The notes beneath the pieces are model-generated. The model was not told where the DNA came from. It saw only the letters and a list, made by a program, of their open reading frames with translations, and did no database searches. From assembly GCF_024124825.1 (NCBI RefSeq), contig NZ_JAMXSS010000002.1, positions 2,790,001 through 2,854,000 of the forward strand: a stretch of DNA of 64,000 nt. Direction: 5' to 3'. This DNA comes from Arthrobacter sp. H16F315 (GTDB taxonomy: Bacteria; Actinomycetota; Actinomycetes; Actinomycetales; Micrococcaceae). How positions within the stretch are numbered: the stretch's first letter is position 1; every line of letters begins with the position of its first letter. Made by a program: the position numbers and the translations under genes. Below are positions 1-64,000 of this stretch, one piece after another.

Positions 1-995
1 ACGTAGCGTGGGATGAACGAGTTCGGATCCGGCGCCGTGGGGCCGGCGTTCCAGGAGATGGCGTGGTTGAGCAGCCGGCCGCCCGGCCGGAGCAGCCCGT
101 GCAGCTTGGCAACATAGCCGGCCATCTGCTCGCGGCCCACGTGCTCAGACATACCGATGGAGCTGATCGCGCCAAAGGGCCCGTCGTCGACGTCGCGATA
201 GTCCTGGACCCGGATGGCCACCCGGTCCGTCAAACCGGCGTCTGCCACCCGCTTGGCTGCCAGGGCCGCCTGTTCACGCGAGAGCGTGACGCCTACTACC
301 TCGACCCCGTAGTTCTCGGCCGCGTGCAGGGCAAAGCTCCCCCAACCGCAACCGACATCCAACACGCGCATACCCGGGCGCAGTCCCAGCTTCCGGCAGA
401 CCAGTCCCAGCTTGGCGTCCTGCGCCGCTTCCAGCCCGGTGTTCTCGTCCTGCCACACCGCGCAGGAATATACCAACGACGGGCCCAGAACCAGAGCGTA
501 AAAGTCATTGCCGACGTCGTAGTGATGGGAGATCGCCGCGGCGTCGCGCTTCCGGGTGTGCCGCCGGCCGGCGCGCACGGTCTTTGCCTCTTCCGGGGGC
601 GGCGCCGGGTTCGGCCCCAGGGCGCCAAGCAGGGCGGCGTTTTTGAGAATCGTCCCAAACTCGCGGACCGTCAGCGGGCGGAAAGGTCCGGGCTCCGCAA
701 ACTTACCGGCGGAGCTGAGGGCGCCGAAGCTGGCGAAGACGTTACCCGGCGCGTCGATGTCACCGGAAATATACGCTCGGCTGAGGCCGAGCTGGCCTGG
801 GGACCACAACATTCGTCGCAGGGCCCGCCGCGTGCGGAACTCGACGACCGGGGCGCCAGCCGGACCCGCCTCCGAGCCGTCCCATGCCTTAAGCCGCAAC
901 GGGATCTCGGCCGTGCCCAAGACGATGGCCAGCACTTCGGCCAGCCGCGCTGCTACCCCGGTTCGCTTCGCCATCATCTTGGTCCCTTCCAGCAC
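1..995 (-). CDS. Cyclopropane-fatty-acyl-phospholipid synthase / SAM methyltransferase, 3' end cut by window
   Basis: Transfers a methylene group from S-adenosylmethionine to double bonds of membrane phospholipid acyl chains. About 331 codons are visible and the C-terminus lies beyond base 1. The segment SHHYDVGNDFY (about residues 156-166) is the typical entry to the family's catalytic domain. LDVGCGWGSF (about 212-221) is the SAM-binding motif I, and the later IGMSEHVG stretch also fits. The GTG start at 995 is chosen because GGAGG lies 9 bases upstream; in-frame ATGs at 977 and 974 are alternatives without a good ribosome site. Family assignment is secure; exact lipid substrate is not known. 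Confidence 0.9.
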   Translation of the reverse strand, partial: MLEGTKMMAKRTGVAARLAEVLAIVLGTAEIPLRLKAWDGSEAGPAGAPVVEFRTRRALRRMLWSPGQLGLSRAYISGDIDAPGNVFASFGALSSAGKFAEPGPFRPLTVREFGTILKNAALLGALGPNPAPPPEEAKTVRAGRRHTRKRDAAAISHHYDVGNDFYALVLGPSLVYSCAVWQDENTGLEAAQDAKLGLVCRKLGLRPGMRVLDVGCGWGSFALHAAENYGVEVVGVTLSREQAALAAKRVADAGLTDRVAIRVQDYRDVDDGPFGAISSIGMSEHVGREQMAGYVAKLHGLLRPGGRLLNHAISWNAGPTAPDPNSFIPRY

Positions 996-1252
996 GACGT
1001 TCCACCTCCAATCTAATTCGGCGCGCCAAGGCCGGACAGGGGCCGGATGGCCCTGACGCCGTCTCGGTGGAGGCGGTCTTGTCCTTCCGGGGGCGAAGTG
1101 TGCTCCCGGCGCGGCGTTCTGCCCCGATATCGGCTGCCCGTCAACCCAATGTCCTGCGGGACCGCACCGTCTCCGCAAGCGGGGCCTTGATGACAACTGG
1201 TTGCGTCAGCTTGGCGGGTTGACCGGCCGAGGGCTGCGGGGTATCTGAGCCG

Positions 1253-2275
1253 TTATTCCTTGTTCCTGGCCCGGCTGGGCTGTACCCGCATCGGTTCGCC
1301 GGGCATCTTGGGAAAATCCGGCGGGAACGGCAGCTCCCCCAGCCCTGCCGCAAGGTCACGTTCCCACCACTGGAGCAGAACGTCGATGGTGCCCGGCTTC
1401 GCGTGCATATCCGCCCACGGGTCTCCGGTGGCCTTGAGCCGTCCCGGCACCGTGGCGATGGTGAAGTCCTGGGCGCTGACGTGCTCGAGGTCAGCCCAGC
1501 TGATCGGGCAGGAAACGGTCGCCCCGGGGATTGCCCGCGGGCTGTAGGCCCCCGCCATGGTGCGGTCGCGGTTCGCCTGGTTGAAGTCCACGAAGATCCG
1601 AGCGCCGCGCTCCTCTTTCCACCACGCGGTTGTGACCTTCTCCGGCATACGCCGCTCCAGTTCGCGGGCGGCGGCGATCACGGCGTGACGTACCTCAAGG
1701 AACTCCCGGCTGGGTTCAATCGGCGAGAAGACATGGAGTCCCCGATTGCCGGAGGTCTTGATGAAGGCATCCAGCCCGGCCTCGGACAACACGGTACGCA
1801 GTTTCTGCGCGGCGGGAATAGCGTCATCGAATCCGGTGCCCGGCTGTGGGTCGAGGTCGATCCTGAGCTGGTCCGGGTTGTCCGGATTGCCGGCCCGGGA
1901 AGCCCAGGGGTGGAAGACCACAGTATTCATCTGCACGGCCCAGACTGCAGCGGAAACCTCATCGAGCACAAGCTGGGGATGTGATCGTCCGCTCGGATAC
2001 ACCACCGTCACGGAGCCGACAAAGTCCGGGGCGCCCCTGGGCGGGTTCTTCGAGAAGAACTGCTCGCCGTCGATGGTGCCGCCGAACCGCTGGAGCGTGA
2101 GGGGGCGGCCGCCGTTTGCGGCCAGGAAAGCTTCCCCGACGTCGACAATGTACCGGGCGAGGTCCAGTTTGGTAAGCCCGAGCTGCGGCCACAGCACCCT
2201 GCCGGGACTCGAAATCCTTATGTCCCGATCGCCGTCGGGGCGGCTGACTGTGATGGTGGCTTCTTCCTTGGCCAT
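1253..2275 (-). CDS. Stand-alone LigD-type polymerase/primase domain (NHEJ polymerase)
   Basis: A 340-residue protein matching the polymerase domain of the bacterial non-homologous end-joining ligase LigD (archaeo-eukaryotic primase fold). It would add ribo- or deoxynucleotides at broken DNA ends. Visible family features are FFSKNPP (about 73-79), the metal-binding RIDLDPQ with its DxD acid pair (about 138-144), TSGNRGLHVFSPI (about 174-186) and the C-terminal RTMAGAYSPRAIPGATVSCPI segment in part. There is no ATP-dependent ligase or phosphoesterase domain, so it must work with a ligase encoded elsewhere, or it is one of several paralogues. No Ku gene is in the window. ATG start has only weak upstream AGG. 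Confidence 0.88.
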   Translation of the reverse strand: MAKEEATITVSRPDGDRDIRISSPGRVLWPQLGLTKLDLARYIVDVGEAFLAANGGRPLTLQRFGGTIDGEQFFSKNPPRGAPDFVGSVTVVYPSGRSHPQLVLDEVSAAVWAVQMNTVVFHPWASRAGNPDNPDQLRIDLDPQPGTGFDDAIPAAQKLRTVLSEAGLDAFIKTSGNRGLHVFSPIEPSREFLEVRHAVIAAARELERRMPEKVTTAWWKEERGARIFVDFNQANRDRTMAGAYSPRAIPGATVSCPISWADLEHVSAQDFTIATVPGRLKATGDPWADMHAKPGTIDVLLQWWERDLAAGLGELPFPPDFPKMPGEPMRVQPSRARNKE

Positions 2276-2472
2276 GGGGACAACCTACCCCCGGACCCGG
2301 GACAACTGAAGAGGGGAACGGATGGCCGCAGTGGCCTGTAGTTGCCGGATTCCAGGTGGCACTTGGTGCTGCGGACATTCGGGATCACTGGAGGCGAAAG
2401 ACTCTAGCTACGGATTTTTGCCCGTGGTTGCGTTAAGGCGGGATCCGAAACAGATAGAGAATCGAGCATCCA

Positions 2473-2640
2473 ATGACCGCATGGCTGGCCGCAAGCGTTG
2501 GCACGCTAGGGGTTGGAACCTATTTTGGCTGGGATGGCTTTACTATTCAGTCAGGAAACCTGGTCGTGATCATCGTAATGATCATCTTGTTCGTCGTTGC
2601 CCTCGTCCTACCCTTTCCTGGCGGGAATCGGCGGAAATGA
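2473..2640 (+). CDS. Small single-span membrane protein, first gene of cytochrome b cluster
   Basis: A 55-residue ORF starting at ATG 2473. It has a hydrophobic N-terminal segment and a strong transmembrane helix (NLVVIIVMIILFVVALVLP) followed by a short basic tail (GGNRRK). Its stop codon overlaps the next start as ATGA, so translation of the cytochrome b gene is probably coupled to it. No family is recognised. By position it may be an accessory subunit of the cytochrome b complex; this is inference from the coupling. Confidence 0.6.
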   Translation: MTAWLAASVGTLGVGTYFGWDGFTIQSGNLVVIIVMIILFVVALVLPFPGGNRRK

Positions 2641-3359
2641 CTCCCCGGGCCACACCGGCGCACGGTTTGCCGGAGGAACGCGAGGCTCATACCTGGACCG
2701 GACGGGCCCGCCGGTGGCTGCTTGGGAAGCTTCCGCCGGAGAAGCTGTTGCCCGAGGACCAGCCCAGCTATGTGATGTCGTGGGCCTATGTGTTCGGCAT
2801 GGGGGCAATCGCTTCGCTGCTGTGGATCATCATTTCCGGCGTCGTGCTGGGATTGAACGGGCCCCACTGGTATCACGTGTCCGCATTGGGCGGCTTCGTC
2901 AACAGCACCCATCTGTGGAGCGTGGAACTGTTCTTCATCTTTATGGTGGTGCACCTGTGGCTGAAATTCTGGATGGCGGCCTGGCGCGGAGGCCGGGTCC
3001 TGACCTGGATTACCGGAGTAATCGCCTTTGTCGTTTCCATCGTCGCTGCCTTTACCGGGTATCTGCTTCAGACGAACTTCGATTCCCAGTGGATCGCTTT
3101 CGAAGCCAAGGACGCGTTGAACGCCGTCGGGGTGGGCGCCTGGTTTAATGTGGCCAACCTCGGGCAGATCTTCGTCTGGCACATCACCCTGCTTCCCCTG
3201 GCCGTCGGGGCCATCGTTATTCTGCACGTTCTCCTGGTCCGGGTGCACGGTGTAACACCCCCGCTGGAGGCAGGCGAGGGCGACGCCCAATTGATGCACA
3301 ACAGCCCGGAGCCCACTGAACCTCCGGAGTCCACCAAGACTAAGGACGTCGCGCGGTGA
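2637..3359 (+). CDS. Cytochrome b (N-terminal, di-haem four-helix type)
   Basis: A 240-residue membrane protein of the cytochrome b/b6 N-terminal family. It carries two histidine pairs suited to bind two b haems across the membrane: H92/H106 in one helix (STHLWSVELF...VVHLW) and H182/H197 in another (VWHITLLP...ILHVL). The downstream helices of a full QcrB are absent, so it resembles the split b6-type half. The ATG at 2637 is chosen because it overlaps the preceding stop (ATGA); the reading frame is open further upstream but that extension overlaps the small gene. It ends in a GTGA overlap with the next gene. It probably passes electrons between the quinone pool and an unidentified partner; the genomic context gives no Rieske protein or cytochrome c. 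Confidence 0.82.
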   Translation: MTPRATPAHGLPEEREAHTWTGRARRWLLGKLPPEKLLPEDQPSYVMSWAYVFGMGAIASLLWIIISGVVLGLNGPHWYHVSALGGFVNSTHLWSVELFFIFMVVHLWLKFWMAAWRGGRVLTWITGVIAFVVSIVAAFTGYLLQTNFDSQWIAFEAKDALNAVGVGAWFNVANLGQIFVWHITLLPLAVGAIVILHVLLVRVHGVTPPLEAGEGDAQLMHNSPEPTEPPESTKTKDVAR

Positions 3360-4309
3360 CGAGGAAGAACAACAGCACCTCCTGGCGTAAGGCGGACAAC
3401 ATCGCCAGTCGGCCCTGGACGGGCAGCGTCCGCGAGTACGATCTCGTCAAGGAACTGACCATCGGCGTTGTCGTGGTTGGCTTTCTTGTACTCGGGGTGT
3501 CCGCCATCTTCGGGTCACCTGATGAGCCCAGTGTCAGTCTCAAGGGGTGGGCGATTGCCGCGCCGGCCGATTTCGTCGCCACCGCCGCAAAGGAACTTGG
3601 CAGCACCAGCGACACCGCAGGGTACGGGCCGCCGTACAACGCGACTCCGGATGCCGCGCAGAAAATCGGTCCCATCGACCTGCAAAGTCTCTCGGGCGTC
3701 CGCATTCGGGTGGATACAGCGAATGACTTCGTGATTGCGCCGCTGGAGACGTTGCCCTCTCCGCCGGCCGCCGTAGCCGATTGGACTGCCGCCACGGATC
3801 AGCAACGCTCCGACTGGACAGCCGCCTATTCCGATGCCCTCGCCGCCGCCCCGGACAACGCCCCGGCCAGCGTAGCCGCGGGCGACTACGGCCCGGTTCC
3901 TGCGCTGACCGGCGCGCTGCTGGACATGGCACGGAACGGCAATCTGGACGGAGTGCTGGAAGGTGGCGGCAACTTCTACAACATGGACTACACCCGCAGC
4001 CTGCTGTTTCTCGGTGACGGCACCTATTTCCCGGACCTTGCGGCCAGCCAACACCTCACCGGGGACCAGTGGGGCGTCATGAACGAGACCGGCGACACGC
4101 CCGGGCAGTCCTGGCTGTGGCTTTTCTCGCTCCTCTATCAGGTGGAACCGTTCAAGTCCTCGCCTAATGCCGATGCCCTTGTTGTGGTCACAATGCTCGT
4201 GTTGACCGCGTTGCTGACCGCACTGCCGTTCATTCCCGGCCTGAGGTCGCTGCCGCGGCAGCTACCCGTGCACCGCCTGATCTGGAGAGACTACTACCGA
4301 AACCGTTGA
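3356..4309 (+). CDS. Membrane-anchored partner of cytochrome b, function unknown
   Basis: A 317-residue protein starting with GTG inside the stop of the cytochrome b gene (GTGA). It has an N-terminal helix (about 31-52), a roughly 210-residue extracytoplasmic domain with the pattern GPPYN, IGPIDLQSLSGVRI and GGGNFYNMDYTRSLLFLGDG, and a C-terminal helix (about 272-296) followed by LIWRDYYRNR. There is no CxxCH haem motif and no Rieske cluster motif. The gene order small TM protein - cytochrome b - this protein, with two 4-base overlaps, argues for one membrane complex. It may replace the C-terminal half of a bc-type complex, but this is inference. Confidence 0.65.
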   Translation: MTRKNNSTSWRKADNIASRPWTGSVREYDLVKELTIGVVVVGFLVLGVSAIFGSPDEPSVSLKGWAIAAPADFVATAAKELGSTSDTAGYGPPYNATPDAAQKIGPIDLQSLSGVRIRVDTANDFVIAPLETLPSPPAAVADWTAATDQQRSDWTAAYSDALAAAPDNAPASVAAGDYGPVPALTGALLDMARNGNLDGVLEGGGNFYNMDYTRSLLFLGDGTYFPDLAASQHLTGDQWGVMNETGDTPGQSWLWLFSLLYQVEPFKSSPNADALVVVTMLVLTALLTALPFIPGLRSLPRQLPVHRLIWRDYYRNR

Positions 4310-4373
4310 CCCCGTCAGCACCGGATCGGGTGCCACGGACGGGCGGACTACCGGCCAAAACCAACTGGTGACG

Positions 4374-4481
4374 ATGTGGTTCGGTCCCAAGCGCTCGCCG
4401 CTGTGGTGTTCGTGCGTCCACTGTGCCGGCTGCCCCACCCGGATCGCCGAAGCCCTCGTCGAGGAACCCACCCACTCCTGA
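4374..4481 (+). CDS. Possible 35-residue cysteine-rich peptide
   Basis: An ATG at 4374 opens a 35-codon ORF whose product holds a CSCVHCAGC cluster (CxCxxCxxC spacing), suggestive of metal binding. The frame is open upstream to 4281 but contains only a GTG at 4368 as another start, and no ribosome-binding site is convincing. It sits between the cytochrome b cluster and the convergent hrpB gene. It may be chance. Confidence 0.25.
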   Translation: MWFGPKRSPLWCSCVHCAGCPTRIAEALVEEPTHS

Positions 4482-4504
4482 CCCGGTCTGGGACAGCCCG
4501 TTCC

Positions 4505-7167
4505 TCAGCTCCGGTTTTTGGTCCTTGAGGTCGCCGGCGCCGTCCAAGGATCCACCGGCCAGGGATGCCGGGGGTAGCGTCCGCGCATCTCGGCACGGAC
4601 CTGTGCGTAGGGCCCGGACCAGAACGAGGCGAGATCATCGGTAACAGCCAACGGCCGCCGGGCGGGCGACAGCAGATGGAACAGCACGGGTACCCGGCCG
4701 CCCACCAGCCGCGGCGTCCGGTCCCAGCCGAAGCACTCCTGGAGTTTGACGGCGACGACCGGGCGGCCACTGCCGTCCCCCTCGGCGGGGTAGTCGATCC
4801 TGACCCACGAACCGCTCGGCACCTCAAGGCGTTCGGGAACGAGTTCCCCAAGGCGGGAGGCCTCGGGCCATGGCAGCAGGCGCCGCAGCGGCTCCGTCAG
4901 CTCGATCCCGCTCGTGGCGGCGCCGCCGGCCAGCGCCTCAAGTTCCGGCGCCAGCCACTCCTCGAGCCGGGCCAGCAGCGCCGGCTCGGAAACATCCGGC
5001 CACGGCTCACCCAGTTCCCGGTGGAGCAGGGCTAGACGGCGGCGGAGTGCGTCCGCCGCCGTCGACCATCCAATGGTTCCAAGTCCTTCCTTTCCCAGCT
5101 CCCGGGCCACGGCTGTGCGCCCTTCAGCAACAGAGGGACGCACGGGAGTGGAGGACAGGACGATCGCGCCCAGCCGGCGGTCCCTGCGGGCGGTGACCCT
5201 GCCTTGCTTGAACCGTGCTTCCACGCTCTCGGTGAGGAGGTGCCGGGCTGCGGCCTCTGCCGTGTCCGCCGTCAGCGGCGCAGCGGAACGGATAACGGCT
5301 CCGGTGCCGGCCGCATCGCGTCCCTGGGCCCGGGAAACTTCGGCGACAGCTAGCCATTCGTGACCGGCCAGGGAACTTCCGGTGGGGAGACCGGCCCGCG
5401 TCCCGGAGCTGAGCAGGTAGCGCTCCGGGCCGTCACCGGGGACCCGCCGAGCGACGCGGTCCGGGAACGCGAGGGCAACGACGAAGCCGACTGATTCGGT
5501 GGCGCTCACCGCCGCCGGCGGCAGGGTTGCGGCGCCGAGCTTCTTCTGGCGAGCGATCGACTCCATCCGCCGCACATCCTCCAGCCAGCGCCGGGATGCT
5601 GGTTCCCGGCCCGCGCGCAGCGCGGCTACAAGCCGCGGCAGGTCGGCGCCGGGGGCACGCTGGTCCCCGGCGACGACGGCGACGGCTTCCGCGGCGGCAC
5701 GGATTCCGACGACGGCCCCGCCGTCCAGCAAGGCGCGGGCAAGCCGGGGATCGGCAGGAACTCTTGCCAGTTCCTTGCCGAGATTCGTGGCGAGGCCGTC
5801 CGGGGCCACCGCGCCGAGTTCGCGCAGCACCTCGACGGCCTCGTCCATCGCAGCCTGCGGAGGAGCGTCGGGCAGGGACAGGCCGCGGCCGCCAGGCGAA
5901 CCCCAACAGGCCAGGATCAGGGCGGAGCCGGTGAGGTCCGCGACGGCGATCTCCGGCGTCTGGTGGGCCGGGGCTGCACCGTAGCTCTTTTGGTCGTAGC
6001 AACGGACCGCGCGTCCGGGGCCTTGGCGCGCAGCCCGGCCGGCCCGTTGTTCGGCAGAGGCCCGGGAGCAGGAAACGTTCACGAGGCCGGACATTCCCCG
6101 GCCCGCATCCCGCCGGGGCTCGCGGGACAGGCCTGAGTCGATGACCAGACGGACGCCCGGGACGGTCAAGGAGGATTCTGCGAGCGACGTCGACACGATG
6201 ATCCGCGGGCGCCCGCCGGTTTCCCGCCCGGAGACGGCACGGTCCTGTTCTGCCGGTCCAATCTGTCCGTGCAACTCCAGGACGTCAGCACCGGTCCTGC
6301 CACGCAGCCGGCCGGCAACATAGGACACTTCCCACGCTCCCGGCACGAACACCAGTGCGTCCATGTCCTGGCCCGCCGCGAGTGCGTGGGCATGTGACGA
6401 CGCCGCGGTGTCCGCCACGTGGTCAAGGAACGCGCGCGTGACGCCGCGTTCATCCAGACGCGGCACCGCGGCGGGCACCCAGTCCACCTCGAGCGGATAC
6501 AGTGCGGACGGGCAATCGACCACCGGTGACGGCAAGCCGCCGTCGTGGTTTCCGGAATGACCCGCCGAACCGATCAGGGCGGCGAAGCGGGGTGCGTCCA
6601 GGGTGGCGGACATCGCGACGAGTCCGAGGTCGCCCCTGAGCTGGCGCACTTCCGTGAGCATACCGAGCAGCAGGTCGGTTTCGAGGCCGCGTTCATGCAC
6701 CTCGTCCAGAATGACGGCGCTGGCGCCTTCCAGTCCAGGATCCGCGAGCAGCCGGTTCAGCAGGATGCCCGGGGTGACAAATTCGATCAGGGTACCCGGA
6801 CTCGTCTGCCGTTCCCCGCGGACTGTGTAGCCGATACGGTCCCCAACCCGGCTGCCGTCCAGAGCCGCCAGGCGCCTCGCCGCGGACCGGGCGGCGACGC
6901 GCCGGGGTTGGGTCACGATAATGCCAGGCACGGACCCGGGGCCGGGCCGCCAGGCAGCGCCCAGCGCCAGGTTGGCCAGCAAGGGCGGCACCAGGGTTGT
7001 TTTGCCCGTGCCCGGCGGCGCCTGCACCACAGCGGCGGCGCCAGGCCCCCGCCCTGCAGCGCCCGGGCCAGCTCACCGAGCGAGTGTGCGAATGCCAAGC
7101 CGGCCCCGATGACTCCCAGGTTGAAGGGGCCGGGAGCAGCGGGCAGCGGAGCGGCTTGAGAAGTCAC
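4505..7167 (-). CDS. hrpB: ATP-dependent RNA helicase HrpB, frame break near the N-terminus
   Basis: DEAH-family helicase of about 887 residues if the frame is restored. The long frame (GTG 7030 to 4505) has Walker A APPGTGKTT, the DEVH box in ILDEVHERG, motif III SATLDAPRF, the helicase C motifs (STSLAESSLTVPGVRLVIDSG, QRAGRAAR) and the HrpB C-terminal domain. The usual N-terminal lead-in lies in another frame, from GTG 7167: FNLGVIGAGLAFAHSLGE. The two frames join if the CCCCC run at 7046-7050 had six C, giving GGGPGAAAVVQAPPG. I therefore treat it as one gene; if the sequence is right, translation would have to start at 7030 and would lose about 45 residues but keep Walker A. Confidence 0.9.
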
Positions 7168-7331
7168 GTTCCCATTGTGCCCACAAAGCCGGGGCCGGGC
7201 TGCAGCCGGACGTTCCCCGGGACCCGGTGAGCCAGCGCACCATGTCGGTCATACCTAAGCCGAGGCAGGGCGGGCTCGTTGCTGCCCGGGTGCGGGAAGC
7301 GGGCTTCCAATCGCGGCCAGGTCCGGGCAGG

Positions 7332-8343
7332 TCAGCCGTTCGTCAGATCAGAGTGGTGGGCAGCGACCACGTTAGGGTGGGCCCGCACCCGGTAGCGCAG
7401 GGCATTGTCACCGTACGTTTCCAGAATCGGGCTGTTCGTCGGATCGACCGACAGGCCGCGGGCTTTAGCCTGGAACTCGGGGCTCACGGCGAGTTGTGGC
7501 ATCGTCGCGTCCAGCGCGGGGTTGAAGAAGAAGGGCAGGGATATCCGGTCCGTGCCGCGCAGTGGCGAGATTACCCGGTGCAGCGTGGCCTTGAGGTACC
7601 CGTTTGTCGCCAGTTCGAGCATCTCACCGATATTAACGACGAACGTGCCCGGCACTTGCGGAGCATCGATCCATTGCCCCTGGTACTCGACCTGCAGGCC
7701 ACCTTTGCCGGGCTCGACCAGCAGCAACGTCAGGACACCGCCGTCCCGGTGGGAGCCCACACCTTGCTTGGGTTCCGGGTTGGACTCCCCCGGGTACCGC
7801 ACCACTTTGAGCAGTGGAAAGGCTCTTGCCGCGAAGGCCGCATCAAAGGTGTTTTCCGGCGCCCCAGGAGACCGCCAGCGCTCGCAGGAGGTCCAGCGAA
7901 ATGGCGCTGAGCCGTTCGGTCCACGCCAGGACGATGTCCCGCATTTCCGGGATGGCGTCCGGCCACAAGTTGGGTCCCTCAAGGCGCCAATAGTCGGCGA
8001 CGCCGGGTCCCGGGCTCACAGCCGCCCGCTCGACGCCGATGTCGATCTGCTCGCGCCAGTCAACAGCGCCGTCGGTTAGCTCGCCGCCGACCCTGGTGTA
8101 TCCGCGGAACTGCGGACTGTGGACATTTTCGACGGCGAGCTTCTGTTCGTCGGGAAGTTCGAAGAAGCGCCGGGACACGTCGAGCATGGCGTCCGTCAGC
8201 TCCTGCGGGATGCCGTGTCCGGCCAGGTAGAGGAAGCCAACCTCGTGCATGGCGTTGCGCAGCTCATCGCGAAAACGCGTGGCCTCCCGGGGACCGGCAC
8301 TCAAGAGGGAGTAGTCGAGGACGGGCAATGATTCGAGTGTCAT
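7332..8343 (-). CDS. 2OG-Fe(II) oxygenase (isopenicillin N synthase family), frame-broken
   Basis: About 336 residues if joined. The upstream part (8343 to about 7866) holds the N-terminal DIOX_N domain (VLDYSLLSAG, GFLYLAGHGIP, QFRGYTRVGGE). The downstream part (about 7865 to 7332) holds the jelly-roll core with the iron-binding H-x-D in GSHRDGGVLTLLL, the distal His in ATLHRVISP and the 2-oxoglutarate-binding R-x-S in DRISLPFF. The break lies at 7856-7870 around a CCCC run; restoring one C and one G would give the consensus-like VSLGAPENTF, while removing one base also restores the frame. Likely a soluble oxygenase acting on a small molecule; substrate cannot be told. Confidence 0.85.
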
Positions 8344-8735
8344 CCATTAGTCCTTATCAGTGAACTTGGCAAGTTGCGGACTGAATACTCTTCAATATTA
8401 CGGACGGCTGGTCAATGCGCGGCATTCAGATGTCGAAATAAGACCTTGGTGGGCCGCTGGTCCGGTTATGCGCAGCAGTGGACGCTGCCAACGCCTGTCA
8501 CCTGAGTGATGGGCGTGACGGCGGCCTGTCGTGGCACAGCTTTTACCCAGGGTTTACATGCCATCTCTTGCGGCGTCCCATTGCCTGCAAGAGACTGTTG
8601 ATCACGAGATGACGAGAGTCAGTGGTTGTTCAGTGGTTGTACGGCCAAGACAGTGGAACATCAACGCAGCGATGAGCCGGTGAGTCCTCTGCAGTGTGGA
8701 CGACCGGGCAGGAACCGCAGACCGGAAGGATTGTT
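8344..8735. other. Divergent intergenic region
   Basis: This stretch separates the minus-strand oxygenase from the plus-strand YegP-like gene and must hold both promoters. A tandem AGTGGTTGT repeat is present near 8620-8640. No ORF, RNA gene or clear operator was recognised. Confidence 0.5.
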
Positions 8736-9071
8736 ATGGCCGCCTCCTTTGAATTATTCATCGACGCAGAGTCGCACTTCCGATTCCGCCTGCGGGCACC
8801 GGACGGGACCGTTGTGGCAGTATCGACGGCGTTCAACGACAAGTCCACAGCCGTCGCCGGCATCGCCGAAGTGCGCGAATGCGCAGGCATGGGCCTGATC
8901 ACCGACCTGTGCGCCGGGGGAAGCGCGCACAGCTCTGTCCGGGAACCAGCGCCTTCCGGCCCGGCGCTGGCGGAGCGTCATGAACGGCATAAACGAAGCG
9001 AAAAATTCCATTCCCGCGCCCGGACAATCCGCAGGATCGCAACAGCTACCAGGTGGAGCGGGGCGGCATAG
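8736..9071 (+). CDS. DUF1508 (YegP-like) protein
   Basis: A 111-residue protein whose first about 60 residues match the DUF1508/YegP fold: SFELFIDAESHFRFRLRAPDG followed by an (N/G)-I-x-x-VR element (AGIAEVRECA). The ATG at 8736 follows GGAAGGA closely. Residues after about 65 are low in complexity and basic and may be disordered. Only one DUF1508 repeat is present, whereas YegP has two. Function is not established for the family. Its 3' end overlaps the convergent terpene-cyclase-like gene by 26 bases. Confidence 0.7.
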   Translation: MAASFELFIDAESHFRFRLRAPDGTVVAVSTAFNDKSTAVAGIAEVRECAGMGLITDLCAGGSAHSSVREPAPSGPALAERHERHKRSEKFHSRARTIRRIATATRWSGAA

Positions 9072-10058
9072 GACCGTCGCTGAATGAGACCGGCAGGCGG
9101 GCCTGTGCCGGCACTCCGTCTCCGCACCACTTAAGGACGCGCAAGGCCCGCAGGGTGTTCCACCGACTGGGCCGCCCGTCGCCGTCTTCGAGCTGGAAAT
9201 GGACCTGCCCCGGATGCGTGTTTTCCAGGAGCCAGGTGCCGTCCGGCTGCCTCTTCGAGCCAAGCAACTCGATTGCGTCGGCCAGCCGCGGGTCCGGCGG
9301 ATTCCCGGTGGAGCGGAAGTAGTCAAGGGCGCGAAGGACGTCGTAGTGCCAGCGCGTCGGGAAGCTGAACTTCAGCCAGGCCGGGTCGACTACTTCGCCA
9401 GTGCTCTTGCGTCGGAACAACCGCCGGTCCAGCAGATACTCCTCGCCGCGCCACCGGGCCTCGCTGGTTTCAGCCGAACCCCCGGTTGCCTGCTCGTGAG
9501 CGAGCAGGCCTTCGAGGACATTGATCGTCGTTGCAACCGACGAAACCACGGCACCGTCGGCCGCCCAGCAATTCCAGCCACCGTCGTTGAGCTGATCCCT
9601 TAATAGCCGGGCCACGACGCCCTCGACGTCCTCACCGAAGTAGGCGCCGAGCCCGACTGCCATTCCATTGATGCAGGGCTCCACCTCACCGGTGAAATAG
9701 GGCTGGGCGCCTTCCTCCCAGCGGCAGTTTTCCCGCACGAGTTCGACGGTGCGGCGGATCTGGTCGTTTTTCGGGTCGACGCCGAAGTCCCGCAACTGCA
9801 GGAGGCTGTACGTGGTGGCGGTCCAGGGCTGGCCGCCGGCGGCGGGAACGTCGGTCCCAACGACGGCGGCCGGGAAATAGGCTCCCCGGCCCATTGGCCG
9901 TCCGCCCCGCGCAGTGCCAGCAACCGGGCACCCCACCCCTCAGCGGCCACCCGCGATCGCTCAGCTGTTACAACGCCGGTTGTGGCGCCGTCGAGATCTC
10001 GGAGCACTTGCCAGCGAATGGCAGGATCGGAATCCCGCAGCCAGTCCAGGACGGTCAT
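9046..10058 (-). CDS. Squalene-cyclase/prenyltransferase-repeat protein, frame-broken
   Basis: About 337 residues once joined. The N-terminal part (start 10058; TVLDWLRDSDPAIRWQVLRDL) and the rest (WTATTYSLLQLRDFGVD..., DGGWNCWAADG, KRQPDGTWLLEN) form alpha/alpha-barrel repeats like those of squalene-hopene cyclases. The two frames join at the CCCC run 9884-9887: one more C gives DGQWAGGAYFPA. It is half the length of a true cyclase and shows no DxDD cyclase acid motif, so a hopene synthase role is unlikely. Many actinobacteria carry such short proteins without a known function. Confidence 0.75.
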
Positions 10059-10080
10059 GCCCAGAGACTACTGCCCGCGC

Positions 10081-10383
10081 CTAGCCCTCGCAATCAACGC
10101 AGTACAGGTGACCGTTCTTCTCGCGCGCGATCTGGGAGCGGTGCCGGACCAGGAAGCAGGAGTAGCAGGTGAATTCATCCTGCGCCTGGGGTATGACCTG
10201 GACGACTAGTTCCTCGGCGACGAACTCTCCGCCCGGCGCAATCGAACCGTCAAGCGAATCCGCCTCATCCAGGTCCCGCACCACACTGCGGGCGTCCGGA
10301 GCGTTCTCAGATTGCAGCGCCTCCAGGGACCTGTCCTGCGACTCCTTGACGTCGGAGCGTACTTCATCATAATCGGTTGCCAC
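10081..10383 (-). CDS. DUF4193 family protein
   Basis: A 100-residue acidic protein, a well-conserved actinobacterial family. It starts at GTG 10383 (ATDYDEVRSDVKES), preceded by AGAGAGAA about 10 bases upstream; the frame is open to 10461 but the family begins at ATDYDE. The C-terminus carries two Cys pairs, CYSCFLVRHRSQIA and CVDCEG, a likely zinc ribbon. Function unknown; the family is a useful lineage marker for Actinobacteria. Confidence 0.88.
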   Translation of the reverse strand: MATDYDEVRSDVKESQDRSLEALQSENAPDARSVVRDLDEADSLDGSIAPGGEFVAEELVVQVIPQAQDEFTCYSCFLVRHRSQIAREKNGHLYCVDCEG

Positions 10384-10592
10384 TGGGGTGTTTCTCTCTT
10401 CTACGGAATGCTTGTCGGATAGGTGTTCAACAGACAGGAGTGCCCTGGTATTCCCCCTCACCAGAGATTAGCCCCGATAAGGCCCGGGCACGAGCCAGTG
10501 CGGGACTGTTGCCAAAGAATTACGGACAGCAATTGATTTGTACATTCGTTGGCGTTAAGGCTAGATTCGGGGAAGTTTCTTTGGGGGAAATC

Positions 10593-10778
10593 ATGAACAA
10601 AGCGCAAAGGCGTGCCCACGTGGAGCCGCCGTGTCCGGAATGCGGCTCAAGGGTCATCCCGATTTGGAAAGATGAACGGTCCGTGGCTTCCAAGCAGCCC
10701 GATTGGCGGGTGCGCGCCCGTCAATGCAGCGACCAGGAGTGTGCGCTCTGCGCCACCCCGGACGTGTTGTCGCCGTGA
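10593..10778 (+). CDS. Small zinc-ribbon-like protein
   Basis: A 61-residue basic protein starting at ATG 10593 behind a GGGGGAA ribosome site. It has CPECGS near residue 14 and CSDQECALC near residue 45, a four-plus cysteine arrangement able to bind zinc. No named family recognised. Monocistronic by spacing. Confidence 0.55.
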   Translation: MNKAQRRAHVEPPCPECGSRVIPIWKDERSVASKQPDWRVRARQCSDQECALCATPDVLSP

Positions 10779-11146
10779 AAGGCGCCGTCCGGGCCGCCCT
10801 GCTGTCCGCGCTCGGACCGCCAGCCGGCAAAAGCACTTCCGGACACCAGCGGGTCTCCCCGATTCGACCGGAAGGGTGTTCAATTAGTAGTAGGGGCGGC
10901 GCCCTTCCCACATCACTCAAGGTGGCTGGCCCCAGTTGCTTGCCGGAGCCGCGAGGCCCGGTGCGAGACGGGGTCGGCGACGCTTGAGAACCCTCTGAGA
11001 CCGGGGTTCTCTGCCCCAGCCGTCGTCGGCCCCCTGGTTGTTCCGACCTCGTCACACTACCCGGCAGCGGGAGTGCGTCCCCGCCCGGTAGCCAGCTGAC
11101 AGTAATGTACCTACATGAAACCTAGCGATGCCCACCGAGGAACGCC
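10779..11146. other. Intergenic region with stem-loops
   Basis: No convincing gene here. An 8-bp stem (GAGAACCC at 10986-10993 with GGGTTCTC at 11004-11011) may end transcription of the zinc-ribbon gene, although no T tract follows. A second inverted pair lies near 11060-11095. A 12-codon ORF (ATG 11115 to TGA 11150) overlaps the next start as ATGA and could be a leader peptide or chance. Confidence 0.4.
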
Positions 11147-12052
11147 ATGACCGAACTCGATCTTGACGTGCGCTGGTACGAGGGAACCCGATCGCGGCCC
11201 GGCCGCACCGGGCCGCCAATCCAGGTCCACCGGGCCGCACCGAACACCATCGTGCTCCGGCAAAACATCACCGACAATTTCGAAGCTCCGTTCCTGTACC
11301 TGCTGTTCGGCGACGAGCGCGCCTTCCTTCTTGATACGGGCGCGACGGCGGACCCCACCAGGTTTCCGCTGCGTGCAACGGTGGACACCCTTATTGACCG
11401 CTGGCTGCACGAACACCCCCACGACGGTTACGAACTCGTTGTTGCCCACTCCCACGCCCACGGAGATCACATTGCCGCAGACGGGCAGTTCACCGGCCGG
11501 CACCGGACTAGGCTCGTGGGACACAGTGCCGAGCACGTCGCCGCGTTTTTCGGAATCCACGATTGGCCGCACGGCACGGCCCGGTTTGACCTCGGCGGAC
11601 GCATTCTTGAACTGATCCCCGTCCCCGGCCATCATCCGTCCGCCATCGCCGTCTATGACGAGGACACCGGCATCCTGCTCACCGGGGACACCGTCTACCC
11701 GGGACGGCTCTACGTGCAGGACTTTCCGGCCTTTCAGCATTCGCTGCGTACGCTCTGCGATTTCGCAGCGGGTCATCCGGTCGCTGCTGTCCTTGGTGCG
11801 CACATCGAAATGCCAGCCCGCCCGTTTCGGGACTTCCCGCTCGGTTCGACCTGGCATCCAGACGAAGCGCCGCTTCCGCTGGCAGCCGGGACACTCCAGG
11901 CGATCAGGGACGCCACCTTGCTCAATGACCGCCCCGGAGCGCAGCGCCACGCTAATTTCATCATCTGGAACGGGCCGTGCCGGCGCGAGTCAGCAGCCCA
12001 GTCCGTCCGGCTCCTCCTGTCCCGGGCGCTGGGCCGCGGACTCGGCCGCTAG
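11147..12052 (+). CDS. Metallo-beta-lactamase-fold hydrolase
   Basis: A 301-residue protein with the dinuclear-zinc signature HSHAHGDHIA (HxHxDH), a further ligand region PGHHPSAIAVYD and the TGDTVYPG aspartate. ATG 11147 has GAGGAA upstream. It lacks the RNase J or glyoxalase-specific extensions, so the substrate is open; hydrolytic cleavage of an ester, lactone or thioester is typical. It converges on the D-serine-dehydratase-like gene with a gap of 34 bases. Confidence 0.85.
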   Translation: MTELDLDVRWYEGTRSRPGRTGPPIQVHRAAPNTIVLRQNITDNFEAPFLYLLFGDERAFLLDTGATADPTRFPLRATVDTLIDRWLHEHPHDGYELVVAHSHAHGDHIAADGQFTGRHRTRLVGHSAEHVAAFFGIHDWPHGTARFDLGGRILELIPVPGHHPSAIAVYDEDTGILLTGDTVYPGRLYVQDFPAFQHSLRTLCDFAAGHPVAAVLGAHIEMPARPFRDFPLGSTWHPDEAPLPLAAGTLQAIRDATLLNDRPGAQRHANFIIWNGPCRRESAAQSVRLLLSRALGRGLGR

Positions 12053-12086
12053 CTGTGCCCCTGGGCCGGGGAACCAGCACACCGCC

Positions 12087-13295
12087 CTAGCTGCCCGGGG
12101 GCGATGCCAGGGACGATCTGTTGAAGTCGGTGTGCCATACCCCGGTGGGTTGTCCGTTGCCGTCGGTGACCACATACTCTGGCCATCGATCGAAAGCAGA
12201 GCACGGATGGGAGATCCCCAAGTCGACCACATCCGTGACGGAAAGGCCCTCCGCTTCGGCCAGGACGGTGTGATGGTCAAAAAGGGTCCGGACCAGGGCT
12301 GTTGCGCCGTCTCGTGGGCCGCCGTCCGCAGTCAGGGCCGCCAGGAAGACCGGCTTTCCGGCGTCGTAGGGAAGGTCCCGTTTGCCGGCGCCGACGACGG
12401 CGGTTCCCGCCTCGGGAACGGACACTACGACGGCCCGGACCGAAAGTGCCGGCACCAGCCCCGGAACCGGACTGACACTTGCGTAGGTCCCGTGGTCGTG
12501 GGTGACGTAGCAGCCGGAACGCAGGATCGTTCGGGTGCCGGGCACTTGGCTGTCGTCGGGAAGGTGAGCGACGACGCGGTCCGGAAAGGCGGAGCCGCCC
12601 ATGGTGTAGATGGGAGCCACTGTCTCGAAGTATTTCGCGGCAGCATAATACGCGTCCCGCACCAGCCCGCAGTGCCGGTCGACGGCGTCGAGCGTCGACT
12701 GGGTCCGGCTGTTGGGTACGACCCCTTCGTAGCCGGCAACACCGACGAGCCGGAGTCCCGCGGTGCCATGGATCAACTCGGCCAGGCGCAGAGCCTGCGG
12801 GAGGTTCCGGACGCCTGTGCGCCCGCCGGGAGTGCCGACGTCAATCAGCACCTCAAGGCCTGCGGCGGCCCCGGCGAAGACTTCGGCTGCCGCCGCAACA
12901 CCGGCAGCAGAATCCACGAAGCAGCTGATGTGCCGACCGGAATCCTCCTGCAGCAGGGTACGGAGGCGCAGGAGGGCGTGCCGATCAACAATCTCGTTGG
13001 CAACGAGGACGCGCTGGTGACCCCAGCCAATGGCCAATCGCGCTTGATCCAGGGTGGCAACTGTGACGCCGACGGCCCCGGCAGCCACCTGGCGGTTGAT
13101 GATTGGTGCGGACATCGTTGTCTTAACGTGGGGAGCAAGTTCAACTCCCCGCTCCTGGCACCAGGCCGCCATGACTCGGATGTTGTTGTCCAGGGCCTCG
13201 ATATTGAGACGCAGTTGAGGATACGCCGGGCTGCTGGCGGTTCCGGCCGTTGACTCTTTGTTGCTTCCGCAGTGAGGGTGGGTCGGGCTGATCAC
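12087..13295 (-). CDS. PLP-dependent D-serine dehydratase/D-threonine aldolase-like enzyme
   Basis: A 402-residue fold-type III PLP enzyme. PHVKTTMS near residue 58 supplies the Schiff-base lysine. GISHPCSAFDRW near the C-terminus holds the H-x-C pair that binds zinc in D-serine dehydratases (DSD1 type). Start GTG 13295 follows AAAGGAG by 5-6 bases; the frame continues upstream to 13637 but that part is compositionally unlike protein. Probable roles are deamination of D-serine or retro-aldol cleavage of D-threonine-like amino acids. Nearest neighbour on the same strand is an MFS transporter (82 bases upstream), possibly for its substrate. Confidence 0.85.
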   Translation of the reverse strand: MISPTHPHCGSNKESTAGTASSPAYPQLRLNIEALDNNIRVMAAWCQERGVELAPHVKTTMSAPIINRQVAAGAVGVTVATLDQARLAIGWGHQRVLVANEIVDRHALLRLRTLLQEDSGRHISCFVDSAAGVAAAAEVFAGAAAGLEVLIDVGTPGGRTGVRNLPQALRLAELIHGTAGLRLVGVAGYEGVVPNSRTQSTLDAVDRHCGLVRDAYYAAAKYFETVAPIYTMGGSAFPDRVVAHLPDDSQVPGTRTILRSGCYVTHDHGTYASVSPVPGLVPALSVRAVVVSVPEAGTAVVGAGKRDLPYDAGKPVFLAALTADGGPRDGATALVRTLFDHHTVLAEAEGLSVTDVVDLGISHPCSAFDRWPEYVVTDGNGQPTGVWHTDFNRSSLASPPGS

Positions 13296-13377
13296 GGCGC
13301 TCCTTTCGCTCCGGTCCGCACGGCCCGCTGTCCGCAGCAGTCCACGGGAGGCCGTCGCTGGCGCTGTGTTGATTGTG

Positions 13378-14694
13378 TCACGCCGTGTTCGGGCCGCGGA
13401 CTGGTGCGGGCACCCGGCCGCCGTGATGGTCGGCGTCGCGCATACGCACAGCCACAAACAGTCCGGACAGCGCTGTGAGTCCTGCAACGACGCCGACGGC
13501 GGCCGGGATGCCCATGGCGTCCGCGACGATGCCGGAGAGCAGTGCGCCGACAGCGAAGCCGCCGTCGCGCCAAAGGCGGTAGACGCCGACCGATCTGGCC
13601 CGCCACCGGGGATGGGCGACATCTCCGATAGCCGCAAGCAGGGTCGGGTAAACCATGGCAGTTCCGAGACCGAGAAGAACGGCGGCGGTCAGCCAGGTGG
13701 CGAAGTCATGGCCGACGGCGATCACTGCCAGGGCGGCGGCCTGGACCATCATGCCGCCGACGATCAGCCCTTTGCGCCCGTATTTGTCCGACAATGCACC
13801 GGTGAAGAGTTGCGCCGCACCCCAGACGGCGGGATAGGCCGCAGCGAGAAGACCGATCTTTTCGATCGTCAGTCCGGCGGCGGCAAACATAACGGGGAAG
13901 AGTCCCCAGGCGAGGCCGTCGTTGAGGTTGTTGACCATGCCGGCCTGGCTTACCGACGACAGGGATTTGTCCCGGAAGCTGGTGAACGCGAAGATCTGGC
14001 GGTTGCTCAGCTCGGCGCCGGCCGCTTTGCGGTGGGCCGTGTGATTGGCGGCTTCGACCCCGGCGTAGTCCCGGGTTTCCTTCACGGCAAAGACCGACAG
14101 CCCGAGGCCGAGAGCGATGTAGGCGGCGCCGAGCAGGAAAGGCCCGGGCCGCAGACCGTAGGTGGCGGCGATGTGGCCGGTGGCGAGGGCGGTGCCGGCG
14201 ACGCCGAGGTAGCCGGCGGCTTCATTGAGGCCCATCGCCAGCCCGCGCCCGGATGGTCCCACAAGATCCATTTTCATCACCACGGTGGTGGACCACGTGA
14301 GGCCCTGGCTGATGCCCAGGATCACGTTGCCGGCGACGATCCAGCCCCAGCTCGGCCCAAGAATAAGCATCAGCGGAACCGGCAGAGCAACTATCCACCC
14401 GGCTATCAGAATGGGTTTGCGGCCGTAGCGGTCCGAGAGGGTGCCCGCGAAATAGTTGGTGGCGGCCTTGGCGAGGCCAAAGGCCAGGATGTACGTCAAC
14501 GCGCTGGTGTAGAGGCCGAGGTGGAAGACCTGCCCGGCCAGCAGCGGGAGCACTGTGCGTTCCTGGCCCAGGGTTCCTCCGACGAGGGCATTAACGGCGA
14601 CGAGGAGCATAAACTGCGCAAGGTTCTGCCGCAGCCCCAACGTGATGCCGCTGGGGCTGCGCCGTTGCTGGCGTGAATCGGTGGTGCCGGACAT
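13378..14694 (-). CDS. MFS transporter
   Basis: A 438-residue twelve-helix carrier with the MFS loop motif GTLSDRYGRKPILIAGW after helix 2 and a second copy GALSDKYGRKGLIVGG after helix 8. ATG 14694 is preferred over ATG 14700 because GAGG lies 7 bases before it. It resembles sugar/drug MFS exporters, but the substrate is not visible. It is separated from the upstream persulfide gene by a strong stem-loop, so it may have its own promoter or depend on read-through. Confidence 0.85.
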   Translation of the reverse strand: MSGTTDSRQQRRSPSGITLGLRQNLAQFMLLVAVNALVGGTLGQERTVLPLLAGQVFHLGLYTSALTYILAFGLAKAATNYFAGTLSDRYGRKPILIAGWIVALPVPLMLILGPSWGWIVAGNVILGISQGLTWSTTVVMKMDLVGPSGRGLAMGLNEAAGYLGVAGTALATGHIAATYGLRPGPFLLGAAYIALGLGLSVFAVKETRDYAGVEAANHTAHRKAAGAELSNRQIFAFTSFRDKSLSSVSQAGMVNNLNDGLAWGLFPVMFAAAGLTIEKIGLLAAAYPAVWGAAQLFTGALSDKYGRKGLIVGGMMVQAAALAVIAVGHDFATWLTAAVLLGLGTAMVYPTLLAAIGDVAHPRWRARSVGVYRLWRDGGFAVGALLSGIVADAMGIPAAVGVVAGLTALSGLFVAVRMRDADHHGGRVPAPVRGPNTA

Positions 14695-14724
14695 CAGCAT
14701 GCCTCACGTGGTTTGAGCAGAAGA

Positions 14725-14758
14725 CCGTCGGCGGCCCTGTCGCCAGGGCCGCCGACGG
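14725..14758 (-). terminator. Strong stem-loop terminator after the MBL-rhodanese gene
   Basis: A perfect 15-bp stem (CCGTCGGCGGCCCTG at 14725-14739 with its complement at 14744-14758) around a TCGC loop. On the minus strand it is followed by TCTTCTGCTC, a weak T-rich tail. It lies 18 bases past the stop of the persulfide gene. Confidence 0.7.
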
Positions 14759-14776
14759 CGGTGTCAGTGTGTGAAG

Positions 14777-16183
14777 CTAGCTCGCTGAGACGGCATCCAG
14801 CGGCTGCCGCGATACCCAGGCGGCGTAACTGCCGTCCAGTTCCACGACGTCGTAGCCCGCGCGGCGCAGGGCGCTGGCCGCGACGGAGTTCCGGACGCCG
14901 CTCTGGCAGTAGCTCACGATGGTTCCTTCGGCGGGGAGCTGGTCGAGGTTCCACATCACCCGGCCGCCGCTGAGCTGGTGCGAGCCGGGGATGTGTCCGG
15001 CGGCGTGTTCGGTGCGGTTGCGGACGTCCAGGACCATGGCCGCGTCGAAGCCCGCGAGTTCCTCCGGCTGGATGAGTTTCGGAATGCTGACGGGCAGACC
15101 CTCGAAGCCTGTGACATAGCCGGCTACCGAGTCAATGCCGACGCGGACCAGATGGTCCCACATCTCCTGCGCGGAAGTCTGGTCCGGAGCCAGCAACACC
15201 AACGGGTTCTTGTCGGTTTCCGGGTTCACCACCCAGGCTCCAAAGCTGGCCACGGACTTCCCGGCCGGGATGTTCACAGAACCGATGACGGTACCTTCAT
15301 GAACCTGATCGTTGGGCCTGGTGTCAACGAAGGTCACCGTATCGGCGGCGAGATCGGTGGCGACCGTGGCCAGGGTGAGCTCCTGCAGCGGTGCGCGGGA
15401 ACCCAGTAGCGCCGGTCCCTGCCGGTTTTCGCGCTTCATCCGGCCAAAGTACGCATGCGCGTCCGGCTGGCCCTCGAGTAGCTCGTCAATGAAGCCCTGC
15501 TCGTCATTTGCGGCGAGGTACGGGGCCCACCAGGCGAAGAGCCGTTCGTAACCGACAGTGCTGGACGGGATCGCGCCGAGGGCTTTTCCGCAGGCGCTGC
15601 CCGCCCCGTGGGCAGGGTGGACCTGGACGTAGTCAGGCAAGGTTACGAACTTTTCCCGCAGGCTGGTGAAGAGCTGCTTGGCTCCTGCGAATCGGGTATC
15701 CACCCCGCCGGCGGCCTCATCCAGCAGATCCGGCCGGCCCAGGTCGCCGGAGAAGACGAAGTCGCCGGAGAGCAGATACCCGGGATGGTCACTGAACGCC
15801 CCGTCCGTTACAAGGAAGGACAGGTGCTCCGGCGTGTGGCCCGGGGTGTGCAGCGCTTGGATGCTGATGTTGCCAAGAACAATCTTGTCGCCATCGAACA
15901 GCCGTTCGCCGTCGAATCCGTACTGCCAGTCCGGTCCACCCTCCCCGGAAACGTAGATTTTCGCGCCGGTAGCGGCGGCGAGCTCGCGGGTGCCGGAGAG
16001 GTAATCGGCGTGGATATGGGTCTCGGTCACGGCCACGATCTTCATGCCGTTTTTCGCAGCAAGCGCCTGGTACACCGCGATGTCGCGGCGGCCGTCCACC
16101 ACGACCGCTTCGCCCTTGGCCTGGCAGCCGATCAGGTAGCTGGCCTGGGCAAGGTCCTCGTCGTAAATGCGTTCCAGAAGCAT
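14777..16183 (-). CDS. Persulfide dioxygenase-rhodanese fusion (CstB-like)
   Basis: A 468-residue cytosolic protein. The N-terminal metallo-beta-lactamase domain has TETHIHADYLSG (HxHxD) and a PGHTPEH segment typical of ETHE1 persulfide dioxygenases. Two rhodanese domains follow: the first (VTFVDTRPND...) lacks a catalytic Cys, and the second has the active loop SYCQSGVR. Such fusions oxidise low-molecular-weight persulfides to thiosulfate and protect from sulfide stress. ATG 16183 follows AAGGAG with 6-base spacing; the open frame upstream to 16234 runs into the operator and is not coding. The operator just upstream fits control by a persulfide-sensing CstR, whose gene is not in the window. 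Confidence 0.88.
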   Translation of the reverse strand: MLLERIYDEDLAQASYLIGCQAKGEAVVVDGRRDIAVYQALAAKNGMKIVAVTETHIHADYLSGTRELAAATGAKIYVSGEGGPDWQYGFDGERLFDGDKIVLGNISIQALHTPGHTPEHLSFLVTDGAFSDHPGYLLSGDFVFSGDLGRPDLLDEAAGGVDTRFAGAKQLFTSLREKFVTLPDYVQVHPAHGAGSACGKALGAIPSSTVGYERLFAWWAPYLAANDEQGFIDELLEGQPDAHAYFGRMKRENRQGPALLGSRAPLQELTLATVATDLAADTVTFVDTRPNDQVHEGTVIGSVNIPAGKSVASFGAWVVNPETDKNPLVLLAPDQTSAQEMWDHLVRVGIDSVAGYVTGFEGLPVSIPKLIQPEELAGFDAAMVLDVRNRTEHAAGHIPGSHQLSGGRVMWNLDQLPAEGTIVSYCQSGVRNSVAASALRRAGYDVVELDGSYAAWVSRQPLDAVSAS

Positions 16184-16230
16184 GTGCTCTCCTTCGTCAT
16201 GAGTCGGGGTGTCCCCGTGGACTAGTATCA

Positions 16231-16260
16231 ACACTAATACCCCCCGGGGGTATCTTGCAA
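16231..16260 (-). promoter_or_regulatory. Promoter with CsoR/CstR-type operator filling the spacer
   Basis: On the minus strand TTGCAA (16260-16255) and TAGTGT (16236-16231) are -35 and -10 with an 18-bp spacer. The spacer contains the perfect 17-bp palindrome ATACCCCCCGGGGGTAT (16237-16253). This GC-cored, ATAC-flanked shape is that of CsoR-family (copper or persulfide) operators. Binding would block RNA polymerase. The downstream enzyme makes CstR the likely ligand-responsive repressor. Confidence 0.7.
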
Positions 16261-16305
16261 GCGGCCGTTTCCGCCGGAGGCGGTTCTACGCCACGAGTCT
16301 CCCAG

Positions 16306-16342
16306 ATACCCCTGGGGGTAGTCAAAATACTGACGGGGGTAT
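16306..16342. promoter_or_regulatory. Two further imperfect CsoR/CstR-like half-palindromes
   Basis: ATACCCCTGGGGGTAG (16306-16321) and ATACTGACGGGGGTAT (16327-16342) repeat the ATAC-G/C-core-GTAT shape of the promoter operator about 55-105 bases upstream of it. They may be auxiliary operator sites or remnants of a second promoter. No gene begins beside them. Confidence 0.5.
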
Positions 16343-16447
16343 CCTCGGTGTCGCCGCTGAAACGGACTCACCAATAACCGGCAGGGCCGCGGAGGACCTG
16401 GCGCCGGACGCCAGCAAGGAACCCGCAGACCGGCCGGTGGCGAGGTG

Positions 16448-17911
16448 CTAGGTTCCGCAGAAGGTCCGGTAGGGGCCAAACTCGACCGGCGGCGCGGCAG
16501 CGAAGCGTTCCAGGCCCGGGCGCTCGACGAAGGGGTTGGTCACCGCGGCCAGAAGTTGCCCTAACGGTGCGAGGTCGCCGCCGGTACCGGCCGCGAGGGC
16601 GTCCTCTACAAGGTGGTTGCGCGGGATATAGGCGGGGTTGACCCGGTCCATTGCATCCGCGTCCGGATCTTCGGCACTCCAACGCTCCACCCATGCATCG
16701 AAAGCCGCCGGGTCGGGAAGCAGAGACCTCGCCGGCCCGGTGTTGCCGCGGGCGGCAGCACCAAGGCTTCGGAAGAAGGCGGTGTAGTCGGCACGCCCGG
16801 CCTGCAGGATGCTGAGCAGCTCGTCCACCATCGTGGCAGCCACATCGTCTTCGACGCCGGCAGCCAAGCCAAGCTTCGCCCGCATCCCGGCCGACCAGGC
16901 AGCGCCGTACTGCTGCCGGAACCCGGCGAGCGACTCCTGCGCCAGGGCGATCGCCTGCTCCTGCTCGTCGTGGAAGAGCGGCAAGAGGGACTCTGCGAGC
17001 CGCGTGAGGTTCCACTCCGCAATGGCGGGCTGGTTGCGGTAGGAATAACGTCCGGTCTCGTCAATCGAACTGAAGACCGTCGCCGGAATAAAGGCGTCCA
17101 GGAAGGCGCAGGGGCCATAGTCGATCGTCTCGCCGGAGATTGTCATATTGTCGGTATTCATAACGCCGTGAACAAACCCCACCAACATCCATTGCGCAAC
17201 CAGCGACGCCTGGGCGCTGATCACTGCCTGGAACAAGGCCAGATGGGGGTGCCTGGCTGCGGCCGCGGCGGGATGGAGGCGGGTGATGGCGTGGTCGGCG
17301 AGCCGCCGCAGCAGGCCGATGTCCCCTGTCCCCCTGGCGTACTGGAAGCTGCCCACCCGCAGATGACTGCTTGCCACCCGCGTCAGCACGGCCCCTGGCT
17401 GCATCGTTTCGCGTTGCACCTGCTGCCCGGTGGCCACTACCGCCAGGGACCGTGTGGTGGGGATGCCCAGGGCATGCATCGCTTCACTGACGATGTATTC
17501 GCGGAGCATCGGCCCCAGCACTGCCCGTCCGTCGCCGCCGCGGGCAAAAGGGGTGCGCCCGGAGCCCTTGAGATGGACATCGCGGAGACGGCCTTCCACG
17601 TCCATCAATTCGCCGAGCAGGAGCGCTCTCCCGTCGCCCAGTCGAGGGGCCAACGAGCCGAACTGGTGGCCGGTATACGCCTGTGCCACAGGAGTCGCAC
17701 CGTCGGGGACCAGATTGCCGATCAGCAGCCGCAGCCCATCGGAACCGCGAAGGTAGGCGGGATCAAGGCCAAGCTCTCCGGCCAAGGGCTTGTTGAGGAC
17801 CACGAGCCGGGGGTCCGGGGCCTCGTCCGCCTGCCAGGGGATGGACATTTCCCCCAGCTCCCGGGCAAAACGGCCGTCAAAGCTGACAGGTGAGGAAGCT
17901 GTGGCAGTCAT
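16448..17911 (-). CDS. selO: Protein adenylyltransferase SelO (YdiU family)
   Basis: A 487-residue pseudokinase-fold enzyme that transfers AMP to Ser/Thr/Tyr residues of target proteins in redox stress response. Family landmarks are [36 protein letters not shown] in part (nucleotide loop), [13 protein letters not shown] (catalytic loop, DN metal ligand) and [11 protein letters not shown] (DFG-like). The bacterial length is typical. Bacterial SelO normally has Cys, not selenocysteine, near its end, and FCGT at the C-terminus fits. It starts 23 bases after the stop of the 100-residue gene, so the two are likely co-transcribed. Confidence 0.95.
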
Positions 17912-17934
17912 ACTCCAAGACTAACCGTGGCGCC

Positions 17935-18237
17935 TCAGCGGGCTGCCACCTTCTTAATGGCTACCATCTCTATAATCCTGGTCGAGGGCTCTCCAACCAA
18001 CGCCGGAGCCGTCACACCGGTCTTCCAGGTGTCGTTCTGAAGACGGCCCAAAAAATCCACAGCCTCTTCCTGGGTATCAAAATCCATCTCCAGCATGACG
18101 TAGTCCTCTTGGTCCAGCGGCCGCGAAATCCGGAACGACCGCACTCCCGAAGCGGCCCGGTCCAGCGGGTCACTGTCGAAAGCCCTCCTCCACATGCCGA
18201 AGTCCCGGACCTGGTGTTCGATCTGCAGGGTAATCAT
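17935..18237 (-). CDS. Conserved hypothetical, ferredoxin-like alpha/beta-barrel candidate
   Basis: A 100-residue protein beginning MITLQIEHQVRDFGMWRRAFDSDP, a pattern seen in small dimeric alpha/beta-barrel proteins. ATG 18237 has AGGAGA 7 bases upstream. It lies just before selO on the same strand. No catalytic residues can be assigned. Confidence 0.65.
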   Translation of the reverse strand: MITLQIEHQVRDFGMWRRAFDSDPLDRAASGVRSFRISRPLDQEDYVMLEMDFDTQEEAVDFLGRLQNDTWKTGVTAPALVGEPSTRIIEMVAIKKVAAR

Positions 18238-18403
18238 GTGACTCTCCTGTCGCCGTGGTTATTGAAGCCCAACTCTAGGCCCGAAGGGCTGCTCAACGTA
18301 AGGTGTCCGGGACCTGCCAGAAAGCGGGCGGTCCCTGGATCCGCTCCAAAATGACTATTGCCTGCTGGTGATCAACGTTGAGCACGAGCGGGCCGCGGAA
18401 TCA

Positions 18404-19660
18404 CTACTGCGCGGAATCGGTCGGCGCGGCGGCCTGATCGGCCCGGTGGCGCTGGCGGCGGCTGGCCAGCAGGAAAGGCGCGGCGACTAGCCCGATGATG
18501 CCGCCGACCGCCAGCGACGCGGAGTAGCCGTACACATCTGCTGCCCGGCCGAGCATCGGCTGCACCACCACACCGCCGCTTGATCCCATCAGCGAGTCAA
18601 AGCTAAGCACTGTTGCCCGTTGCCGCGAGGCGATCATGTCGTTGAGGTATGCCTGCCGCACCGGGGTGCCCGCGGACGTTACCAGGGCCCAGAGCGCCAG
18701 CAGCACCAGGGCCAACCAGAACACCTGGATAAACCCAAGAGTGATCAGGATTACCGCCCCCATAACGCTGCTCAGAATGAGTAAGGTCGTCCGCCGCTGC
18801 ACAAGGCGCCGCAGCCGTGGCGCCAACCAACCGCCAATCACCTGGGCAGCTGCCACGATTGCCGCCGCCACCCCGGCCACGGAGTACGCGTGCGGGTCGC
18901 CGAAAAGCTCCAGCAGGTACGGCTGGAGCGCGTAGAAGACATAGATCCCGACGCCGGCACTGAACGGCGCGGCAAACATCACGTACCGGACGGGCGGATT
19001 CTTCAAGCCGTTCTCAATCGAGGCGGAGAGTACGGCACGGGTCGCCTGAAGCGGGCGCCCCTTCCGTTCCGGAGTGAACCCGACGTCGCGCATGAGCCTA
19101 AAGGCCACAACGAACATCACCATCAGCACTCCCACCCGCAGCATAAACGGCACACCGAGGTTGGTGGCCTGGGCGATGACACCGCCGGCCACCGAGCCAG
19201 CAAGCATTGCGATGCCCGAGACCATCAATCCCCGGCCGAGTACCGTCTCCAGGTCGCCTTCGTATCCGGAAAACCGCAGCGCGTCGACGAACCACGCTTC
19301 CACCGCCCCGGAGAAAAAGGTGAATCCCAAGCCGAGCACAACGGAGACCACTGCCCACAACCAGAATGGGGCGGAAAACTGCCACAGCAGGTAATAGAGG
19401 TAGGTGGATAGCGCCAGCGTGGCGGTGCCGAGCAGGAAGGAAACGCGGCGTCCCCAGCCATCGGCAATCGCACCGGTGGGCACTTCAAACAGCACCATCC
19501 CGGCGGTGAAAAAGGCGTTCGCGGCAAAAGCCTCAAGGTTGCTCAGCCCGGCATCGAGCAGGAAGAGGGTGTTGATCCCCCATATGAACGAGGCCGCAAG
19601 GGTATTGCCCAGCGTCAACGTCAGATAGATGCGCTGAATCGTTAGGGCGGCGGCGTTCAT
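18404..19660 (-). CDS. MFS transporter
   Basis: A 418-residue major facilitator with FEVPTGAIADGWGRRVSFLLG as the loop 2-3 signature in part and about twelve helices. ATG 19660 is chosen: it overlaps the stop of a short upstream ORF as ATGA, and residues coded upstream to 19786 are Pro/Arg-rich and not membrane-like. It resembles the drug/unknown exporters of the DHA1-like group; substrate unknown. Its ribosome site is weak, which fits translational coupling to the leader. Confidence 0.8.
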   Translation of the reverse strand: MNAAALTIQRIYLTLTLGNTLAASFIWGINTLFLLDAGLSNLEAFAANAFFTAGMVLFEVPTGAIADGWGRRVSFLLGTATLALSTYLYYLLWQFSAPFWLWAVVSVVLGLGFTFFSGAVEAWFVDALRFSGYEGDLETVLGRGLMVSGIAMLAGSVAGGVIAQATNLGVPFMLRVGVLMVMFVVAFRLMRDVGFTPERKGRPLQATRAVLSASIENGLKNPPVRYVMFAAPFSAGVGIYVFYALQPYLLELFGDPHAYSVAGVAAAIVAAAQVIGGWLAPRLRRLVQRRTTLLILSSVMGAVILITLGFIQVFWLALVLLALWALVTSAGTPVRQAYLNDMIASRQRATVLSFDSLMGSSGGVVVQPMLGRAADVYGYSASLAVGGIIGLVAAPFLLASRRQRHRADQAAAPTDSAQ

Positions 19661-19704
19661 CGGGTTGCCGTCCCCGGCGGGGCGAGCGGCTGGCACCAGG
19701 CCAT
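19657..19704 (-). CDS. 15-residue leader peptide coupled to the MFS gene
   Basis: ATG 19704 follows a strong AAGGAG ribosome site and reads MAWCQPLAPPGTATR before TGA, which overlaps the MFS start codon (ATGA). The MFS gene itself lacks a good ribosome site, so ribosomes ending on the leader would re-initiate. Whether the peptide has a sensing role is unknown. Confidence 0.4.
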   Translation of the reverse strand: MAWCQPLAPPGTATR

Positions 19705-19797
19705 TCTCGTCTCCTTGCTCGATGAGAGCCAGAGAAGCGGGCGGAGGAAACCCGCACGCAGCTCGCTCGGTTCGCCGGGGCACCACTCATTGCGGCA

Positions 19798-20124
19798 CTA
19801 CATCTCGCCGAGCTCGAAGATCTCCAAGGTGAACGTCCCTTTCCGCTCGGACAGGAAGGGGTGTCCGTCCGCCAGGGCTCTAGCCGCCGCGAGGCTTTCG
19901 GCTTCCACTATCGAATAGCCGTTCAGGTCCGAGGAGTCCGCCACGGCACCGTCGTCCACCACCGCTGTACGGGAAGGCGTGAACGGTGCGCCAATATCGA
20001 GCAGGGCCGGCCCGATTTTCTCCACCCAGCCGCCCCAGGCGGCAGTCTGCTCCGCTGACTGCTCCGGGGTGAACTGGTCCATCGGTGTGGCCGGACCCTT
20101 GTAGAGATAGATGAACTTGCTCAT
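19798..20124 (-). CDS. YCII-related domain protein
   Basis: A 108-residue protein of the YCII/DGPF dimeric alpha-beta barrel group: KFIYLYKGPATPMDQFTPEQ, then WGGWVEKIGPALLDIGAPFTPSRTAV in part, then YSIVEAESLAAARALADGHPFL. ATG 20124 is favoured over ATG 20139 because AAAGGA lies 7 bases before it. Members are often encoded near ECF sigma factors or SRPBCC proteins; here an ArsR-SRPBCC pair lies upstream on the same strand. Confidence 0.8.
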   Translation of the reverse strand: MSKFIYLYKGPATPMDQFTPEQSAEQTAAWGGWVEKIGPALLDIGAPFTPSRTAVVDDGAVADSSDLNGYSIVEAESLAAARALADGHPFLSERKGTFTLEIFELGEM

Positions 20125-20278
20125 AGCATGTCCTTTCATCTGCGTTCGCCTTTCGAACGGCCCGGCATGGATGCTGAGACCGCCCCGCCCGTGCGAACTA
20201 TTAGGAGGCGGGATTGTGCAAGGGATGCAGCAGATGCGGCCGCCCTGGCATTGTGTGCTCCTGCCGTGAGTTGGCTTA

Positions 20279-21256
20279 TCAGATGCCGGCGACCTCGCGG
20301 CCGGTGAACGCAACGAGGCGCTCCATGCTCGCCGCCGACTCATCGACAAGCGTCTCCGGGGCGAAGTCGCCGCCGCGCTGCTGAGAACTGATCGTGTTCC
20401 GGGCAAGGCCCAGCACGTAGTCCGCGAGTACCGGCGAGACGGTGAGCTCCTGCCCTGTGGCCTTCGCAAAGTCCCAGGCGTGGACCAGGAATTCCACATT
20501 CAGGATATTTGCCACCATCGTGGCGGGAAGTTCCGCGAAGCCCATGTCCACGCTTCCCGCCAGGCCCCGGGCCCGGAAAGCTTCCAGGATGATTTGCGCT
20601 GCGTCGGCGATTCCAACCTCGGGCGGGGCCGTCGGCTGGGCAGGAACGGAAACACCGAGTGCACTGCCGATCGATGCAATCGACCCGAAGAGATGGTTGA
20701 GGAGGCCTTCCACGGTGAAGCCTGCGCAGGGCGTGCGGGCTCCCATGTCAGAGTCCTTGAGTCCGCGGAGAATGCGTTGGACTACGGCGAGGGTGGCTTC
20801 GGCGCTGGCAAGCTCATCGATCGGATCCGGGGCTGCCGCCCAGTCATCGGCACCGGCGTCGCCGGTCGTGGCCAAAAGTACGAGTCGCGCCATAAAGTGG
20901 TTCCAGCCTTGGGCGTGGCCGATCTCCTGCTCCGCGGTTAGCCCGTCGTGGATCAGCTGGACAGTCGTTCCGCCGTCGACCGCTTCCAGGGTCACTGTCA
21001 CAGTCGAGGCACCCGGCGGCAACTGGGTGTCCCCCTCCCATCCCCAGGTGTAGATGACACGTTTACCCGGCTCGATTTCCACAAACGTCCCCAGCGCCAC
21101 ATGTCCAGGCGTAACGGTCCAGCGATAGCCTCCACCGACGCGGAGCTCGACCCTGGCCGCGACGGCCTTCCAACGGCGAAGCCGTTCAGGCTCCGTGATG
21201 AGCAAGAAGGCGGTATCCGGGTCAACCGGGAGGAAAACAGTTTTTGTGTAGGACAT
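20279..21256 (-). CDS. SRPBCC (AHSA1-like) domain fused to TIGR03086-type metal-binding domain
   Basis: A 325-residue two-domain protein. Residues 1-130 form an AHSA1-like START-fold domain (VDPDTAFLLITEPERLRRWKA, PGKRVIYTWGWEG). Residues about 150-325 match the DinB/mycothiol-dependent-isomerase-like family TIGR03086 (LNHLFGSIASIG, NVEFLVHAWDFAKATGQ, with metal-ligand histidines). The start ATG shares a base with the stop of the ArsR gene (TGATG), so both are made together. Such fusions may bind a hydrophobic ligand and act with mycothiol; the reaction is unknown. Confidence 0.82.
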   Translation of the reverse strand: MSYTKTVFLPVDPDTAFLLITEPERLRRWKAVAARVELRVGGGYRWTVTPGHVALGTFVEIEPGKRVIYTWGWEGDTQLPPGASTVTVTLEAVDGGTTVQLIHDGLTAEQEIGHAQGWNHFMARLVLLATTGDAGADDWAAAPDPIDELASAEATLAVVQRILRGLKDSDMGARTPCAGFTVEGLLNHLFGSIASIGSALGVSVPAQPTAPPEVGIADAAQIILEAFRARGLAGSVDMGFAELPATMVANILNVEFLVHAWDFAKATGQELTVSPVLADYVLGLARNTISSQQRGGDFAPETLVDESAASMERLVAFTGREVAGI

Positions 21257-21576
21257 CAGTTCTTCCCTTGCCGTGAAGGTGGGCGGAGCCGGCCGGCGTC
21301 AGCGACCAGCAGATCCAGTTCGTTGGTCCAGAAGGAGTCGAATTGTTCACGCAGCCGGACCATCCCCGAGGAGTCCAAACCGTAGTACCGGTTCCTGCCG
21401 TCCTTTCGGGCCGAGACGAGACCGACGTCGGATAAAAGCAACAGATGCTGCGAGATCGCAGAGCGGCTCACGGGAAAGTTTGCGGAGAGCTCCGTTACTG
21501 TCTTCTCCCCCGCTGCCAAGAGTCGAAGCAGTGCCCGCCTGGTTGGCTCCGTGGCAACTTCCAGAAGATCAGGCAC
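21256..21576 (-). CDS. ArsR-family transcriptional regulator, leaderless
   Basis: A 106-residue winged-helix repressor: PDLLEVATEPTRRALLRLLAAG, TELSANFPVSRSAISQHLLLL (recognition helix), and the wing DGRNRYYGL. No cysteine pair for arsenic sensing is present, so it belongs to the group paired with SRPBCC proteins. The GTG at 21576 is chosen over ATG 21627 because a good promoter ends 7 bases before it (leaderless), which would otherwise lie inside the gene. Presumably it represses itself and the SRPBCC gene. Confidence 0.85.
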   Translation of the reverse strand: MPDLLEVATEPTRRALLRLLAAGEKTVTELSANFPVSRSAISQHLLLLSDVGLVSARKDGRNRYYGLDSSGMVRLREQFDSFWTNELDLLVADAGRLRPPSRQGKN

Positions 21577-21612
21577 AATTAATACGTTAGCTTCGGCTAA
21601 CGTTTTGTGCAA
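21577..21612 (-). promoter_or_regulatory. ArsR autoregulatory promoter/operator
   Basis: On the minus strand -35 TTGCAC (21612-21607), 17-bp spacer, -10 TAACGT (21589-21584), then 7 bases to GTG. A perfect inverted repeat, ACGTTAGC-loop-GCTAACGT (21584-21603), covers the spacer and the -10, the expected place for an ArsR dimer to block transcription. Confidence 0.75.
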
Positions 21613-21738
21613 GTGTTTTTCGGGCATCACACCCGCTCGCTGGTTGGCACAGGCCCGGACACCGCCCGCCGTGGCCGGGACCGTGGATTCGCCCATGGCG
21701 AGGCTCCAACTGCGCCGATATTGTGCGAGGCTTATCGG

Positions 21739-22161
21739 ATGGATCTGGAGGTGTCGGCCGCGCTCACGATTCCCGCGGCGGAACTGGGCTGGCGGTTCTC
21801 GCGTTCGTCCGGCCCGGGAGGTCAGCACGTCAACACCTCGGACAGCCGCGTCGAGCTCACGTGGAATGTCGTCGCCTCCGCGGTGCTTTCGGACGATCAA
21901 CGACTGATGCTGGTCACCCGGCTGGATTCCCGCCTCATCGCCGGAAGCATCACAGTGACCGCTTCCGAGCGGCGTTCCCAGCTGCGCAACCGCGAAATCG
22001 CCTTGGCAAAGCTCGCCGGTCTCGTAGCAGGCGGCCTTGCGCCCGAGGCTGCGCGGCGCCGCGCCACCAAACCGACGCGGGGTTCCAACCGCCGGCGACT
22101 CGCGGCAAAGGAACAGCGCTCGGCGACAAAACGGCAGCGGCAACGGCCGTCAGCAGAGTAG
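21739..22161 (+). CDS. arfB: Peptidyl-tRNA hydrolase ArfB (YaeJ, ribosome rescue)
   Basis: A 140-residue class-I release-factor-like protein. SSGPGGQHVNTSDSRVEL contains the GGQ loop that hydrolyses peptidyl-tRNA on stalled ribosomes. The C-terminal tail (ATKPTRGSNRRRLAAKEQRS in part) is Lys/Arg-rich, as needed to enter the empty mRNA channel. ATG 21739 has GAGG 8 bases upstream; longer starts are not supported by homology. It converges with fmdA. Confidence 0.92.
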   Translation: MDLEVSAALTIPAAELGWRFSRSSGPGGQHVNTSDSRVELTWNVVASAVLSDDQRLMLVTRLDSRLIAGSITVTASERRSQLRNREIALAKLAGLVAGGLAPEAARRRATKPTRGSNRRRLAAKEQRSATKRQRQRPSAE

Positions 22162-22290
22162 CGGGGCCGGCGGATCCCGGTCCTTGGGCTGACGGGCGAG
22201 CCGGCGCCTGCGCAGGCCTCAGCCCAGCGTGCACAAAATGGCGGTCCGGCTTCCTCCGACGGCGGGCCGGCTGACGCTGGGTGTGCTGTG

Positions 22291-22316
22291 GGCCGGGGCG
22301 CCCGCGGGCGCCCGGC
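22291..22316. terminator. Bidirectional GC-rich terminator hairpin
   Basis: A 12-bp stem (GGCCGGGGCGCCC with one bulged G, and GGGCGCCCGGCC) with a two-base loop between the convergent arfB and fmdA genes. No T tract, as often in high-GC actinobacteria. Confidence 0.55.
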
Positions 22317-22324
22317 CCTGGCGA

Positions 22325-23581
22325 TCAGCCGTTCCGGGACATGGGCACGCCCATGCCGGGATCTATCTTGTGCGGGCCCGCAGCCGACGGTGTGACATCG
22401 AAGTCGAAGATGGCTGTGGGGATGTAGACCGTCGAGCAGGAGTTGGGGATATCCACAACACCGGAGAGCCGGCCTTCAATGGGCACGGCTCCCAGGATCA
22501 TGTAGGCCTGCTCTCCGCTGTAGCCGAACTTCTTCAGATAATCGATGGCGTGGAGGCAAGCACGCTGGTAGGACAGGTGCGAGTCCAGATAGCGCTGTTC
22601 GCCGTCCAGTGTCACCGACGTTCCGGAGAAGGCCAGCCACTGTGAGAACTGCGGGTCAACGTTGCCGGGCATAAAGATGGCATTCTCGCTGACGCCGTAG
22701 GTGTCCATGCCGCCTTTGATGATGTCCACCCGGAGGTCTATAAAACCGCCCATTTCGATGGCGCCGCAGAAGGTGATTTCGCCGTCGCCCTGGGAGAAAT
22801 GCAGATCACCCAACGAGAGGTTGGCGCCGTCAACGAAGACCGGATAGAAGATCCGGCTGCCCTTGGACAGGTTCTTGATGTCCTGGTTTCCACCGTTTTC
22901 ACGCGGCGGGGCGGTCCTGGCCGCTTCCGCTGCGACCCGGCTAAAATCCGCCTCGGGCAGGTGTCCGAGTACTGCGTGCCCGGCCTCCGGCGGCAGCGCC
23001 AGGGGTGGGACGCGGTTGGGGTTGGTGGCAATGAGGTCACCTTCGCGCTTGTTCCACTTCGCGAGCAGTTGAGCCGACGGCGCCGTGCCCATCAGTCCCG
23101 GGTGGATTAGTCCGGTAAAGGAAACGCCGGGAACGTGCCGCGATGTTGCGATCTGTCCGGTGAAATCCCAAATGGCCTTATAGGCGTCCGGGAACTGATC
23201 GGTCAGGAATCCGCCACCATTGTTTTTGGAGAAAATCCCGGTGTAGCCCCAGCCCTGCCCGGCGAGAGGACCGGAATCTTCCTGCGGAATGGGACCAACG
23301 TCGAGAATATCAACCACCAGCAGGTCACCTGGTTTTGCGCCTTCGATGGCGAAGGGGCCGCTGAGTTTATGGACGGTCAGCAGGGGAGCATTCAGGATAT
23401 CGTCTGCCGAGTCGTCATTGACGATCGCGCCGTCGAACCATTCCCGGCAGTCCACCCGGAATGACTCACCAGGTTTGACCGTGGCAATGGCCGGGATTTC
23501 CGGATGCCATCGGTTGTGGCCTATTTTTTCCTGGTCCTCGAACTTCTTTGACGAGTCAAGGTTAAATATCTTAGCGGGCAT
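22325..23581 (-). CDS. fmdA: Formamidase/acetamidase FmdA
   Basis: A 418-residue amide hydrolase (FmdA_AmdA family) that splits formamide or short amides to the acid and ammonia. Landmarks are the N-terminal KIGHNRWHPEIPAIATVKPGE in part, VVDILDVGP, the HPGLMGTAPS loop and SLGDLHFSQGDGEITFCGAIEM in part. ATG 23581 follows AAAGGAG by 6 bases. Full family length. It is the last gene of an amiS-fmdB-fmdA operon. Confidence 0.95.
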   Translation of the reverse strand: MPAKIFNLDSSKKFEDQEKIGHNRWHPEIPAIATVKPGESFRVDCREWFDGAIVNDDSADDILNAPLLTVHKLSGPFAIEGAKPGDLLVVDILDVGPIPQEDSGPLAGQGWGYTGIFSKNNGGGFLTDQFPDAYKAIWDFTGQIATSRHVPGVSFTGLIHPGLMGTAPSAQLLAKWNKREGDLIATNPNRVPPLALPPEAGHAVLGHLPEADFSRVAAEAARTAPPRENGGNQDIKNLSKGSRIFYPVFVDGANLSLGDLHFSQGDGEITFCGAIEMGGFIDLRVDIIKGGMDTYGVSENAIFMPGNVDPQFSQWLAFSGTSVTLDGEQRYLDSHLSYQRACLHAIDYLKKFGYSGEQAYMILGAVPIEGRLSGVVDIPNSCSTVYIPTAIFDFDVTPSAAGPHKIDPGMGVPMSRNG

Positions 23582-23617
23582 TGTGTCTCCTTTGACTAGG
23601 TTCCGCTTCTTAGATTC

Positions 23618-23908
23618 CTAGGGCCGCGGTAGTTTCTGGTGTAACGGGTTAGAGGTGTATGGCTGGACCCTCTTGGGGGCGCCCGGAATGCGGGAGTTCA
23701 CCACCTGGGGTTCGGCGGCGCTGCGCACGGTGGTGTCGATTAGTTTGAACGCGGCTGACCCGGACTGTGAAAGGTAGGGACGGCTGATGACGCGGCGGGA
23801 TACGCCGCCGCATGTCGGACAAGCTGCGGTCTCCGGCGCCTCCCCGATCGGGTGATGCGATTCGAACAAAACCTCATGGGAAGGGCAACGGTATTCGTAG
23901 GTGGCCAT
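23618..23908 (-). CDS. fmdB: FmdB-type zinc-ribbon protein
   Basis: A 96-residue protein starting with MATYEYRCPSHEVLFE, the FmdB/CxxC_CxxC_SSSS ribbon. The first cysteine of the usual N-terminal pair is kept as CPSH, with His in place of the second Cys, and CPTCGG supplies the other pair. It lies between amiS and fmdA, 36 bases from fmdA. It is thought to regulate formamidase expression in other bacteria; that role here is inferred from position. Confidence 0.85.
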   Translation of the reverse strand: MATYEYRCPSHEVLFESHHPIGEAPETAACPTCGGVSRRVISRPYLSQSGSAAFKLIDTTVRSAAEPQVVNSRIPGAPKRVQPYTSNPLHQKLPRP

Positions 23909-23959
23909 GGCAGGGTCCTCTCTTGTCCGGGTGGGAGACTATTCCCCCCTACGGGATAT

Positions 23960-24598
23960 TTAGGCGGTCCGGGCCACATTGGTGGGTTGGGGCGCCAGGG
24001 CCCTGTTGCGCATCGCCTTCCGGCCGAGGAAGTAGGCCGCGGCCAGGGCCACCGCGGCAATCGCCGCAACCAGGGCCGCATACCCGTTGTTGGTCTCATA
24101 GCGGCCAAGAAGCAGGAAGAACGCGGGGATGGTGCCGGTCAGGTGGCTGATGAAGACGGTGAACCAACCGGTCATGGTGGTGAGCGAATCCTTCTTCAAC
24201 CCGAGGACCAGGAAGAAGAGGAACCAGAGGACGGCCCAGACAAACCAGATGATGCCGAACACCGGGTCCGCCACCAAGGTAAATTGCAGGACTCCGATCA
24301 CAACGGCACAGGCTGCCACAAACAGCGAGAACCAGCCAAGGCCTTCGCCGCTGATTCCTGTCATTTGCAGGATCCCTACATACAAGTAGGTAAACCCGAA
24401 CAGATACAGACCGGCCGCACCGAAGATAACAGCGGGATCATTGTTGGCCTGAAGGATGATGATCGTCGGAAACACCACCTGCATGGTGCCAACAAAAAAA
24501 TTGAGGATTGCCGCAGACTTCCCCGGGATGACCCCCAAAAGCATCAGCCCGTTGATAAACAGAACTGCTCCAACGTAAAGCAAACCAACACTACCCAT
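23960..24598 (-). CDS. amiS: AmiS/UreI family urea/short-chain amide channel
   Basis: A 212-residue six-helix inner-membrane protein. It matches AmiS/UreI: LLYVGAVLFINGLMLLG at the start, helix patterns FGFTYLYVGI and IIWFVWAVLWFLFFLVLGL in part. It lets formamide, acetamide or urea pass into the cell. ATG 24598 has GGAG 6 bases upstream. First gene of the operon with fmdB and fmdA. The C-terminal helix is followed by a basic tail. Confidence 0.93.
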   Translation of the reverse strand: MGSVGLLYVGAVLFINGLMLLGVIPGKSAAILNFFVGTMQVVFPTIIILQANNDPAVIFGAAGLYLFGFTYLYVGILQMTGISGEGLGWFSLFVAACAVVIGVLQFTLVADPVFGIIWFVWAVLWFLFFLVLGLKKDSLTTMTGWFTVFISHLTGTIPAFFLLLGRYETNNGYAALVAAIAAVALAAAYFLGRKAMRNRALAPQPTNVARTA

Positions 24599-24694
24599 GT
24601 CAACTCCAGCGCGAGGTGAATAGAGACTTTGCGGGCGCTCCCGGCGTTCTTTGACAAGTACTGTGCCCGCCTAAAAAGCCGAAGCAAAATAATG

Positions 24695-24708
24695 TCCTGA
24701 ACTCAGGA
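24695..24708. promoter_or_regulatory. Short palindrome upstream of amiS
   Basis: TCCTGAACTCAGGA (6-bp arms, 2-bp centre) lies about 97 bases before amiS. It could be an operator for the amide operon. No regulator gene is beside it. Confidence 0.35.
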
Positions 24709-24856
24709 TTTATCCCTAGGCTAGACCTCCCGGGCGGCACCCACTAAGGTCCTTTGGCCCTGCCGCTACGGCCGAATTGAAGGGGCAGTTATCGGAGCGG
24801 CGGCCCGGGCCTTGGGCCCGTGGGATGTAACGGGTTGGTTACGGGTTTGGGGTGAC

Positions 24857-24884
24857 CCATCCGGGGTGGGGGTGTTCCCGAAGT
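24857..24884 (+). promoter_or_regulatory. ECF-type (SigK-like) promoter of lipoprotein copy A
   Basis: CATCC at 24858-24862 and CGAAGT at 24879-24884 are separated by 16 bases. The same elements with identical spacing stand before the CHRD gene at 54597-54623. The CCATCC/CGAA pair resembles the SigK promoter described for mycobacterial surface-antigen genes. A 5' leader of about 110 bases follows, with a CACCG-CTTA-CGGTG stem. Confidence 0.6.
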
Positions 24885-24995
24885 ACTCCTGACAGACCAA
24901 GCCGGACCCGCTGGATTCATTGTCAGGACCGCACCGCTTACGGTGTGGCCGCGGGAACGGATACATCCACTGAACTACTTTCAAGGAGCATTCCC

Positions 24996-25673
24996 ATGCG
25001 CACATCGATCAAGACTTTCGCCGGTATCGCAGCGGCCGGTTCGCTGATGTTCTCCCTGGCTGCCTGCAGCCCCTCGGACAACGCTTCCGCCGCCCCGGCG
25101 TCCTCCTCGGCCTCGATGTCCGCTGAGGCGCCCAAGGCGCTGGCCTCCATCCCGGCCCTGACCGGGACCTCCACTGCCGTGAAGCTCGATGCCTCCTTCG
25201 CCAAGGCCCTTGAGACCCTGAAGCTGACCCCGGGCACCGTCGGGACCGCGGCACTGACCGATGGTTCGCTGATCTTCCCGATCACCGGCGGCAAGGTCGA
25301 TTACTACGACCCGGCCAAGGACTACCGCCCGTTCGTGCAGGGCCTGATCAGCCACGCCGGTTCCGGGTTCTCCCTGACCGCCGGAGACACCAAGGTCGAC
25401 CTGACCAACTTCACCATCGACCCGGGCACCTCCAAGCTCTACGGCGACGTCGCGGTCAACGGCACCACCGCCGCGAAGCAGGCCTACATCTTCAACCTCG
25501 ACGGCTCCACCCTCAAGCCCCTCGCCAAGGCCGGCGACACCGCCGTCCTGGAAGGGACCCGGGTGCTGATCTCCGACACCGCCGCCGGCCTGCTGAACAA
25601 AACCTTCAAGACCGACGCCGTGAAAGCCGACATGCTCGTCGGCATCGCCAAAATCACCGTCAACACCAAGTAA
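24996..25673 (+). CDS. Secreted lipoprotein, copy A
   Basis: A 225-residue exported protein. The N-terminus is a lipoprotein signal with basic MRTSIKT, a hydrophobic core and the lipobox SLAAC, then a Ser/Ala-rich linker. The folded part (from about residue 48) has TDGSLIFPITGGKVDYYD, the DLTNFTIDPGTSKLYGDV motif and TAVLEGTRVLISDTAAGLLN, a beta-rich pattern found in actinobacterial cell-surface proteins without an assigned function. ATG 24996 has AAGGAG 7 bases before it. Protein is identical to that encoded at 29267-29944. Confidence 0.8.
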   Translation: MRTSIKTFAGIAAAGSLMFSLAACSPSDNASAAPASSSASMSAEAPKALASIPALTGTSTAVKLDASFAKALETLKLTPGTVGTAALTDGSLIFPITGGKVDYYDPAKDYRPFVQGLISHAGSGFSLTAGDTKVDLTNFTIDPGTSKLYGDVAVNGTTAAKQAYIFNLDGSTLKPLAKAGDTAVLEGTRVLISDTAAGLLNKTFKTDAVKADMLVGIAKITVNTK

Positions 25674-25688
25674 CACCCACCGCAAAAG

Positions 25689-25754
25689 CCGCCGGGTGCA
25701 GGGTCTGCACCGGCGGGGCGTGCCACGGTACCTCCTGTTGGAGGTCCGTGGCAC
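25689..25754 (+). terminator. Tandem hairpins after lipoprotein copy A
   Basis: Two GC-rich stems follow the stop codon: CCGCCGGGTGCAG with CTGCACCGGCGG (25689-25716) and GTGCCACGG...CCGTGGCAC extended by ACCTCC/GGAGGT (25720-25754). They lie just outside the duplicated segment. Confidence 0.6.
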
Positions 25755-25825
25755 TGTGCGTATACCGTAAGGATTACAGGGCGAAGCAGCGCTGCCTGAT
25801 CCGTCTCCTGATAAGGATGTTTGAA

Positions 25826-25915
25826 ATGACCGCAGCCCTGGTGGATGTTGTTCTTCCGTGTCTGAACGAGCGCGGTGCCCTGCCGTGGGTGCTGTCCCGG
25901 CTGCCCAAAGGATGA
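25826..25915 (+). pseudogene. Glycosyltransferase family 2 remnant (N-terminal 29 codons)
   Basis: ATG 25826 opens a peptide (TAALVDVVLPCLNERGALPW, then VLSRLPKG) that is a typical GT2 beginning; it then meets TGA at 25913. The DxD region and the rest of the enzyme are missing; the next about 100 bases encode an unrelated-looking tail ending GTGA at the start of the next gene. It probably results from an internal deletion. Confidence 0.55.
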
Positions 25916-26018
25916 TCAACAGCGTGGATCTGACCGTGGCGGCCATCGCCAAAGAGTGCCTGCCCGGCCGCGTCCTTTGCCGGCTCTCCCCCGGCGCCGG
26001 GGCGGACAGGAAGGCAGC

Positions 26019-27502
26019 GTGAGCGTCATGGCCCGGACCTCACCCAACAACCCAGCGCAGCGGATCCTCCCCGGAGCCGCGGCTCGGCTGGCAGCGCTGC
26101 TGCTCGTGCTCGCGGGCTTGTTGTGGTGGATGGTGGTCCCGCACAACCCCTTCGAATCAGCACCGGTTGTCGGCACCCTGTTGTCCTGGGGCGCGCTTAT
26201 TGGGGCAGTTGGCCTGCTGCGCCATGTTCCACGGCACCGAGTGGGCGCCGTAATCATTGCGGGCACGGTACTGCTGGGGCTGGTGGCCGTAAGTGCGCCG
26301 CCGCGGACCAGCAACGACTCCGCCAGGTATGCCTGGGACGGTATCGTCCAAAAGGCCGGCATCTCCCCCTACTCCTTCGTTCCGGTCGATGAGACGCTGG
26401 CGGCCCTGCGGCCGGAATGGCTGTTCGTCCCGGGAGCCACCAACGACGACGGCCGGCCCGAGTGCGCCCGTGACCTGTTCGGCACCGAATCCGTCCCGGC
26501 CAACGGCTACCCCTCGGGGGCTCCGCTTTGTACGGCCATTAACCGCCCGCATGTGCCCACGATCTATCCGCCGACCGCGGAAATCTACTTTTTCGGCGTG
26601 CGGGCCGCCGTCCCTGACTCGGTCGGATATCTTCCATTCCAAGTGGGGGCCTGCTTGTCAGCATTGCGGTGACGCTGATGCTCATCATTGCCCTGGCCCG
26701 GCGCAGCCTTCCGCTGCACCTGGCAGCCGTCTGGGCCTGGAGCCCGTTCGTGCAGCTTGAGGCTGTGAACAACGCCCACGTTGACCTGCTCGGCGGCGCT
26801 TTGATCCTGACTGCAGGACTGCTGTTGACCGCAGGCAAGCCGCTGCGCTCCGGGGTGGCGTTTGGTGCCGCGGTCGCGACGAAGCTGATTCCGGTGATCG
26901 CCGCCCCCGCGTTGTTGTTTAAGCGTCCTGTCCGCTTCATTGCCGCAGCGCTGACGACTTTCGTCCTCCTCTACGTTCCCTATCTGGCAGTTGCAGGGGC
27001 CGGAGTGCTGGGATTCTTGCCCGGCTACCTCAAGGAGGAGGGCTACAGCCAGCGCGGCGGCACCCGGTTCGGGCTGGCCCAACTGGTCTCCGCTGGTCCG
27101 TGGCCGCAGGTGCTGAGTGCCGCAGCGCTGGCCGCCGTCGCGCTTTGGGTGTTGCGGCGCACCCGGCCCGGGAATGCCTGGGAGCAGCAGACCGTCATGA
27201 TCGGGTTGACGCTGCTGATTGTCAGCCCGAACTATCCTTGGTATGCCCTGATGCTGTTGCCGTTTATTGTCTTGAGCCGGCGCTGGGAGTACGTGGCCAT
27301 CATCCTGGCCCTGGACGCCATCTACATGCTGCCGATCAAGGACCCGTTCACGGTTCCGGTGCATCAAGCGGTCCTTGTGCTCGCAGCCTCGGCCGTCGCA
27401 GCCGGTGTTTGGCGTCGGCGCCGTCGGGAACTTCAGCTTGCGGTACTCGCCGGCCTCGAATCGTCGACGCCGGATGGCGGCGGGTGTGTGTCACCCGGCT
27501 AG
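26019..27502 (+). CDS. Integral-membrane polyprenol-linked mannosyltransferase-like protein, frame-broken
   Basis: About 494 residues when joined. Multiple hydrophobic helices with an extracytoplasmic loop after helix 4 and motifs RYAWDGIVQKAGISPYSF, INRPHVPTIYPPTAE and AVNNAHVDLLGGALIL. These recall the GT-C/GT87 family that uses polyprenyl-phosphate sugars. The frame breaks at the GGGGG run 26645-26649; a sixth G gives FQVGGLLVSIAVTLML. GTG 26019 overlaps an upstream stop (GTGA) and has AGGAAGG in front; ATG 26028 is the alternative. It would transfer a sugar on the outer face of the membrane; acceptor unknown. Confidence 0.75.
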
Positions 27503-27951
27503 TGCCGGTTGGACCTTGCGAAGCGGGCCCGGCGTTCCAGGATCAGGATGCCGGCGGCGGAGGCCAGGGCAAGTAGCGCCCAAAACCATATCAGGTTCAT
27601 GGCGTAGTCGCCTTCGAGTACCGTGACGGACTGCGCTACCGACTTCGCCTTGAGCAGGATCCCCGCCACCAGGGTCACCAGGACACCGGTGAGAAGGGCG
27701 CCGCGCAGGACGGCGGCGGACGCCGGCTGCAGTTTCGAACCGGTCCGGGTCAGAGCCGCCCCGGCAAGGGTGGAGAGCGGCACAATAACGCCGTCGTGGA
27801 TGAGCACGGCAACGGCCATCCACGTCAGCAGGCCGACCAGCTGCGCCGGACCCAACTGGGTTGGCAGCCCCAGCAGCCCGTAGACAATGATGCCCAAGCC
27901 CGCCATGCCCAGCCCGGCCCGGACGGTTTTGAAAGCAGTTGCACGTTTCAC
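27499..27951 (-). CDS. Membrane protein coupled to the molybdopterin oxidoreductase
   Basis: A 150-residue protein with about four transmembrane helices (MAGLGIIVYGLLGL, LVGLLTWMAVAVLIHDGVIV in part, ALLTGVLVTLVAGILL, NLIWFWALLALASAAGILIL). GTG 27951 overlaps the oxidoreductase stop (GTGA) and has GGAGATCCT upstream. Function unknown; the coupling suggests a partner role. Its end overlaps the convergent mannosyltransferase by 4 bases. Confidence 0.65.
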   Translation of the reverse strand: MKRATAFKTVRAGLGMAGLGIIVYGLLGLPTQLGPAQLVGLLTWMAVAVLIHDGVIVPLSTLAGAALTRTGSKLQPASAAVLRGALLTGVLVTLVAGILLKAKSVAQSVTVLEGDYAMNLIWFWALLALASAAGILILERRARFARSNRH

Positions 27952-29162
27952 AGGATCTCCATACTCTGCAGCCATTTGGTCTGCAGGACTCCGGGACGGC
28001 CGGGGGCGATGATTCTGGCGGGATAGCCATGGTCCAGGTGAAGCACGGACCCATTCAGCTCCAGGGCCACCAAGGTCTTCTCGTCTTGCGTGTACTCGGC
28101 AGGCATGGTCATGGTGCGGTAGGCGCCCTCCGGCTCCAGGCTGGTGAACCGAAGCCGGGATCCCGCGGGGGCGCCGACGGCCGCTACCAGGTCCTGGACG
28201 CGCACGCCCCGCCACTGGGCCAACTGACTCCACCCCTCCACACATGCGATGGGCAACTCTTGGGTGTGCTGGGGCATAGCCCTGAGCTCATCGAGGGTGA
28301 AGGAGCGTGTGGAATCAGCGGACTTGACCACCAGCGCCCACTCCGGGGACATCGCCAGGCCAGCGACCTTGGCATCGCCGGCAGTTCGATTCACGGGCAC
28401 GCCTTGGGGGCCGGTACCCATTTTGCGAGGGGCAAAGAAATTCGCTGGTGCCAGCCAGGAAAAGGACTGTCCCGCCGTTGTTACCACGACGGCTCCGGTC
28501 GCGCCGGTAACAGCAGTGAGGAATGCACGCCGGGTCCAGCGGCCCGGTCCGGATGTGCCGGGCTCGGGAGTTGCCTCCACGACTCCGCCGCCGGCGGGTG
28601 CAGCCGATTCCACGACGGCGGTCTCCTGCGCACGCTTGCTGCGCCAGTGGGCCGCGATGACCGGGAGCTTGAGGGCAATGTGCAGCAGGAGCGAGCCCCA
28701 GATGACCCAAGCCAGCCAGTAGTGGGTCTCCCGGAACGGGAACGGCCACGGATACCATTTGTATGTATTGATCAGCCCGGTGGCCAGCTGCACCAGCGAG
28801 GACGCAACAAATAGGGCAATCGAGGCCCGTTCAAGGCCGTGCACCACCGACTTCACCGGGGGCCAGGCAAGCAGCTCGGGGAAGACCGACCACAGTTTTG
28901 CCAGCAGCAGCGGAATCGCGGCGATCCCTGACGTTACGTGCAGTCCCTGGGTGAGCTGGTAGATCCATACCGGGCTGGTAGGAAAGAACATCCACGCCGG
29001 CGGATTTTGGAGGCCGTGGCTGAAGAGGCCGGTGAGGAAGCAGACGGTGAAGGTGATCCCGAGCCAGCGGCCCAGAACAACGGTCAGGCGTGTGCTGCGT
29101 GTGGGCGAGGCAAACTTTGCCGCCAGCGCCTCGGTGAGCTTCTGCCCGTCAGGCTTTTGCAT
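27948..29162 (-). CDS. Membrane-anchored molybdopterin oxidoreductase (sulfite-oxidase fold)
   Basis: A 404-residue fusion. Residues about 25-185 hold four to five helices with conserved histidines (FSHGLQNPP, QGLHVTSGIAA, LLLHIALKLP), a cytochrome b561-like module. Residues about 230-404 hold the sulfite-oxidase-type Moco domain, with the Mo-ligand Cys in IACVEGWS and HLDHGYPARIIAPG. An RRAFL stretch precedes a hydrophobic segment, as in a Tat-like internal anchor. ATG 29162 is chosen for AAAGGGATC upstream; frame is open to 29225. It likely moves electrons between the quinone pool and a periplasmic substrate. Confidence 0.85.
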   Translation of the reverse strand: MQKPDGQKLTEALAAKFASPTRSTRLTVVLGRWLGITFTVCFLTGLFSHGLQNPPAWMFFPTSPVWIYQLTQGLHVTSGIAAIPLLLAKLWSVFPELLAWPPVKSVVHGLERASIALFVASSLVQLATGLINTYKWYPWPFPFRETHYWLAWVIWGSLLLHIALKLPVIAAHWRSKRAQETAVVESAAPAGGGVVEATPEPGTSGPGRWTRRAFLTAVTGATGAVVVTTAGQSFSWLAPANFFAPRKMGTGPQGVPVNRTAGDAKVAGLAMSPEWALVVKSADSTRSFTLDELRAMPQHTQELPIACVEGWSQLAQWRGVRVQDLVAAVGAPAGSRLRFTSLEPEGAYRTMTMPAEYTQDEKTLVALELNGSVLHLDHGYPARIIAPGRPGVLQTKWLQSMEIL

Positions 29163-29220
29163 ATCTGATCCCTTTAACCGGTCCGTGGCCGCCAGGGCCG
29201 CCCTTTCCTTGAACCGAAAC

Positions 29221-29245
29221 GCCACAGACCCTGGGGGTCCGTGGC
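29221..29245 (-). terminator. Hairpin after lipoprotein copy B
   Basis: GCCAC-GACCC pairs with GGGTC-GTGGC across one mismatch, with a TGG loop. It lies between the lipoprotein stop and the oxidoreductase gene, just outside the repeat. Confidence 0.6.
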
Positions 29246-29266
29246 GTCCGGCTTTTGCGGTGGGTG

Positions 29267-29944
29267 TTACTTGGTGTTGACGGTGATTTTGGCGATGCCG
29301 ACGAGCATGTCGGCTTTCACGGCGTCGGTCTTGAAGGTTTTGTTCAGCAGGCCGGCGGCGGTGTCGGAGATCAGCACCCGGGTCCCTTCCAGGACGGCGG
29401 TGTCGCCGGCCTTGGCGAGGGGCTTGAGGGTGGAGCCGTCGAGGTTGAAGATGTAGGCCTGCTTCGCGGCGGTGGTGCCGTTGACCGCGACGTCGCCGTA
29501 GAGCTTGGAGGTGCCCGGGTCGATGGTGAAGTTGGTCAGGTCGACCTTGGTGTCTCCGGCGGTCAGGGAGAACCCGGAACCGGCGTGGCTGATCAGGCCC
29601 TGCACGAACGGGCGGTAGTCCTTGGCCGGGTCGTAGTAATCGACCTTGCCGCCGGTGATCGGGAAGATCAGCGAACCATCGGTCAGTGCCGCGGTCCCGA
29701 CGGTGCCCGGGGTCAGCTTCAGGGTCTCAAGGGCCTTGGCGAAGGAGGCATCGAGCTTCACGGCAGTGGAGGTCCCGGTCAGGGCCGGGATGGAGGCCAG
29801 CGCCTTGGGCGCCTCAGCGGACATCGAGGCCGAGGAGGACGCCGGGGCGGCGGAAGCGTTGTCCGAGGGGCTGCAGGCAGCCAGGGAGAACATCAGCGAA
29901 CCGGCCGCTGCGATACCGGCGAAAGTCTTGATCGATGTGCGCAT
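29267..29944 (-). CDS. Secreted lipoprotein, copy B
   Basis: Encodes exactly the same 225-residue lipoprotein as 24996-25673 (lipobox SLAAC, Ser/Ala linker, beta-rich domain). ATG 29944 has the same AAGGAG leader. Downstream, past a hairpin, lies the molybdopterin oxidoreductase, so copy B may be linked to that electron-transfer unit while copy A is linked to the mannosyltransferase. Perfect identity points to a recent duplication, ongoing gene conversion or an assembly artefact. Confidence 0.8.
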   Translation of the reverse strand: MRTSIKTFAGIAAAGSLMFSLAACSPSDNASAAPASSSASMSAEAPKALASIPALTGTSTAVKLDASFAKALETLKLTPGTVGTAALTDGSLIFPITGGKVDYYDPAKDYRPFVQGLISHAGSGFSLTAGDTKVDLTNFTIDPGTSKLYGDVAVNGTTAAKQAYIFNLDGSTLKPLAKAGDTAVLEGTRVLISDTAAGLLNKTFKTDAVKADMLVGIAKITVNTK

Positions 29945-30055
29945 GGGAATGCTCCTTGAAAGTAGTTCAGTGGATGTATCCGTTCCCGCGGCCACACCGT
30001 AAGCGGTGCGGTCCTGACAATGAATCCAGCGGGTCCGGCTTGGTCTGTCAGGAGT

Positions 30056-30084
30056 ACTTCGGGAACACCCCCCACCCCGGATGG
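30056..30084 (-). promoter_or_regulatory. ECF-type (SigK-like) promoter of lipoprotein copy B
   Basis: Minus-strand CATCC (30083-30079) and CGAAGT (30061-30056) separated by 17 bases, one more than in copy A because of an extra G. The run length may be a sequencing matter or may change promoter strength. Confidence 0.55.
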
Positions 30085-30215
30085 GTCACCCGGGAACCGT
30101 CACCAACCCGTTACTTATCGCCGGGATGAAAACAGTGAATCGACCCATCTGCCAGGGAGTTCTGAACGACGCGGTTCCTGCCCTGGCCGGCAGGTCCTTG
30201 GCGGTGAGCGCGGGA

Positions 30216-30238
30216 GCGTCAGGTGATTTACCTGACGC
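30216..30238. promoter_or_regulatory. 23-bp inverted repeat upstream of the esterase gene
   Basis: GCGTCAGGT (30216-30224), GATTT, ACCTGACGC (30230-30238) is a perfect 9-bp inverted repeat about 140 bases before the CE7 esterase. Its size suits a dimeric repressor such as a TetR- or GntR-type protein. No regulator gene is adjacent. Confidence 0.5.
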
Positions 30239-30375
30239 TTCAAGTACACCCTGGGCGAAGATGGATTGGCCTACAAGTAGATTTCAGGACAGCGCCAACT
30301 TTGTGGCCTCCCCCGGCCGCCGCTGCGGGGACATAGGATCATTTGCGGACCGTCAGCCCGATACCTGGAGAACCG

Positions 30376-31398
30376 ATGCCCCTCTTTGACCTGCCCTTGG
30401 ACCAGCTGCGCAGCTACACCTCATCAGCAGTCGAGCCGGAAGACTTCGACGATTTCTGGAACCGGACCATTGCCGACGCCCGGGAGTTCCCGCTCGACGC
30501 CGAATTCACCCCGGTGGAGAACCTGCTGAGTGTCATTGACAGTTTCGATGTCACGTTCGCGGGCTATGGCGGGGATCGGATCAAAGGCTGGCTGCATCTG
30601 CCGGCCAACCGCGACGCCGGACAGGAGCTGCCCGTGGTGGTGCAGTATGTCGGCTATTCGGGTGGGCGCGGCCTGGTCCAGCAGGACACAAAATGGGCGC
30701 AGGCAGGCTACGCGCACTTCATTATGGACACCCGCGGCCAGGGGTACGGCGGCACCCTCGGTGCGACAGCAGATCCGCATCCCTCCGCCGGGAGGGTGTC
30801 CTACGCCGGGCTGATGACGCGTGGAATTTCAGCCAAGGAAGACTACTACTACCGCCGCGTTTTCGTTGACGCCTTCAGGGCGGTTGAGGCGGCGCGGAGC
30901 CATGCCTGGGTGGATTCGACCAAAGTGGTGCTGACGGGCCTGAGCCAGGGCGGCGGCCTGGCCATCGCAACGGCCGGGCTGGCGGCCGGACGTCTTGACG
31001 GCATTCTGTGCACCATGGCCGACGTCCCGTTCCTGCAGGACTTTCCCCGCGCCATCGACATCGCCCCGCGCGGCCCGTACCCGGAAATTGCGAATTTCCT
31101 GGCCCGCCATCGTGACCATTACGAGCCCGCAATCAGGGTCCTGGGTTACTTCGACGGTGTACACCTGGGCCGGCGCGCCGCGGCACCTGCCCTGTTCTCC
31201 GTTGCGCTAATGGACGATACGTGCCCGCCATCCACGGTCTTCGCCGCATACAACGCTTATGGCACCGGGCCGGCGGACGCCCCGCAGGCCCATCCCGCAA
31301 AGTCGATCGAGGTCTACCGGTTCAACAACCACGAGGGAGGGCAGGAACACCACTGGGTTGCCCAGCTCAACTACCTGGCGGAGCTCCTGGCCGGGTAG
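30376..31398 (+). CDS. Acetylxylan esterase / cephalosporin-C deacetylase (CE7 family)
   Basis: A 340-residue alpha/beta hydrolase that removes acetyl groups from xylo-oligosaccharides and small acetyl esters. Family motifs are RGQGYGG, the nucleophile elbow GLSQGGG, the acid near LMDDTCPPSTVFAAYN in part and the His in FNNHEGGQEHH. No signal peptide, as usual for the hexameric cytosolic CE7 enzymes. ATG 30376 has GGAGAACCG directly upstream. Confidence 0.93.
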   Translation: MPLFDLPLDQLRSYTSSAVEPEDFDDFWNRTIADAREFPLDAEFTPVENLLSVIDSFDVTFAGYGGDRIKGWLHLPANRDAGQELPVVVQYVGYSGGRGLVQQDTKWAQAGYAHFIMDTRGQGYGGTLGATADPHPSAGRVSYAGLMTRGISAKEDYYYRRVFVDAFRAVEAARSHAWVDSTKVVLTGLSQGGGLAIATAGLAAGRLDGILCTMADVPFLQDFPRAIDIAPRGPYPEIANFLARHRDHYEPAIRVLGYFDGVHLGRRAAAPALFSVALMDDTCPPSTVFAAYNAYGTGPADAPQAHPAKSIEVYRFNNHEGGQEHHWVAQLNYLAELLAG

Positions 31399-31476
31399 CC
31401 CACGCTCGGAACCACTGCCGCGTGCGCTTCAGATCCAATGTTCCGCCCGCCGGGCGTTGCGGAACGAGCGGAGTAT

Positions 31477-34400
31477 CTAGTGTTCCGCGAAGACGCCTTC
31501 GGCAACGTCCAGCCCTGCCTCCATCTCGCTGCTGTCCTCGTGAGAGACCGGGCCGACCATCGTGGCGGTGCCCTGTGTGCCAATAATCGCCTTGGCGGAG
31601 AGCGCCCGCGATACGTTGACCTCAAGCGGGTCCGGATTGATGAGGGCCTTGCTGTGCAGACGAAAGATCGAATTGTTGAACCGGATCTGCACGTTCCCCA
31701 GTCCCGGTGCCGGTACCATCAGGTCCGCGTCGCCGGCGAACGAACGAACGCCGATAACGGGGCCAGGAATGCGTACCGGGTCCGGCGTCGGAAAGACGAA
31801 CACACCAAAAGGCGTACAGGTGCCCGTCCCGGGTTTGCCCCCGCCGGGCACCACCTTGGCCAGGAGCTTTCCGATCATATCCAGCAACGGTTTGGGTAGG
31901 CGCTTTTTGACCCCTGCGGGGATGATCTTGTCCACCGGAACCTGCAGCATAAATCCCAGTCCCGTGTAGCTGTATGCCTGTACCTGGCGGGTCTGGATAT
32001 CACGTATCCGGTACCCTGCGGTGGTTCGAGCGACACCGAGCATACCCGCCGTTCCTGGTATCGGCAGGGACTGGACCTGGTTTTTCAGCGAGGTGAAACA
32101 GATCTCGAAACGATCCGACGATGGCCGCACGGGCGGGGGCCTGAGCCCCGGCGGGTGAACTGATACCTGCACAAGACGCCTGCGCGGGTCCTCGACATTG
32201 GGGACCGCGTCTTGGAAGCCCAACCCGCGCTGATCCCCCATGGTCACTCGTCCCGGCGGAATGCCGGCCGCGGCCAGCAGACATTCCAGGCATCGCGCCA
32301 CCGTTGTCATCCGCCAAAACGAAAGACTCAGGTTGTGATCGACGTTGCCCGTTCTCGAGGCAAAACCATCGACGCTGATTTTCCACCCGGCGTCGGAGAA
32401 GCGGCCCGAGCGAACATCGGCGGCGATCTTTGCCACCAGGATTTGCAGAGCCTGAAGGTGCCGGGCGCGCAAGGCATAGTCGTTGACCTTGTAGTCCCAG
32501 AGTTGAACTCCGTAGACGCGCGGGTCCTGGGTGGTCCGGGGTTCTGCCACTCCCTCCTTCGTTGATGCACCGCCGAGCCGAAACTTGGGTTCGTCGCCCC
32601 GCAGCGAGCCACATACTGGAGCCCGGGTTGAGGGCGCCTCCACTAAAGCGAAGGGTGCAGCCTCCAGGGCGAAGGGACCCGCTTCGTCAAAGGACTCCGA
32701 TGCCTCCGGCGATTCGGCTCCCTCCGCTGCCTCCATCGCCGGCAGCGACTGCATTTCTTCAACTTCAGCGCCCTCGTCCGCGTAAAGCGCCTCGTCCAAA
32801 TACGCTGATTCATCCGTGAACGCGGCTTCGTCCGTCTCCCCGACGGTTGTCCATTCGGCTGCGGGCGCTTCCGGGAGGATGCTGCCCGCCGCCAGCTTCA
32901 CAACGTCCGGTACATCAGCGGACGGATCCACCAGGAATCTCCAGCCGAAATGGCGGGGAATGTTGCCATGGCTGACCCTGGTGCCTTCGACCCGGAAGCT
33001 GGGCGAGGCGGTATTCCGAAGGGCTGCGTGCACGGCCTCGCTGTGTCGGGCCGTTTGCTCCCCTGGCCGGTAGATGACACGGAGGGCGCCCGTTCCGGCC
33101 GCCATTCGGCGCTGGGCCCAGCCGATCAACCGTGCCGGGTCGGTGTAGAGGGCATCGAACGTGTAAATCTCGTGCGGGTTGTTGTGGTCAAGGATTGACA
33201 TCAACGCCGCCCCGCCGCCGGAATGCGCCGTAAGGATCAGCCTGTCCACCGCCACCGTGGCGCCCGTGCTCGCGGTGAATCTCTCAAGGGCGGCCGCTAT
33301 GAGGGCTTGGAGCCCACCCGCTTGGGTCAGCGCCGGAAAGGTATAGCGCTGGTTGTTGTGCCCGGCCTTGGTCCGGGGGCATGGTTGCCGCGCGGCAACA
33401 CCAAGAGCGTCGGTCGGGTCCGGGCAGGTCCGCCCGGCTGCTCCGGGTTTGCGATGTCCAGCCCGCTGAACGGCTCCTTCTCCTTGGCGATGTTCAGGGC
33501 ATATCCGCTGGGCGTGTGTCCATGCAGGTGCACTACCACGTCGACGACGGACGGGCGGGTCATGGCATTCCACTTAAGCACAAGATCGGGATGCGTGCCC
33601 GCGTGTGATGCCAGTAAGGGCAACTCATTAACGACCAGCCTGCCGGCCACCACATCTGATGCGGTCCCCGGACGGGCTGGCGGTATTGGCAGCGGCGGTG
33701 CGGATTTCCGGTGCCGCCTGTAGCTTTCGATTTCGGCGAGCGCCTGGCGGTTCTTGTCGCCGCTGAAGTAAGTCCATTTGGCCCAGGAGCCGCGCACGTC
33801 AATGTGCGCGAAGTTCCCGCCGATGCCGACGCCGATTCCTTCACCGCAGGCGTCGAGCGCCAGCTTCGCGATCTGCATTCCGTTCAAGCCGGCGATCTTG
33901 ATGTCCGCCGCTTGGCCGCTGCAATGGCGGCTGAGCGTTGGGCTCTTCCCCGCTCTGCGGTAGACCGCAACGTTCCGGGCCCAGGAACGGTATCCCGAAG
34001 TGATCTTAACTGGCCGGGCCGCCCGGTCACGGATGGCCTGGAGCGCTGTCACAAGCTCCGCGGAGATCCTCGCCCGGTCATCGGCCCGGCCCCCGCTGGA
34101 GGCGAGTTCGCCCACGGTGAAGTTCCTGGAGAGCTTTTCCTTCCGGACGCCGGCGCCGGTCGCGTAAATGGGGACTCCGGTGTTGTGCGGGTCCCAATGC
34201 TCTTCCCCCTTCCCTTGATTGCCGGGGCTCGGGACCAGTACAAGTCCGGTTTCGAATCCCTCATGATGCTGGCCTGTCAGCAGCGGCTCTGCTGCGAGCA
34301 TTGAAGCAAGTTCGGATTCCTCAACCTCGCCGTTTTCCTGCGCCTGACCGCCCAGTTCCCCGGCGCCGTCGGCGAATTCCTCAGCAGCCTCGTCCGTTGC

Positions 34401-34709
34401 CTCGCCGGCGAATTCATCAGCGCTCTCGTCCGATGCCTCGTCGGCGAATTCATCAGCGCTCTCGTCCGATGCCTCGTCGGCGGTTTCGTCCCAGCCAAGC
34501 TCATTCCAGGCCGCTTCGCCGGTACTCTCGTTCCATTCTGTCTGGCCGGCATATTCGTCGGCATATTCGTCGGTTGTCTCATCCCATGACGTTTCGCTGC
34601 CCCCGCCTGGGATGGAGAACACGCTTGGAGTGGGCCATGACTCGGTGCCAACGTCCGGGACCAGATGCGCCGGGGGCGCAAATATGCTGGACATTTCAAG
34701 CTTTTCCAT
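31477..34709 (-). CDS. M15 peptidase - alpha/beta hydrolase - OmpA-like multidomain protein, frame-broken
   Basis: About 1077 residues when joined. Residues 1-155 are very acidic with repeats such as DESADEFADEA. Residues about 195-330 form an M15_3-like peptidoglycan peptidase: ITSGYRSWARN, SRHCSGQAADI and AHIDVRG supply His, Asp, His zinc ligands. A hydrolase domain follows with HLHGHTPSGYA and the nucleophile AHSGGGAALMS. After a second acidic linker comes an OmpA-like domain (VDGFASRTGNVDHNLSLSFW in part, EDPRRRLVQV), then about 230 residues of unknown type. No signal peptide. The frame breaks at the GGGGG run 33375-33379; one more base gives NHAPRTKAGHNN. Last gene of the operon. Confidence 0.75.
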
Positions 34710-34723
34710 GGTCGTTCTTTCGC

Positions 34724-36066
34724 TCAGAGCCGGGGCCCCGCTGGGGCCCGGTTTCCATTACTAGACGGGACCGTCACTGGAACGGAAGCCCCAGGGCCCG
34801 GGAGCCTGGTGGGCTGCGCTGAACGCAGGTCAAGTTGGGGGCGGCGGGTGGTGATCGCGAGGTCCTTGACCCGCTCGCCGGTGCCCGATTGCCAGAGGTC
34901 GATGATGCGGTTCATGGTTTCGGCAATCTTCGGGTTGGCCACGCCGTCCTTCTTGTAGAGCAGTGTCGCCTTGTCCGTGGCGTTGAACATGCCCAATTCG
35001 ATGAGCCACATCAGGGTGGACACGAGGTCTGCGAGTTCGAACAGCTCACGCGCCTGCCTCGAGGGGGCGATCCCCACCACTTTGCCGATGGCCGACAGTC
35101 GATCGGCTGCATTCCCCAGCCCACCGGCATTGGCATGCAGGTCCACGACCAGGGACGTATCGTATTCAACGGTCAGGTGGAACCAGCTGAGCATTGTGAC
35201 GTAGGCAAATTCCTCCTGCGAAACCATGCCGCCGCGCCGTCGGAGCTGCAGCATTTCGCCGATGGTTTGGCAAAGGTAGCCGATATACGTGGGATCCGTG
35301 GAATTGGAGCCCGAGGAGTTTCTGTCATTTTCGATGCCCATCCAGACCTGCCTGAGCAGTTCGTTCCATAGTTCAAGGAATCTGGTGTTGCCGGCGGTGC
35401 CGATGTTGAGCTTCCAGGGCTGGCCTTCCACGGCCTTCGTTGGAGCGTGCGGCAGGTCCAGCCCAAACATTCGCCAATAGATGTTGCGCCGGTTGATGCT
35501 GGCGTCCGGCCGCAGCTGGCTGGTCATCAGCCCGCCCATTCCGAAAAGCGGTGGATCGCGGAAGAACAGCTGCTCGGTATTCCGCGCCCAAACCAGGGTA
35601 TCCACACTGGGCGCCGGAAGGCTCTCACCCCATGCGTAGCGCCGCACCACTTCGCCCAGGATCTCGAAGACGCCGGTCGCTTCCACCAAGTAGGCGTAGA
35701 GCAGGTTCTCCCACACCGGCGGGGGCGTCAACTTCTGGAATGCGGATGTTGGGTTGTAGGGCTGCAACGGAGTTGGCGAACCTGGCGCCGGGTCAATGCC
35801 GGAAAGCATGGTGTCGCGAAGCAACTGGGGCAGCGTGGTCTTGGTGACGGCGTCCGGATCTCCCAGCGGCACCGGCACCGAACCTCCGCCGCCGAGGATC
35901 GCCTGCCAGGCAGGATTGGCAATTCCGCCTTGGGACCACACTTCTTCCAGCCATCTGCTGAGCTGCAGGGGTGGACGGCCATCACGGCGTTGGCCTTTTC
36001 TTCAAGTTTCCATGCGGGCGCGGGTGAAACTGGATCGGGGATTAGTCCGACTAATGTCCGGAACAT
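34724..36066 (-). CDS. Unknown operon protein, frame-broken near N-terminus
   Basis: About 447 residues when joined. The start ATG 36066 (MFRTLVGLIPDPVSPAPAWK) has AAGGA upstream and lies 2 bases after the previous gene. The frame changes at the GGGG run 35968-35971; one more base gives AVHPPLQLSRWLEEVWSQGG. The rest is helix-rich (YAYLVEATGVFEILGEVVRRYAW, ELADLVSTLMWLIELGMF) with a Pro-rich C-terminus. No signal peptide, no known catalytic motif. I do not recognise a family. Confidence 0.65.
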
Positions 36067-36068
36067 GG

Positions 36069-36638
36069 CTAGTCCTTCACGGTGGCTGAGCCGCCGGTCT
36101 GGCGGCGGGAGGGAGTCTCGGATACTGGGCTGGACGGGACCGGGCGGCCGGTGACCGAGGTCTTCTGTTTGCTGCGGTTCCTGCCCTTGTCGTGGAAGTG
36201 CGGGACTCCCACGGCTAGCGGCTCGCCATGGGCATCCCAGACTTCAACGGAAGCCACCTCCGGGTCCGCGATGACAAGTTCCCAGTACTCGTTGTCGACG
36301 TCGCCTACGGAATAGAACGACTCGAACGGCGGATGCGGGTAGCGCAGCAGGATGCTGGCCGCGCGGCTTGGCAGCGCCTCGACGAAAGTCAAGGTGTAGC
36401 GTGCGTTCCGTGCATCGCCGGGACTGATATCAGGGGATGCGAGGATCGCCTTGTCCGGGGTTTCCCCGTGTCGACCGAAGTTTCCCAGACCGTTGCGGAG
36501 GGCGCGGAACTGCAAAATGAGTTGCTGCTGCTCCGGCCGGAGGTCCTGCTGCGGGCCGCGTCCGAAGGCGCTGACCAATTGGGCTACGTTCTGCGCGAAC
36601 TGCTCGGCAGATCCCTGCGGGGTGTATTGCTCGGTCAT
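36069..36638 (-). CDS. Unknown 189-residue operon protein
   Basis: ATG 36638 follows GGAGAG by about 8 bases. N-terminal part is helical (SAEQFAQNVAQLVSAFG), a middle beta-rich segment (RYTLTFVEALPSRAASILLRY in part, YWELVIADPEVASVEVWDA) and a basic Ser/Thr/Pro-rich tail. Placed between the metalloprotease and the 447-residue gene with gaps of 17 and 2 bases. No family recognised. Confidence 0.6.
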   Translation of the reverse strand: MTEQYTPQGSAEQFAQNVAQLVSAFGRGPQQDLRPEQQQLILQFRALRNGLGNFGRHGETPDKAILASPDISPGDARNARYTLTFVEALPSRAASILLRYPHPPFESFYSVGDVDNEYWELVIADPEVASVEVWDAHGEPLAVGVPHFHDKGRNRSKQKTSVTGRPVPSSPVSETPSRRQTGGSATVKD

Positions 36639-36655
36639 GGTGTCATCTCTCCTGC

Positions 36656-37909
36656 TTATGCAGCGATGGGCCGCTCGCCGCCGAGGCGGCTCAGCCACGT
36701 TCGCATTTCGGTTGGCGTGTTTTGGGACTCGAGGCCGCGGAGTACGCTCAAGGCCAATATCCGCAGCGGCTCCAGCCGCTGCAGATGGTTCGAGGTGTAC
36801 AGCGAGCCCCCTGACCGCTGGGCCAAGCGGTCGAGTTCGGCAGGGGCCAGCCGCCGAGGGTCTGCGAGCGCAGCAAGCGGAACGCCATGGAATGCCTGCA
36901 TCGGTTGGCGCGTGCACACATCCACGATGGTCGGCAGCAGGGGCATGCTCTCGGCCATGATCTCGGCAACCTCGCGGGGAGCCTGTCCCAGCGGGTACCG
37001 GGCCAGCCACCCGGCACCCAGCACGTCCCAGGGCCCGGCTCCGTACCAGGAGCGGCAGAGCGCCACATTAAACTGGACCCGAAGCGCCGATATGGGGTGC
37101 GGATCGCCCGGGAGCATGCGATAGACGAGCTGGGCAGGGCCGTCAACGACCGTCGCCAGCGCTGGTACCGGCGCGTAGCCCAGCAAGGCAAAGGCGTACA
37201 CGTCGCCGGCCACCTCCGCGGCCCAGGCCCGCCATACTTCGGCCAGCAGTGTGTTGTGCGGTGCCAAGGCCTTGTAGAGGGCTGTGCCCAGTTCCGTCGT
37301 CCACCCTGTCAGGTGTGCCACCTGGTGACCGGTCTCGTGGACCAGGGAAGTCGGCTGCCAGAGGTTGTGCCTGGTGATCTTGATGGCAGCCGCCGGCGAG
37401 AGGGAGGAATCCCACAGCCGCGCCCCGGCACGCAGGATGGAGGCTCCCAAGCCCTTGTCCAGATAGCAGAGCGCCGGCGGAGTGTCGATGTTCAACGGCC
37501 GGAGGACCTGGTCCATGCTGTAAACGGCAAGCGCGTCAAGGCCCCGCAGCACCGAAGCCACGACCGGATTTGTCCGGGTGTTGACTGCGTCGCCGTAGAA
37601 ATCGATGACCGCTTCGGCCCGGCTATAGCGGCGCCGCAGCATCAGCAACTCCGACCTAACGGCGGCGAGTTCGCCAACGGTCTCGGCGGCCTTGAGCGAA
37701 AAGAGGGCACGATCGGCGTGGGCGGTGAGGCGAACAACGACGGAGGTCAGGCTCCGGCGGAGGTTCAGGCCAAGATAAGACTCGAGCTCCTTCCACGCCG
37801 CCGGTGACGCCGAAACCTCCAGGTCGCCCAAATCGACGCACGCTCGGCGCCAGTGCCGGATTTCGACACCGAGGGCCGCCCTCGCGGCGGTGGTACTGGA
37901 ATCAGACAT
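36656..37909 (-). CDS. HETGH zinc metalloprotease-like protein
   Basis: A 417-residue protein with HETGHQVAHLTGW at 191-203 (HExxH zinc motif) and an acidic EVAGDVYAF at 232-240 that could give the third ligand. The N-terminal third is helical with many leucines and arginines (MLRRRYSRAEAVIDFYG), the C-terminal third has a hydrophobic pattern LPTIVDVCTRQPMQAF. No signal peptide. The ATG lies inside the end of the preceding gene (8-base overlap), a mark of coupled translation. Substrate unknown. Confidence 0.7.
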   Translation of the reverse strand: MSDSSTTAARAALGVEIRHWRRACVDLGDLEVSASPAAWKELESYLGLNLRRSLTSVVVRLTAHADRALFSLKAAETVGELAAVRSELLMLRRRYSRAEAVIDFYGDAVNTRTNPVVASVLRGLDALAVYSMDQVLRPLNIDTPPALCYLDKGLGASILRAGARLWDSSLSPAAAIKITRHNLWQPTSLVHETGHQVAHLTGWTTELGTALYKALAPHNTLLAEVWRAWAAEVAGDVYAFALLGYAPVPALATVVDGPAQLVYRMLPGDPHPISALRVQFNVALCRSWYGAGPWDVLGAGWLARYPLGQAPREVAEIMAESMPLLPTIVDVCTRQPMQAFHGVPLAALADPRRLAPAELDRLAQRSGGSLYTSNHLQRLEPLRILALSVLRGLESQNTPTEMRTWLSRLGGERPIAA

Positions 37910-40293
37910 GGTGCCATCCCGGCTTCGCCGAAACGGTTGGCGGCCGCAGGGCGGCTGTCGGATGTCCGCTAACCGATGTGAAGGTCACGGTGAGGGTGAC
38001 GCCGGAGGCCGGGTCCGCGACGGCGGCGGCCAGCTGCGCGCCCCGCTGGACCAGGTATTTGGAGATTGCGGTACCCGTTGACGCTGCCATGGCTGCGGCG
38101 ATCCGGTTCGCTGCAGCAGGATCGCTCACCAGGGAGGAGCGCAGCAGCCGTCGGCTGATTTTCCTTGTCAGGTCGGGAAGGTAGATGGCACGAAGTTCCG
38201 AGAGCACGGCAGGCAGATCCCGCTGTCCCGAGGGGGCTGAGCGTTGGATGGATGCCAGCAGCGCCCGGGCCCGGCGCTCCGAGAGCCTGATCGCTATCCT
38301 CAGTTGCCTGCCGGCCGGATCCCAGTCAATGACGAGCAGCCGTCTGGGCCGGGCGCTCTTGCGTGCGGGCAGCTGCCCGGCGCGGATCCGGAAGTAGCGC
38401 TGCCCCGGCACCGGCTGCTGTGCCAGGGGGAATCGATGCAGCGCCAGCGGCGCGCGTCCAAGCCCGGGTTCCCGCAACAGCAGGCCCGCGGCTTCCGCTG
38501 TCAGGGGCTGGAATTCGTTGTCGACCGGGTGCTCGCCGGCAGGCAACCCTTCGTCTCGAGTGAAGTGGCCCGGTATCGTGCCCGGCAGCGTCTCGTAAAG
38601 GTCGATCTCCGCCTGCACGGGCCAACGGTCAACGCCCCGGTCCAACAGGTACGTTTCCATCGTCCCGCCGTCGGACCATCTCAAGGCCCGGGCCTGCTGC
38701 CGGGTGATCGGGACGGCGAAGACCTGCGAGTATTTGCGGAACCGGTACCGCGGCCGCAGCGAGCGCGGCATCAGGATCCAGTAGCCGTCTGAGCCGGCAG
38801 ATTCACGTTCCGGCAGATCTGCCCGCAAGAGCCGGTCGGGCAGGTAGGCCGCGGCGGCCCGCGAAAACGCACGCTGGACCGCGGCACTGACCTGGAGGGG
38901 GTCCTCGAGCGCTTCATCGGTGATCTCGTCAAGAACTTCCATGGCCGTCGCTTCTACCGTGGAGGCCAGGGCCTCCCCGGACAGGGACTGTTCCTGCTGC
39001 GGGCTTGTCTCCAGGCCCAGGGCGGTGAATCCAACGTCGACCCCGGCCTTGGCAATGAGCCGTGCCGCCTCCGGTCCCACCATCCCCTTGATCAGATTCG
39101 CCAGCGGAGTGGCAATCAGGTTGATGAGCTTTCCCCGGGCGCCGGTGAGTTTCAGTCCCAGCTTGAGCAGCGGCCGGATGGCAAGTACAACCGGCAGGAA
39201 CTGTTCAATTTCGGCCGTTGGCGGCTCGGTTCCGGTGTGCTCACTCAGCGCGCTGGCCAACCTGGCGCGTGCATCATCCAGCCCGGCAGCCTCGTCAAAC
39301 TCGGGCTCGATGTATTCCGATTCGTCGAATTCCCCGGATTCTTCACCGGCGGATTCGACCGGGTACAGCAGGTTTACAAGTTCGGTGTCAAAATTCTGTG
39401 CCAGCGCGCCCGCGGACCCCGCAATTTCGTCGGTTTCGGTCGCCGGGAACTCCCCCGCCTCGTCAAGACCAAGCTTGGTCATCAGGATCTTCACGGCCGG
39501 CCGCACATAGGAGGGCAGCAAGCGGGTCAGCGGGGCGGCCAGCTTCTTGACCACGCCCTTGAGCAGGGCCAATCCGATTCCTTTGAGTCTGTTGAGGATA
39601 GGTCCGATCAGGTGCTTGCCGATGGTCTGGATGCCGCTTTTAATCGTCTGCAGCCCGCTCTTCGCCAGGTCGATAACGCCCTTCACCGGGTTCTTGATGA
39701 AGTTCCCTGCCTGGCGGACCCTCTCCTTGATGAAAGACTTCGCCTTTCGCAGCAGCTTTCCCAGAAAGTTGTCGAAGACCTCCGATCCGAGGGTGGGCGC
39801 CGGCTCCAGGGAGTCCAGGAGCTCGTCCAGTTCCTGCTCGCTCAGTCTGGTCAAATCGGTATTTTCCAGGCCCCCGCCGATCCTGTTGATCGAGTTTTCC
39901 CATTCATTTGTCAGCGGATCGATCCACTCATCGAGCGCCTCGCGGGTTCCGGCATCCGTCGGCGCCTGCAGACCATTCCTGGGCATCGGCCAGCACACGC
40001 GAGGCTCCCTCGTTGAGCAGTTGTTCGAGGGCGTCCTCAAATTCCTCGTCATGGAGGGTTTCGAGGAAATCGCGTGCTTCAGCCGTTTCCCGCTCGACGT
40101 CGACTTCGCTGTCAGCCTCGGCGCCAAAGGGGGAATCCGTGTAATAGATCGCTTCGAACAAGGCGTCACCGTGCTCCTCCAAAGGAGCTTCGGCCCCAGG
40201 GGCTGCCTGATCGGTGAAATGCGAAAGCCCCGCGAACGGGGAGGTATAGCTCCCGGCTTCTCCGGAAGAAGCCGAATAGGAATCGACGCTCAT
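37902..40293 (-). CDS. Large acidic/cationic helical protein of unknown function, frame-broken
   Basis: About 796 residues when joined; ATG 40293 has a strong GGAGGTGGG site. Residues 1-110 are acidic (DSEVDVERETAEARDFLETL in part). Residues about 177-267 form a strongly basic, amphipathic helical block with repeated Lys/Leu/Ile spacing (KLLRKAKSFIKERV, IGKHLIGPILNRLKGIGLAL, VVKKLAAPL). A second acidic patch follows (GEESGEFDESEYIEPEFDEA), then a C-terminal half with RYRFRKYSQVFAVP and a final beta-rich region. The frame breaks near 39965-39975; deleting one base gives EWLQAPTDAGT. No homologue with known function recognised. Confidence 0.65.
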
Positions 40294-40374
40294 TTTCCCA
40301 CCTCCGTTATTCCTCTTGTTCCCATGATCGGGCCCGGTGTCTTCCCGGCCGTCAATCCTGCGTATCTTCCCGCG

Positions 40375-40700
40375 TCAGCCGCCGCCCCGCGGCGGGACCG
40401 CCGCGCTCCGGGGACCGGGACCGCCGAGTTCTTCCAGCAGTCGCTCGACCAGCACACACACCTCGTCGACGCTGGCGAAGACCCATTGGCGTGCCGGGTC
40501 GGCGGGGTTCCCCCGGTCAGGATGCGGACGATCAGCTGCCCCCCGTCCCGCCTGGCCCGGATAACAATGATCTGGTAGTCGGTATATTCCACTTCTGCAG
40601 CTTCCCGCCCGGCCATCGTTTGCGGCGTCAACGTTCCGTCCGCGTTGACACAGTGTTGACACCGGGTGGACGTCGGAGTCTGATGATCAAAGTGATCCAT
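40375..40700 (-). CDS. Unknown 108-residue protein, first gene of the operon, frame-broken
   Basis: Joined product contains EVEYTDYQIIVIRARRDGGQ, LIVRILTGGTPADPARQWVF and ASVDEVCVLVERLLEELGG, a compact alpha/beta pattern. The frame changes at the GGGG run 40504-40507, where one more base gives TGGTPADPARQW. Start could be ATG 40700 or ATG 40613 (MAGREAAEVEY). Only 29 bases separate 40700 from the divergent SARP gene, so promoters overlap. Confidence 0.55.
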
Positions 40701-40729
40701 TCACGGCCGCGTATCCGGGGAGGGCCCTG

Positions 40730-41491
40730 ATGCACCCATCACATCGTCCCGTCGTGGCACACCCTGACGGGCGGGTCAGCCTTTCGCTACTCGGAGGGTT
40801 CTCCTTGCGCATCGCCAACGCCCCGGTATCGTTGCCGCTGCACGCCCGCCGCGTCATCGCCTACCTATCGCTGGACAAGCTCGGGGCACACGACTGCGAC
40901 CGGACGGTGCTGGCCGAACGGCTGTGGACGGACTCAACGTCCGAACGTTGCCGCGGAAGCCTCCGGACGGCACTCTGGCGGATCCGCAGCGCCGATTCGC
41001 GCCTGATCGATGGGGACTCGGACCGGGTGTGGCTAGCCGACGACGTCGAGGTGGATGTGCACCGCCTGCGCCGACAGGCAGAACGGATACTGACCGATGC
41101 GCGCGGTGAACCCGAACATTCGCAGTTTCTGGCACATGCGGAGGAACTTCTTCCGGGTTGGGACGAGGACTGGCTGTTGCTGGCCCGCGAGCAGCTGCGC
41201 CAGATGCGCCTGCACGCGTCCGAGGTAACCGCGCGCAGGCTTCGTGAACGGGAACGCTACATCGAAGCCATCGACGTCTTGCTGGCGGTAGTTGCCGAGG
41301 AGCCGCTGCGTGAGTCCGCGCAACGGCTCCTGATCGATGCTCATCTGGGCGAAGGCAACGTATTCGAGGCCAGGCGGCAGCTCAACGGATATGCCCGCCT
41401 GCTGTGGACCGAACTGGGGTTGCGCCCCTCGCCGGAGTTATTCAGGAAGGTCGGCTTGGTCATGCCAGTGCAGGGAACTGCGACGCACTAG
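40730..41491 (+). CDS. SARP/BTAD transcriptional activator
   Basis: A 253-residue regulator. Residues 15-105 form an OmpR-like winged helix (RVSLSLLGGFSLRIANAPV, RTVLAERLWTDSTSERCRGS in part, LRTALWRIRS). Residues 110-250 are the bacterial transcriptional activation domain (VDVHRLRRQAERILTD, ESAQRLLIDAHLGEGNVFEA, ARRQLNGYARLLWTELGLRP in part, PSPEL). SARPs bind direct repeats near -35 and switch on secondary-metabolite or accessory clusters. ATG 40730 has GGAGGG 5 bases upstream. Divergent from the operon and convergent with the M1-like gene. Confidence 0.9.
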   Translation: MHPSHRPVVAHPDGRVSLSLLGGFSLRIANAPVSLPLHARRVIAYLSLDKLGAHDCDRTVLAERLWTDSTSERCRGSLRTALWRIRSADSRLIDGDSDRVWLADDVEVDVHRLRRQAERILTDARGEPEHSQFLAHAEELLPGWDEDWLLLAREQLRQMRLHASEVTARRLRERERYIEAIDVLLAVVAEEPLRESAQRLLIDAHLGEGNVFEARRQLNGYARLLWTELGLRPSPELFRKVGLVMPVQGTATH

Positions 41492-41495
41492 TTGC

Positions 41496-43159
41496 CTACG
41501 CCGGGAGCAACAGCGCCGATACCCTGGTCCGTGGCGAGGGGTCGCAGCCGCGGGCATGCACCGAGGCCACCAGCATCGTCCCGGTCCACGACCTCTGCCT
41601 GAGGGCTTCCGATGCCGTCGTCCAGACTTCTCGTTCTTCCCCTGGTTGGAGATCGAAGCCCCCGGTGGCGGCGATGTTCCGGCAGGCCCCCGCCGCCCGC
41701 TCCCCACCCGTAGCGGCACCGGCCAACGAAAACACCACCATAAAGTGCCTGCAAGCACCGCCCCCGAAGTCGTTGCTCACACTGACCCGAATCCGGTCCC
41801 CTGCACCCCGGGCCACCAACCCATGGAGCCGAAGCTTCGGAGCCGGCGCCGGGTCGGGAAGCCCGTAAACAAACCGGTGGAAGGCATCGACCACAGACGT
41901 CTCACCGCCAGCAACCAGGATGTCTGCCTCCAGCCCGATCGTGGAAAGCGGAGCGTTGCAATGCCGGGCGTACACGGCCCGCATGCAGGCGCGCAGGAGT
42001 TCCACCCCCAGCGCGTCGGCCAGCCCGCGAAAGAATCGGCTACCGTCCGTATAGGCATTGACGGCAGTCCGGCGGTCAAAGGGACGCCGGGAACACAGTT
42101 CCACCGGGGATTCATTGAAGTCGAAAGCCTCCAATTGGACCGCACCGTGCTCATGGTAGGAGGTGAAGGCCTCGTCCCACCACCCGTCGGCCTGCGAGGC
42201 CGGCATGACCCCGCGGGAAAACCAGGAATGGAAAACCTCGTGGGCCAGCGCCCGCCGGGATGTGGTGGCCCCATGGTGGTATTCCATCCCACCGCGGTTG
42301 CCGTTGAAGAAGCAGACGAACCGGTTCCCCGGGAACCTGCCGTAGTCCGCCTCGTTCTGCGCCAGCAGACACTCGATCCTGCCCAGCTCATGGCCGAGGT
42401 CCTCCGGTCCGGCGGAGCATTTCCATGCCTCGACAGTGACGGCGGTGCCCGAGACCGGTAATACCACCGTCGACCTCTGGCCCTCGACGGTGGCCGCCGG
42501 GCGGAGCTCCACAAGGTGCGAAAGGGTGGTGAACGACGCCGGGAATGCAACGGACCAGCGTCCCGGGCCGCCAACGGCAACGTCCCCGTTGCTGATCAGC
42601 ACGTGCGCAACCTCCGTCCCTGTCAGGGTGATGTTGAGGGTGACGGGGAACTGGTCGAACGGAAGGTTGGAGGGAAACCAGGCTTCCAGGTAGCGGCCCG
42701 CGAAGAGGTCCGACATGCCCAGCGTCCAACGCAGCGCGGGACCGCCGGACCACTCCAGCACCGGCGGCGAGGCCCCGCCCAGCTCAGCTTGCGGCAACCC
42801 CAACCGGTAGACGAACCGAAGGCTGTGGACGGACCCACGGTCTTGGAACCGGCGCAGGACCCGGACGGAGCCGGCCGGTCCAGCACCGACGTCGCACCCG
42901 CCGATCATTTCCGGATCGAGCGGCACCCCGTCCAGCCAGCAGCTGTCCACACTCTGACGTAAATCGAAAAACGGGTTGCCCCGGTGGGACCCACCCGATA
43001 ATCCATCGTCGCCGCGGCCACTGACGTGCCCCGGACTGCATCAAAGGACACATCGGCCCGAAGCTCCAGGACGTGCACGGGGACCACCATCAAGCTGCCG
43101 GCCAGGGTTGCCGGCGGGGCATTGGAAAAGTCCGCGGCCCCAGGGCCCGTGCCACTCAC
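41496..43159 (-). CDS. M1/M61-like metallopeptidase, frame-broken near N-terminus
   Basis: About 554 residues when joined. The N-terminal beta domain begins near GTG 43159 (ADVSFDAVRGTSVAAATMDY) and continues in the other frame after the CCCC run 42979-42982; one more C gives GPTGGNPFFDLRQSVDSCWL. The catalytic region has RGGMEYHHG, the zinc motif HEVFHSW at about 307 and the third ligand in WWDEAFTSYHEH about 19 residues later. A C-terminal immunoglobulin-like stretch follows. No clear signal peptide. It ends 4 bases from the SARP stop. Possibly an aminopeptidase linked with the SARP cluster. Confidence 0.75.
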
Positions 43160-43274
43160 ACCTCAGGAATAGCACGGCTGGCATCCGCTGTCACGGGAAA
43201 TAGCGCCGCACACCCGCCGGACGGTGCAAACCAACGCTCGCGGCGCACTATGGGCACCGCAGCTGCGGGCGGGT

Positions 43275-43292
43275 GTTAAGGATCCGTCAAGA
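43275..43292 (+). promoter_or_regulatory. Putative KdpE box before the APC permease gene
   Basis: TTAAG-GATCCG-TCAAGA (43276-43292) has the same half-sites and 6-base gap as the two motifs before the kdp operon. It lies about 87 bases before the permease start. Confidence 0.55.
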
Positions 43293-43378
43293 CTTCTGCG
43301 GGTCCGGCAGCGTCGACTGAGCCCGGTGTTAGGGTCGGCAGTGACACACGATGCCGGGCATCGCGCGGAGAGGCACGG

Positions 43379-45356
43379 ATGACCACAATGAGCAGGCCGC
43401 CTGCGGACCCCTCGGCGGCGCGGCCGGGTGCCCGTGAAAACTTCAGGAGCTGGCTCCTGTTCGGCCTACAGGACGCAAAGGGCACCCACCAAGGGCCCGG
43501 TGCCGTGAGTGAATCGCATCTGAAGAAGCATCCATGGTGGCAGGTGATGTGCCTGACCGGCGTCGACTACTTCTCAACCCTGGGCTACCAGCCGGCCATC
43601 GCAGCGCTCGCCGCCGGTGTGATCTCGCCGCTGGCGACGATGGTACTGGTGGCTGTCACACTGTTGGGCGCCCTTCCCGTCTACCGCCGGGTTGCCGGGG
43701 AGAGCCACCGCGGCGAGGGTTCCATCGCCATGCTGGAGCGGCTGCTGCCCCGTTGGGGCGGCAAGCTTTTTGTGCTCGTTCTGCTGGGTTTCGCCGCGAC
43801 GGACTTTATGATCACCATGACGTTGTCTGCGGCCGACGCCACAGCCCACGCGATCCAGAACCCGTTCGTTCCGGGCTGGCTGCAAGGCCAAAACGTGCCG
43901 GTGACTCTTTTCCTGCTGGCCATGCTCGGCGCGGTCTTCCTCCGCGGGTTTAAAGGAGGCCATGGGCGTCGCGGTCGTCCTGGTCGGCATTTACCTCAGC
44001 CTCAACGTCGTGGTGGTGATCACCACCGTCCTTGAAGTGCTGGCCCACCCTGTTGCCGTCGGGGACTGGTGGACCGCCCTGACAACCTCCCATGGCAACC
44101 CGTTTATGGTGGTCGGCATCGCCCTGCTGGTCTTCCCCAAGCTCGCACTGGGCCTGTCCGGCTTCGAGACCGGAGTGGCCGTGATGCCGCAGATCCAGGG
44201 AAAGCCGGGTGACACCGAGGAGAATCCGGCCGGCAGGATCGAAGGTGCCCGGCGGCTGCTGACAACCGCCGCCGTCATTATGAGCACCTTCCTGATCACC
44301 ACCAGCTTCACGACAGTGATCCTGATCCCGGAGCAGGAGTTCCAAACGGGCGGCCAGGCCAACGGCCGAGCCCTGGCTTTCCTGGCCCACGAATACCTGG
44401 GGGCAGGGTTCGGCACTGTCTACGACGTGAGCACGATCGCCATTCTCTGGTTCGCCGGCGCGTCCGCGATGGCCGGGCTGCTCAACCTCGTCCCGCGGTA
44501 CCTTCCCCGCTACGGGATGGCCCCGGGGTGGGCGCGTGCCGTGCGTCCGTTGGTCCTGGTGTTCACATTGGTCGGATTCCTGATCACATGGCTGTTTAAT
44601 GCCGACGTCGACGCGCAGGGCGGTGCCTACGCCACCGGCGTCCTGGTGCTGATGACCTCCGCAGCGGTTGCCGTGGCGCTTTCAGCCCGGCGCGCGAGGC
44701 AGCGCAAGCGGACTCTGGGTTTTGGCCTTATCGCAGCGGTGTTCATCTACACAACGGTGGCCAACATCATTGAGCGCCCCGAAGGCATCCGGATTGCAGC
44801 GATCTTTATTGTGGGCATCATCGTGATCTCGTTGCTCTCACGCGTCCGGAGGGCCTTCGAACTTCACGCCACCCATGTCCATCTGGACCGGCAGGCACTG
44901 GAATTTATGTCTGCCGATTTGGACGGGCCCATTGCCATCATCGCGCACGAGCCGCTGCGCCTGAGCGCCACGGCCTACCGGGACAAGCTGACATCGGCGA
45001 TCCAGGTCAGCCACCTGCCGGTGGACTACCAGGCGTTGTTCCTGGAAGTGGTCGTCGACGATTCCTCTGACTTTGAAACGGCTTTGGAGGTGCGAGGGGT
45101 GACCCGGCACGGGTACAGGGTCCTGGAAGTCCACGGACCCGTTGTGCCGAACACCATCGCCTCAGTGTTGCTCCACATCCGGGACGTGACCGGATTGATG
45201 CCGCATATCTACTTCCGCTGGACCGAGGGAAACCCGGTCACCAACCTGCTGCGCTTCCTCGCGTTCGGTGAGGGCGAGATCGCCCCCGTGACCCGTGAGG
45301 TGCTCCGGGAGGCCGAACCCGATGTCACCAAACGGCCCTGGGTCCACGTCGGCTGA
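43379..45356 (+). CDS. APC-superfamily permease, probable potassium importer, frame-broken
   Basis: About 658 residues when joined. It begins with a cytosolic segment and the family stretch [20 protein letters not shown], then about twelve helices and a C-terminal cytosolic domain of about 190 residues. The frame changes at AAA 43952-43954; with one A fewer it reads [17 protein letters not shown]. General architecture (12 helices plus cytosolic domain) is like KimA potassium/proton symporters. Position 5' of kdp and a shared upstream motif support a potassium role; a polyamine or amino-acid substrate is the alternative. Confidence 0.72.
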
Positions 45357-45420
45357 TAGCCGGACGCCTGACGTCGTGCGCAGCACTTAAAGCAGCACGG
45401 ACCCGAATCCTCCGTGCGCG

Positions 45421-45469
45421 TTAAGACAGCGTCAAGATTCATCCTCCGGGCGTTAAGAAACCATCAGGG
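45421..45469 (+). promoter_or_regulatory. Two putative KdpE boxes before kdpF
   Basis: TTAAG-ACAGCG-TCAAGA (45421-45437) and TTAAG-AAACCA-TCAGGG (45453-45469) stand 32 bases apart, three helical turns, in the leader of the kdp operon. Direct-repeat half-sites like these suit an OmpR-type dimer. Confidence 0.6.
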
Positions 45470-45544
45470 ACCGGATATTCGGCCGTCGCTGGGAGTTGAC
45501 TTTCACTAGCCCCGCAAACGGGGAATGGATGAAAGGAACCTGCG

Positions 45545-45664
45545 ATGGCCGACCTGGCTGTTATCGGAATCCTCATGGTGTCAATGGGATTCGTTATGTG
45601 GATAGGCCATGTTGTGGCCGGGATGGTCGGCACCGCCGACGAACGGCCGGAGGGCGGCAAATGA
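45545..45664 (+). CDS. 39-residue membrane peptide upstream of kdpF
   Basis: ATG 45545 reads one hydrophobic helix (LAVIGILMVSMGFVMWIGHV) and an acidic tail (TADERPEGGK). Ribosome site GAAAGGAACC is present. Its stop overlaps the kdpF start (ATGA). It may be an extra small subunit or translational leader of the Kdp system. Confidence 0.6.
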   Translation: MADLAVIGILMVSMGFVMWIGHVVAGMVGTADERPEGGK

Positions 45665-45759
45665 GCGCCGACGCGGTCATGTGGCTGGTCCTGCTGATTG
45701 CCGGACTGTGCCTCTTCGGCTACCTGCTGGCCGTCCTGATCCACCCGGAAAAGTGGTGA
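45661..45759 (+). CDS. kdpF: KdpF, small stabilising subunit of the potassium ATPase
   Basis: 32 residues with a single helix and the typical ending: MWLVLLIAGLCLFGYLLAVL then IHPEKW. KdpF binds KdpA and stabilises the complex. Starts within the stop of the upstream peptide and lies 7 bases before kdpA. Confidence 0.85.
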   Translation: MSADAVMWLVLLIAGLCLFGYLLAVLIHPEKW

Positions 45760-45766
45760 GCAGACT

Positions 45767-47434
45767 ATGACTTTTAATGCTGCGTCCTTCATCGTCCAGG
45801 TGGCCGGACTCCTGATGGTGCTGGCGGGCCTGCACAAGCCCTTTGGTATCTATCTGGCCCGGGTATTCGAGGGCACAAAATCCAGCCGTCCTGAGCGCCT
45901 CTTCTACCGGCTTGCCGGAATCGACGCGGGCACTGAGCAGACCTGGTCCGTCTACCTGCGCAGCGTTCTGGCGTTTTCTGCTGTATCCATCCTGGCCGTG
46001 TACGGCCTCCAACGGCTCCAGGGCGTCCTGCCTGGCAGCGGCTCCCTGCCCGGCGTGGACCCGTGGATAGCCATGAACACCGCCGTTTCCTTTGTGACCA
46101 ACACGAACTGGCAAACGTATGCGCCGGAGGCCACCGTGGGCATTTTCGTTCAGATGGCCCTGCTTGCGGTCCAGAACTTCCTCTCCGCAGCGGTCGGCAT
46201 CGTCGTCGCAGTCGCCCTCATCCGCGGCATCGCCCGAACGAGGACGCAACGGCTGGGCAACTTCTGGGTGGATCTGGCCCGGACGTCGTTCCGGATCCTG
46301 CTGCCGATCGCGTTTATCGCGGCCGTGGTGATGGTCCTCGGCGGCGTGGTGCAGAACTTCTGGCCGACCGACGTCACGAACCAGTTCACCGGAATCAGCC
46401 AGACCATTCCCGGCGGCCCGGTGGCGTCCCAGGAAGCCATCAAGGTCCTCGGGACCAACGGCGGCGGCTACTTCAATGCCAACTCCGCCCACCCGTTCGA
46501 GAACCCCAACGCCGTCATCAGCTTCTTCGAGGTGTTCCTGATCCTGCTCATCCCTTCGGCCCTGCCCTACGCCTTCGGCCGGATGGTCGGCGACCAGAAG
46601 CAGGGCTACACCGTGGCTGCGGTAATGGGCTCCCTGTGGCTTGCTTCCACCACCCTGATGGGATGGGCCGTGGCTTCGGGCCAGGGCGCTGCGACCGCTG
46701 CGGCCGGCGGGCTGGGCGAAGGATTTGAACAACGCTTTGGTCCCGCGCCGAGCGCGATCTTCGCCGCGGCCACCTCGCTGACCTCCACCGGCGCGGTCAA
46801 CGTCGCCCATGACTCCCTGCCGCCGCTGGCCGGCGCAGTAGCCATGGTCAACATGATGCTCGGCGAAGTAGCCCCCGGCGGAACCGGCTCGGGGCTTTAC
46901 GGCCTGCTTATTCTGTCGATCATCGCCGTCTTCATCGCCGGCCTGATGGTGGGGCGGACCCCGGAGTACCTGGGCAAGAAGATCGGCCCAACGGAAATGA
47001 AGCTCGCAGCCATGTACATCCTGATCACTCCCACGCTGGTGCTGGCCCTGTCCGGTATCACCGTCCTGCTGCCGGATGCAGTTGCCAACGCCCCGTCGAC
47101 CGGTCCCCACCAGTTCAGTGAGGTGCTCTACGCCTTCACATCCGGGGCCAACAACAACGGGTCCGCTTTCGGCGGCATCACCACATCAGGGCCGTACCTC
47201 TCGGTCATGATGGGCCTGGCAATGCTGTTTGGCCGCTTCCTGCCGATTATCCTGGTGCTCGCCCTGGCCGGCTCCCTGGCCCGGCAAGGCAAGGTTCCCG
47301 CCTCCGCCGGTACCGTCCCCACCCACGGCTTGCTGTTCGGCGCCCTGCTGCTCGGCGTGACAGTAATTATGACCGCCGTGAGCTACTTCCCTGCCCTTGC
47401 CCTCGGGCCCCTCGCAGAAGGACTCCTCAAATGA
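45767..47434 (+). CDS. kdpA: KdpA, potassium-translocating subunit
   Basis: 555 residues, the ion-conducting subunit with four pseudo-repeats of M1-P-M2 type. Visible filter and linker motifs include [43 protein letters not shown] and [12 protein letters not shown], each a potassium-filter-like loop. Ends in ATGA overlap with the kdpB start at 47431. Confidence 0.97.
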
Positions 47435-49568
47435 CCCGGTCCAGCTCGGCACCCGCCGCGGACACCGCCACCCGAACCTACGCCGACGGCAACCCCTCGG
47501 CACCCCCGGCGAACACAAACACCACACAAAAACCCCGGCAAAACTGACGTTCACCAGCGTTATGGCCGCCCTGCCTCTCGCAGTCCGGAAACTCGCGCCC
47601 GGGCAGATGATCCATTCCCCGGTCATGTTCACAGTGCTGGTGGGCGCCGCCTTGTGCACTGCGCTCTCCTTCTACCGGCCGTCGGCCTTCGGCATTGCGG
47701 TCACCGCCTGGCTATGGCTCACCGCACTGTTCGGCACACTGTCCGAATCCATCGCGGAGGGCCGCGGCAAGGCCCAGGCGGACAGCCTCCGCGCCAGCCG
47801 CCAGGGAATCTTGGCCCGGCTCCGGCAGCCCGACGGAGCCATCAAGGAGGTCCCCGGCACCGAGCTTCGGCTCAACGACGTCGTCATTTGCGAAGCGGGA
47901 GACGTCATCCCCTCGGACGGCGAAATCATCGAGGGCCTGGCCAGCGTCGACGAATCGACGATCACCGGCGAGTCGGCGCCGGTGATCCGCGAATCCGGCG
48001 GCGACCGGTGTTCCGTCACCGGCGGTACAAAGGTCCTCTCGGACCGGATCGTCATCCGCATCACCGCAGAGCCCGGCGCGACGTTTGTCGACCGGATGAT
48101 CAAGCTCGTCGAGGGCGCCGTGCGGCAGAAAACGCCCAACGAGATCGCTCTCCACGTGCTGCTGGTATCACTGACCATCGTCTTCCTGGCCGTGACCATG
48201 TCACTGGCGCCCTTCGCCGCCCTCGCCGGCGCAACGCCGTCGCCGATTGTGCTGGTTGCGCTGCTGGTCTGCCTGATCCCGACCACTATCGGGGCCCTGG
48301 TCCCGGCAATCGGCATCGCCGGGATGGACCGGCTGGTCCAGCACAACGTGCTGGCGACCTCCGGCCGCGCCGTGGAGACCGCCGGAGACATCACCACCCT
48401 CCTGCTCGACAAGACCGGAACCATCACCTACGGCAACCGCCGCGCCGTGAATTTCTTCCCCGCCCATGGTGTGGAACCGGCCCGGCTTGTGGAAGCTGCC
48501 CGGGTCTGCAGCCTGGCCGACGAAACCCCGGAAGGACGGTCCATCGTGGATCTCGCCGCCGCGGAGGGTGCTGCCGGGCAGGATCTGGCAACGCTGCAGC
48601 GCAGTTCCGGTGATTTCACGGTGGTCCCTTTCAGCGCCAGCACGCGTATGAGCGGGCTGGACCTTGACGGCCGGCAGATCCGAAAGGGCGCCACCTCTGC
48701 AGTGTCCGCGTTCGTTGCCGGATACGGCGGCCACACCCCGGCGGAGGTGACGGACCGCGTCAACGATATCTCCGCCGGGGGCGGCACTCCCCTGCTGGTC
48801 GCCCAGGTGAGCCAGGACGGCAGCGCGGAAATTTTGGGGACCGTTCACCTCGCCGACGTCGTCAAACCCGGAATGCACGCCCGATTCGACGAACTGCGCA
48901 AAATGGGCATCCGCACCGTGATGATCACCGGGGACAACCCCGTTACCGCCCGGGCGATCGCTGCCGAGGCCGGCGTCGATGATTTCCTGGCCGAAGCAAC
49001 CCCGGAGGACAAACTCGCGGTCATCAAAAAGGAGCAGGCAGCCGGCCGGCTTGTGGCCATGACCGGGGATGGCACCAACGACGCCCCTGCCCTGGCCGCG
49101 GCGGACGTAGGCGTCGCCATGAACTCCGGCACCCCAGCCGCCAAGGACGCTGCCAACATGGTGGACCTCGACTCCGATCCCACCAAACTCATCAATATCG
49201 TCGGCATCGGCAAGCAGCTGCTAATCACCCGCGGGGCGCTGACCACGTTCTCGGTCGCCAACGACGTCGCCAAGTACTTCGCGATTGTGCCCGCCCTCTT
49301 CACCGCGGCCTTCCCGGGGCTCGGGCTGCTGAACATCATGGGCCTGGCAACCCCCTCTTCGGCCATCCTCTCCGCGGTGATCTTCAACGCCCTGATCATC
49401 ATCGCCCTGGTGCCGCTCGCGCTCCGGGGTGTGAAATACCGCGCCGTCTCGGCCAATCAGGCACTGGCCCGGAACCTGCTGATCTACGGGCTCGGTGGAC
49501 TCATCGCCCCCTTCGTCGGCATCAAGATCATCGACCTGATCATTTCCCTCATCCCCGGCATCGGCTAG
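47431..49568 (+). CDS. kdpB: KdpB, P-type ATPase subunit, frame break after residue about 34
   Basis: About 712 residues when joined. Catalytic features are all present: [10 protein letters not shown] (actuator), [14 protein letters not shown] with the phosphorylated Asp, and [20 protein letters not shown]. The N-terminus starting at ATG 47431 ([14 protein letters not shown]) is in a different frame from the core; the break is at the CCCC run 47533-47536, where a fifth C gives [12 protein letters not shown]. Taken literally the gene would need to start inside, without the first 45 residues; consensus error is more likely because the rest of the operon is intact. Confidence 0.93.
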
Positions 49569-49578
49569 GAACACCATT

Positions 49579-50190
49579 ATGAACACTCTTACCGGCTATC
49601 TACGCCAGGCCGGAACTGCGCTGCGGTTCCTGCTCCTCGCCGCCCTCGTCCTTGGCGCCGCCTACCCGCTGGCCGTCTTTGGCGTCGGGCAGCTGATCGC
49701 CCCGTACCAGGCCAACGGGTCCATCATCAAAGACAGCGCGGGAGCCCCGGCAGCGTCTGCCTTGATCGTCCAGGCCCCCGCCGTCGACGCCGGCGTCCCG
49801 GATCCGCGGTGGTTCCATGCCCGGTCTTCCGCGGTGAAAGGGGACCCGGCGTCGTCATCGGCCAGCAACCTCGGTCCCAATGATCCCAAGCTTTTGGACG
49901 CCGTCACCGCCAACCGGTCAGCAGTTGCCCGCGCCGAAGGCGTCGACGCGGAACGGGTGCCGGCAGACGCGGTAACGGCCAGCGGCTCGGGTCTGGACCC
50001 GGACATCTCCCCCGCCTACGCCCGACTGCAGGTTCCCCGCGTTGCCAGGGCGCAGCACCTGAGCGCCGATGCGGTGATGTCCCTGGTCAACAAGCACACC
50101 AGCGGCGGCTTGGAGGCCTTCCTGGGCCAGCCTTCCGTGAACGTGACTGCCCTCAACATTGATCTCGCTGCCACGGTACAGTCCAAGTGA
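49579..50190 (+). CDS. kdpC: KdpC subunit
   Basis: 203 residues: one N-terminal helix and a soluble domain with the conserved SGSGLDPDISPAYARLQVPR. KdpC supports high-affinity ATP binding in KdpFABC. ATG 49579 follows AGGAA and lies 10 bases past kdpB. Confidence 0.96.
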   Translation: MNTLTGYLRQAGTALRFLLLAALVLGAAYPLAVFGVGQLIAPYQANGSIIKDSAGAPAASALIVQAPAVDAGVPDPRWFHARSSAVKGDPASSSASNLGPNDPKLLDAVTANRSAVARAEGVDAERVPADAVTASGSGLDPDISPAYARLQVPRVARAQHLSADAVMSLVNKHTSGGLEAFLGQPSVNVTALNIDLAATVQSK

Positions 50191-50226
50191 GAGTCCCCCT
50201 GAGAGTCAGAGCGAAAGGATAAGTCC

Positions 50227-52887
50227 ATGGCCCGTGGCACGCTGCGGATCTTCCTGGGAGCCGCGCCCGGGGTCGGTAAAACCTACGCGATGCTTGAGGA
50301 AGCGCACCGCTTAAGCCAGCGCGGCGAGGACGTTGTGGTCGCCTGGGCCCTGGACCATGGGCGCAGCGACACCAGTGCCCTGCTTGAGGGGCTGGAAGCT
50401 GTGCCGACCAAGCACCTGGCATACCGCGGGACGGAGTTTGTGGAAATGGACCTGGACGCCGTTCTTGCACGGGCTCCCGGCACCTCGGTAGTGGACGAAT
50501 ATGCCCACTCCAATATTCCCGGCAGCCGCCATGCCAAAAGGTGGGAGGACATCGACGAACTCCTCGATGCCGGCATCAACGTTTTGTCCACGGTCAACAT
50601 CCAGCATCTGGCATCCCTCGGCGACGTCGTGAGCGCCATCACCAACGTCCGCCAGGCCGAGACCGTGCCGGACGACATCGTCCGCCGGGCAGACCAGATC
50701 CACTTGGTTGACATTTCCCCTGAGCTGCTGCGCCAGCGCCTGGGCGATGGCAAAATCTACAGCGACGACAAGGTTGACGCGGCCCTGACGAACTACTTCC
50801 GGCTGGGCAACCTCACCGCCCTGCGGGAACTGGCACTTCTCTGGCTGGCTGACCGGGTGGATGAAGGCCTGGCCAGATACCGCGCTGAACAGGGCATCGA
50901 GGCAACCTGGCCCGCCCGGGAGCGAATTGTTGTGGGCCTGACCGGCGGTCCCGAAGGGGAGATCCTGATCCGCCGCGGGGCCCGGATCCTGAACCGCGTC
51001 AATGGCGGGGATCTGCTGGCCGTGCACGTCCGGGCGGCAGACGGCGTGGCGGGCGAATCACCCCAAGCTCTCGAAGCCCAGCGCCGTTTGATCCTGGACC
51101 TGGGCGGCAGTTACCACGTCGTCACCGGCGAGGATCCGGCTGACGCGCTGCTGGACTTCGCCCGCAGCGTCAACGCCACCCAGATTGTCGTCGGCATCTC
51201 ACGCCATAAGCGGCTCGCGGGCCTCCTGGGAAGCCTGCTCGGCGGCGGCATCGGGACCAGGGTCGTGCGCGACTCCGGTGACATCGACGTCCACATGGTC
51301 TCCCACCCCCTCGGCGGCCGCGGCGCCGGTCCGCGGCGGCAACGGGACCTCGGGCGGATCCGTGTCGCCGCGGGTTTTGTCCTGTCCGTCGTACTTCCTG
51401 TGCTGCTGCAGATGCTGCTCTCGCTGAACCCGGACCGGAATGTTGCCACCGCAGCACTCATCCAGCTCGCCGGGTCCGTCGCCGTCGCGCTGGTCGGCGG
51501 ACTCTGGCCCGCCGTCCTGGCCGCCCTCTGGAGCAGCCTCCTGGTCAACTATTTCTCCACACCCCCACTGGGCAACCTGACCATCAGCGACCCGCAGAAT
51601 CTCCTCGCCCTGCTGGTCTTTGTGGGCGTCTCCGCGGCCGTTGCCGTCGTCGTCGACCTCTCCGCCCGCCGGTCCAAGGAAGCCTCGCGCGCACGGGCGG
51701 AGGCAGCCACGCTGGGGGACCTCACCCGCACCGCCGGCCGTGCCGAGGACACCCTAAATGGACTCCTCGATCAGGCCCTGGACGTGTTCCAAGTCAGTGG
51801 CGCGGTCCTCTACAGTTCCGCCGGAAACCCCGGCACTGGAGGGGCAGGGAAGGCCGGCTGGCGGCTCGTGGCACAGGCCGGCACAGTCCCTTCCGCTGGC
51901 CTTGACGGTGCGGAAAACATCGAAGAGATCGACTCCACGACCCGCCTCGTCCTCTCCGGACGGACACTGCCCGCCAGTGACAGACGGTTGCTCGGTGCGT
52001 TCGGAGTGCACCTGGCCGCGCAGCTGGAGCGCCAGCAGCTGGCGGCCAGCCGCCGCGACGTCGTGCGGCTTGCCGAGGGCAACACGATGCGGACCTCCAT
52101 TCTCCGTGCGGTCTCCCACGACCTTCGGACACCGCTGGCGGGCATCAAACTGGCCGTCGGCGGCCTCAGGCAGCCGGACGTCCACTACACCGACGAGGAG
52201 GAACAAGAGCTGCTGGCGACCATAGACGAATGCTCTGACCGGCTGGATGCGCTGGTCGGCAACCTGCTGGACATGTCCCGGATCACCTCCGATTCCGTCA
52301 ATCCGCTCATCAGGCCAGCACGCTGGTACGACGTGATGCCTGCCGCCCTGCAGGGAATCCCAGCCGGCCGGGTGCGAATCGAGCTGCCCGGGAATATGCC
52401 CGAAGTCGAGGCTGACGCCGGAATGCTGGAACGCGTCATCGCAAATATCGTGGAGAACGCCGTCAAGTACGCACCGGACTCCGACGTTGTGATTGTAGGA
52501 GCAGCATGCGGGCTCAGCCACGCAACGCTGGGTGGCCAGCCTGCGGGGGAACTGCGCATCATCGACCACGGCCAGGGCGTGCCGGCGGAAAGCGTCGTAC
52601 GGATGTTCCAGCCGTTCCAACGCCTCGATGACGTCCCGCAGGCAACTGGCGTCGGTCTGGGACTGGCTGTTGCCAAAGGCTTCACCGAGGCGATGGGCGG
52701 AACCCTGACCGCGGAAGAGACACCGGCTGGCGGACTGACGATGGTGATCCGGCTGCCCCTCTCTCCCGGGGCGGCATTCCACCACACCGGTGGCCAAACT
52801 GGTGGCCAAACACGGCGTCAGGCGCAGCCTGCCCTCCCGCGCCGGCTGAACACCCAACCCGCGTCCGCGACGGAGGCCACGCAGTGA
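50227..52887 (+). CDS. kdpD: KdpD, osmosensitive potassium sensor kinase
   Basis: 886 residues. N-terminal KdpD domain with Walker A GAAPGVGKTYAML and DEYAHSNIPGSRH, a USP domain (about 230-370), four transmembrane helices (about 380-475), a GAF-like linker, the phospho-acceptor His in AVSHDLRTPLAG, and the HATPase with NIVENAVKYAP and GVGLGLAVAKGF. Senses low external potassium or ionic stress and phosphorylates KdpE. Ends in a GTGA overlap with kdpE. Confidence 0.96.
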   Translation: MARGTLRIFLGAAPGVGKTYAMLEEAHRLSQRGEDVVVAWALDHGRSDTSALLEGLEAVPTKHLAYRGTEFVEMDLDAVLARAPGTSVVDEYAHSNIPGSRHAKRWEDIDELLDAGINVLSTVNIQHLASLGDVVSAITNVRQAETVPDDIVRRADQIHLVDISPELLRQRLGDGKIYSDDKVDAALTNYFRLGNLTALRELALLWLADRVDEGLARYRAEQGIEATWPARERIVVGLTGGPEGEILIRRGARILNRVNGGDLLAVHVRAADGVAGESPQALEAQRRLILDLGGSYHVVTGEDPADALLDFARSVNATQIVVGISRHKRLAGLLGSLLGGGIGTRVVRDSGDIDVHMVSHPLGGRGAGPRRQRDLGRIRVAAGFVLSVVLPVLLQMLLSLNPDRNVATAALIQLAGSVAVALVGGLWPAVLAALWSSLLVNYFSTPPLGNLTISDPQNLLALLVFVGVSAAVAVVVDLSARRSKEASRARAEAATLGDLTRTAGRAEDTLNGLLDQALDVFQVSGAVLYSSAGNPGTGGAGKAGWRLVAQAGTVPSAGLDGAENIEEIDSTTRLVLSGRTLPASDRRLLGAFGVHLAAQLERQQLAASRRDVVRLAEGNTMRTSILRAVSHDLRTPLAGIKLAVGGLRQPDVHYTDEEEQELLATIDECSDRLDALVGNLLDMSRITSDSVNPLIRPARWYDVMPAALQGIPAGRVRIELPGNMPEVEADAGMLERVIANIVENAVKYAPDSDVVIVGAACGLSHATLGGQPAGELRIIDHGQGVPAESVVRMFQPFQRLDDVPQATGVGLGLAVAKGFTEAMGGTLTAEETPAGGLTMVIRLPLSPGAAFHHTGGQTGGQTRRQAQPALPRRLNTQPASATEATQ

Positions 52888-53558
52888 ACGACGTGCTTGT
52901 GGTCGACGACGATCCCCACATTCTCAAAGCCCTCAAGATCACCCTGCATGCGCACGGATACAACGTTGTGACGGCCCCCGACGGCGATTCCGCGCTTAGG
53001 GCCGCCGCCCAACACAGCTTCGCCGTCATCGTGCTGGACCTGGGCCTGCCGGACATGGACGGAACGACTGTCATCAACCGTCTCCGGCAATGGAGCCGCG
53101 TCCCGATCCTGGTCCTATCCGCACGGCACGGCTCCGAGGACAAGGTCCGGGCCCTGGATGCCGGAGCCGACGATTACGTCACCAAACCCTTTGGACTGGA
53201 CGAGCTGCTGGCCCGGCTGCGGGCCGTCCAACGCCGCAGCATCCAGGCCGACGAAACGCCAATCGTGTCCACTCCCGCTTTCACCGTGGACCTGGCTAAA
53301 AAACGCATCACCCGCAACGGGGAGGATGTTCGGCTGACCCCCACCGAATGGGGCATCCTGGAACTGCTGGTCCGGAACCCCGAGAAGCTCATCACGCAAC
53401 AGCAGTTGCTCACCGAAATCTGGGGTCCTGCGTATGCCAAGGAAGCCAACTACCTGCGTGTATATATGGCCCAGCTCCGCCGCAAGCTCGAACAAGAAGC
53501 CGGCAACCCCCGCCACTTCCTGACCGAGGCGGGCATCGGATACAGGTTCATGCCCTGA
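52884..53558 (+). CDS. kdpE: KdpE response regulator
   Basis: 224 residues: receiver domain with acidic pocket VVDDDPH, phospho-acceptor VLDLGLPDMDG, the switch LSARHGSEDKVRALDAGADD in part, and an OmpR-type winged helix (LTPTEWGILELLVRNPEKL, YLRVYMAQLRRKLE). GTG start is inside the kdpD stop. Predicted to bind the TTAAG-N6-TCARGR sites at 43275, 45421 and 45453. Confidence 0.95.
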   Translation: MNDVLVVDDDPHILKALKITLHAHGYNVVTAPDGDSALRAAAQHSFAVIVLDLGLPDMDGTTVINRLRQWSRVPILVLSARHGSEDKVRALDAGADDYVTKPFGLDELLARLRAVQRRSIQADETPIVSTPAFTVDLAKKRITRNGEDVRLTPTEWGILELLVRNPEKLITQQQLLTEIWGPAYAKEANYLRVYMAQLRRKLEQEAGNPRHFLTEAGIGYRFMP

Positions 53559-53942
53559 CCCGCCGCCATGAACCAGGCCGGACCTCCGCACTCGCGGGCC
53601 GTGCCGCTGGGCAGGCTGATCTGATTGGTGCCGGAGCTGGTTTGCGCCGAAGTCCGGCCGGGTAACGGCCGATGGAAGATTGACGCCGCGGTGTTTTCTG
53701 GTGTCCCCGACAGGATGCCCGACGATATCTATGACGCCAGTCATATGATTCCGGCGTCGGGCGCGAACGCAACGAGGTTTCGCTGGGGAAGCCTGCCCGC
53801 TGGCGGCGGAGCGTCAGCAACGGATAAACCGGGCTGCTTCCCGGGCAGTCCCTGTGGTGCGGCGTGACGAATATCATACGTGGGGCAGGGCTGGCAACGC
53901 CGCCCTGCGTTCTTGGACGATCACACCGTTGAAAGGGACCTC
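53559..53942. other. Intergenic region after kdpE
   Basis: No gene recognised in about 380 bases. An inverted pair GACGCC...GGCGTC lies near 53730-53760. It should contain the kdp terminator and the promoter of the cupredoxin gene. Confidence 0.4.
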
Positions 53943-54383
53943 ATGAAAATTGGCAACCGAGCGTGGATCATTGTCGCGGCCGCAGGACTTGCGGGCCTCA
54001 CCGGATGCTCCGCCCCTGCCGGGCAGGCACCGAGCCAGGATCCGCCTGCCTCCACCTCATCCGCGGCGCAGGCATCGCCGGGTGCAACAACTCCGGGATC
54101 ATCCGGCGCTTCCGCCGGACCGGCTGCACCGGCAGGGGAAGTCGTGATCAAAATCCGGGACTTCGCCTATGAGATGCCGGCGTCCGTCGCTCCTGGAGCG
54201 ACGATCACCGTGATCAACGAGGACACCGCCCCGCACACCGTCACCGCGAAGGACGGTGGGGCGTTTAATGCGCAGGTGACGGCCGGGCAAACTGTCACCT
54301 TCACGGCCCCCAAGGAGGCAGGCGATTACGCCATCATTTGCACGTACCATCCCCGGATGGCCGGAACGCTGGTCGTCAAATGA
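53943..54383 (+). CDS. Cupredoxin-domain lipoprotein (plastocyanin-like)
   Basis: 146 residues. Lipoprotein signal with lipobox GLTGC, a Ser/Ala/Pro linker, then a type-1 copper domain: the His in TAPHTVTAKDG and the C-terminal loop IICTYHPRMAG, which supplies Cys, His and Met ligands. It may be a small electron carrier on the outer membrane face or bind copper. ATG 53943 follows AAAGGGACC. Confidence 0.9.
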   Translation: MKIGNRAWIIVAAAGLAGLTGCSAPAGQAPSQDPPASTSSAAQASPGATTPGSSGASAGPAAPAGEVVIKIRDFAYEMPASVAPGATITVINEDTAPHTVTAKDGGAFNAQVTAGQTVTFTAPKEAGDYAIICTYHPRMAGTLVVK

Positions 54384-54596
54384 CGCCGGCCAGGCAGCGC
54401 GTCGGCTGGGAGGCGCCGGGCAGGGAACCCTGTTCCGAATCCACGCTGCGGCGCCGTTGCTGGCGGCGGTGTTTGTCTTGCTCAAGGGGGCTGGCGGGCC
54501 TTTAGTGTGGCGGCAGTGATGGCACTCTCGGCGTTCGCCGCAGCAGCGGGCGCGAGCCCCAGGGCCCACCGGTGTTATTTGCCTCACATCCAAACA

Positions 54597-54623
54597 CATC
54601 CGGATCCCAATCGGCTCCGAACT
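54597..54623 (+). promoter_or_regulatory. ECF-type (SigK-like) promoter before the CHRD gene
   Basis: CATCC (54597-54601), 16 bases, CGAACT (54618-54623). The extended match CATCCGG-N13-CCGAASTACT is shared with the lipoprotein promoter at 24858. Leader of about 54 bases to ATG 54678. Confidence 0.6.
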
Positions 54624-54677
54624 ACTGCTGTCCCTACCGTGGGACATCACGAACACTTGCATGAGGAGAATGCTTCG

Positions 54678-55451
54678 ATGAAGAAGACACTGCGATTCAT
54701 GGCAATACCCACCCTTGCTCTGGGAGCACTCGCCGTTTCCGGTGCCCCGGCGATGGCGGCCGACGGGTCATACCAGTCCACCCTGGGACAGATCAACGGC
54801 AGCTCCGCGTCCGGCACGGTCACCGTCGACGTCACGGGTAACCAGGCGCACGTCGTGCTGAAGGTTGCAGGACTGGCCCAGACCTTTATGGACGCGCCTT
54901 ACCCGCATGTTCAGCACATCCACGGCGGTGCCAAGGGCGAGTGCCCGGCGCCGGGTGCGGATATGGACGGCGACGGTGTGGTCAGCACAACAGAGGGAGC
55001 TCCGTCCTATGGCGGCATCGTCACCACGCTCTCCACCACCGGCGATACCAGCCCGGCCGCCGGGCTGGACCTCAAGGTCGCCGGTCAGGGCTCCAGCTAC
55101 ACCGTTGACCGCACGTTCGAATTGAACGCGGAAACTAAGGCTGCCCTGGAAGCCGGAACCGCGGTTGTGGTTGTCCATGGTCTCGACCCGGCCACGCTGA
55201 GCGCTGCCGGCCAGGCGGCGAAGAGCGATCTGGCGCCTACCCTGCCGCTGGCAGCAACATCGCCGGCCCTGTGTGGAACCCTGGCTGTCGGTCAAATGTC
55301 AATGCCGGTCGGTGGCGCTGACACCGGCGTCGCCCAGGGCACCAGCGGAACGGACGCGGGAACCCTCGCGCTGGGTGGTGGCCTTGTTCTTGCAGCCGCC
55401 GCCGGCGGAGTCTACCTGGTTCGCCGCCGCAATTCCGGTTCAGCGGCTTAA
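54678..55451 (+). CDS. CHRD-domain cell-surface protein with C-terminal anchor
   Basis: 257 residues. Sec signal (MKKTLRFMAIPTLALGALAV, cleavage near PAMA-AD), then a CHRD-like domain (YQSTLGQINGSSASGTVTVD in part, PHVQHIHGGAKGECPA). The C-terminus has a Gly/Thr linker with GGADTG, a hydrophobic helix (LALGGGLVLAAAAGGVYLV) and RRRNSGSAA: a sortase-signal shape without LPXTG. ATG 54678 has GAGGAG 9 bases upstream. The next gene is a class F sortase, a likely partner. Confidence 0.82.
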   Translation: MKKTLRFMAIPTLALGALAVSGAPAMAADGSYQSTLGQINGSSASGTVTVDVTGNQAHVVLKVAGLAQTFMDAPYPHVQHIHGGAKGECPAPGADMDGDGVVSTTEGAPSYGGIVTTLSTTGDTSPAAGLDLKVAGQGSSYTVDRTFELNAETKAALEAGTAVVVVHGLDPATLSAAGQAAKSDLAPTLPLAATSPALCGTLAVGQMSMPVGGADTGVAQGTSGTDAGTLALGGGLVLAAAAGGVYLVRRRNSGSAA

Positions 55452-55474
55452 GCACAGCTGCCCGGACTGTCATT

Positions 55475-56170
55475 ATGACGACAACGAATTTCGGCCGCCG
55501 CGGAAGCCTGCTGGCCTCCGCGGCGGTTGGACTTCTGCTCCTTGCCGGCTGCTCGGCAGGCAACGGACAAACGTCCGCCGGCGCCTCCGGTGCGGACTCC
55601 GGCGCGGCACGGTCAGCGTCGCCGGCGTCGCCAACACCCAACGCATCCACGGCTTCGGCGACGGCCACCAGCCCGGCACCGGCCACGGTGTCCCCCCAGG
55701 CCCTTCCCACGGTGCTGCCGAAATCCACTCCTGCCTCGCTGTCCATCCCGGCGATCGGCGTCCAAACTGAACTCCTCGGCTTGGGCCTGCGGGAGAACAA
55801 GTCTCTTCAGGTACCACCGGACGGCCCCGGCGCACCGGCTGGCTGGTACAACGGATCACCTACCCCCGGTGAACGCGGACCGGCCGTCCTGCTGGGCCAC
55901 GTCAACGCGGTCGGCGGCGGACCCGGAGTTTTTGCCAACCTCCGCAGCCTTACCCCCGGAACACCTGTCAGCATCCAACGGACCGACGGCTCCACCGCGA
56001 CGTTCACCGTTGACCGGGCTGCAGCCTACGGCAAGGACGCGTTCCCCACCCTTGAGGTCTACGGCAATACCACCGCGGCCGAACTGCGGCTGATCACCTG
56101 CGATGGATACGATCCGGCCACGGGACTGTTCGACGACAACTACGTCGTCTACGCCACGCTCCAAACCTGA
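55475..56170 (+). CDS. Class F sortase
   Basis: 231 residues. N-terminal lipoprotein-like or signal-anchor segment (LLLLAGC), a long Ser/Ala/Pro/Thr linker (about 30-90), then the sortase barrel with catalytic His in VLLGHVNAVGG and Cys in LRLITCDGYD. A conserved Arg of the usual triad is probably in the C-terminal strand but is not obvious in NYVVYATLQT, so catalytic competence is uncertain. It starts 24 bases after the CHRD gene. Confidence 0.88.
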   Translation: MTTTNFGRRGSLLASAAVGLLLLAGCSAGNGQTSAGASGADSGAARSASPASPTPNASTASATATSPAPATVSPQALPTVLPKSTPASLSIPAIGVQTELLGLGLRENKSLQVPPDGPGAPAGWYNGSPTPGERGPAVLLGHVNAVGGGPGVFANLRSLTPGTPVSIQRTDGSTATFTVDRAAAYGKDAFPTLEVYGNTTAAELRLITCDGYDPATGLFDDNYVVYATLQT

Positions 56171-56251
56171 CCGCCCGGCCTGAGCAACATTTCCACGGCG
56201 GCACCGTTGCAAAACGACGCGAGCGATAATTCACAAGGAAGTGGACGCGAC

Positions 56252-56842
56252 ATGAAATACCGAAATTCCTGGCTTGCAGCACTGGCCGCGGCGTCGCTGC
56301 TGCTGTCCGGCTGCGCTGCCGCCGGAGCCGCCGCTCCCGGCGCCGCGGCGGCGTCGGAGACCCATGCGGCGGGGCACGCCGGGGAGCAACACGATACCGG
56401 CACCGAAGGCCCACCTGAAGCGGCCCAAATGGTGTGCGGGAAAGAGACGCAGGACAATATCTCTTCGAGCCTTGCCCTCAGCGCTGCCCCGCACAGCGTG
56501 AGCAGCTGGGCCGACAAACTCTTCACCTGTACCTATCACCTTGCCGAAGGAAGCTTCGTGATCTCCGTGAAGGAATCAGCTGACCCTGCCGCGGCTCGCC
56601 AGTACTTTGAGGCGCTGCAAAGTGAAGCCGGGGATGCGGCGCCGATCCAAGGGCTTGCCAACCTCGGGTTCCCGGCCTACGAGACACCCCGGGGGTCAGT
56701 TGTTTTCCTGAAGGACAATATGACCCTGTCCGTGGACGCCACTGACCTGCCCGGAGCCGTCGGACCGAGCAACGTCACACCTGCGGCATTTGCATACCAA
56801 ATCGCAACCACCATCCTGGCCTGCTGGACCGAACACCCCTAA
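56252..56842 (+). CDS. Lipoprotein of unknown function
   Basis: 196 residues with a lipoprotein signal (LLLSGC), Ala-rich linker and a domain with three cysteines (MVCGKET, FTCTYH, ILACWTE). ATG 56252 has AAGGAAG upstream. Last gene of the surface cluster; function unknown. Confidence 0.7.
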   Translation: MKYRNSWLAALAAASLLLSGCAAAGAAAPGAAAASETHAAGHAGEQHDTGTEGPPEAAQMVCGKETQDNISSSLALSAAPHSVSSWADKLFTCTYHLAEGSFVISVKESADPAAARQYFEALQSEAGDAAPIQGLANLGFPAYETPRGSVVFLKDNMTLSVDATDLPGAVGPSNVTPAAFAYQIATTILACWTEHP

Positions 56843-56850
56843 AGCGCCCG

Positions 56851-57258
56851 TTAGTGGTGGTTGAGGTGCACGTCGTCTTTCCAGATGCCGTCACCGGGCA
56901 TGTCGAGCCGGGCGGTCATCGGCTCGCGCCATTGCGGGGTGTCAGTGGGTTCTCCCCAGTAGTCGGTGACTCGCACGGCTTTCCCATCCTCAAGTTCGCC
57001 GATGGTCACGTTGCGGTACAGCCGACCGTCGCCGTAGTTGCACGTCCACTCCACCACCACAACGTCTTTCAGGTGGAGGCGTCTTCCAACCTCGAGCGTA
57101 AGTTCGGCGAAGTTGCCCTCGACGCTGCCGATCAGCTTTTTGGTGCGCACGATCTCGCCCATTTGAGGCCATTGCCGCACGGCATTCTCGGCCAGAGGCA
57201 CACCGAGGATGTAGGCGAGGCGGGTCTCACCGTTGGACGCCGCTTGATCCGCGTTCAT
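56851..57258 (-). CDS. NTF2-like/SnoaL-type protein
   Basis: 135 residues with the alpha+beta cone pattern: WPQMGEIVRTKKLIGSVEGN, VVVEWTCNYGDGRLYRNVTI and VRVTDYWGEP. Members are often small isomerases or ligand-binding proteins. It ends 8 bases from the convergent lipoprotein gene. ATG 57258 has weak GGAGGGAT upstream. Confidence 0.75.
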   Translation of the reverse strand: MNADQAASNGETRLAYILGVPLAENAVRQWPQMGEIVRTKKLIGSVEGNFAELTLEVGRRLHLKDVVVVEWTCNYGDGRLYRNVTIGELEDGKAVRVTDYWGEPTDTPQWREPMTARLDMPGDGIWKDDVHLNHH

Positions 57259-57587
57259 CGAACTATCCCTCCGTCTGTCCCCTTGTCGCCACGTGTTGTG
57301 CCGGACCGCGGCTTAGGGGCGGCCCGTCCGGTTGATTGGATTTTCAGACTTTTTGCTGGCGTTGGGGCACACGGCCATCATCGACCAAACAACGCCGCGT
57401 TGGCAACGGTGTGTCCCAAATGGCAGTGGCAGGATCTGCCGGAATTCTTGATCCCGGCCCGCCTGCCGTGCATCCGTCAGTCCGGGCAACGACTGCGGCC
57501 CCGTTCCGGTCGGGCGGATAGAGGTGGCTGCCACCTGGTGGAATACCAGCAGTGACTCCGGCGGACGTTTGCGGAACGGCCGCAGCC

Positions 57588-57617
57588 TTGATAGGCAAGC
57601 TGTGACTTGCCTATAGT
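57588..57617 (+). promoter_or_regulatory. ArsR promoter/operator, leaderless start
   Basis: TTGATA (57588-57593), 18 bases, TATAGT (57612-57617), then 6 bases to ATG 57624. The inverted repeat ATAGGCAAG/CTTGCCTAT (57591-57599, 57606-57614) covers the spacer and overlaps both elements. Confidence 0.75.
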
Positions 57618-57623
57618 GTAGCC

Positions 57624-57908
57624 ATGGTTGATGTCTTCCGAGCACTCGACGATGCGACGCGGCGCACAGTCCTTGATGAGTTGTCAGTGCGCGACGGTCA
57701 AACCCTGTTTGAGATCTGTTCCATGCTGACGGTGCGGCATGGCCTCAGCCTCACGCGCCAGGCGATCTCACAGCACCTCAGCGTGCTTGAGTCGGCCGGC
57801 CTCGTAGTGACGGAGCGGCGCGGACGTTCCAAGTTCCACTACTTTAACCCTGAGCCAATCGCCGAGATTACCGGACGATGGACCGCCAGAAAGAGGATCG
57901 AAGAATGA
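57624..57908 (+). CDS. ArsR-family regulator, leaderless
   Basis: 94 residues, a winged helix: FRALDDATRRTVLDELS, LTRQAISQHLSVLESAGLV, ERRGRSKFHYFNPEPI. No metal-binding Cys motif. The transcript probably begins at or next to the ATG. Its stop overlaps the VOC start (ATGA), so it likely controls itself and that gene. Confidence 0.88.
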   Translation: MVDVFRALDDATRRTVLDELSVRDGQTLFEICSMLTVRHGLSLTRQAISQHLSVLESAGLVVTERRGRSKFHYFNPEPIAEITGRWTARKRIEE

Positions 57909-58318
57909 AAATTGCCCTGACGAGCCTGTTCGTCGACGACCAGCGCGCTGCCCTTGCCTTTTACACAGACGTGCTCGGTTTCTCGAAGCGCCACGACATC
58001 CCCCTCGGCGATGACTTCTGGATCACCGTTGTATCCCCCGAATCGCCGGATGGTCCGGAGCTGCTTCTCGAACCGTCGAGCCACCCGGCAGTAAAGCCGT
58101 ATCGGGATGCCCTTGTCGAGGACGGCATTCCACTCGCTCAATTCGCCGTCGCTGACATCGAAGCCGAGCACTCCAGACTCACCGGCAGGGGCGTGGTGTT
58201 CACGCAGCCGCCAACCGACATCGGCACCGCTGTGGTGGCCGTTTTTGATGACACCTGCGGCAACCTCATCCAGCTCATCGAAATGAAGCGGGACGAGGAC
58301 GACGCCGACTCCCGCTGA
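57905..58318 (+). CDS. VOC-family (glyoxalase-like) protein
   Basis: 137 residues with two beta-alpha-beta-beta-beta modules: SLFVDDQRAALAFYTDVLGF and VFDDTCGNLIQLIEM with the metal-ligand Glu. Often a resistance or detoxification enzyme or a binding protein. Coupled to the upstream ArsR gene. Confidence 0.88.
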   Translation: MKIALTSLFVDDQRAALAFYTDVLGFSKRHDIPLGDDFWITVVSPESPDGPELLLEPSSHPAVKPYRDALVEDGIPLAQFAVADIEAEHSRLTGRGVVFTQPPTDIGTAVVAVFDDTCGNLIQLIEMKRDEDDADSR

Positions 58319-58415
58319 GCGAGGGACGGACGCGAACCACGGCTTTACCCCGCTGCGCGAACTCGGCGACGCCGTCTCGAAGATTCCGACCGAGGAGACC
58401 GAATCATGAGGAAAA

Positions 58416-58688
58416 TCATGCGGAGTCGATTGCTTCCGCCGTGGGCGCTTGTGTGTCTGATGGGTCGATGGCCTCCACCGAGATCAAGATGAGGCCGAGA
58501 TTTCGGACTTTCACCAGGAGCCCGTGCAGCGCCGGTTGATCAGGGACGAAACCGCGCAGGCTGGTCGTCCCATCGCTTTCGTGGGTCAGGGTAAGCTCGC
58601 CGAACCAGGCAGACCAGCGCTCGTCGAGGTGCCCGTCCACCCGAAGCTGGTAGCCAGCGGGCTCCTGTCGTCTGGGTCGCTGCCCCAT
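58416..58688 (-). CDS. Small conserved protein of the membrane-gene operon
   Basis: 90 residues with YQLRVDGHLDERWSAWFGEL and TTSLRGFVPDQPALHGLLVK, a compact beta-alpha pattern seen in actinobacterial proteins of unknown function. ATG 58688 shares a base with the upstream stop (TAATG). Confidence 0.7.
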   Translation of the reverse strand: MGQRPRRQEPAGYQLRVDGHLDERWSAWFGELTLTHESDGTTSLRGFVPDQPALHGLLVKVRNLGLILISVEAIDPSDTQAPTAEAIDSA

Positions 58689-59368
58689 TAGGACCAGGCC
58701 GCCAGCGCCGGCGGCCTGGTCCGGCTGCCGTAGCGGTGGATAACGACCTCAGCGACCGTGAGATTGATGGCCCACCCGGCGCCCAGCATAAGGTCGGTGC
58801 TCAGAGTGCTGGTGCCGAACGCTGCGTGTCCTATGCCTTGGGTGAATACCTGGGTGCCTGCCCCTAGGGCCAAGGCATAGGCCCTCGTCATCCATGCCTG
58901 GTGAAGGCCTATGTCGCCTCGCCGGACTGCCGCGAATCCCAGGATGATGCTGGCAGCCATGCCGGATCCGAAAGCCAGTCGAAACACAAAAGCGAGTTCC
59001 CCGGTGCCCGGCTGGCGGGGGTAGAACAACGTCATCCACAGTGCAGATGCCGCCACTGCCAGGCCGAGGCCCAACAAGGCTCGTCCCGCCGTCCGGTGCC
59101 AAACCGGGTGGCGGCGCCGGAAGCTGGGGGCGAATTGAAATGCGCCGACGACGGCGTATCCCACGGCGCAGACTATATGCACGGTCACAGCTAGCGGCGA
59201 GGCAGTCATCCGGGCGTTATCCGGGATAAGCGGCGGGCCGCCGGCCAGTTCCAACAGCCGCAGGCAACCGGCAACGGCCGGAACCAGGACGAGGGCTACC
59301 AGCGCGAACGGCACCCACCCCACCTGGCGGGCCGGCCGGTGGGGACGGGGCGCCGCCTGAATGCTCAC
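58688..59368 (-). CDS. DUF2306-like integral membrane protein
   Basis: 226 residues with about six helices. Conserved-looking histidines lie at helix ends (VHIVCAVGYAVVGAF, RRHPVWHRTAGRALL, GLHQAWMTRAYALALGAGTQ), as in DUF2306. GTG 59368 overlaps the preceding stop (GTGA); the longer open frame to 59572 is not hydrophobic. Function unknown. Confidence 0.78.
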   Translation of the reverse strand: MSIQAAPRPHRPARQVGWVPFALVALVLVPAVAGCLRLLELAGGPPLIPDNARMTASPLAVTVHIVCAVGYAVVGAFQFAPSFRRRHPVWHRTAGRALLGLGLAVAASALWMTLFYPRQPGTGELAFVFRLAFGSGMAASIILGFAAVRRGDIGLHQAWMTRAYALALGAGTQVFTQGIGHAAFGTSTLSTDLMLGAGWAINLTVAEVVIHRYGSRTRPPALAAWS

Positions 59369-60054
59369 TTGGCGCCAGCTTGGTGGAGCGGTGAACTGAC
59401 CGTGCCGTTGAGGCGACGGGCAGCAGGGGCGCGCAAGCCGTGCCACAGCGAGTAGCCGAGGCCGATCATGGCTACGCCGGTAGGAATAGCGAACAGCCGT
59501 TCGTTGACCTGCGGAAGCAGCGGGATAGCGAGAGTTGCCACGGATCCGGCGGCGAGCAGCACGGTGGCCCATCGGGCGAGGATGTTGGCGCGGAAGAGTC
59601 CGATGCCGAACAACAGGCCGCCGCCGAGGAAGGTGGCGGCCGAGGCCAGGTTCAGGAGCTGCATCAGGCCGATGTCGCCGCTGGCGTGGCCGCCCGTCAC
59701 TACGGCAAAGACGTCGTTGACGTATCCGGGCGCCATTCGGGCAAGCGTTGGAAAGACAACAGCGCCGATGACTTCGACGCTCATCATCAAGAGGTAGCCG
59801 GCGCCGAACACGAGGTACCCGATCAGGCCCAGCACTCCGGCCTGCTTCACCTGGCGCAGGTACATGCCGGTGATGCCGACCAGCGATAGGCCGGACATCA
59901 GCACCTTCAGGCTTTGTCGGACCGTGTACTCGGTGGTGGTGGCGAACTCTGCATCCAAGGGAGGGTGGCTGATCTGGACACCGATGAACAGCAGGCCTGC
60001 TGCGACGGCGGCCAGGCCGGCTGAGCGGGCGAGGCGGGCGGGTGTTATGGACAT
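59365..60054 (-). CDS. Integral membrane protein, possibly DUF4386-like
   Basis: 229 residues with about six helices (LAAVAAGLLFIGVQISHPPL, VLGLIGYLVFGAGYLLMMSV, FLGGGLLFGIGLFRANILAR, IPTGVAMIGLGYSLWHGL). First gene of a three-gene coupled operon lying directly downstream of the LuxR gene. Role unknown. Confidence 0.72.
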   Translation of the reverse strand: MSITPARLARSAGLAAVAAGLLFIGVQISHPPLDAEFATTTEYTVRQSLKVLMSGLSLVGITGMYLRQVKQAGVLGLIGYLVFGAGYLLMMSVEVIGAVVFPTLARMAPGYVNDVFAVVTGGHASGDIGLMQLLNLASAATFLGGGLLFGIGLFRANILARWATVLLAAGSVATLAIPLLPQVNERLFAIPTGVAMIGLGYSLWHGLRAPAARRLNGTVSSPLHQAGAK

Positions 60055-60182
60055 GTCTGGCTCCCTAATCGTAAGTCCCGGCCGCGTGGCGCTGCCGGAT
60101 AACTCAAAGGTAGGGACGGATGGTGTGACCCGGCGTCACCCCATGATGTGACTGACAGGATGAAACATGATCGTGGGAGCGG

Positions 60183-62924
60183 CTAGATCAGCCCGTGGTC
60201 GCGGGCACAAAGAACCGCTGCTCGGCGGCTGGTTACGCCGAGTTTGGAGAAGACGTGTTTGGTGTGCGATCGCAAGGTGTTGTGCGAGATGAACAGTTCG
60301 CGGGCGATCTCCGGTCCGGTCAGCGCGCTGTCGAGGAGCTTGAGAACCTGAATCTCCCGCTCGCTGAGGGAGTCAACGGCCGACGCCGGGCGCTCCCCTG
60401 GCCGGGAGGTTTGCGCCGCAGACCCCTTGCCCAGGTTGAGCAGCCGTGACGCGTGGGCGACGGTGCCGCCGTCGTGCATTGCCGAACGCAACAACTCCAC
60501 CATGGGCGCTCCCTCGTCGAGGAACAGCCGCACGTACTCATCTGGTTCAGACGCTTCCTCCCACGCGCAGCGAAGCGCTTCGAGCGCCTGCTGTCGATGC
60601 CCCTGCACGTGGTACACCAAAGCCTGGAGCATACGGATCTCCACCACGCTGCCCGCGCGCCCGGATGACGAGGCATGGGCCAGCAACTCCGCCAACAGGC
60701 GGTGGACGCCCCGGACGGCGCCGCCTTCCGAGTCGGCCCGCTCCTGGGCAATCAGCAGCCGCACCAGCGTCAGGTGGTTGTATTCCCTGAGATAGCTGAC
60801 CTCGTCCGTGACGGAAAGCCCCCGTTCACGTGCCCAGCCAGCAGCCTCCGACAAGGCGCCCTGGGCTATCCGGACGCGCGCCTTGATGGCGGCTATCGGG
60901 CGCACATCCGGGAAGAACCCGGGCCGGTAGAGCTCCTCCGCCTGGTCAAGGAAACCGATGGCACGATCGTGGTTTCCTTCATCGCGGGCCACCAGTCCCG
61001 ACGCCACGAACCACCGGTAACGGCTTTCCGTCATCGGTCCGCGGTGAACAAACGCCGCGGCCAGCTCAAGGTGCTGCTTGGCATTGCCGAGGTCTCCGGC
61101 CTCACGATCAATTTCGCTCAGCCCGACATGCAGATCACTGCTCGCCCGGGCCATGAATCCACCGCGCGCCCGGGCCCGTTTCAGCGACTTCTGATAAAGC
61201 CGGCGTGCCTCGCCGGGACGCCCCGTCGCGAGCCACATGTCCGCGAGCACCACCGTGCTGCTGAGCTCGTCGACCAGGTTTCCGCCTGCTCGCAGGCTCG
61301 CCACAGCCTCCGAGAACGTCCGCGCCGCGCTCCGCACGTCTCCGGCAGCCCAGGCTGCGAGCCCCAGGAACCCGGCGGCCCCGCCGCGCGCGAGATGGTC
61401 ATCCGGGCCGGCAAGCTCAAGTGCCTGCCGGGCATAAGACGAGGTGGCCGCTATATCACCCCGTGCCTGTGCGAGGGAAGCCCGGTAAACAGCGATGGTC
61501 GACGGCAGTGTCTGGACCTCCTCTACGCCGGCCCAGGACGGCGTCGTTCCACCGCGTGACGCTGATTCCGGCACGCCGAGTTTCGCTTCCGCAGCGAGTG
61601 CGCTACCCGCGTCATCGAGCCAGGACTCCACCCCGTCAAGGTCCCCGGAGGCCATCAGCATCCCGGCAAAGAAGACACTCAGGACCGGACTGCGGCGAAT
61701 GGCATCCTCGGGAAGGACGCTCAGCCAACTATGCAATACGGCATCCTGGCGGTTGCGCCGCAGTACCGGCACTGCCAACTCCATCAGGTGCACGGCACGG
61801 TCGAAGTCGAAGGCGGCCAAGGCATGCCTGACGGCGTCCTCACTCTGGTCATGGGATTCATACCACCGGCTGGCGCGCTGGTGCAGTAACGGAATCCGTT
61901 CGGGGTGTTCGCTGAGCAGGCGGGCCCGCAGCACGTCGGCGAAGAGGTTGTGGTAGCGGTACCACTCACGCCGATCATCCAGCGGGACGAGGAACAGGTT
62001 CGCCCGCTCCAAGGCCATGAGCATTTGGCTCCCGTCGCCGCGCCCGGTGACCGCATCACAGAGCGGACCGGTGAGCCTGTTGAGAACAGCCGAGTCCAGC
62101 AAGAACCGGCGAACCGCATCAGGTTGATGCCGCAGCACCTCCTCGACGAGGTAATCGAGCACATAGCGGTCGTTCCCGGCGAAGCGGGCGATGAAGCCGG
62201 CGACGTCGTCGTGCCGCTGGAGCGAGAGCGCGGCGAGCTGGAGCGCGGCAATCCACCCCTCGGTCCGTTCCTCCAGCGTCGCCACGTCGTCCGCGGCCAG
62301 GTTCAGTCCCGCCACTTCTTTGAGATAGGCTGCGGCCTCCTCCGAGGTGAAGCGCAGATCCGCGGCACGGATCTCGATCAGCTCGCCACGCACCCGCCAC
62401 CGGGACAGTGGCAGATCCGGGTCGGCCCGCGTGCTGATCACCACGTGCACGAGGGGCGGAAGGTGCTCTAGCAGGAAGACCATTCCCGCGCTGACATCGC
62501 CACTGTCGACCACATGGTAGTCATCGAGCACAAGCCAAACATCAGCGGCAGCCCCGGCCAGATCGTTCAGGATCGTGGCGATAACAAGCTCGGTGGGCAT
62601 TGGTCTGGACGCGATGAGCTCCAGCGCAACCGGGCCGATGCCCGGCACCGCCATTTGGAGGGCATTCACTACGTAGGTCCAGAACGTCGCAGGCTCGTTG
62701 TCCGCGGGGTCGAGCGCGAGCCAGGCAATACAGCGGGCTTCGCCGGGCGTTTCCGCCAGCCACTCTGCGAGCAGCGTGGTCTTGCCGAAGCCAGCCGGAG
62801 CGGATATCAGCGTAAGCCCTGGCTCAGCTCCGCCACGCAGGCGATCGCTGAGCCTGGGGCGAGGCACCAGGGCACGTCGCAGCTTCGGAACGAACAGCTT
62901 CGTAGCAATTATCGGAAATGCCAT
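60183..62924 (-). CDS. LuxR-family regulator with MalT-like ATPase (LAL type)
   Basis: 913 residues. Residues about 10-300 are a STAND/AAA-type NTPase: SAPAGFGKTTLLAEW (Walker A) and WLVLDDYHVVDSG (Walker B). The middle has TPR-like helices. The C-terminal 65 residues are a LuxR helix-turn-helix: LSEREIQVLKLLDSALTGPE, ARELFISHNTLRSHTKHVFS, KLGVTSRR. ATG 62924 has GAGG upstream. It stands 128 bases upstream of the membrane-gene operon on the same strand, a plausible target. Confidence 0.93.
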   Translation of the reverse strand: MAFPIIATKLFVPKLRRALVPRPRLSDRLRGGAEPGLTLISAPAGFGKTTLLAEWLAETPGEARCIAWLALDPADNEPATFWTYVVNALQMAVPGIGPVALELIASRPMPTELVIATILNDLAGAAADVWLVLDDYHVVDSGDVSAGMVFLLEHLPPLVHVVISTRADPDLPLSRWRVRGELIEIRAADLRFTSEEAAAYLKEVAGLNLAADDVATLEERTEGWIAALQLAALSLQRHDDVAGFIARFAGNDRYVLDYLVEEVLRHQPDAVRRFLLDSAVLNRLTGPLCDAVTGRGDGSQMLMALERANLFLVPLDDRREWYRYHNLFADVLRARLLSEHPERIPLLHQRASRWYESHDQSEDAVRHALAAFDFDRAVHLMELAVPVLRRNRQDAVLHSWLSVLPEDAIRRSPVLSVFFAGMLMASGDLDGVESWLDDAGSALAAEAKLGVPESASRGGTTPSWAGVEEVQTLPSTIAVYRASLAQARGDIAATSSYARQALELAGPDDHLARGGAAGFLGLAAWAAGDVRSAARTFSEAVASLRAGGNLVDELSSTVVLADMWLATGRPGEARRLYQKSLKRARARGGFMARASSDLHVGLSEIDREAGDLGNAKQHLELAAAFVHRGPMTESRYRWFVASGLVARDEGNHDRAIGFLDQAEELYRPGFFPDVRPIAAIKARVRIAQGALSEAAGWARERGLSVTDEVSYLREYNHLTLVRLLIAQERADSEGGAVRGVHRLLAELLAHASSSGRAGSVVEIRMLQALVYHVQGHRQQALEALRCAWEEASEPDEYVRLFLDEGAPMVELLRSAMHDGGTVAHASRLLNLGKGSAAQTSRPGERPASAVDSLSEREIQVLKLLDSALTGPEIARELFISHNTLRSHTKHVFSKLGVTSRRAAVLCARDHGLI

Positions 62925-63148
62925 GCGATCCTCGTTGGCCGAAAAGTGTGCGGCAGATAACACCAGCCTACCGAGGCACTGGTCAACAACGATGCCGCTT
63001 CGGCTGTGCGGCCGCCTCTGACGCGCAAACCCTCTCGGGGACGGCCCTTGCTTTAACCGATCCCGCCCCATAAGTTCGCCTTGGCCCACTAACGCTGCAA
63101 GGCCGAACGGTCCTGACCCGAACCGATATGCGCGCCACGAGAACTGAA

Positions 63149-63517
63149 ATGATGAATGACATGGATATTGTCCAGTTCCTGGAAGACCGGACCTCGGAGC
63201 AGGAGGCGGCGCTCCGAGCCGGGGCCTTCACGTTCGGCTCATCCACGAATCCCGCTGATGGCAGCGAAGACAACGCCACCGTGCAGGAACGCATGCTGGA
63301 AGAATGCGCCCAGCAGCGAGCCCTCATCGCGAGCTGGAAGGAATCAGCCGCCGCGGAAGGGATCACCGACCCGGATGAAGCAACCGACACCATCGCTATC
63401 GCCAGGCGAACCATGCTCGTTCTGCTCGCAGGTGCCCACCGGGACCACCCGGACTATAATCCGGATTGGGACCCGGAACCGCCCACCGCTGGACACGGCG
63501 ACCCGTCTCGGGGATAG
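63149..63517 (+). CDS. DUF6221-like protein
   Basis: About 122 residues. MNDMDIVQFLEDRTSEQEAA, RMLEECAQQRALIASW and LVLLAGAHRDHPDYNPDW match DUF6221, a family common in actinobacteria and their phages. Start could be 63128, 63149, 63152 or 63161; MNDMDIVQF is the family-like beginning. Function unknown. Confidence 0.7.
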   Translation: MMNDMDIVQFLEDRTSEQEAALRAGAFTFGSSTNPADGSEDNATVQERMLEECAQQRALIASWKESAAAEGITDPDEATDTIAIARRTMLVLLAGAHRDHPDYNPDWDPEPPTAGHGDPSRG

Positions 63518-63528
63518 ATACCTTGTAG

Positions 63529-64000
63529 GAACAACCCCCGGCCGGCTGCGTGCCGCATCAGTTTTCCGGGGGTATCCACCAGCGGATCCTCATCGCGATG
63601 GCCATTGCCCTCGAGCCGCCTCTGTTGGTTGCGGACGAACCGACGACAGCCCTGGACGTCACCATGCAAGCACAGATCCTCGAGCTGCTAAACCGGTTGC
63701 GCGAACAGCTGGGAATGGGAATTCTTCTGATTACACATGACCTCGGCGTTGTAATGAAGGTCGCCGACCGCCTGGCTGTTATGTATGCCGGGCGAATTGT
63801 GGAAGCGGGCGACGCTGATGCTGTGCTCGGCTCCCCCGCCCATCCGTACACTGATGCCCTCCTCCGTTCGGTGCCACAAGCCGCTATGCGCGGCGCAGAT
63901 CTCCTGAAGAACTCAGGCCTACCGCTCAACCTGAGGGAGCCACCGTGCCTTGTGCGCTCCGCATTTTGCCATTCCCGATGCCCCAAGAGCGTCGGGGTGT
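63529..64000 (+). pseudogene. 5'-truncated peptide ABC transporter ATPase (OppD/DppD type), runs off window
   Basis: From about 63553 the frame reads [49 protein letters not shown], then the OppD C-terminal region ending in a Cys-containing tail. The signature motif, Walker B and switch His are present, but Walker A and the first about 150 residues are missing; a TAG at 63526 closes the frame upstream. A truncated gene, perhaps cut by the insertion of the neighbouring DUF6221 segment. The end is open at 64000. Confidence 0.8.

Follow-up and report, generated by a model that had tools for sequence, protein, structure and literature searches.

A conserved operon of three core proteins and exchangeable wall-cutting cargo in Arthrobacter and other Actinobacteria, with no export signal seen in the Arthrobacter proteins

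The locus described here, carried by some soil bacteria, raises the question of how wall-cutting enzymes leave their cell, or reach another one, when no export signal can be seen on them; such a combination suggests a route of release or delivery that was not known before. The locus lies in a stretch of 64,000 nucleotides from Arthrobacter sp. H16F315 (contig NZ_JAMXSS010000002.1, positions 2,790,001 to 2,854,000), hereafter the window. Six genes follow each other on the minus strand: g1 (40290..40700), encoding a small protein of 136 aa as read here; the core genes g2 (37902..40293) and g3 (36656..37909, 417 aa); g4 (36069..36638, 189 aa), less conserved and without an assigned family; the core gene g5 (34724..36066); and the cargo gene g6 (31477..34709). 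The pairs g1/g2 and g2/g3 overlap, and the gaps from g3 to g4, g4 to g5 and g5 to g6 measure 17, 2 and 14 bases. Divergent from the operon, and starting 29 bases from g1, is a plus-strand activator gene (40730..41491), whose product belongs to the SARP regulators by its BTAD domain (PF03704, E 3.6e-12). An accessory gene for an M1-like peptidase with an HEVFH motif (41496..42950, minus strand) converges on it; the match to Peptidase_M1 (E 4.6e-4) stays below the family cut-off. The order, strand, spacing and neighbours given in a preliminary description of the locus thus agree with the positions of the open reading frames (ORFs).

The six-gene operon of that description is real, but g2, g5 and g6 are interrupted by frame breaks in the window assembly, and g1 is probably broken as well, as judged by eye. 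Accordingly, g2 is read here from an ORF at 40293-39928 and a second one ending at 37902, and g6 from an ORF at 34709-33327 and one ending at 31477. The start codon of g5 is at 36066, while its in-frame ORF is listed from 35941 and lacks the N-terminus because of the frame break. In a genome of the same species (L051), the three genes are single ORFs of 796, 447 and 1077 aa, and the M1-like ORF has 566 aa compared to 484 aa in the window. Across a 16.6 kb alignment of the window with L051, none of the eight indels is a multiple of three, in the operon or outside it, and the breaks therefore look like assembly error, with gene decay as the alternative to be kept in mind.

The operon is also conserved. 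The genes g2, g3 and g5 co-occur in 30/30 loci, and the refuting case named in the preliminary description, genes that are not found together elsewhere, does not apply; since the loci were collected through g3, this linkage holds for carriers of g3. The hosts of the core trio are Actinobacteria together with one metagenome bin each from Verrucomicrobiales and Phycisphaerae. A g2 homologue is also listed for Pseudarthrobacter chlorophenolicus A6. Gene order is kept across loci as g2-g3-(g4)-g5, with cargo genes that vary between loci behind the trio; in three of 32 loci, all from Streptomyces, a cargo gene behind g5 was not recognised. The g4 profile matches in 18 of the 30 loci, and six other loci have small ORFs of 77-119 aa, g1-like by eye, in the interval from the SARP gene to g2. 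The SARP gene has a BLAST match at E ≤ 1e-5 in 18 of the 29 other loci, 13 times upstream of and divergent from g2. The M1-like gene is present in 7/30 loci (five of the seven in Nocardia). The claim of three protease domains in the set was therefore overstated: the M15 domain belongs to the cargo, g3 to the core, and the M1-like gene to a minority of loci, even though the HETGH motif of g3 and the HEVFH motif are both present as described.

Searches of Pfam, NCBIfam, PHROGs and PADLOC gave no match above cut-off for g2, g3 or g5, none of nine proteins scanned matches a PADLOC anti-phage family at E ≤ 0.1, and a narrow literature search returned no description of the gene system. A search with both types of g3, that of the window and that of a sister locus, gave 4720 protein clusters at E ≤ 0.001 out of 7998 with a score, and in the 120 matches listed the names given by the sources are hypothetical or uncharacterized. 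The protein g3 carries the motif HExGH (HETGH in the window copy), followed 36-37 residues on by ExxxD, and both are invariant in 24/24 g3 rows (A3) and 8/8 rows in A4. An HExxH motif with a downstream glutamate characterises the gluzincin-type zinc peptidases, and g3 is predicted to be such a peptidase with its complete site kept. In g2, about 730-950 aa long as called, an acidic N-terminal tail precedes a basic helical segment and then more acidic and basic stretches; the N-terminal part is negative and the next segment positive in 24/24 proteins, and the acidic tail of the window copy contains two [ST]PF motifs. A clear transmembrane span was not seen in g2, and 22 of 30 copies have at least one moderately hydrophobic stretch above 1.6 (Kyte-Doolittle, 19 residues). 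The protein g5 is all-helical (predicted model, pTM 0.70). Neither its model nor that of g2 has a convincing match among solved folds, so that their role cannot be read from structure.

A sister locus, found in Arthrobacter, Ensifer, Rhizobium and Paraburkholderia, combines a homologue of g3 with an acidic glycine-zipper protein, c0. The charge pattern of c0 resembles that of g2 (N-terminal part negative, next segment positive, 8/8), its zipper match is weak and below the Pfam cut-off, and its C-terminus ends in a conserved tail, G[RKT]WxRxxxx[IV][IV]. Profile comparison relates the two proteins with an hhalign probability of 83.6, and hmmsearch with the g2 profile finds one of nine c0 proteins (E 4.6e-7), leaving the other eight unmatched; the matching region is central in g2 (residues about 308-441) and does not fall on the basic segment.

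The absence of signal peptides stated in the preliminary description is borne out by a simple hydropathy measure applied in the species of the window, by which no start tested shows a signal-peptide-like hydrophobic stretch: g1-g4, g6 and intact g5 score 0.28-1.07, the M1-like protein 0.99 and the SARP protein 1.45, compared to 1.83 for a lipoprotein encoded in the window. In g6, a weak leader (ESWPTPSVF) and an acidic tract precede an M15 peptidase (Peptidase_M15_3, E 2.9e-13, as had been described; PHROG phrog_894, named endolysin, E 3e-24), a hydrolase-like part with HSGGG (by eye) and an OmpA-like part. The latter, described earlier as a cell-wall-binding domain, has weak NCBIfam matches (E 0.011 and 0.055) far below the cut-offs. 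Among 30 cargo proteins from 24 loci, Peptidase_M15_3 was found 13 times, Glucosaminidase 11, PG_binding_1 and VanY 5 times each and Phage_lysozyme2 twice. Cargo thus varies, yet mostly carries wall-cutting or wall-binding domains, and the view of the operon as a co-conserved set with wall-acting proteins that lack a visible signal peptide stands.

Two short N-terminal leaders occur on cargo. Leader 1, WPx[RK]xDVF, was trained on nine esterase-type cargo proteins and finds the cargo of locus L013 at 23.3 bits, compared to a best score of 16.8 in 20 rounds of 511 shuffled proteins; the part of this protein behind the leader was compared by BLASTP with eleven cargo proteins and matched none of them (best E 0.70). 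Leader 2, trained on three VanY cargo proteins, finds the cargo of L022 at 52.8 bits, with shuffled sequences reaching up to 21.9 in ten rounds, and the BLASTP pairing of L022 with VanY cargo is restricted to the leader (E 9e-9; best E behind it 0.25). In L013 and L022, neither of which was used for training, an N-terminal region is thus common to non-homologous payloads, as in polymorphic toxins, with a single convincing case for each leader beyond its own cargo family. Leader 1 is weak in g6, and its scores do not rise above chance in L014 (13.7 bits, compared to a mean of 13.8 for the shuffled maxima) or in the second Nocardia cargo (8.9 bits); in L015-L018 it was not seen. Being found on otherwise unrelated cargo, the two leaders behave as a targeting tag would.

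The best explanation, which we hold tentatively, is an undescribed system that stores wall-cutting enzymes and then releases or delivers them without Sec or Tat. The mechanism that we infer would start with the SARP activator inducing g1-g5 together with at least one cargo gene. The protein g2 might be membrane-active and kept quiet by its acidic tail, in analogy to an acidic pro-region masking a basic peptide; upon firing, g3 might cut the acidic tails off g2 and the cargo, which g5 or g2 could hold by the leader. Cargo would then cross the membrane at g2 and digest the peptidoglycan of neighbours or, as programmed lysis, of the producer itself. In its specific form, a Sec-independent release or delivery in which wall hydrolases with a leader tag, perhaps also nucleases, exit by way of an acidic membrane-active protein that a protease triggers, this proposal is possible and somewhat more doubtful; its range would comprise Actinobacteria, Pseudomonadota with the sister form, and single metagenome bins of Verrucomicrobiota and Planctomycetota.

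The same enzymes could be a cytosolic store freed by lysis alone, i.e., SARP-controlled bacteriolytic public weapons, for which the core would serve as internal chaperone, protease and inhibitor. SARP regulators usually control antagonistic metabolites, and acidic tails could hold hydrolases soluble and idle, which, like the hydropathy of the protein starts, fits this reading. However, it leaves unexplained both the association of three core proteins of such size with hydrolases that change and the leaders common to otherwise unrelated cargo, and we consider it rather unlikely. Those shared leaders with varying payloads would be expected of an interbacterial weapon similar to polymorphic toxins, with the core as delivery structure and the cargo as toxins, nucleases included; moreover, sister loci contain a GIY-YIG nuclease domain adjoining PG_binding (L058) and retain a protein that matches Tox-REase-9 weakly (E 0.0099). 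However, inspection of the locus maps by eye showed no conserved small gene next to the cargo that resembles an immunity gene, and this explanation appears unlikely.

Export of cargo and g2 as type VII (ESX-like) substrates, a path also suggested in the preliminary description, with leader and core as chaperone and processing factors, is favoured by an EccC-like ATPase in 10/10 carrier genomes, each with a best E of 1.8e-90 or lower, compared to six of ten non-carriers of the genus below 1e-89. However, these matches stay below the family cut-off in all ten carriers, an EccC match is found in all ten non-carriers too (one above cut-off), and in the window genome the ATPase gene shares the contig with the operon at a distance of about 0.7 Mb. 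In addition, the sister locus is carried by Rhizobium and Paraburkholderia, in which type VII secretion is, to our knowledge, not known, and we regard this route as improbable. It is very unlikely that g3 acts as an HExxH protein in peptide modification or RiPP maturation, with g2 and c0 as precursors instead of machine parts: its relative P0107 is named 'HEXXH motif-containing' by its source, c0 has its conserved tail, and a PLP enzyme and an amidohydrolase are encoded in sister loci, whereas g3 and its sister homologue have no NCBIfam match at E ≤ 0.1 and the length of g2 is unlike that of a precursor peptide. Finally, delivery of the cargo by an extracellular contractile injection system (eCIS) is scarcely credible, the contractile route proposed in the preliminary description being unsupported by the search for Phage_sheath_1 (PF04984; 0/10 carrier genomes, a set that covers 10 of 11 known carriers of this type in the genus, with the positive control matched in 3/14 genomes) and g3 being without a Pfam match, even though eCIS loci carry HExxH proteins and wall-acting toxins.

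Should the core of the proposed storage and release system export or release wall hydrolases, it would represent a new route through the bacterial envelope in which a short address tag can be exchanged; should the producer lyse, it would represent a new form of programmed lysis that is regulated in the manner of an antibiotic. In both cases, many 'hypothetical' genes would become one testable system. Its newness rests on the core families rather than on a demonstrated mechanism.

Among known systems, polymorphic toxins have a constant N-terminal part and an exchangeable C-terminal payload, whereas the constant part here is a short leader and an immunity gene was not recognised. In eCIS loci, a DUF4157 HExxH protein and exchangeable wall-acting effectors share one locus as they do here (PMC8213781). 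However, g3 has no DUF4157 match, a sheath gene was not found in the ten carriers searched, and the core differs. The T6SS effector Tde1 has a glycine-zipper segment proposed to open the membrane for the toxin (PMC10240207), a feature that recalls the weak zipper match of c0. Tde1 rides the T6SS, however, whereas no injection machine was recognised here and the c0 zipper is below the Pfam cut-off. Holin-endolysin cassettes are phage lysis modules, from which the operon differs by the added peptidase g3 and the helical protein g5; no holin family was matched by the window proteins in Pfam and PHROGs, g2 having no clear membrane span, and g3 finds no match in 50,697 phage records and no relative among 83 viral-contig candidates. 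What the operon and these cassettes have in common is a wall hydrolase without signal peptide, the M15 part of g6 with its match to phrog_894, named endolysin (E 3e-24), next to a suspected membrane-active protein, and the working principle of the operon might be that of a holin and an endolysin with a protease trigger and exchangeable, leader-tagged cargo.

The window's minus-strand operon (g1 to g6, window 40700 to 31477), divergent from the gene of a BTAD-type activator (SARP) on which an M1-like peptidase gene converges, is borne out by the gene layout, as outlined in the preliminary description. Its genome comprises 4.2 Mb in 5 contigs, with the window at 2790001-2854000 of contig C2. Among the operon-region proteins, Pfam recognizes only the M15 domain of g6 and the BTAD domain of SARP, besides a sub-threshold M1 match, and g1-g5 have no above-cut-off match in Pfam, PHROGs, NCBIfam or PADLOC; a few matches at chance level occur (e.g., the first g2 piece with HK97-gp10_like, E 0.098). 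A protein of Arthrobacter sp. UYCu512 shares 99% identity with g3, and narrow literature queries turned up no publication describing these genes as a set.

A core trio, g2, g3 and g5, recurs as a set elsewhere. A g3 scan of a collection of one genome per species (84,980 species), sensitive to close relatives only, yields 29 loci, in Nocardia, Arthrobacter, Pseudarthrobacter, Rhodococcus, Streptosporangium, Geodermatophilus, Amycolatopsis, Naasia, Kineococcus, Streptomyces, Nonomuraea, Virgisporangium and Actinomadura, as well as in two metagenome bins, one assigned to Verrucomicrobiales and one to Phycisphaerae, where the contigs may be wrongly binned. By iterated profiles, all three genes are present in 30/30 loci (these and the window) and g4 in 18/30; the loci were gathered via g3, so this linkage is established for g3 carriers only, and L020, L024 and L030 are cut or broken. 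The low genome counts in a phylum sample (396 genomes: g3 in 1, g2 in 1, g5 in 2, one g5 match being partial) and in the genus (g3 in 18/206, 11 of window type and 7 divergent at ~27% identity) indicate that the system is sporadic; g5 adjoins g3 in 11/11 window-type genomes. SARP has a protein match in 18/29 other loci (E <= 1e-5), 13 of which carry it upstream of and divergent from g2. In Nocardia loci L002-L006, a second SARP-like gene lies beside the M1-like gene (3.9-4.7 kb). Two proteins are encoded beside a further core locus, at 14482-19049 of L057: one of 560 aa contains an 'AGNRAM' stretch, presumably resembling proteins associated with extracellular contractile injection systems (eCIS), and the other, of 472 aa, matches GoxA/LodA at chance level.

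In the window, g2, g5 and g6 each occupy two frames, and g1 is probably split as well. At L051, a locus of the same species (genome G542), g2, g5 and g6 are single ORFs of 796, 447 and 1077 aa. Along a 16.6 kb alignment of the two (97.9% identity), 8/8 indels, located both within and outside the operon, are not multiples of three, as are 3/4 and 1/1 in flanking alignment pieces. Breaks also occur beyond the operon, since a neighbouring permease-like transporter gene (identified by eye; 43379-45356) is split over two frames and whole in L051 (658 aa). Assembly error is the simplest reading of these comparisons, and decay in the window's strain may be an alternative; the sequence is used as assembled, with breaks uncorrected. 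Window 24827-25691 and the 27452-30317 region both match L051 ~17242-18108 (~97%), as a duplicated lipoprotein-like gene.

Behind g5 lie changeable cargo proteins, of which 30 were scanned, from 24/32 loci (the 29, the window, L051 and L057). Left out were L020, L026 and L029 (contig ends behind g5), L021, L023 and L024 (no co-directional gene recognized), and L030 and the window copy, both broken. At E <= 0.001, these 30 proteins match Peptidase_M15_3 (13), Peptidase_M15_2 (13), Glucosaminidase (11), PG_binding_1 (5), VanY (5), PG_binding_3 (3), DUF4056 (2), Phage_lysozyme2 (2), DUF2272 (1), Pesticin (1) and DUF2515 (1). By manual tally over several scans, one or more matches to M15, VanY, glucosaminidase, lysozyme or PG_binding are present in 19/24 loci. 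Outside these are L004 (first cargo protein alone scanned; the second resembles M15 by tblastn), L018 (Pesticin, slightly under the Pfam cut-off), L015 (DUF4056), L017 (DUF2515, below cut-off) and L022, whose cargo has no family match. A DUF4056 protein is presented as a candidate T6SS effector in one published study (PMC11669294), which bears on the cargo of L015 and L057.

Several cargo proteins share a short N-terminal leader. The first, WPx[RK]xDVF, is common to nine esterase-type proteins, mostly near residue 25; a matrix built from these and run on 511 called proteins picks the remaining esterase-family cargo and then the cargo of L013, which is a PG_binding protein, at 23.3 bits (maximum in 20 rounds of shuffled sets, 16.8). 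The L013 leader itself pairs with esterase-family cargo (BLASTP E 0.04), and the protein behind it has no BLASTP match to eleven such proteins (best E 0.70). L014, at 13.7 bits, is at chance level and counted by position only, and WPVREN of the second Nocardia cargo (8.9 bits) likewise does not rise above chance. Another leader, HWAYxxxTPFRPVHEIL, comes from three VanY cargo proteins, and its matrix picks the L022 cargo at 52.8 bits (shuffled maximum 21.9, ten rounds); L022 aligns with a VanY cargo in residues 38-76 only (BLASTP E 9e-9), with no match behind them (best E 0.25). The BLASTP results on L013 and L022 make the leader evidence slightly stronger. The first leader is not seen in cargo of L015-L018, and [ST]PF takes its place in L015, L018 and L057; leaders thus occur on differing cargo types, yet not in every locus.

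In g3, H191-E192-x-G194-H195 and E232-xxx-D236 are kept in 24/24 aligned rows, and likewise in 8/8 rows of an alignment taking in a divergent sister type, a layout typical of gluzincin peptidases. Near the N-terminus of g2, PF is invariant, mostly as [ST]PF, and charge alternates alike in 24/24 proteins (mean charge -24 through residue 156, +14 across 157-222, next -13, -9 and +18), several N-termini in this set resting on unverified start codons. The AlphaFold model of g2 is disordered at the start, helical in the middle and mixed at the end (pLDDT 70.6, pTM 0.53), and that of g5 is all-helical (pLDDT 67.9, pTM 0.70); neither has a convincing match among solved folds.

Sister loci with divergent g3 homologues occur in Arthrobacter (L052-L056) and, plasmid-borne, in Ensifer, Paraburkholderia and Rhizobium (L058-L060). 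When the two g3 types serve as queries, 4720 of 7998 scored protein clusters match at E <= 0.001. Each sister locus combines one or two acidic c0 proteins, the g3 homologue and c4 (~530-745 aa as called; uncalled in L060), all without a family above cut-off; a PLP enzyme, an amidohydrolase and an AAA protein are frequent companions. The c0 proteins have a glycine-zipper-like stretch (Gly-zipper_Omp, best E 6e-4, under cut-off) and end in G[RKT]WxRxxxx[IV][IV]. Profile comparison relates c0 to g2 (hhalign probability 83.6), the likeness falling in the middle of g2, and the g2 profile matches 1/9 c0 proteins (E 4.6e-7). The Rhizobium cargo (L060) combines PG_binding_1, DUF2272 and Glucosaminidase, and the Ensifer cargo (L058, 18303-19235) fuses PG_binding_1 to a GIY-YIG nuclease domain via an acidic linker. 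Tox-REase-9 weakly matches (E 0.0099) a ~205 aa protein of L056 (14051-14671), possibly a nuclease toxin, which has relatives in L052-L055 and is thus kept in 5/5 Arthrobacter sister loci.

None of the core and cargo proteins of the window's species starts with a hydrophobic signal-like stretch, confirming the earlier reading, by a simple hydropathy test rather than a signal-peptide predictor (0.28-1.07 for g1, g2, g3, g4, g6 and intact g5; 1.83 for a window lipoprotein). For the type VII-like path suggested at first, an EccC-like ATPase is found in 10/10 carriers and also in 10/10 non-carriers. The contractile-injection route is not borne out, with a sheath gene in 0/10 carriers. The linkage among g3 carriers, the cargo type, two leader-sharing cases, the zinc site and the charge pattern are observed, and we propose a holin-like, protease-triggered release of leader-tagged wall hydrolases, in which g2 would act on the membrane, g3 would do the cleaving and g5 or g2 would read cargo; we infer these roles, and likewise the target of the hydrolases. 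Among known systems, HExxH proteins and wall-acting toxins are described for eCIS (PMC8213781). In another study, a glycine zipper lets a T6SS toxin permeabilize membranes (PMC10240207), which provides an analogy for c0 only.
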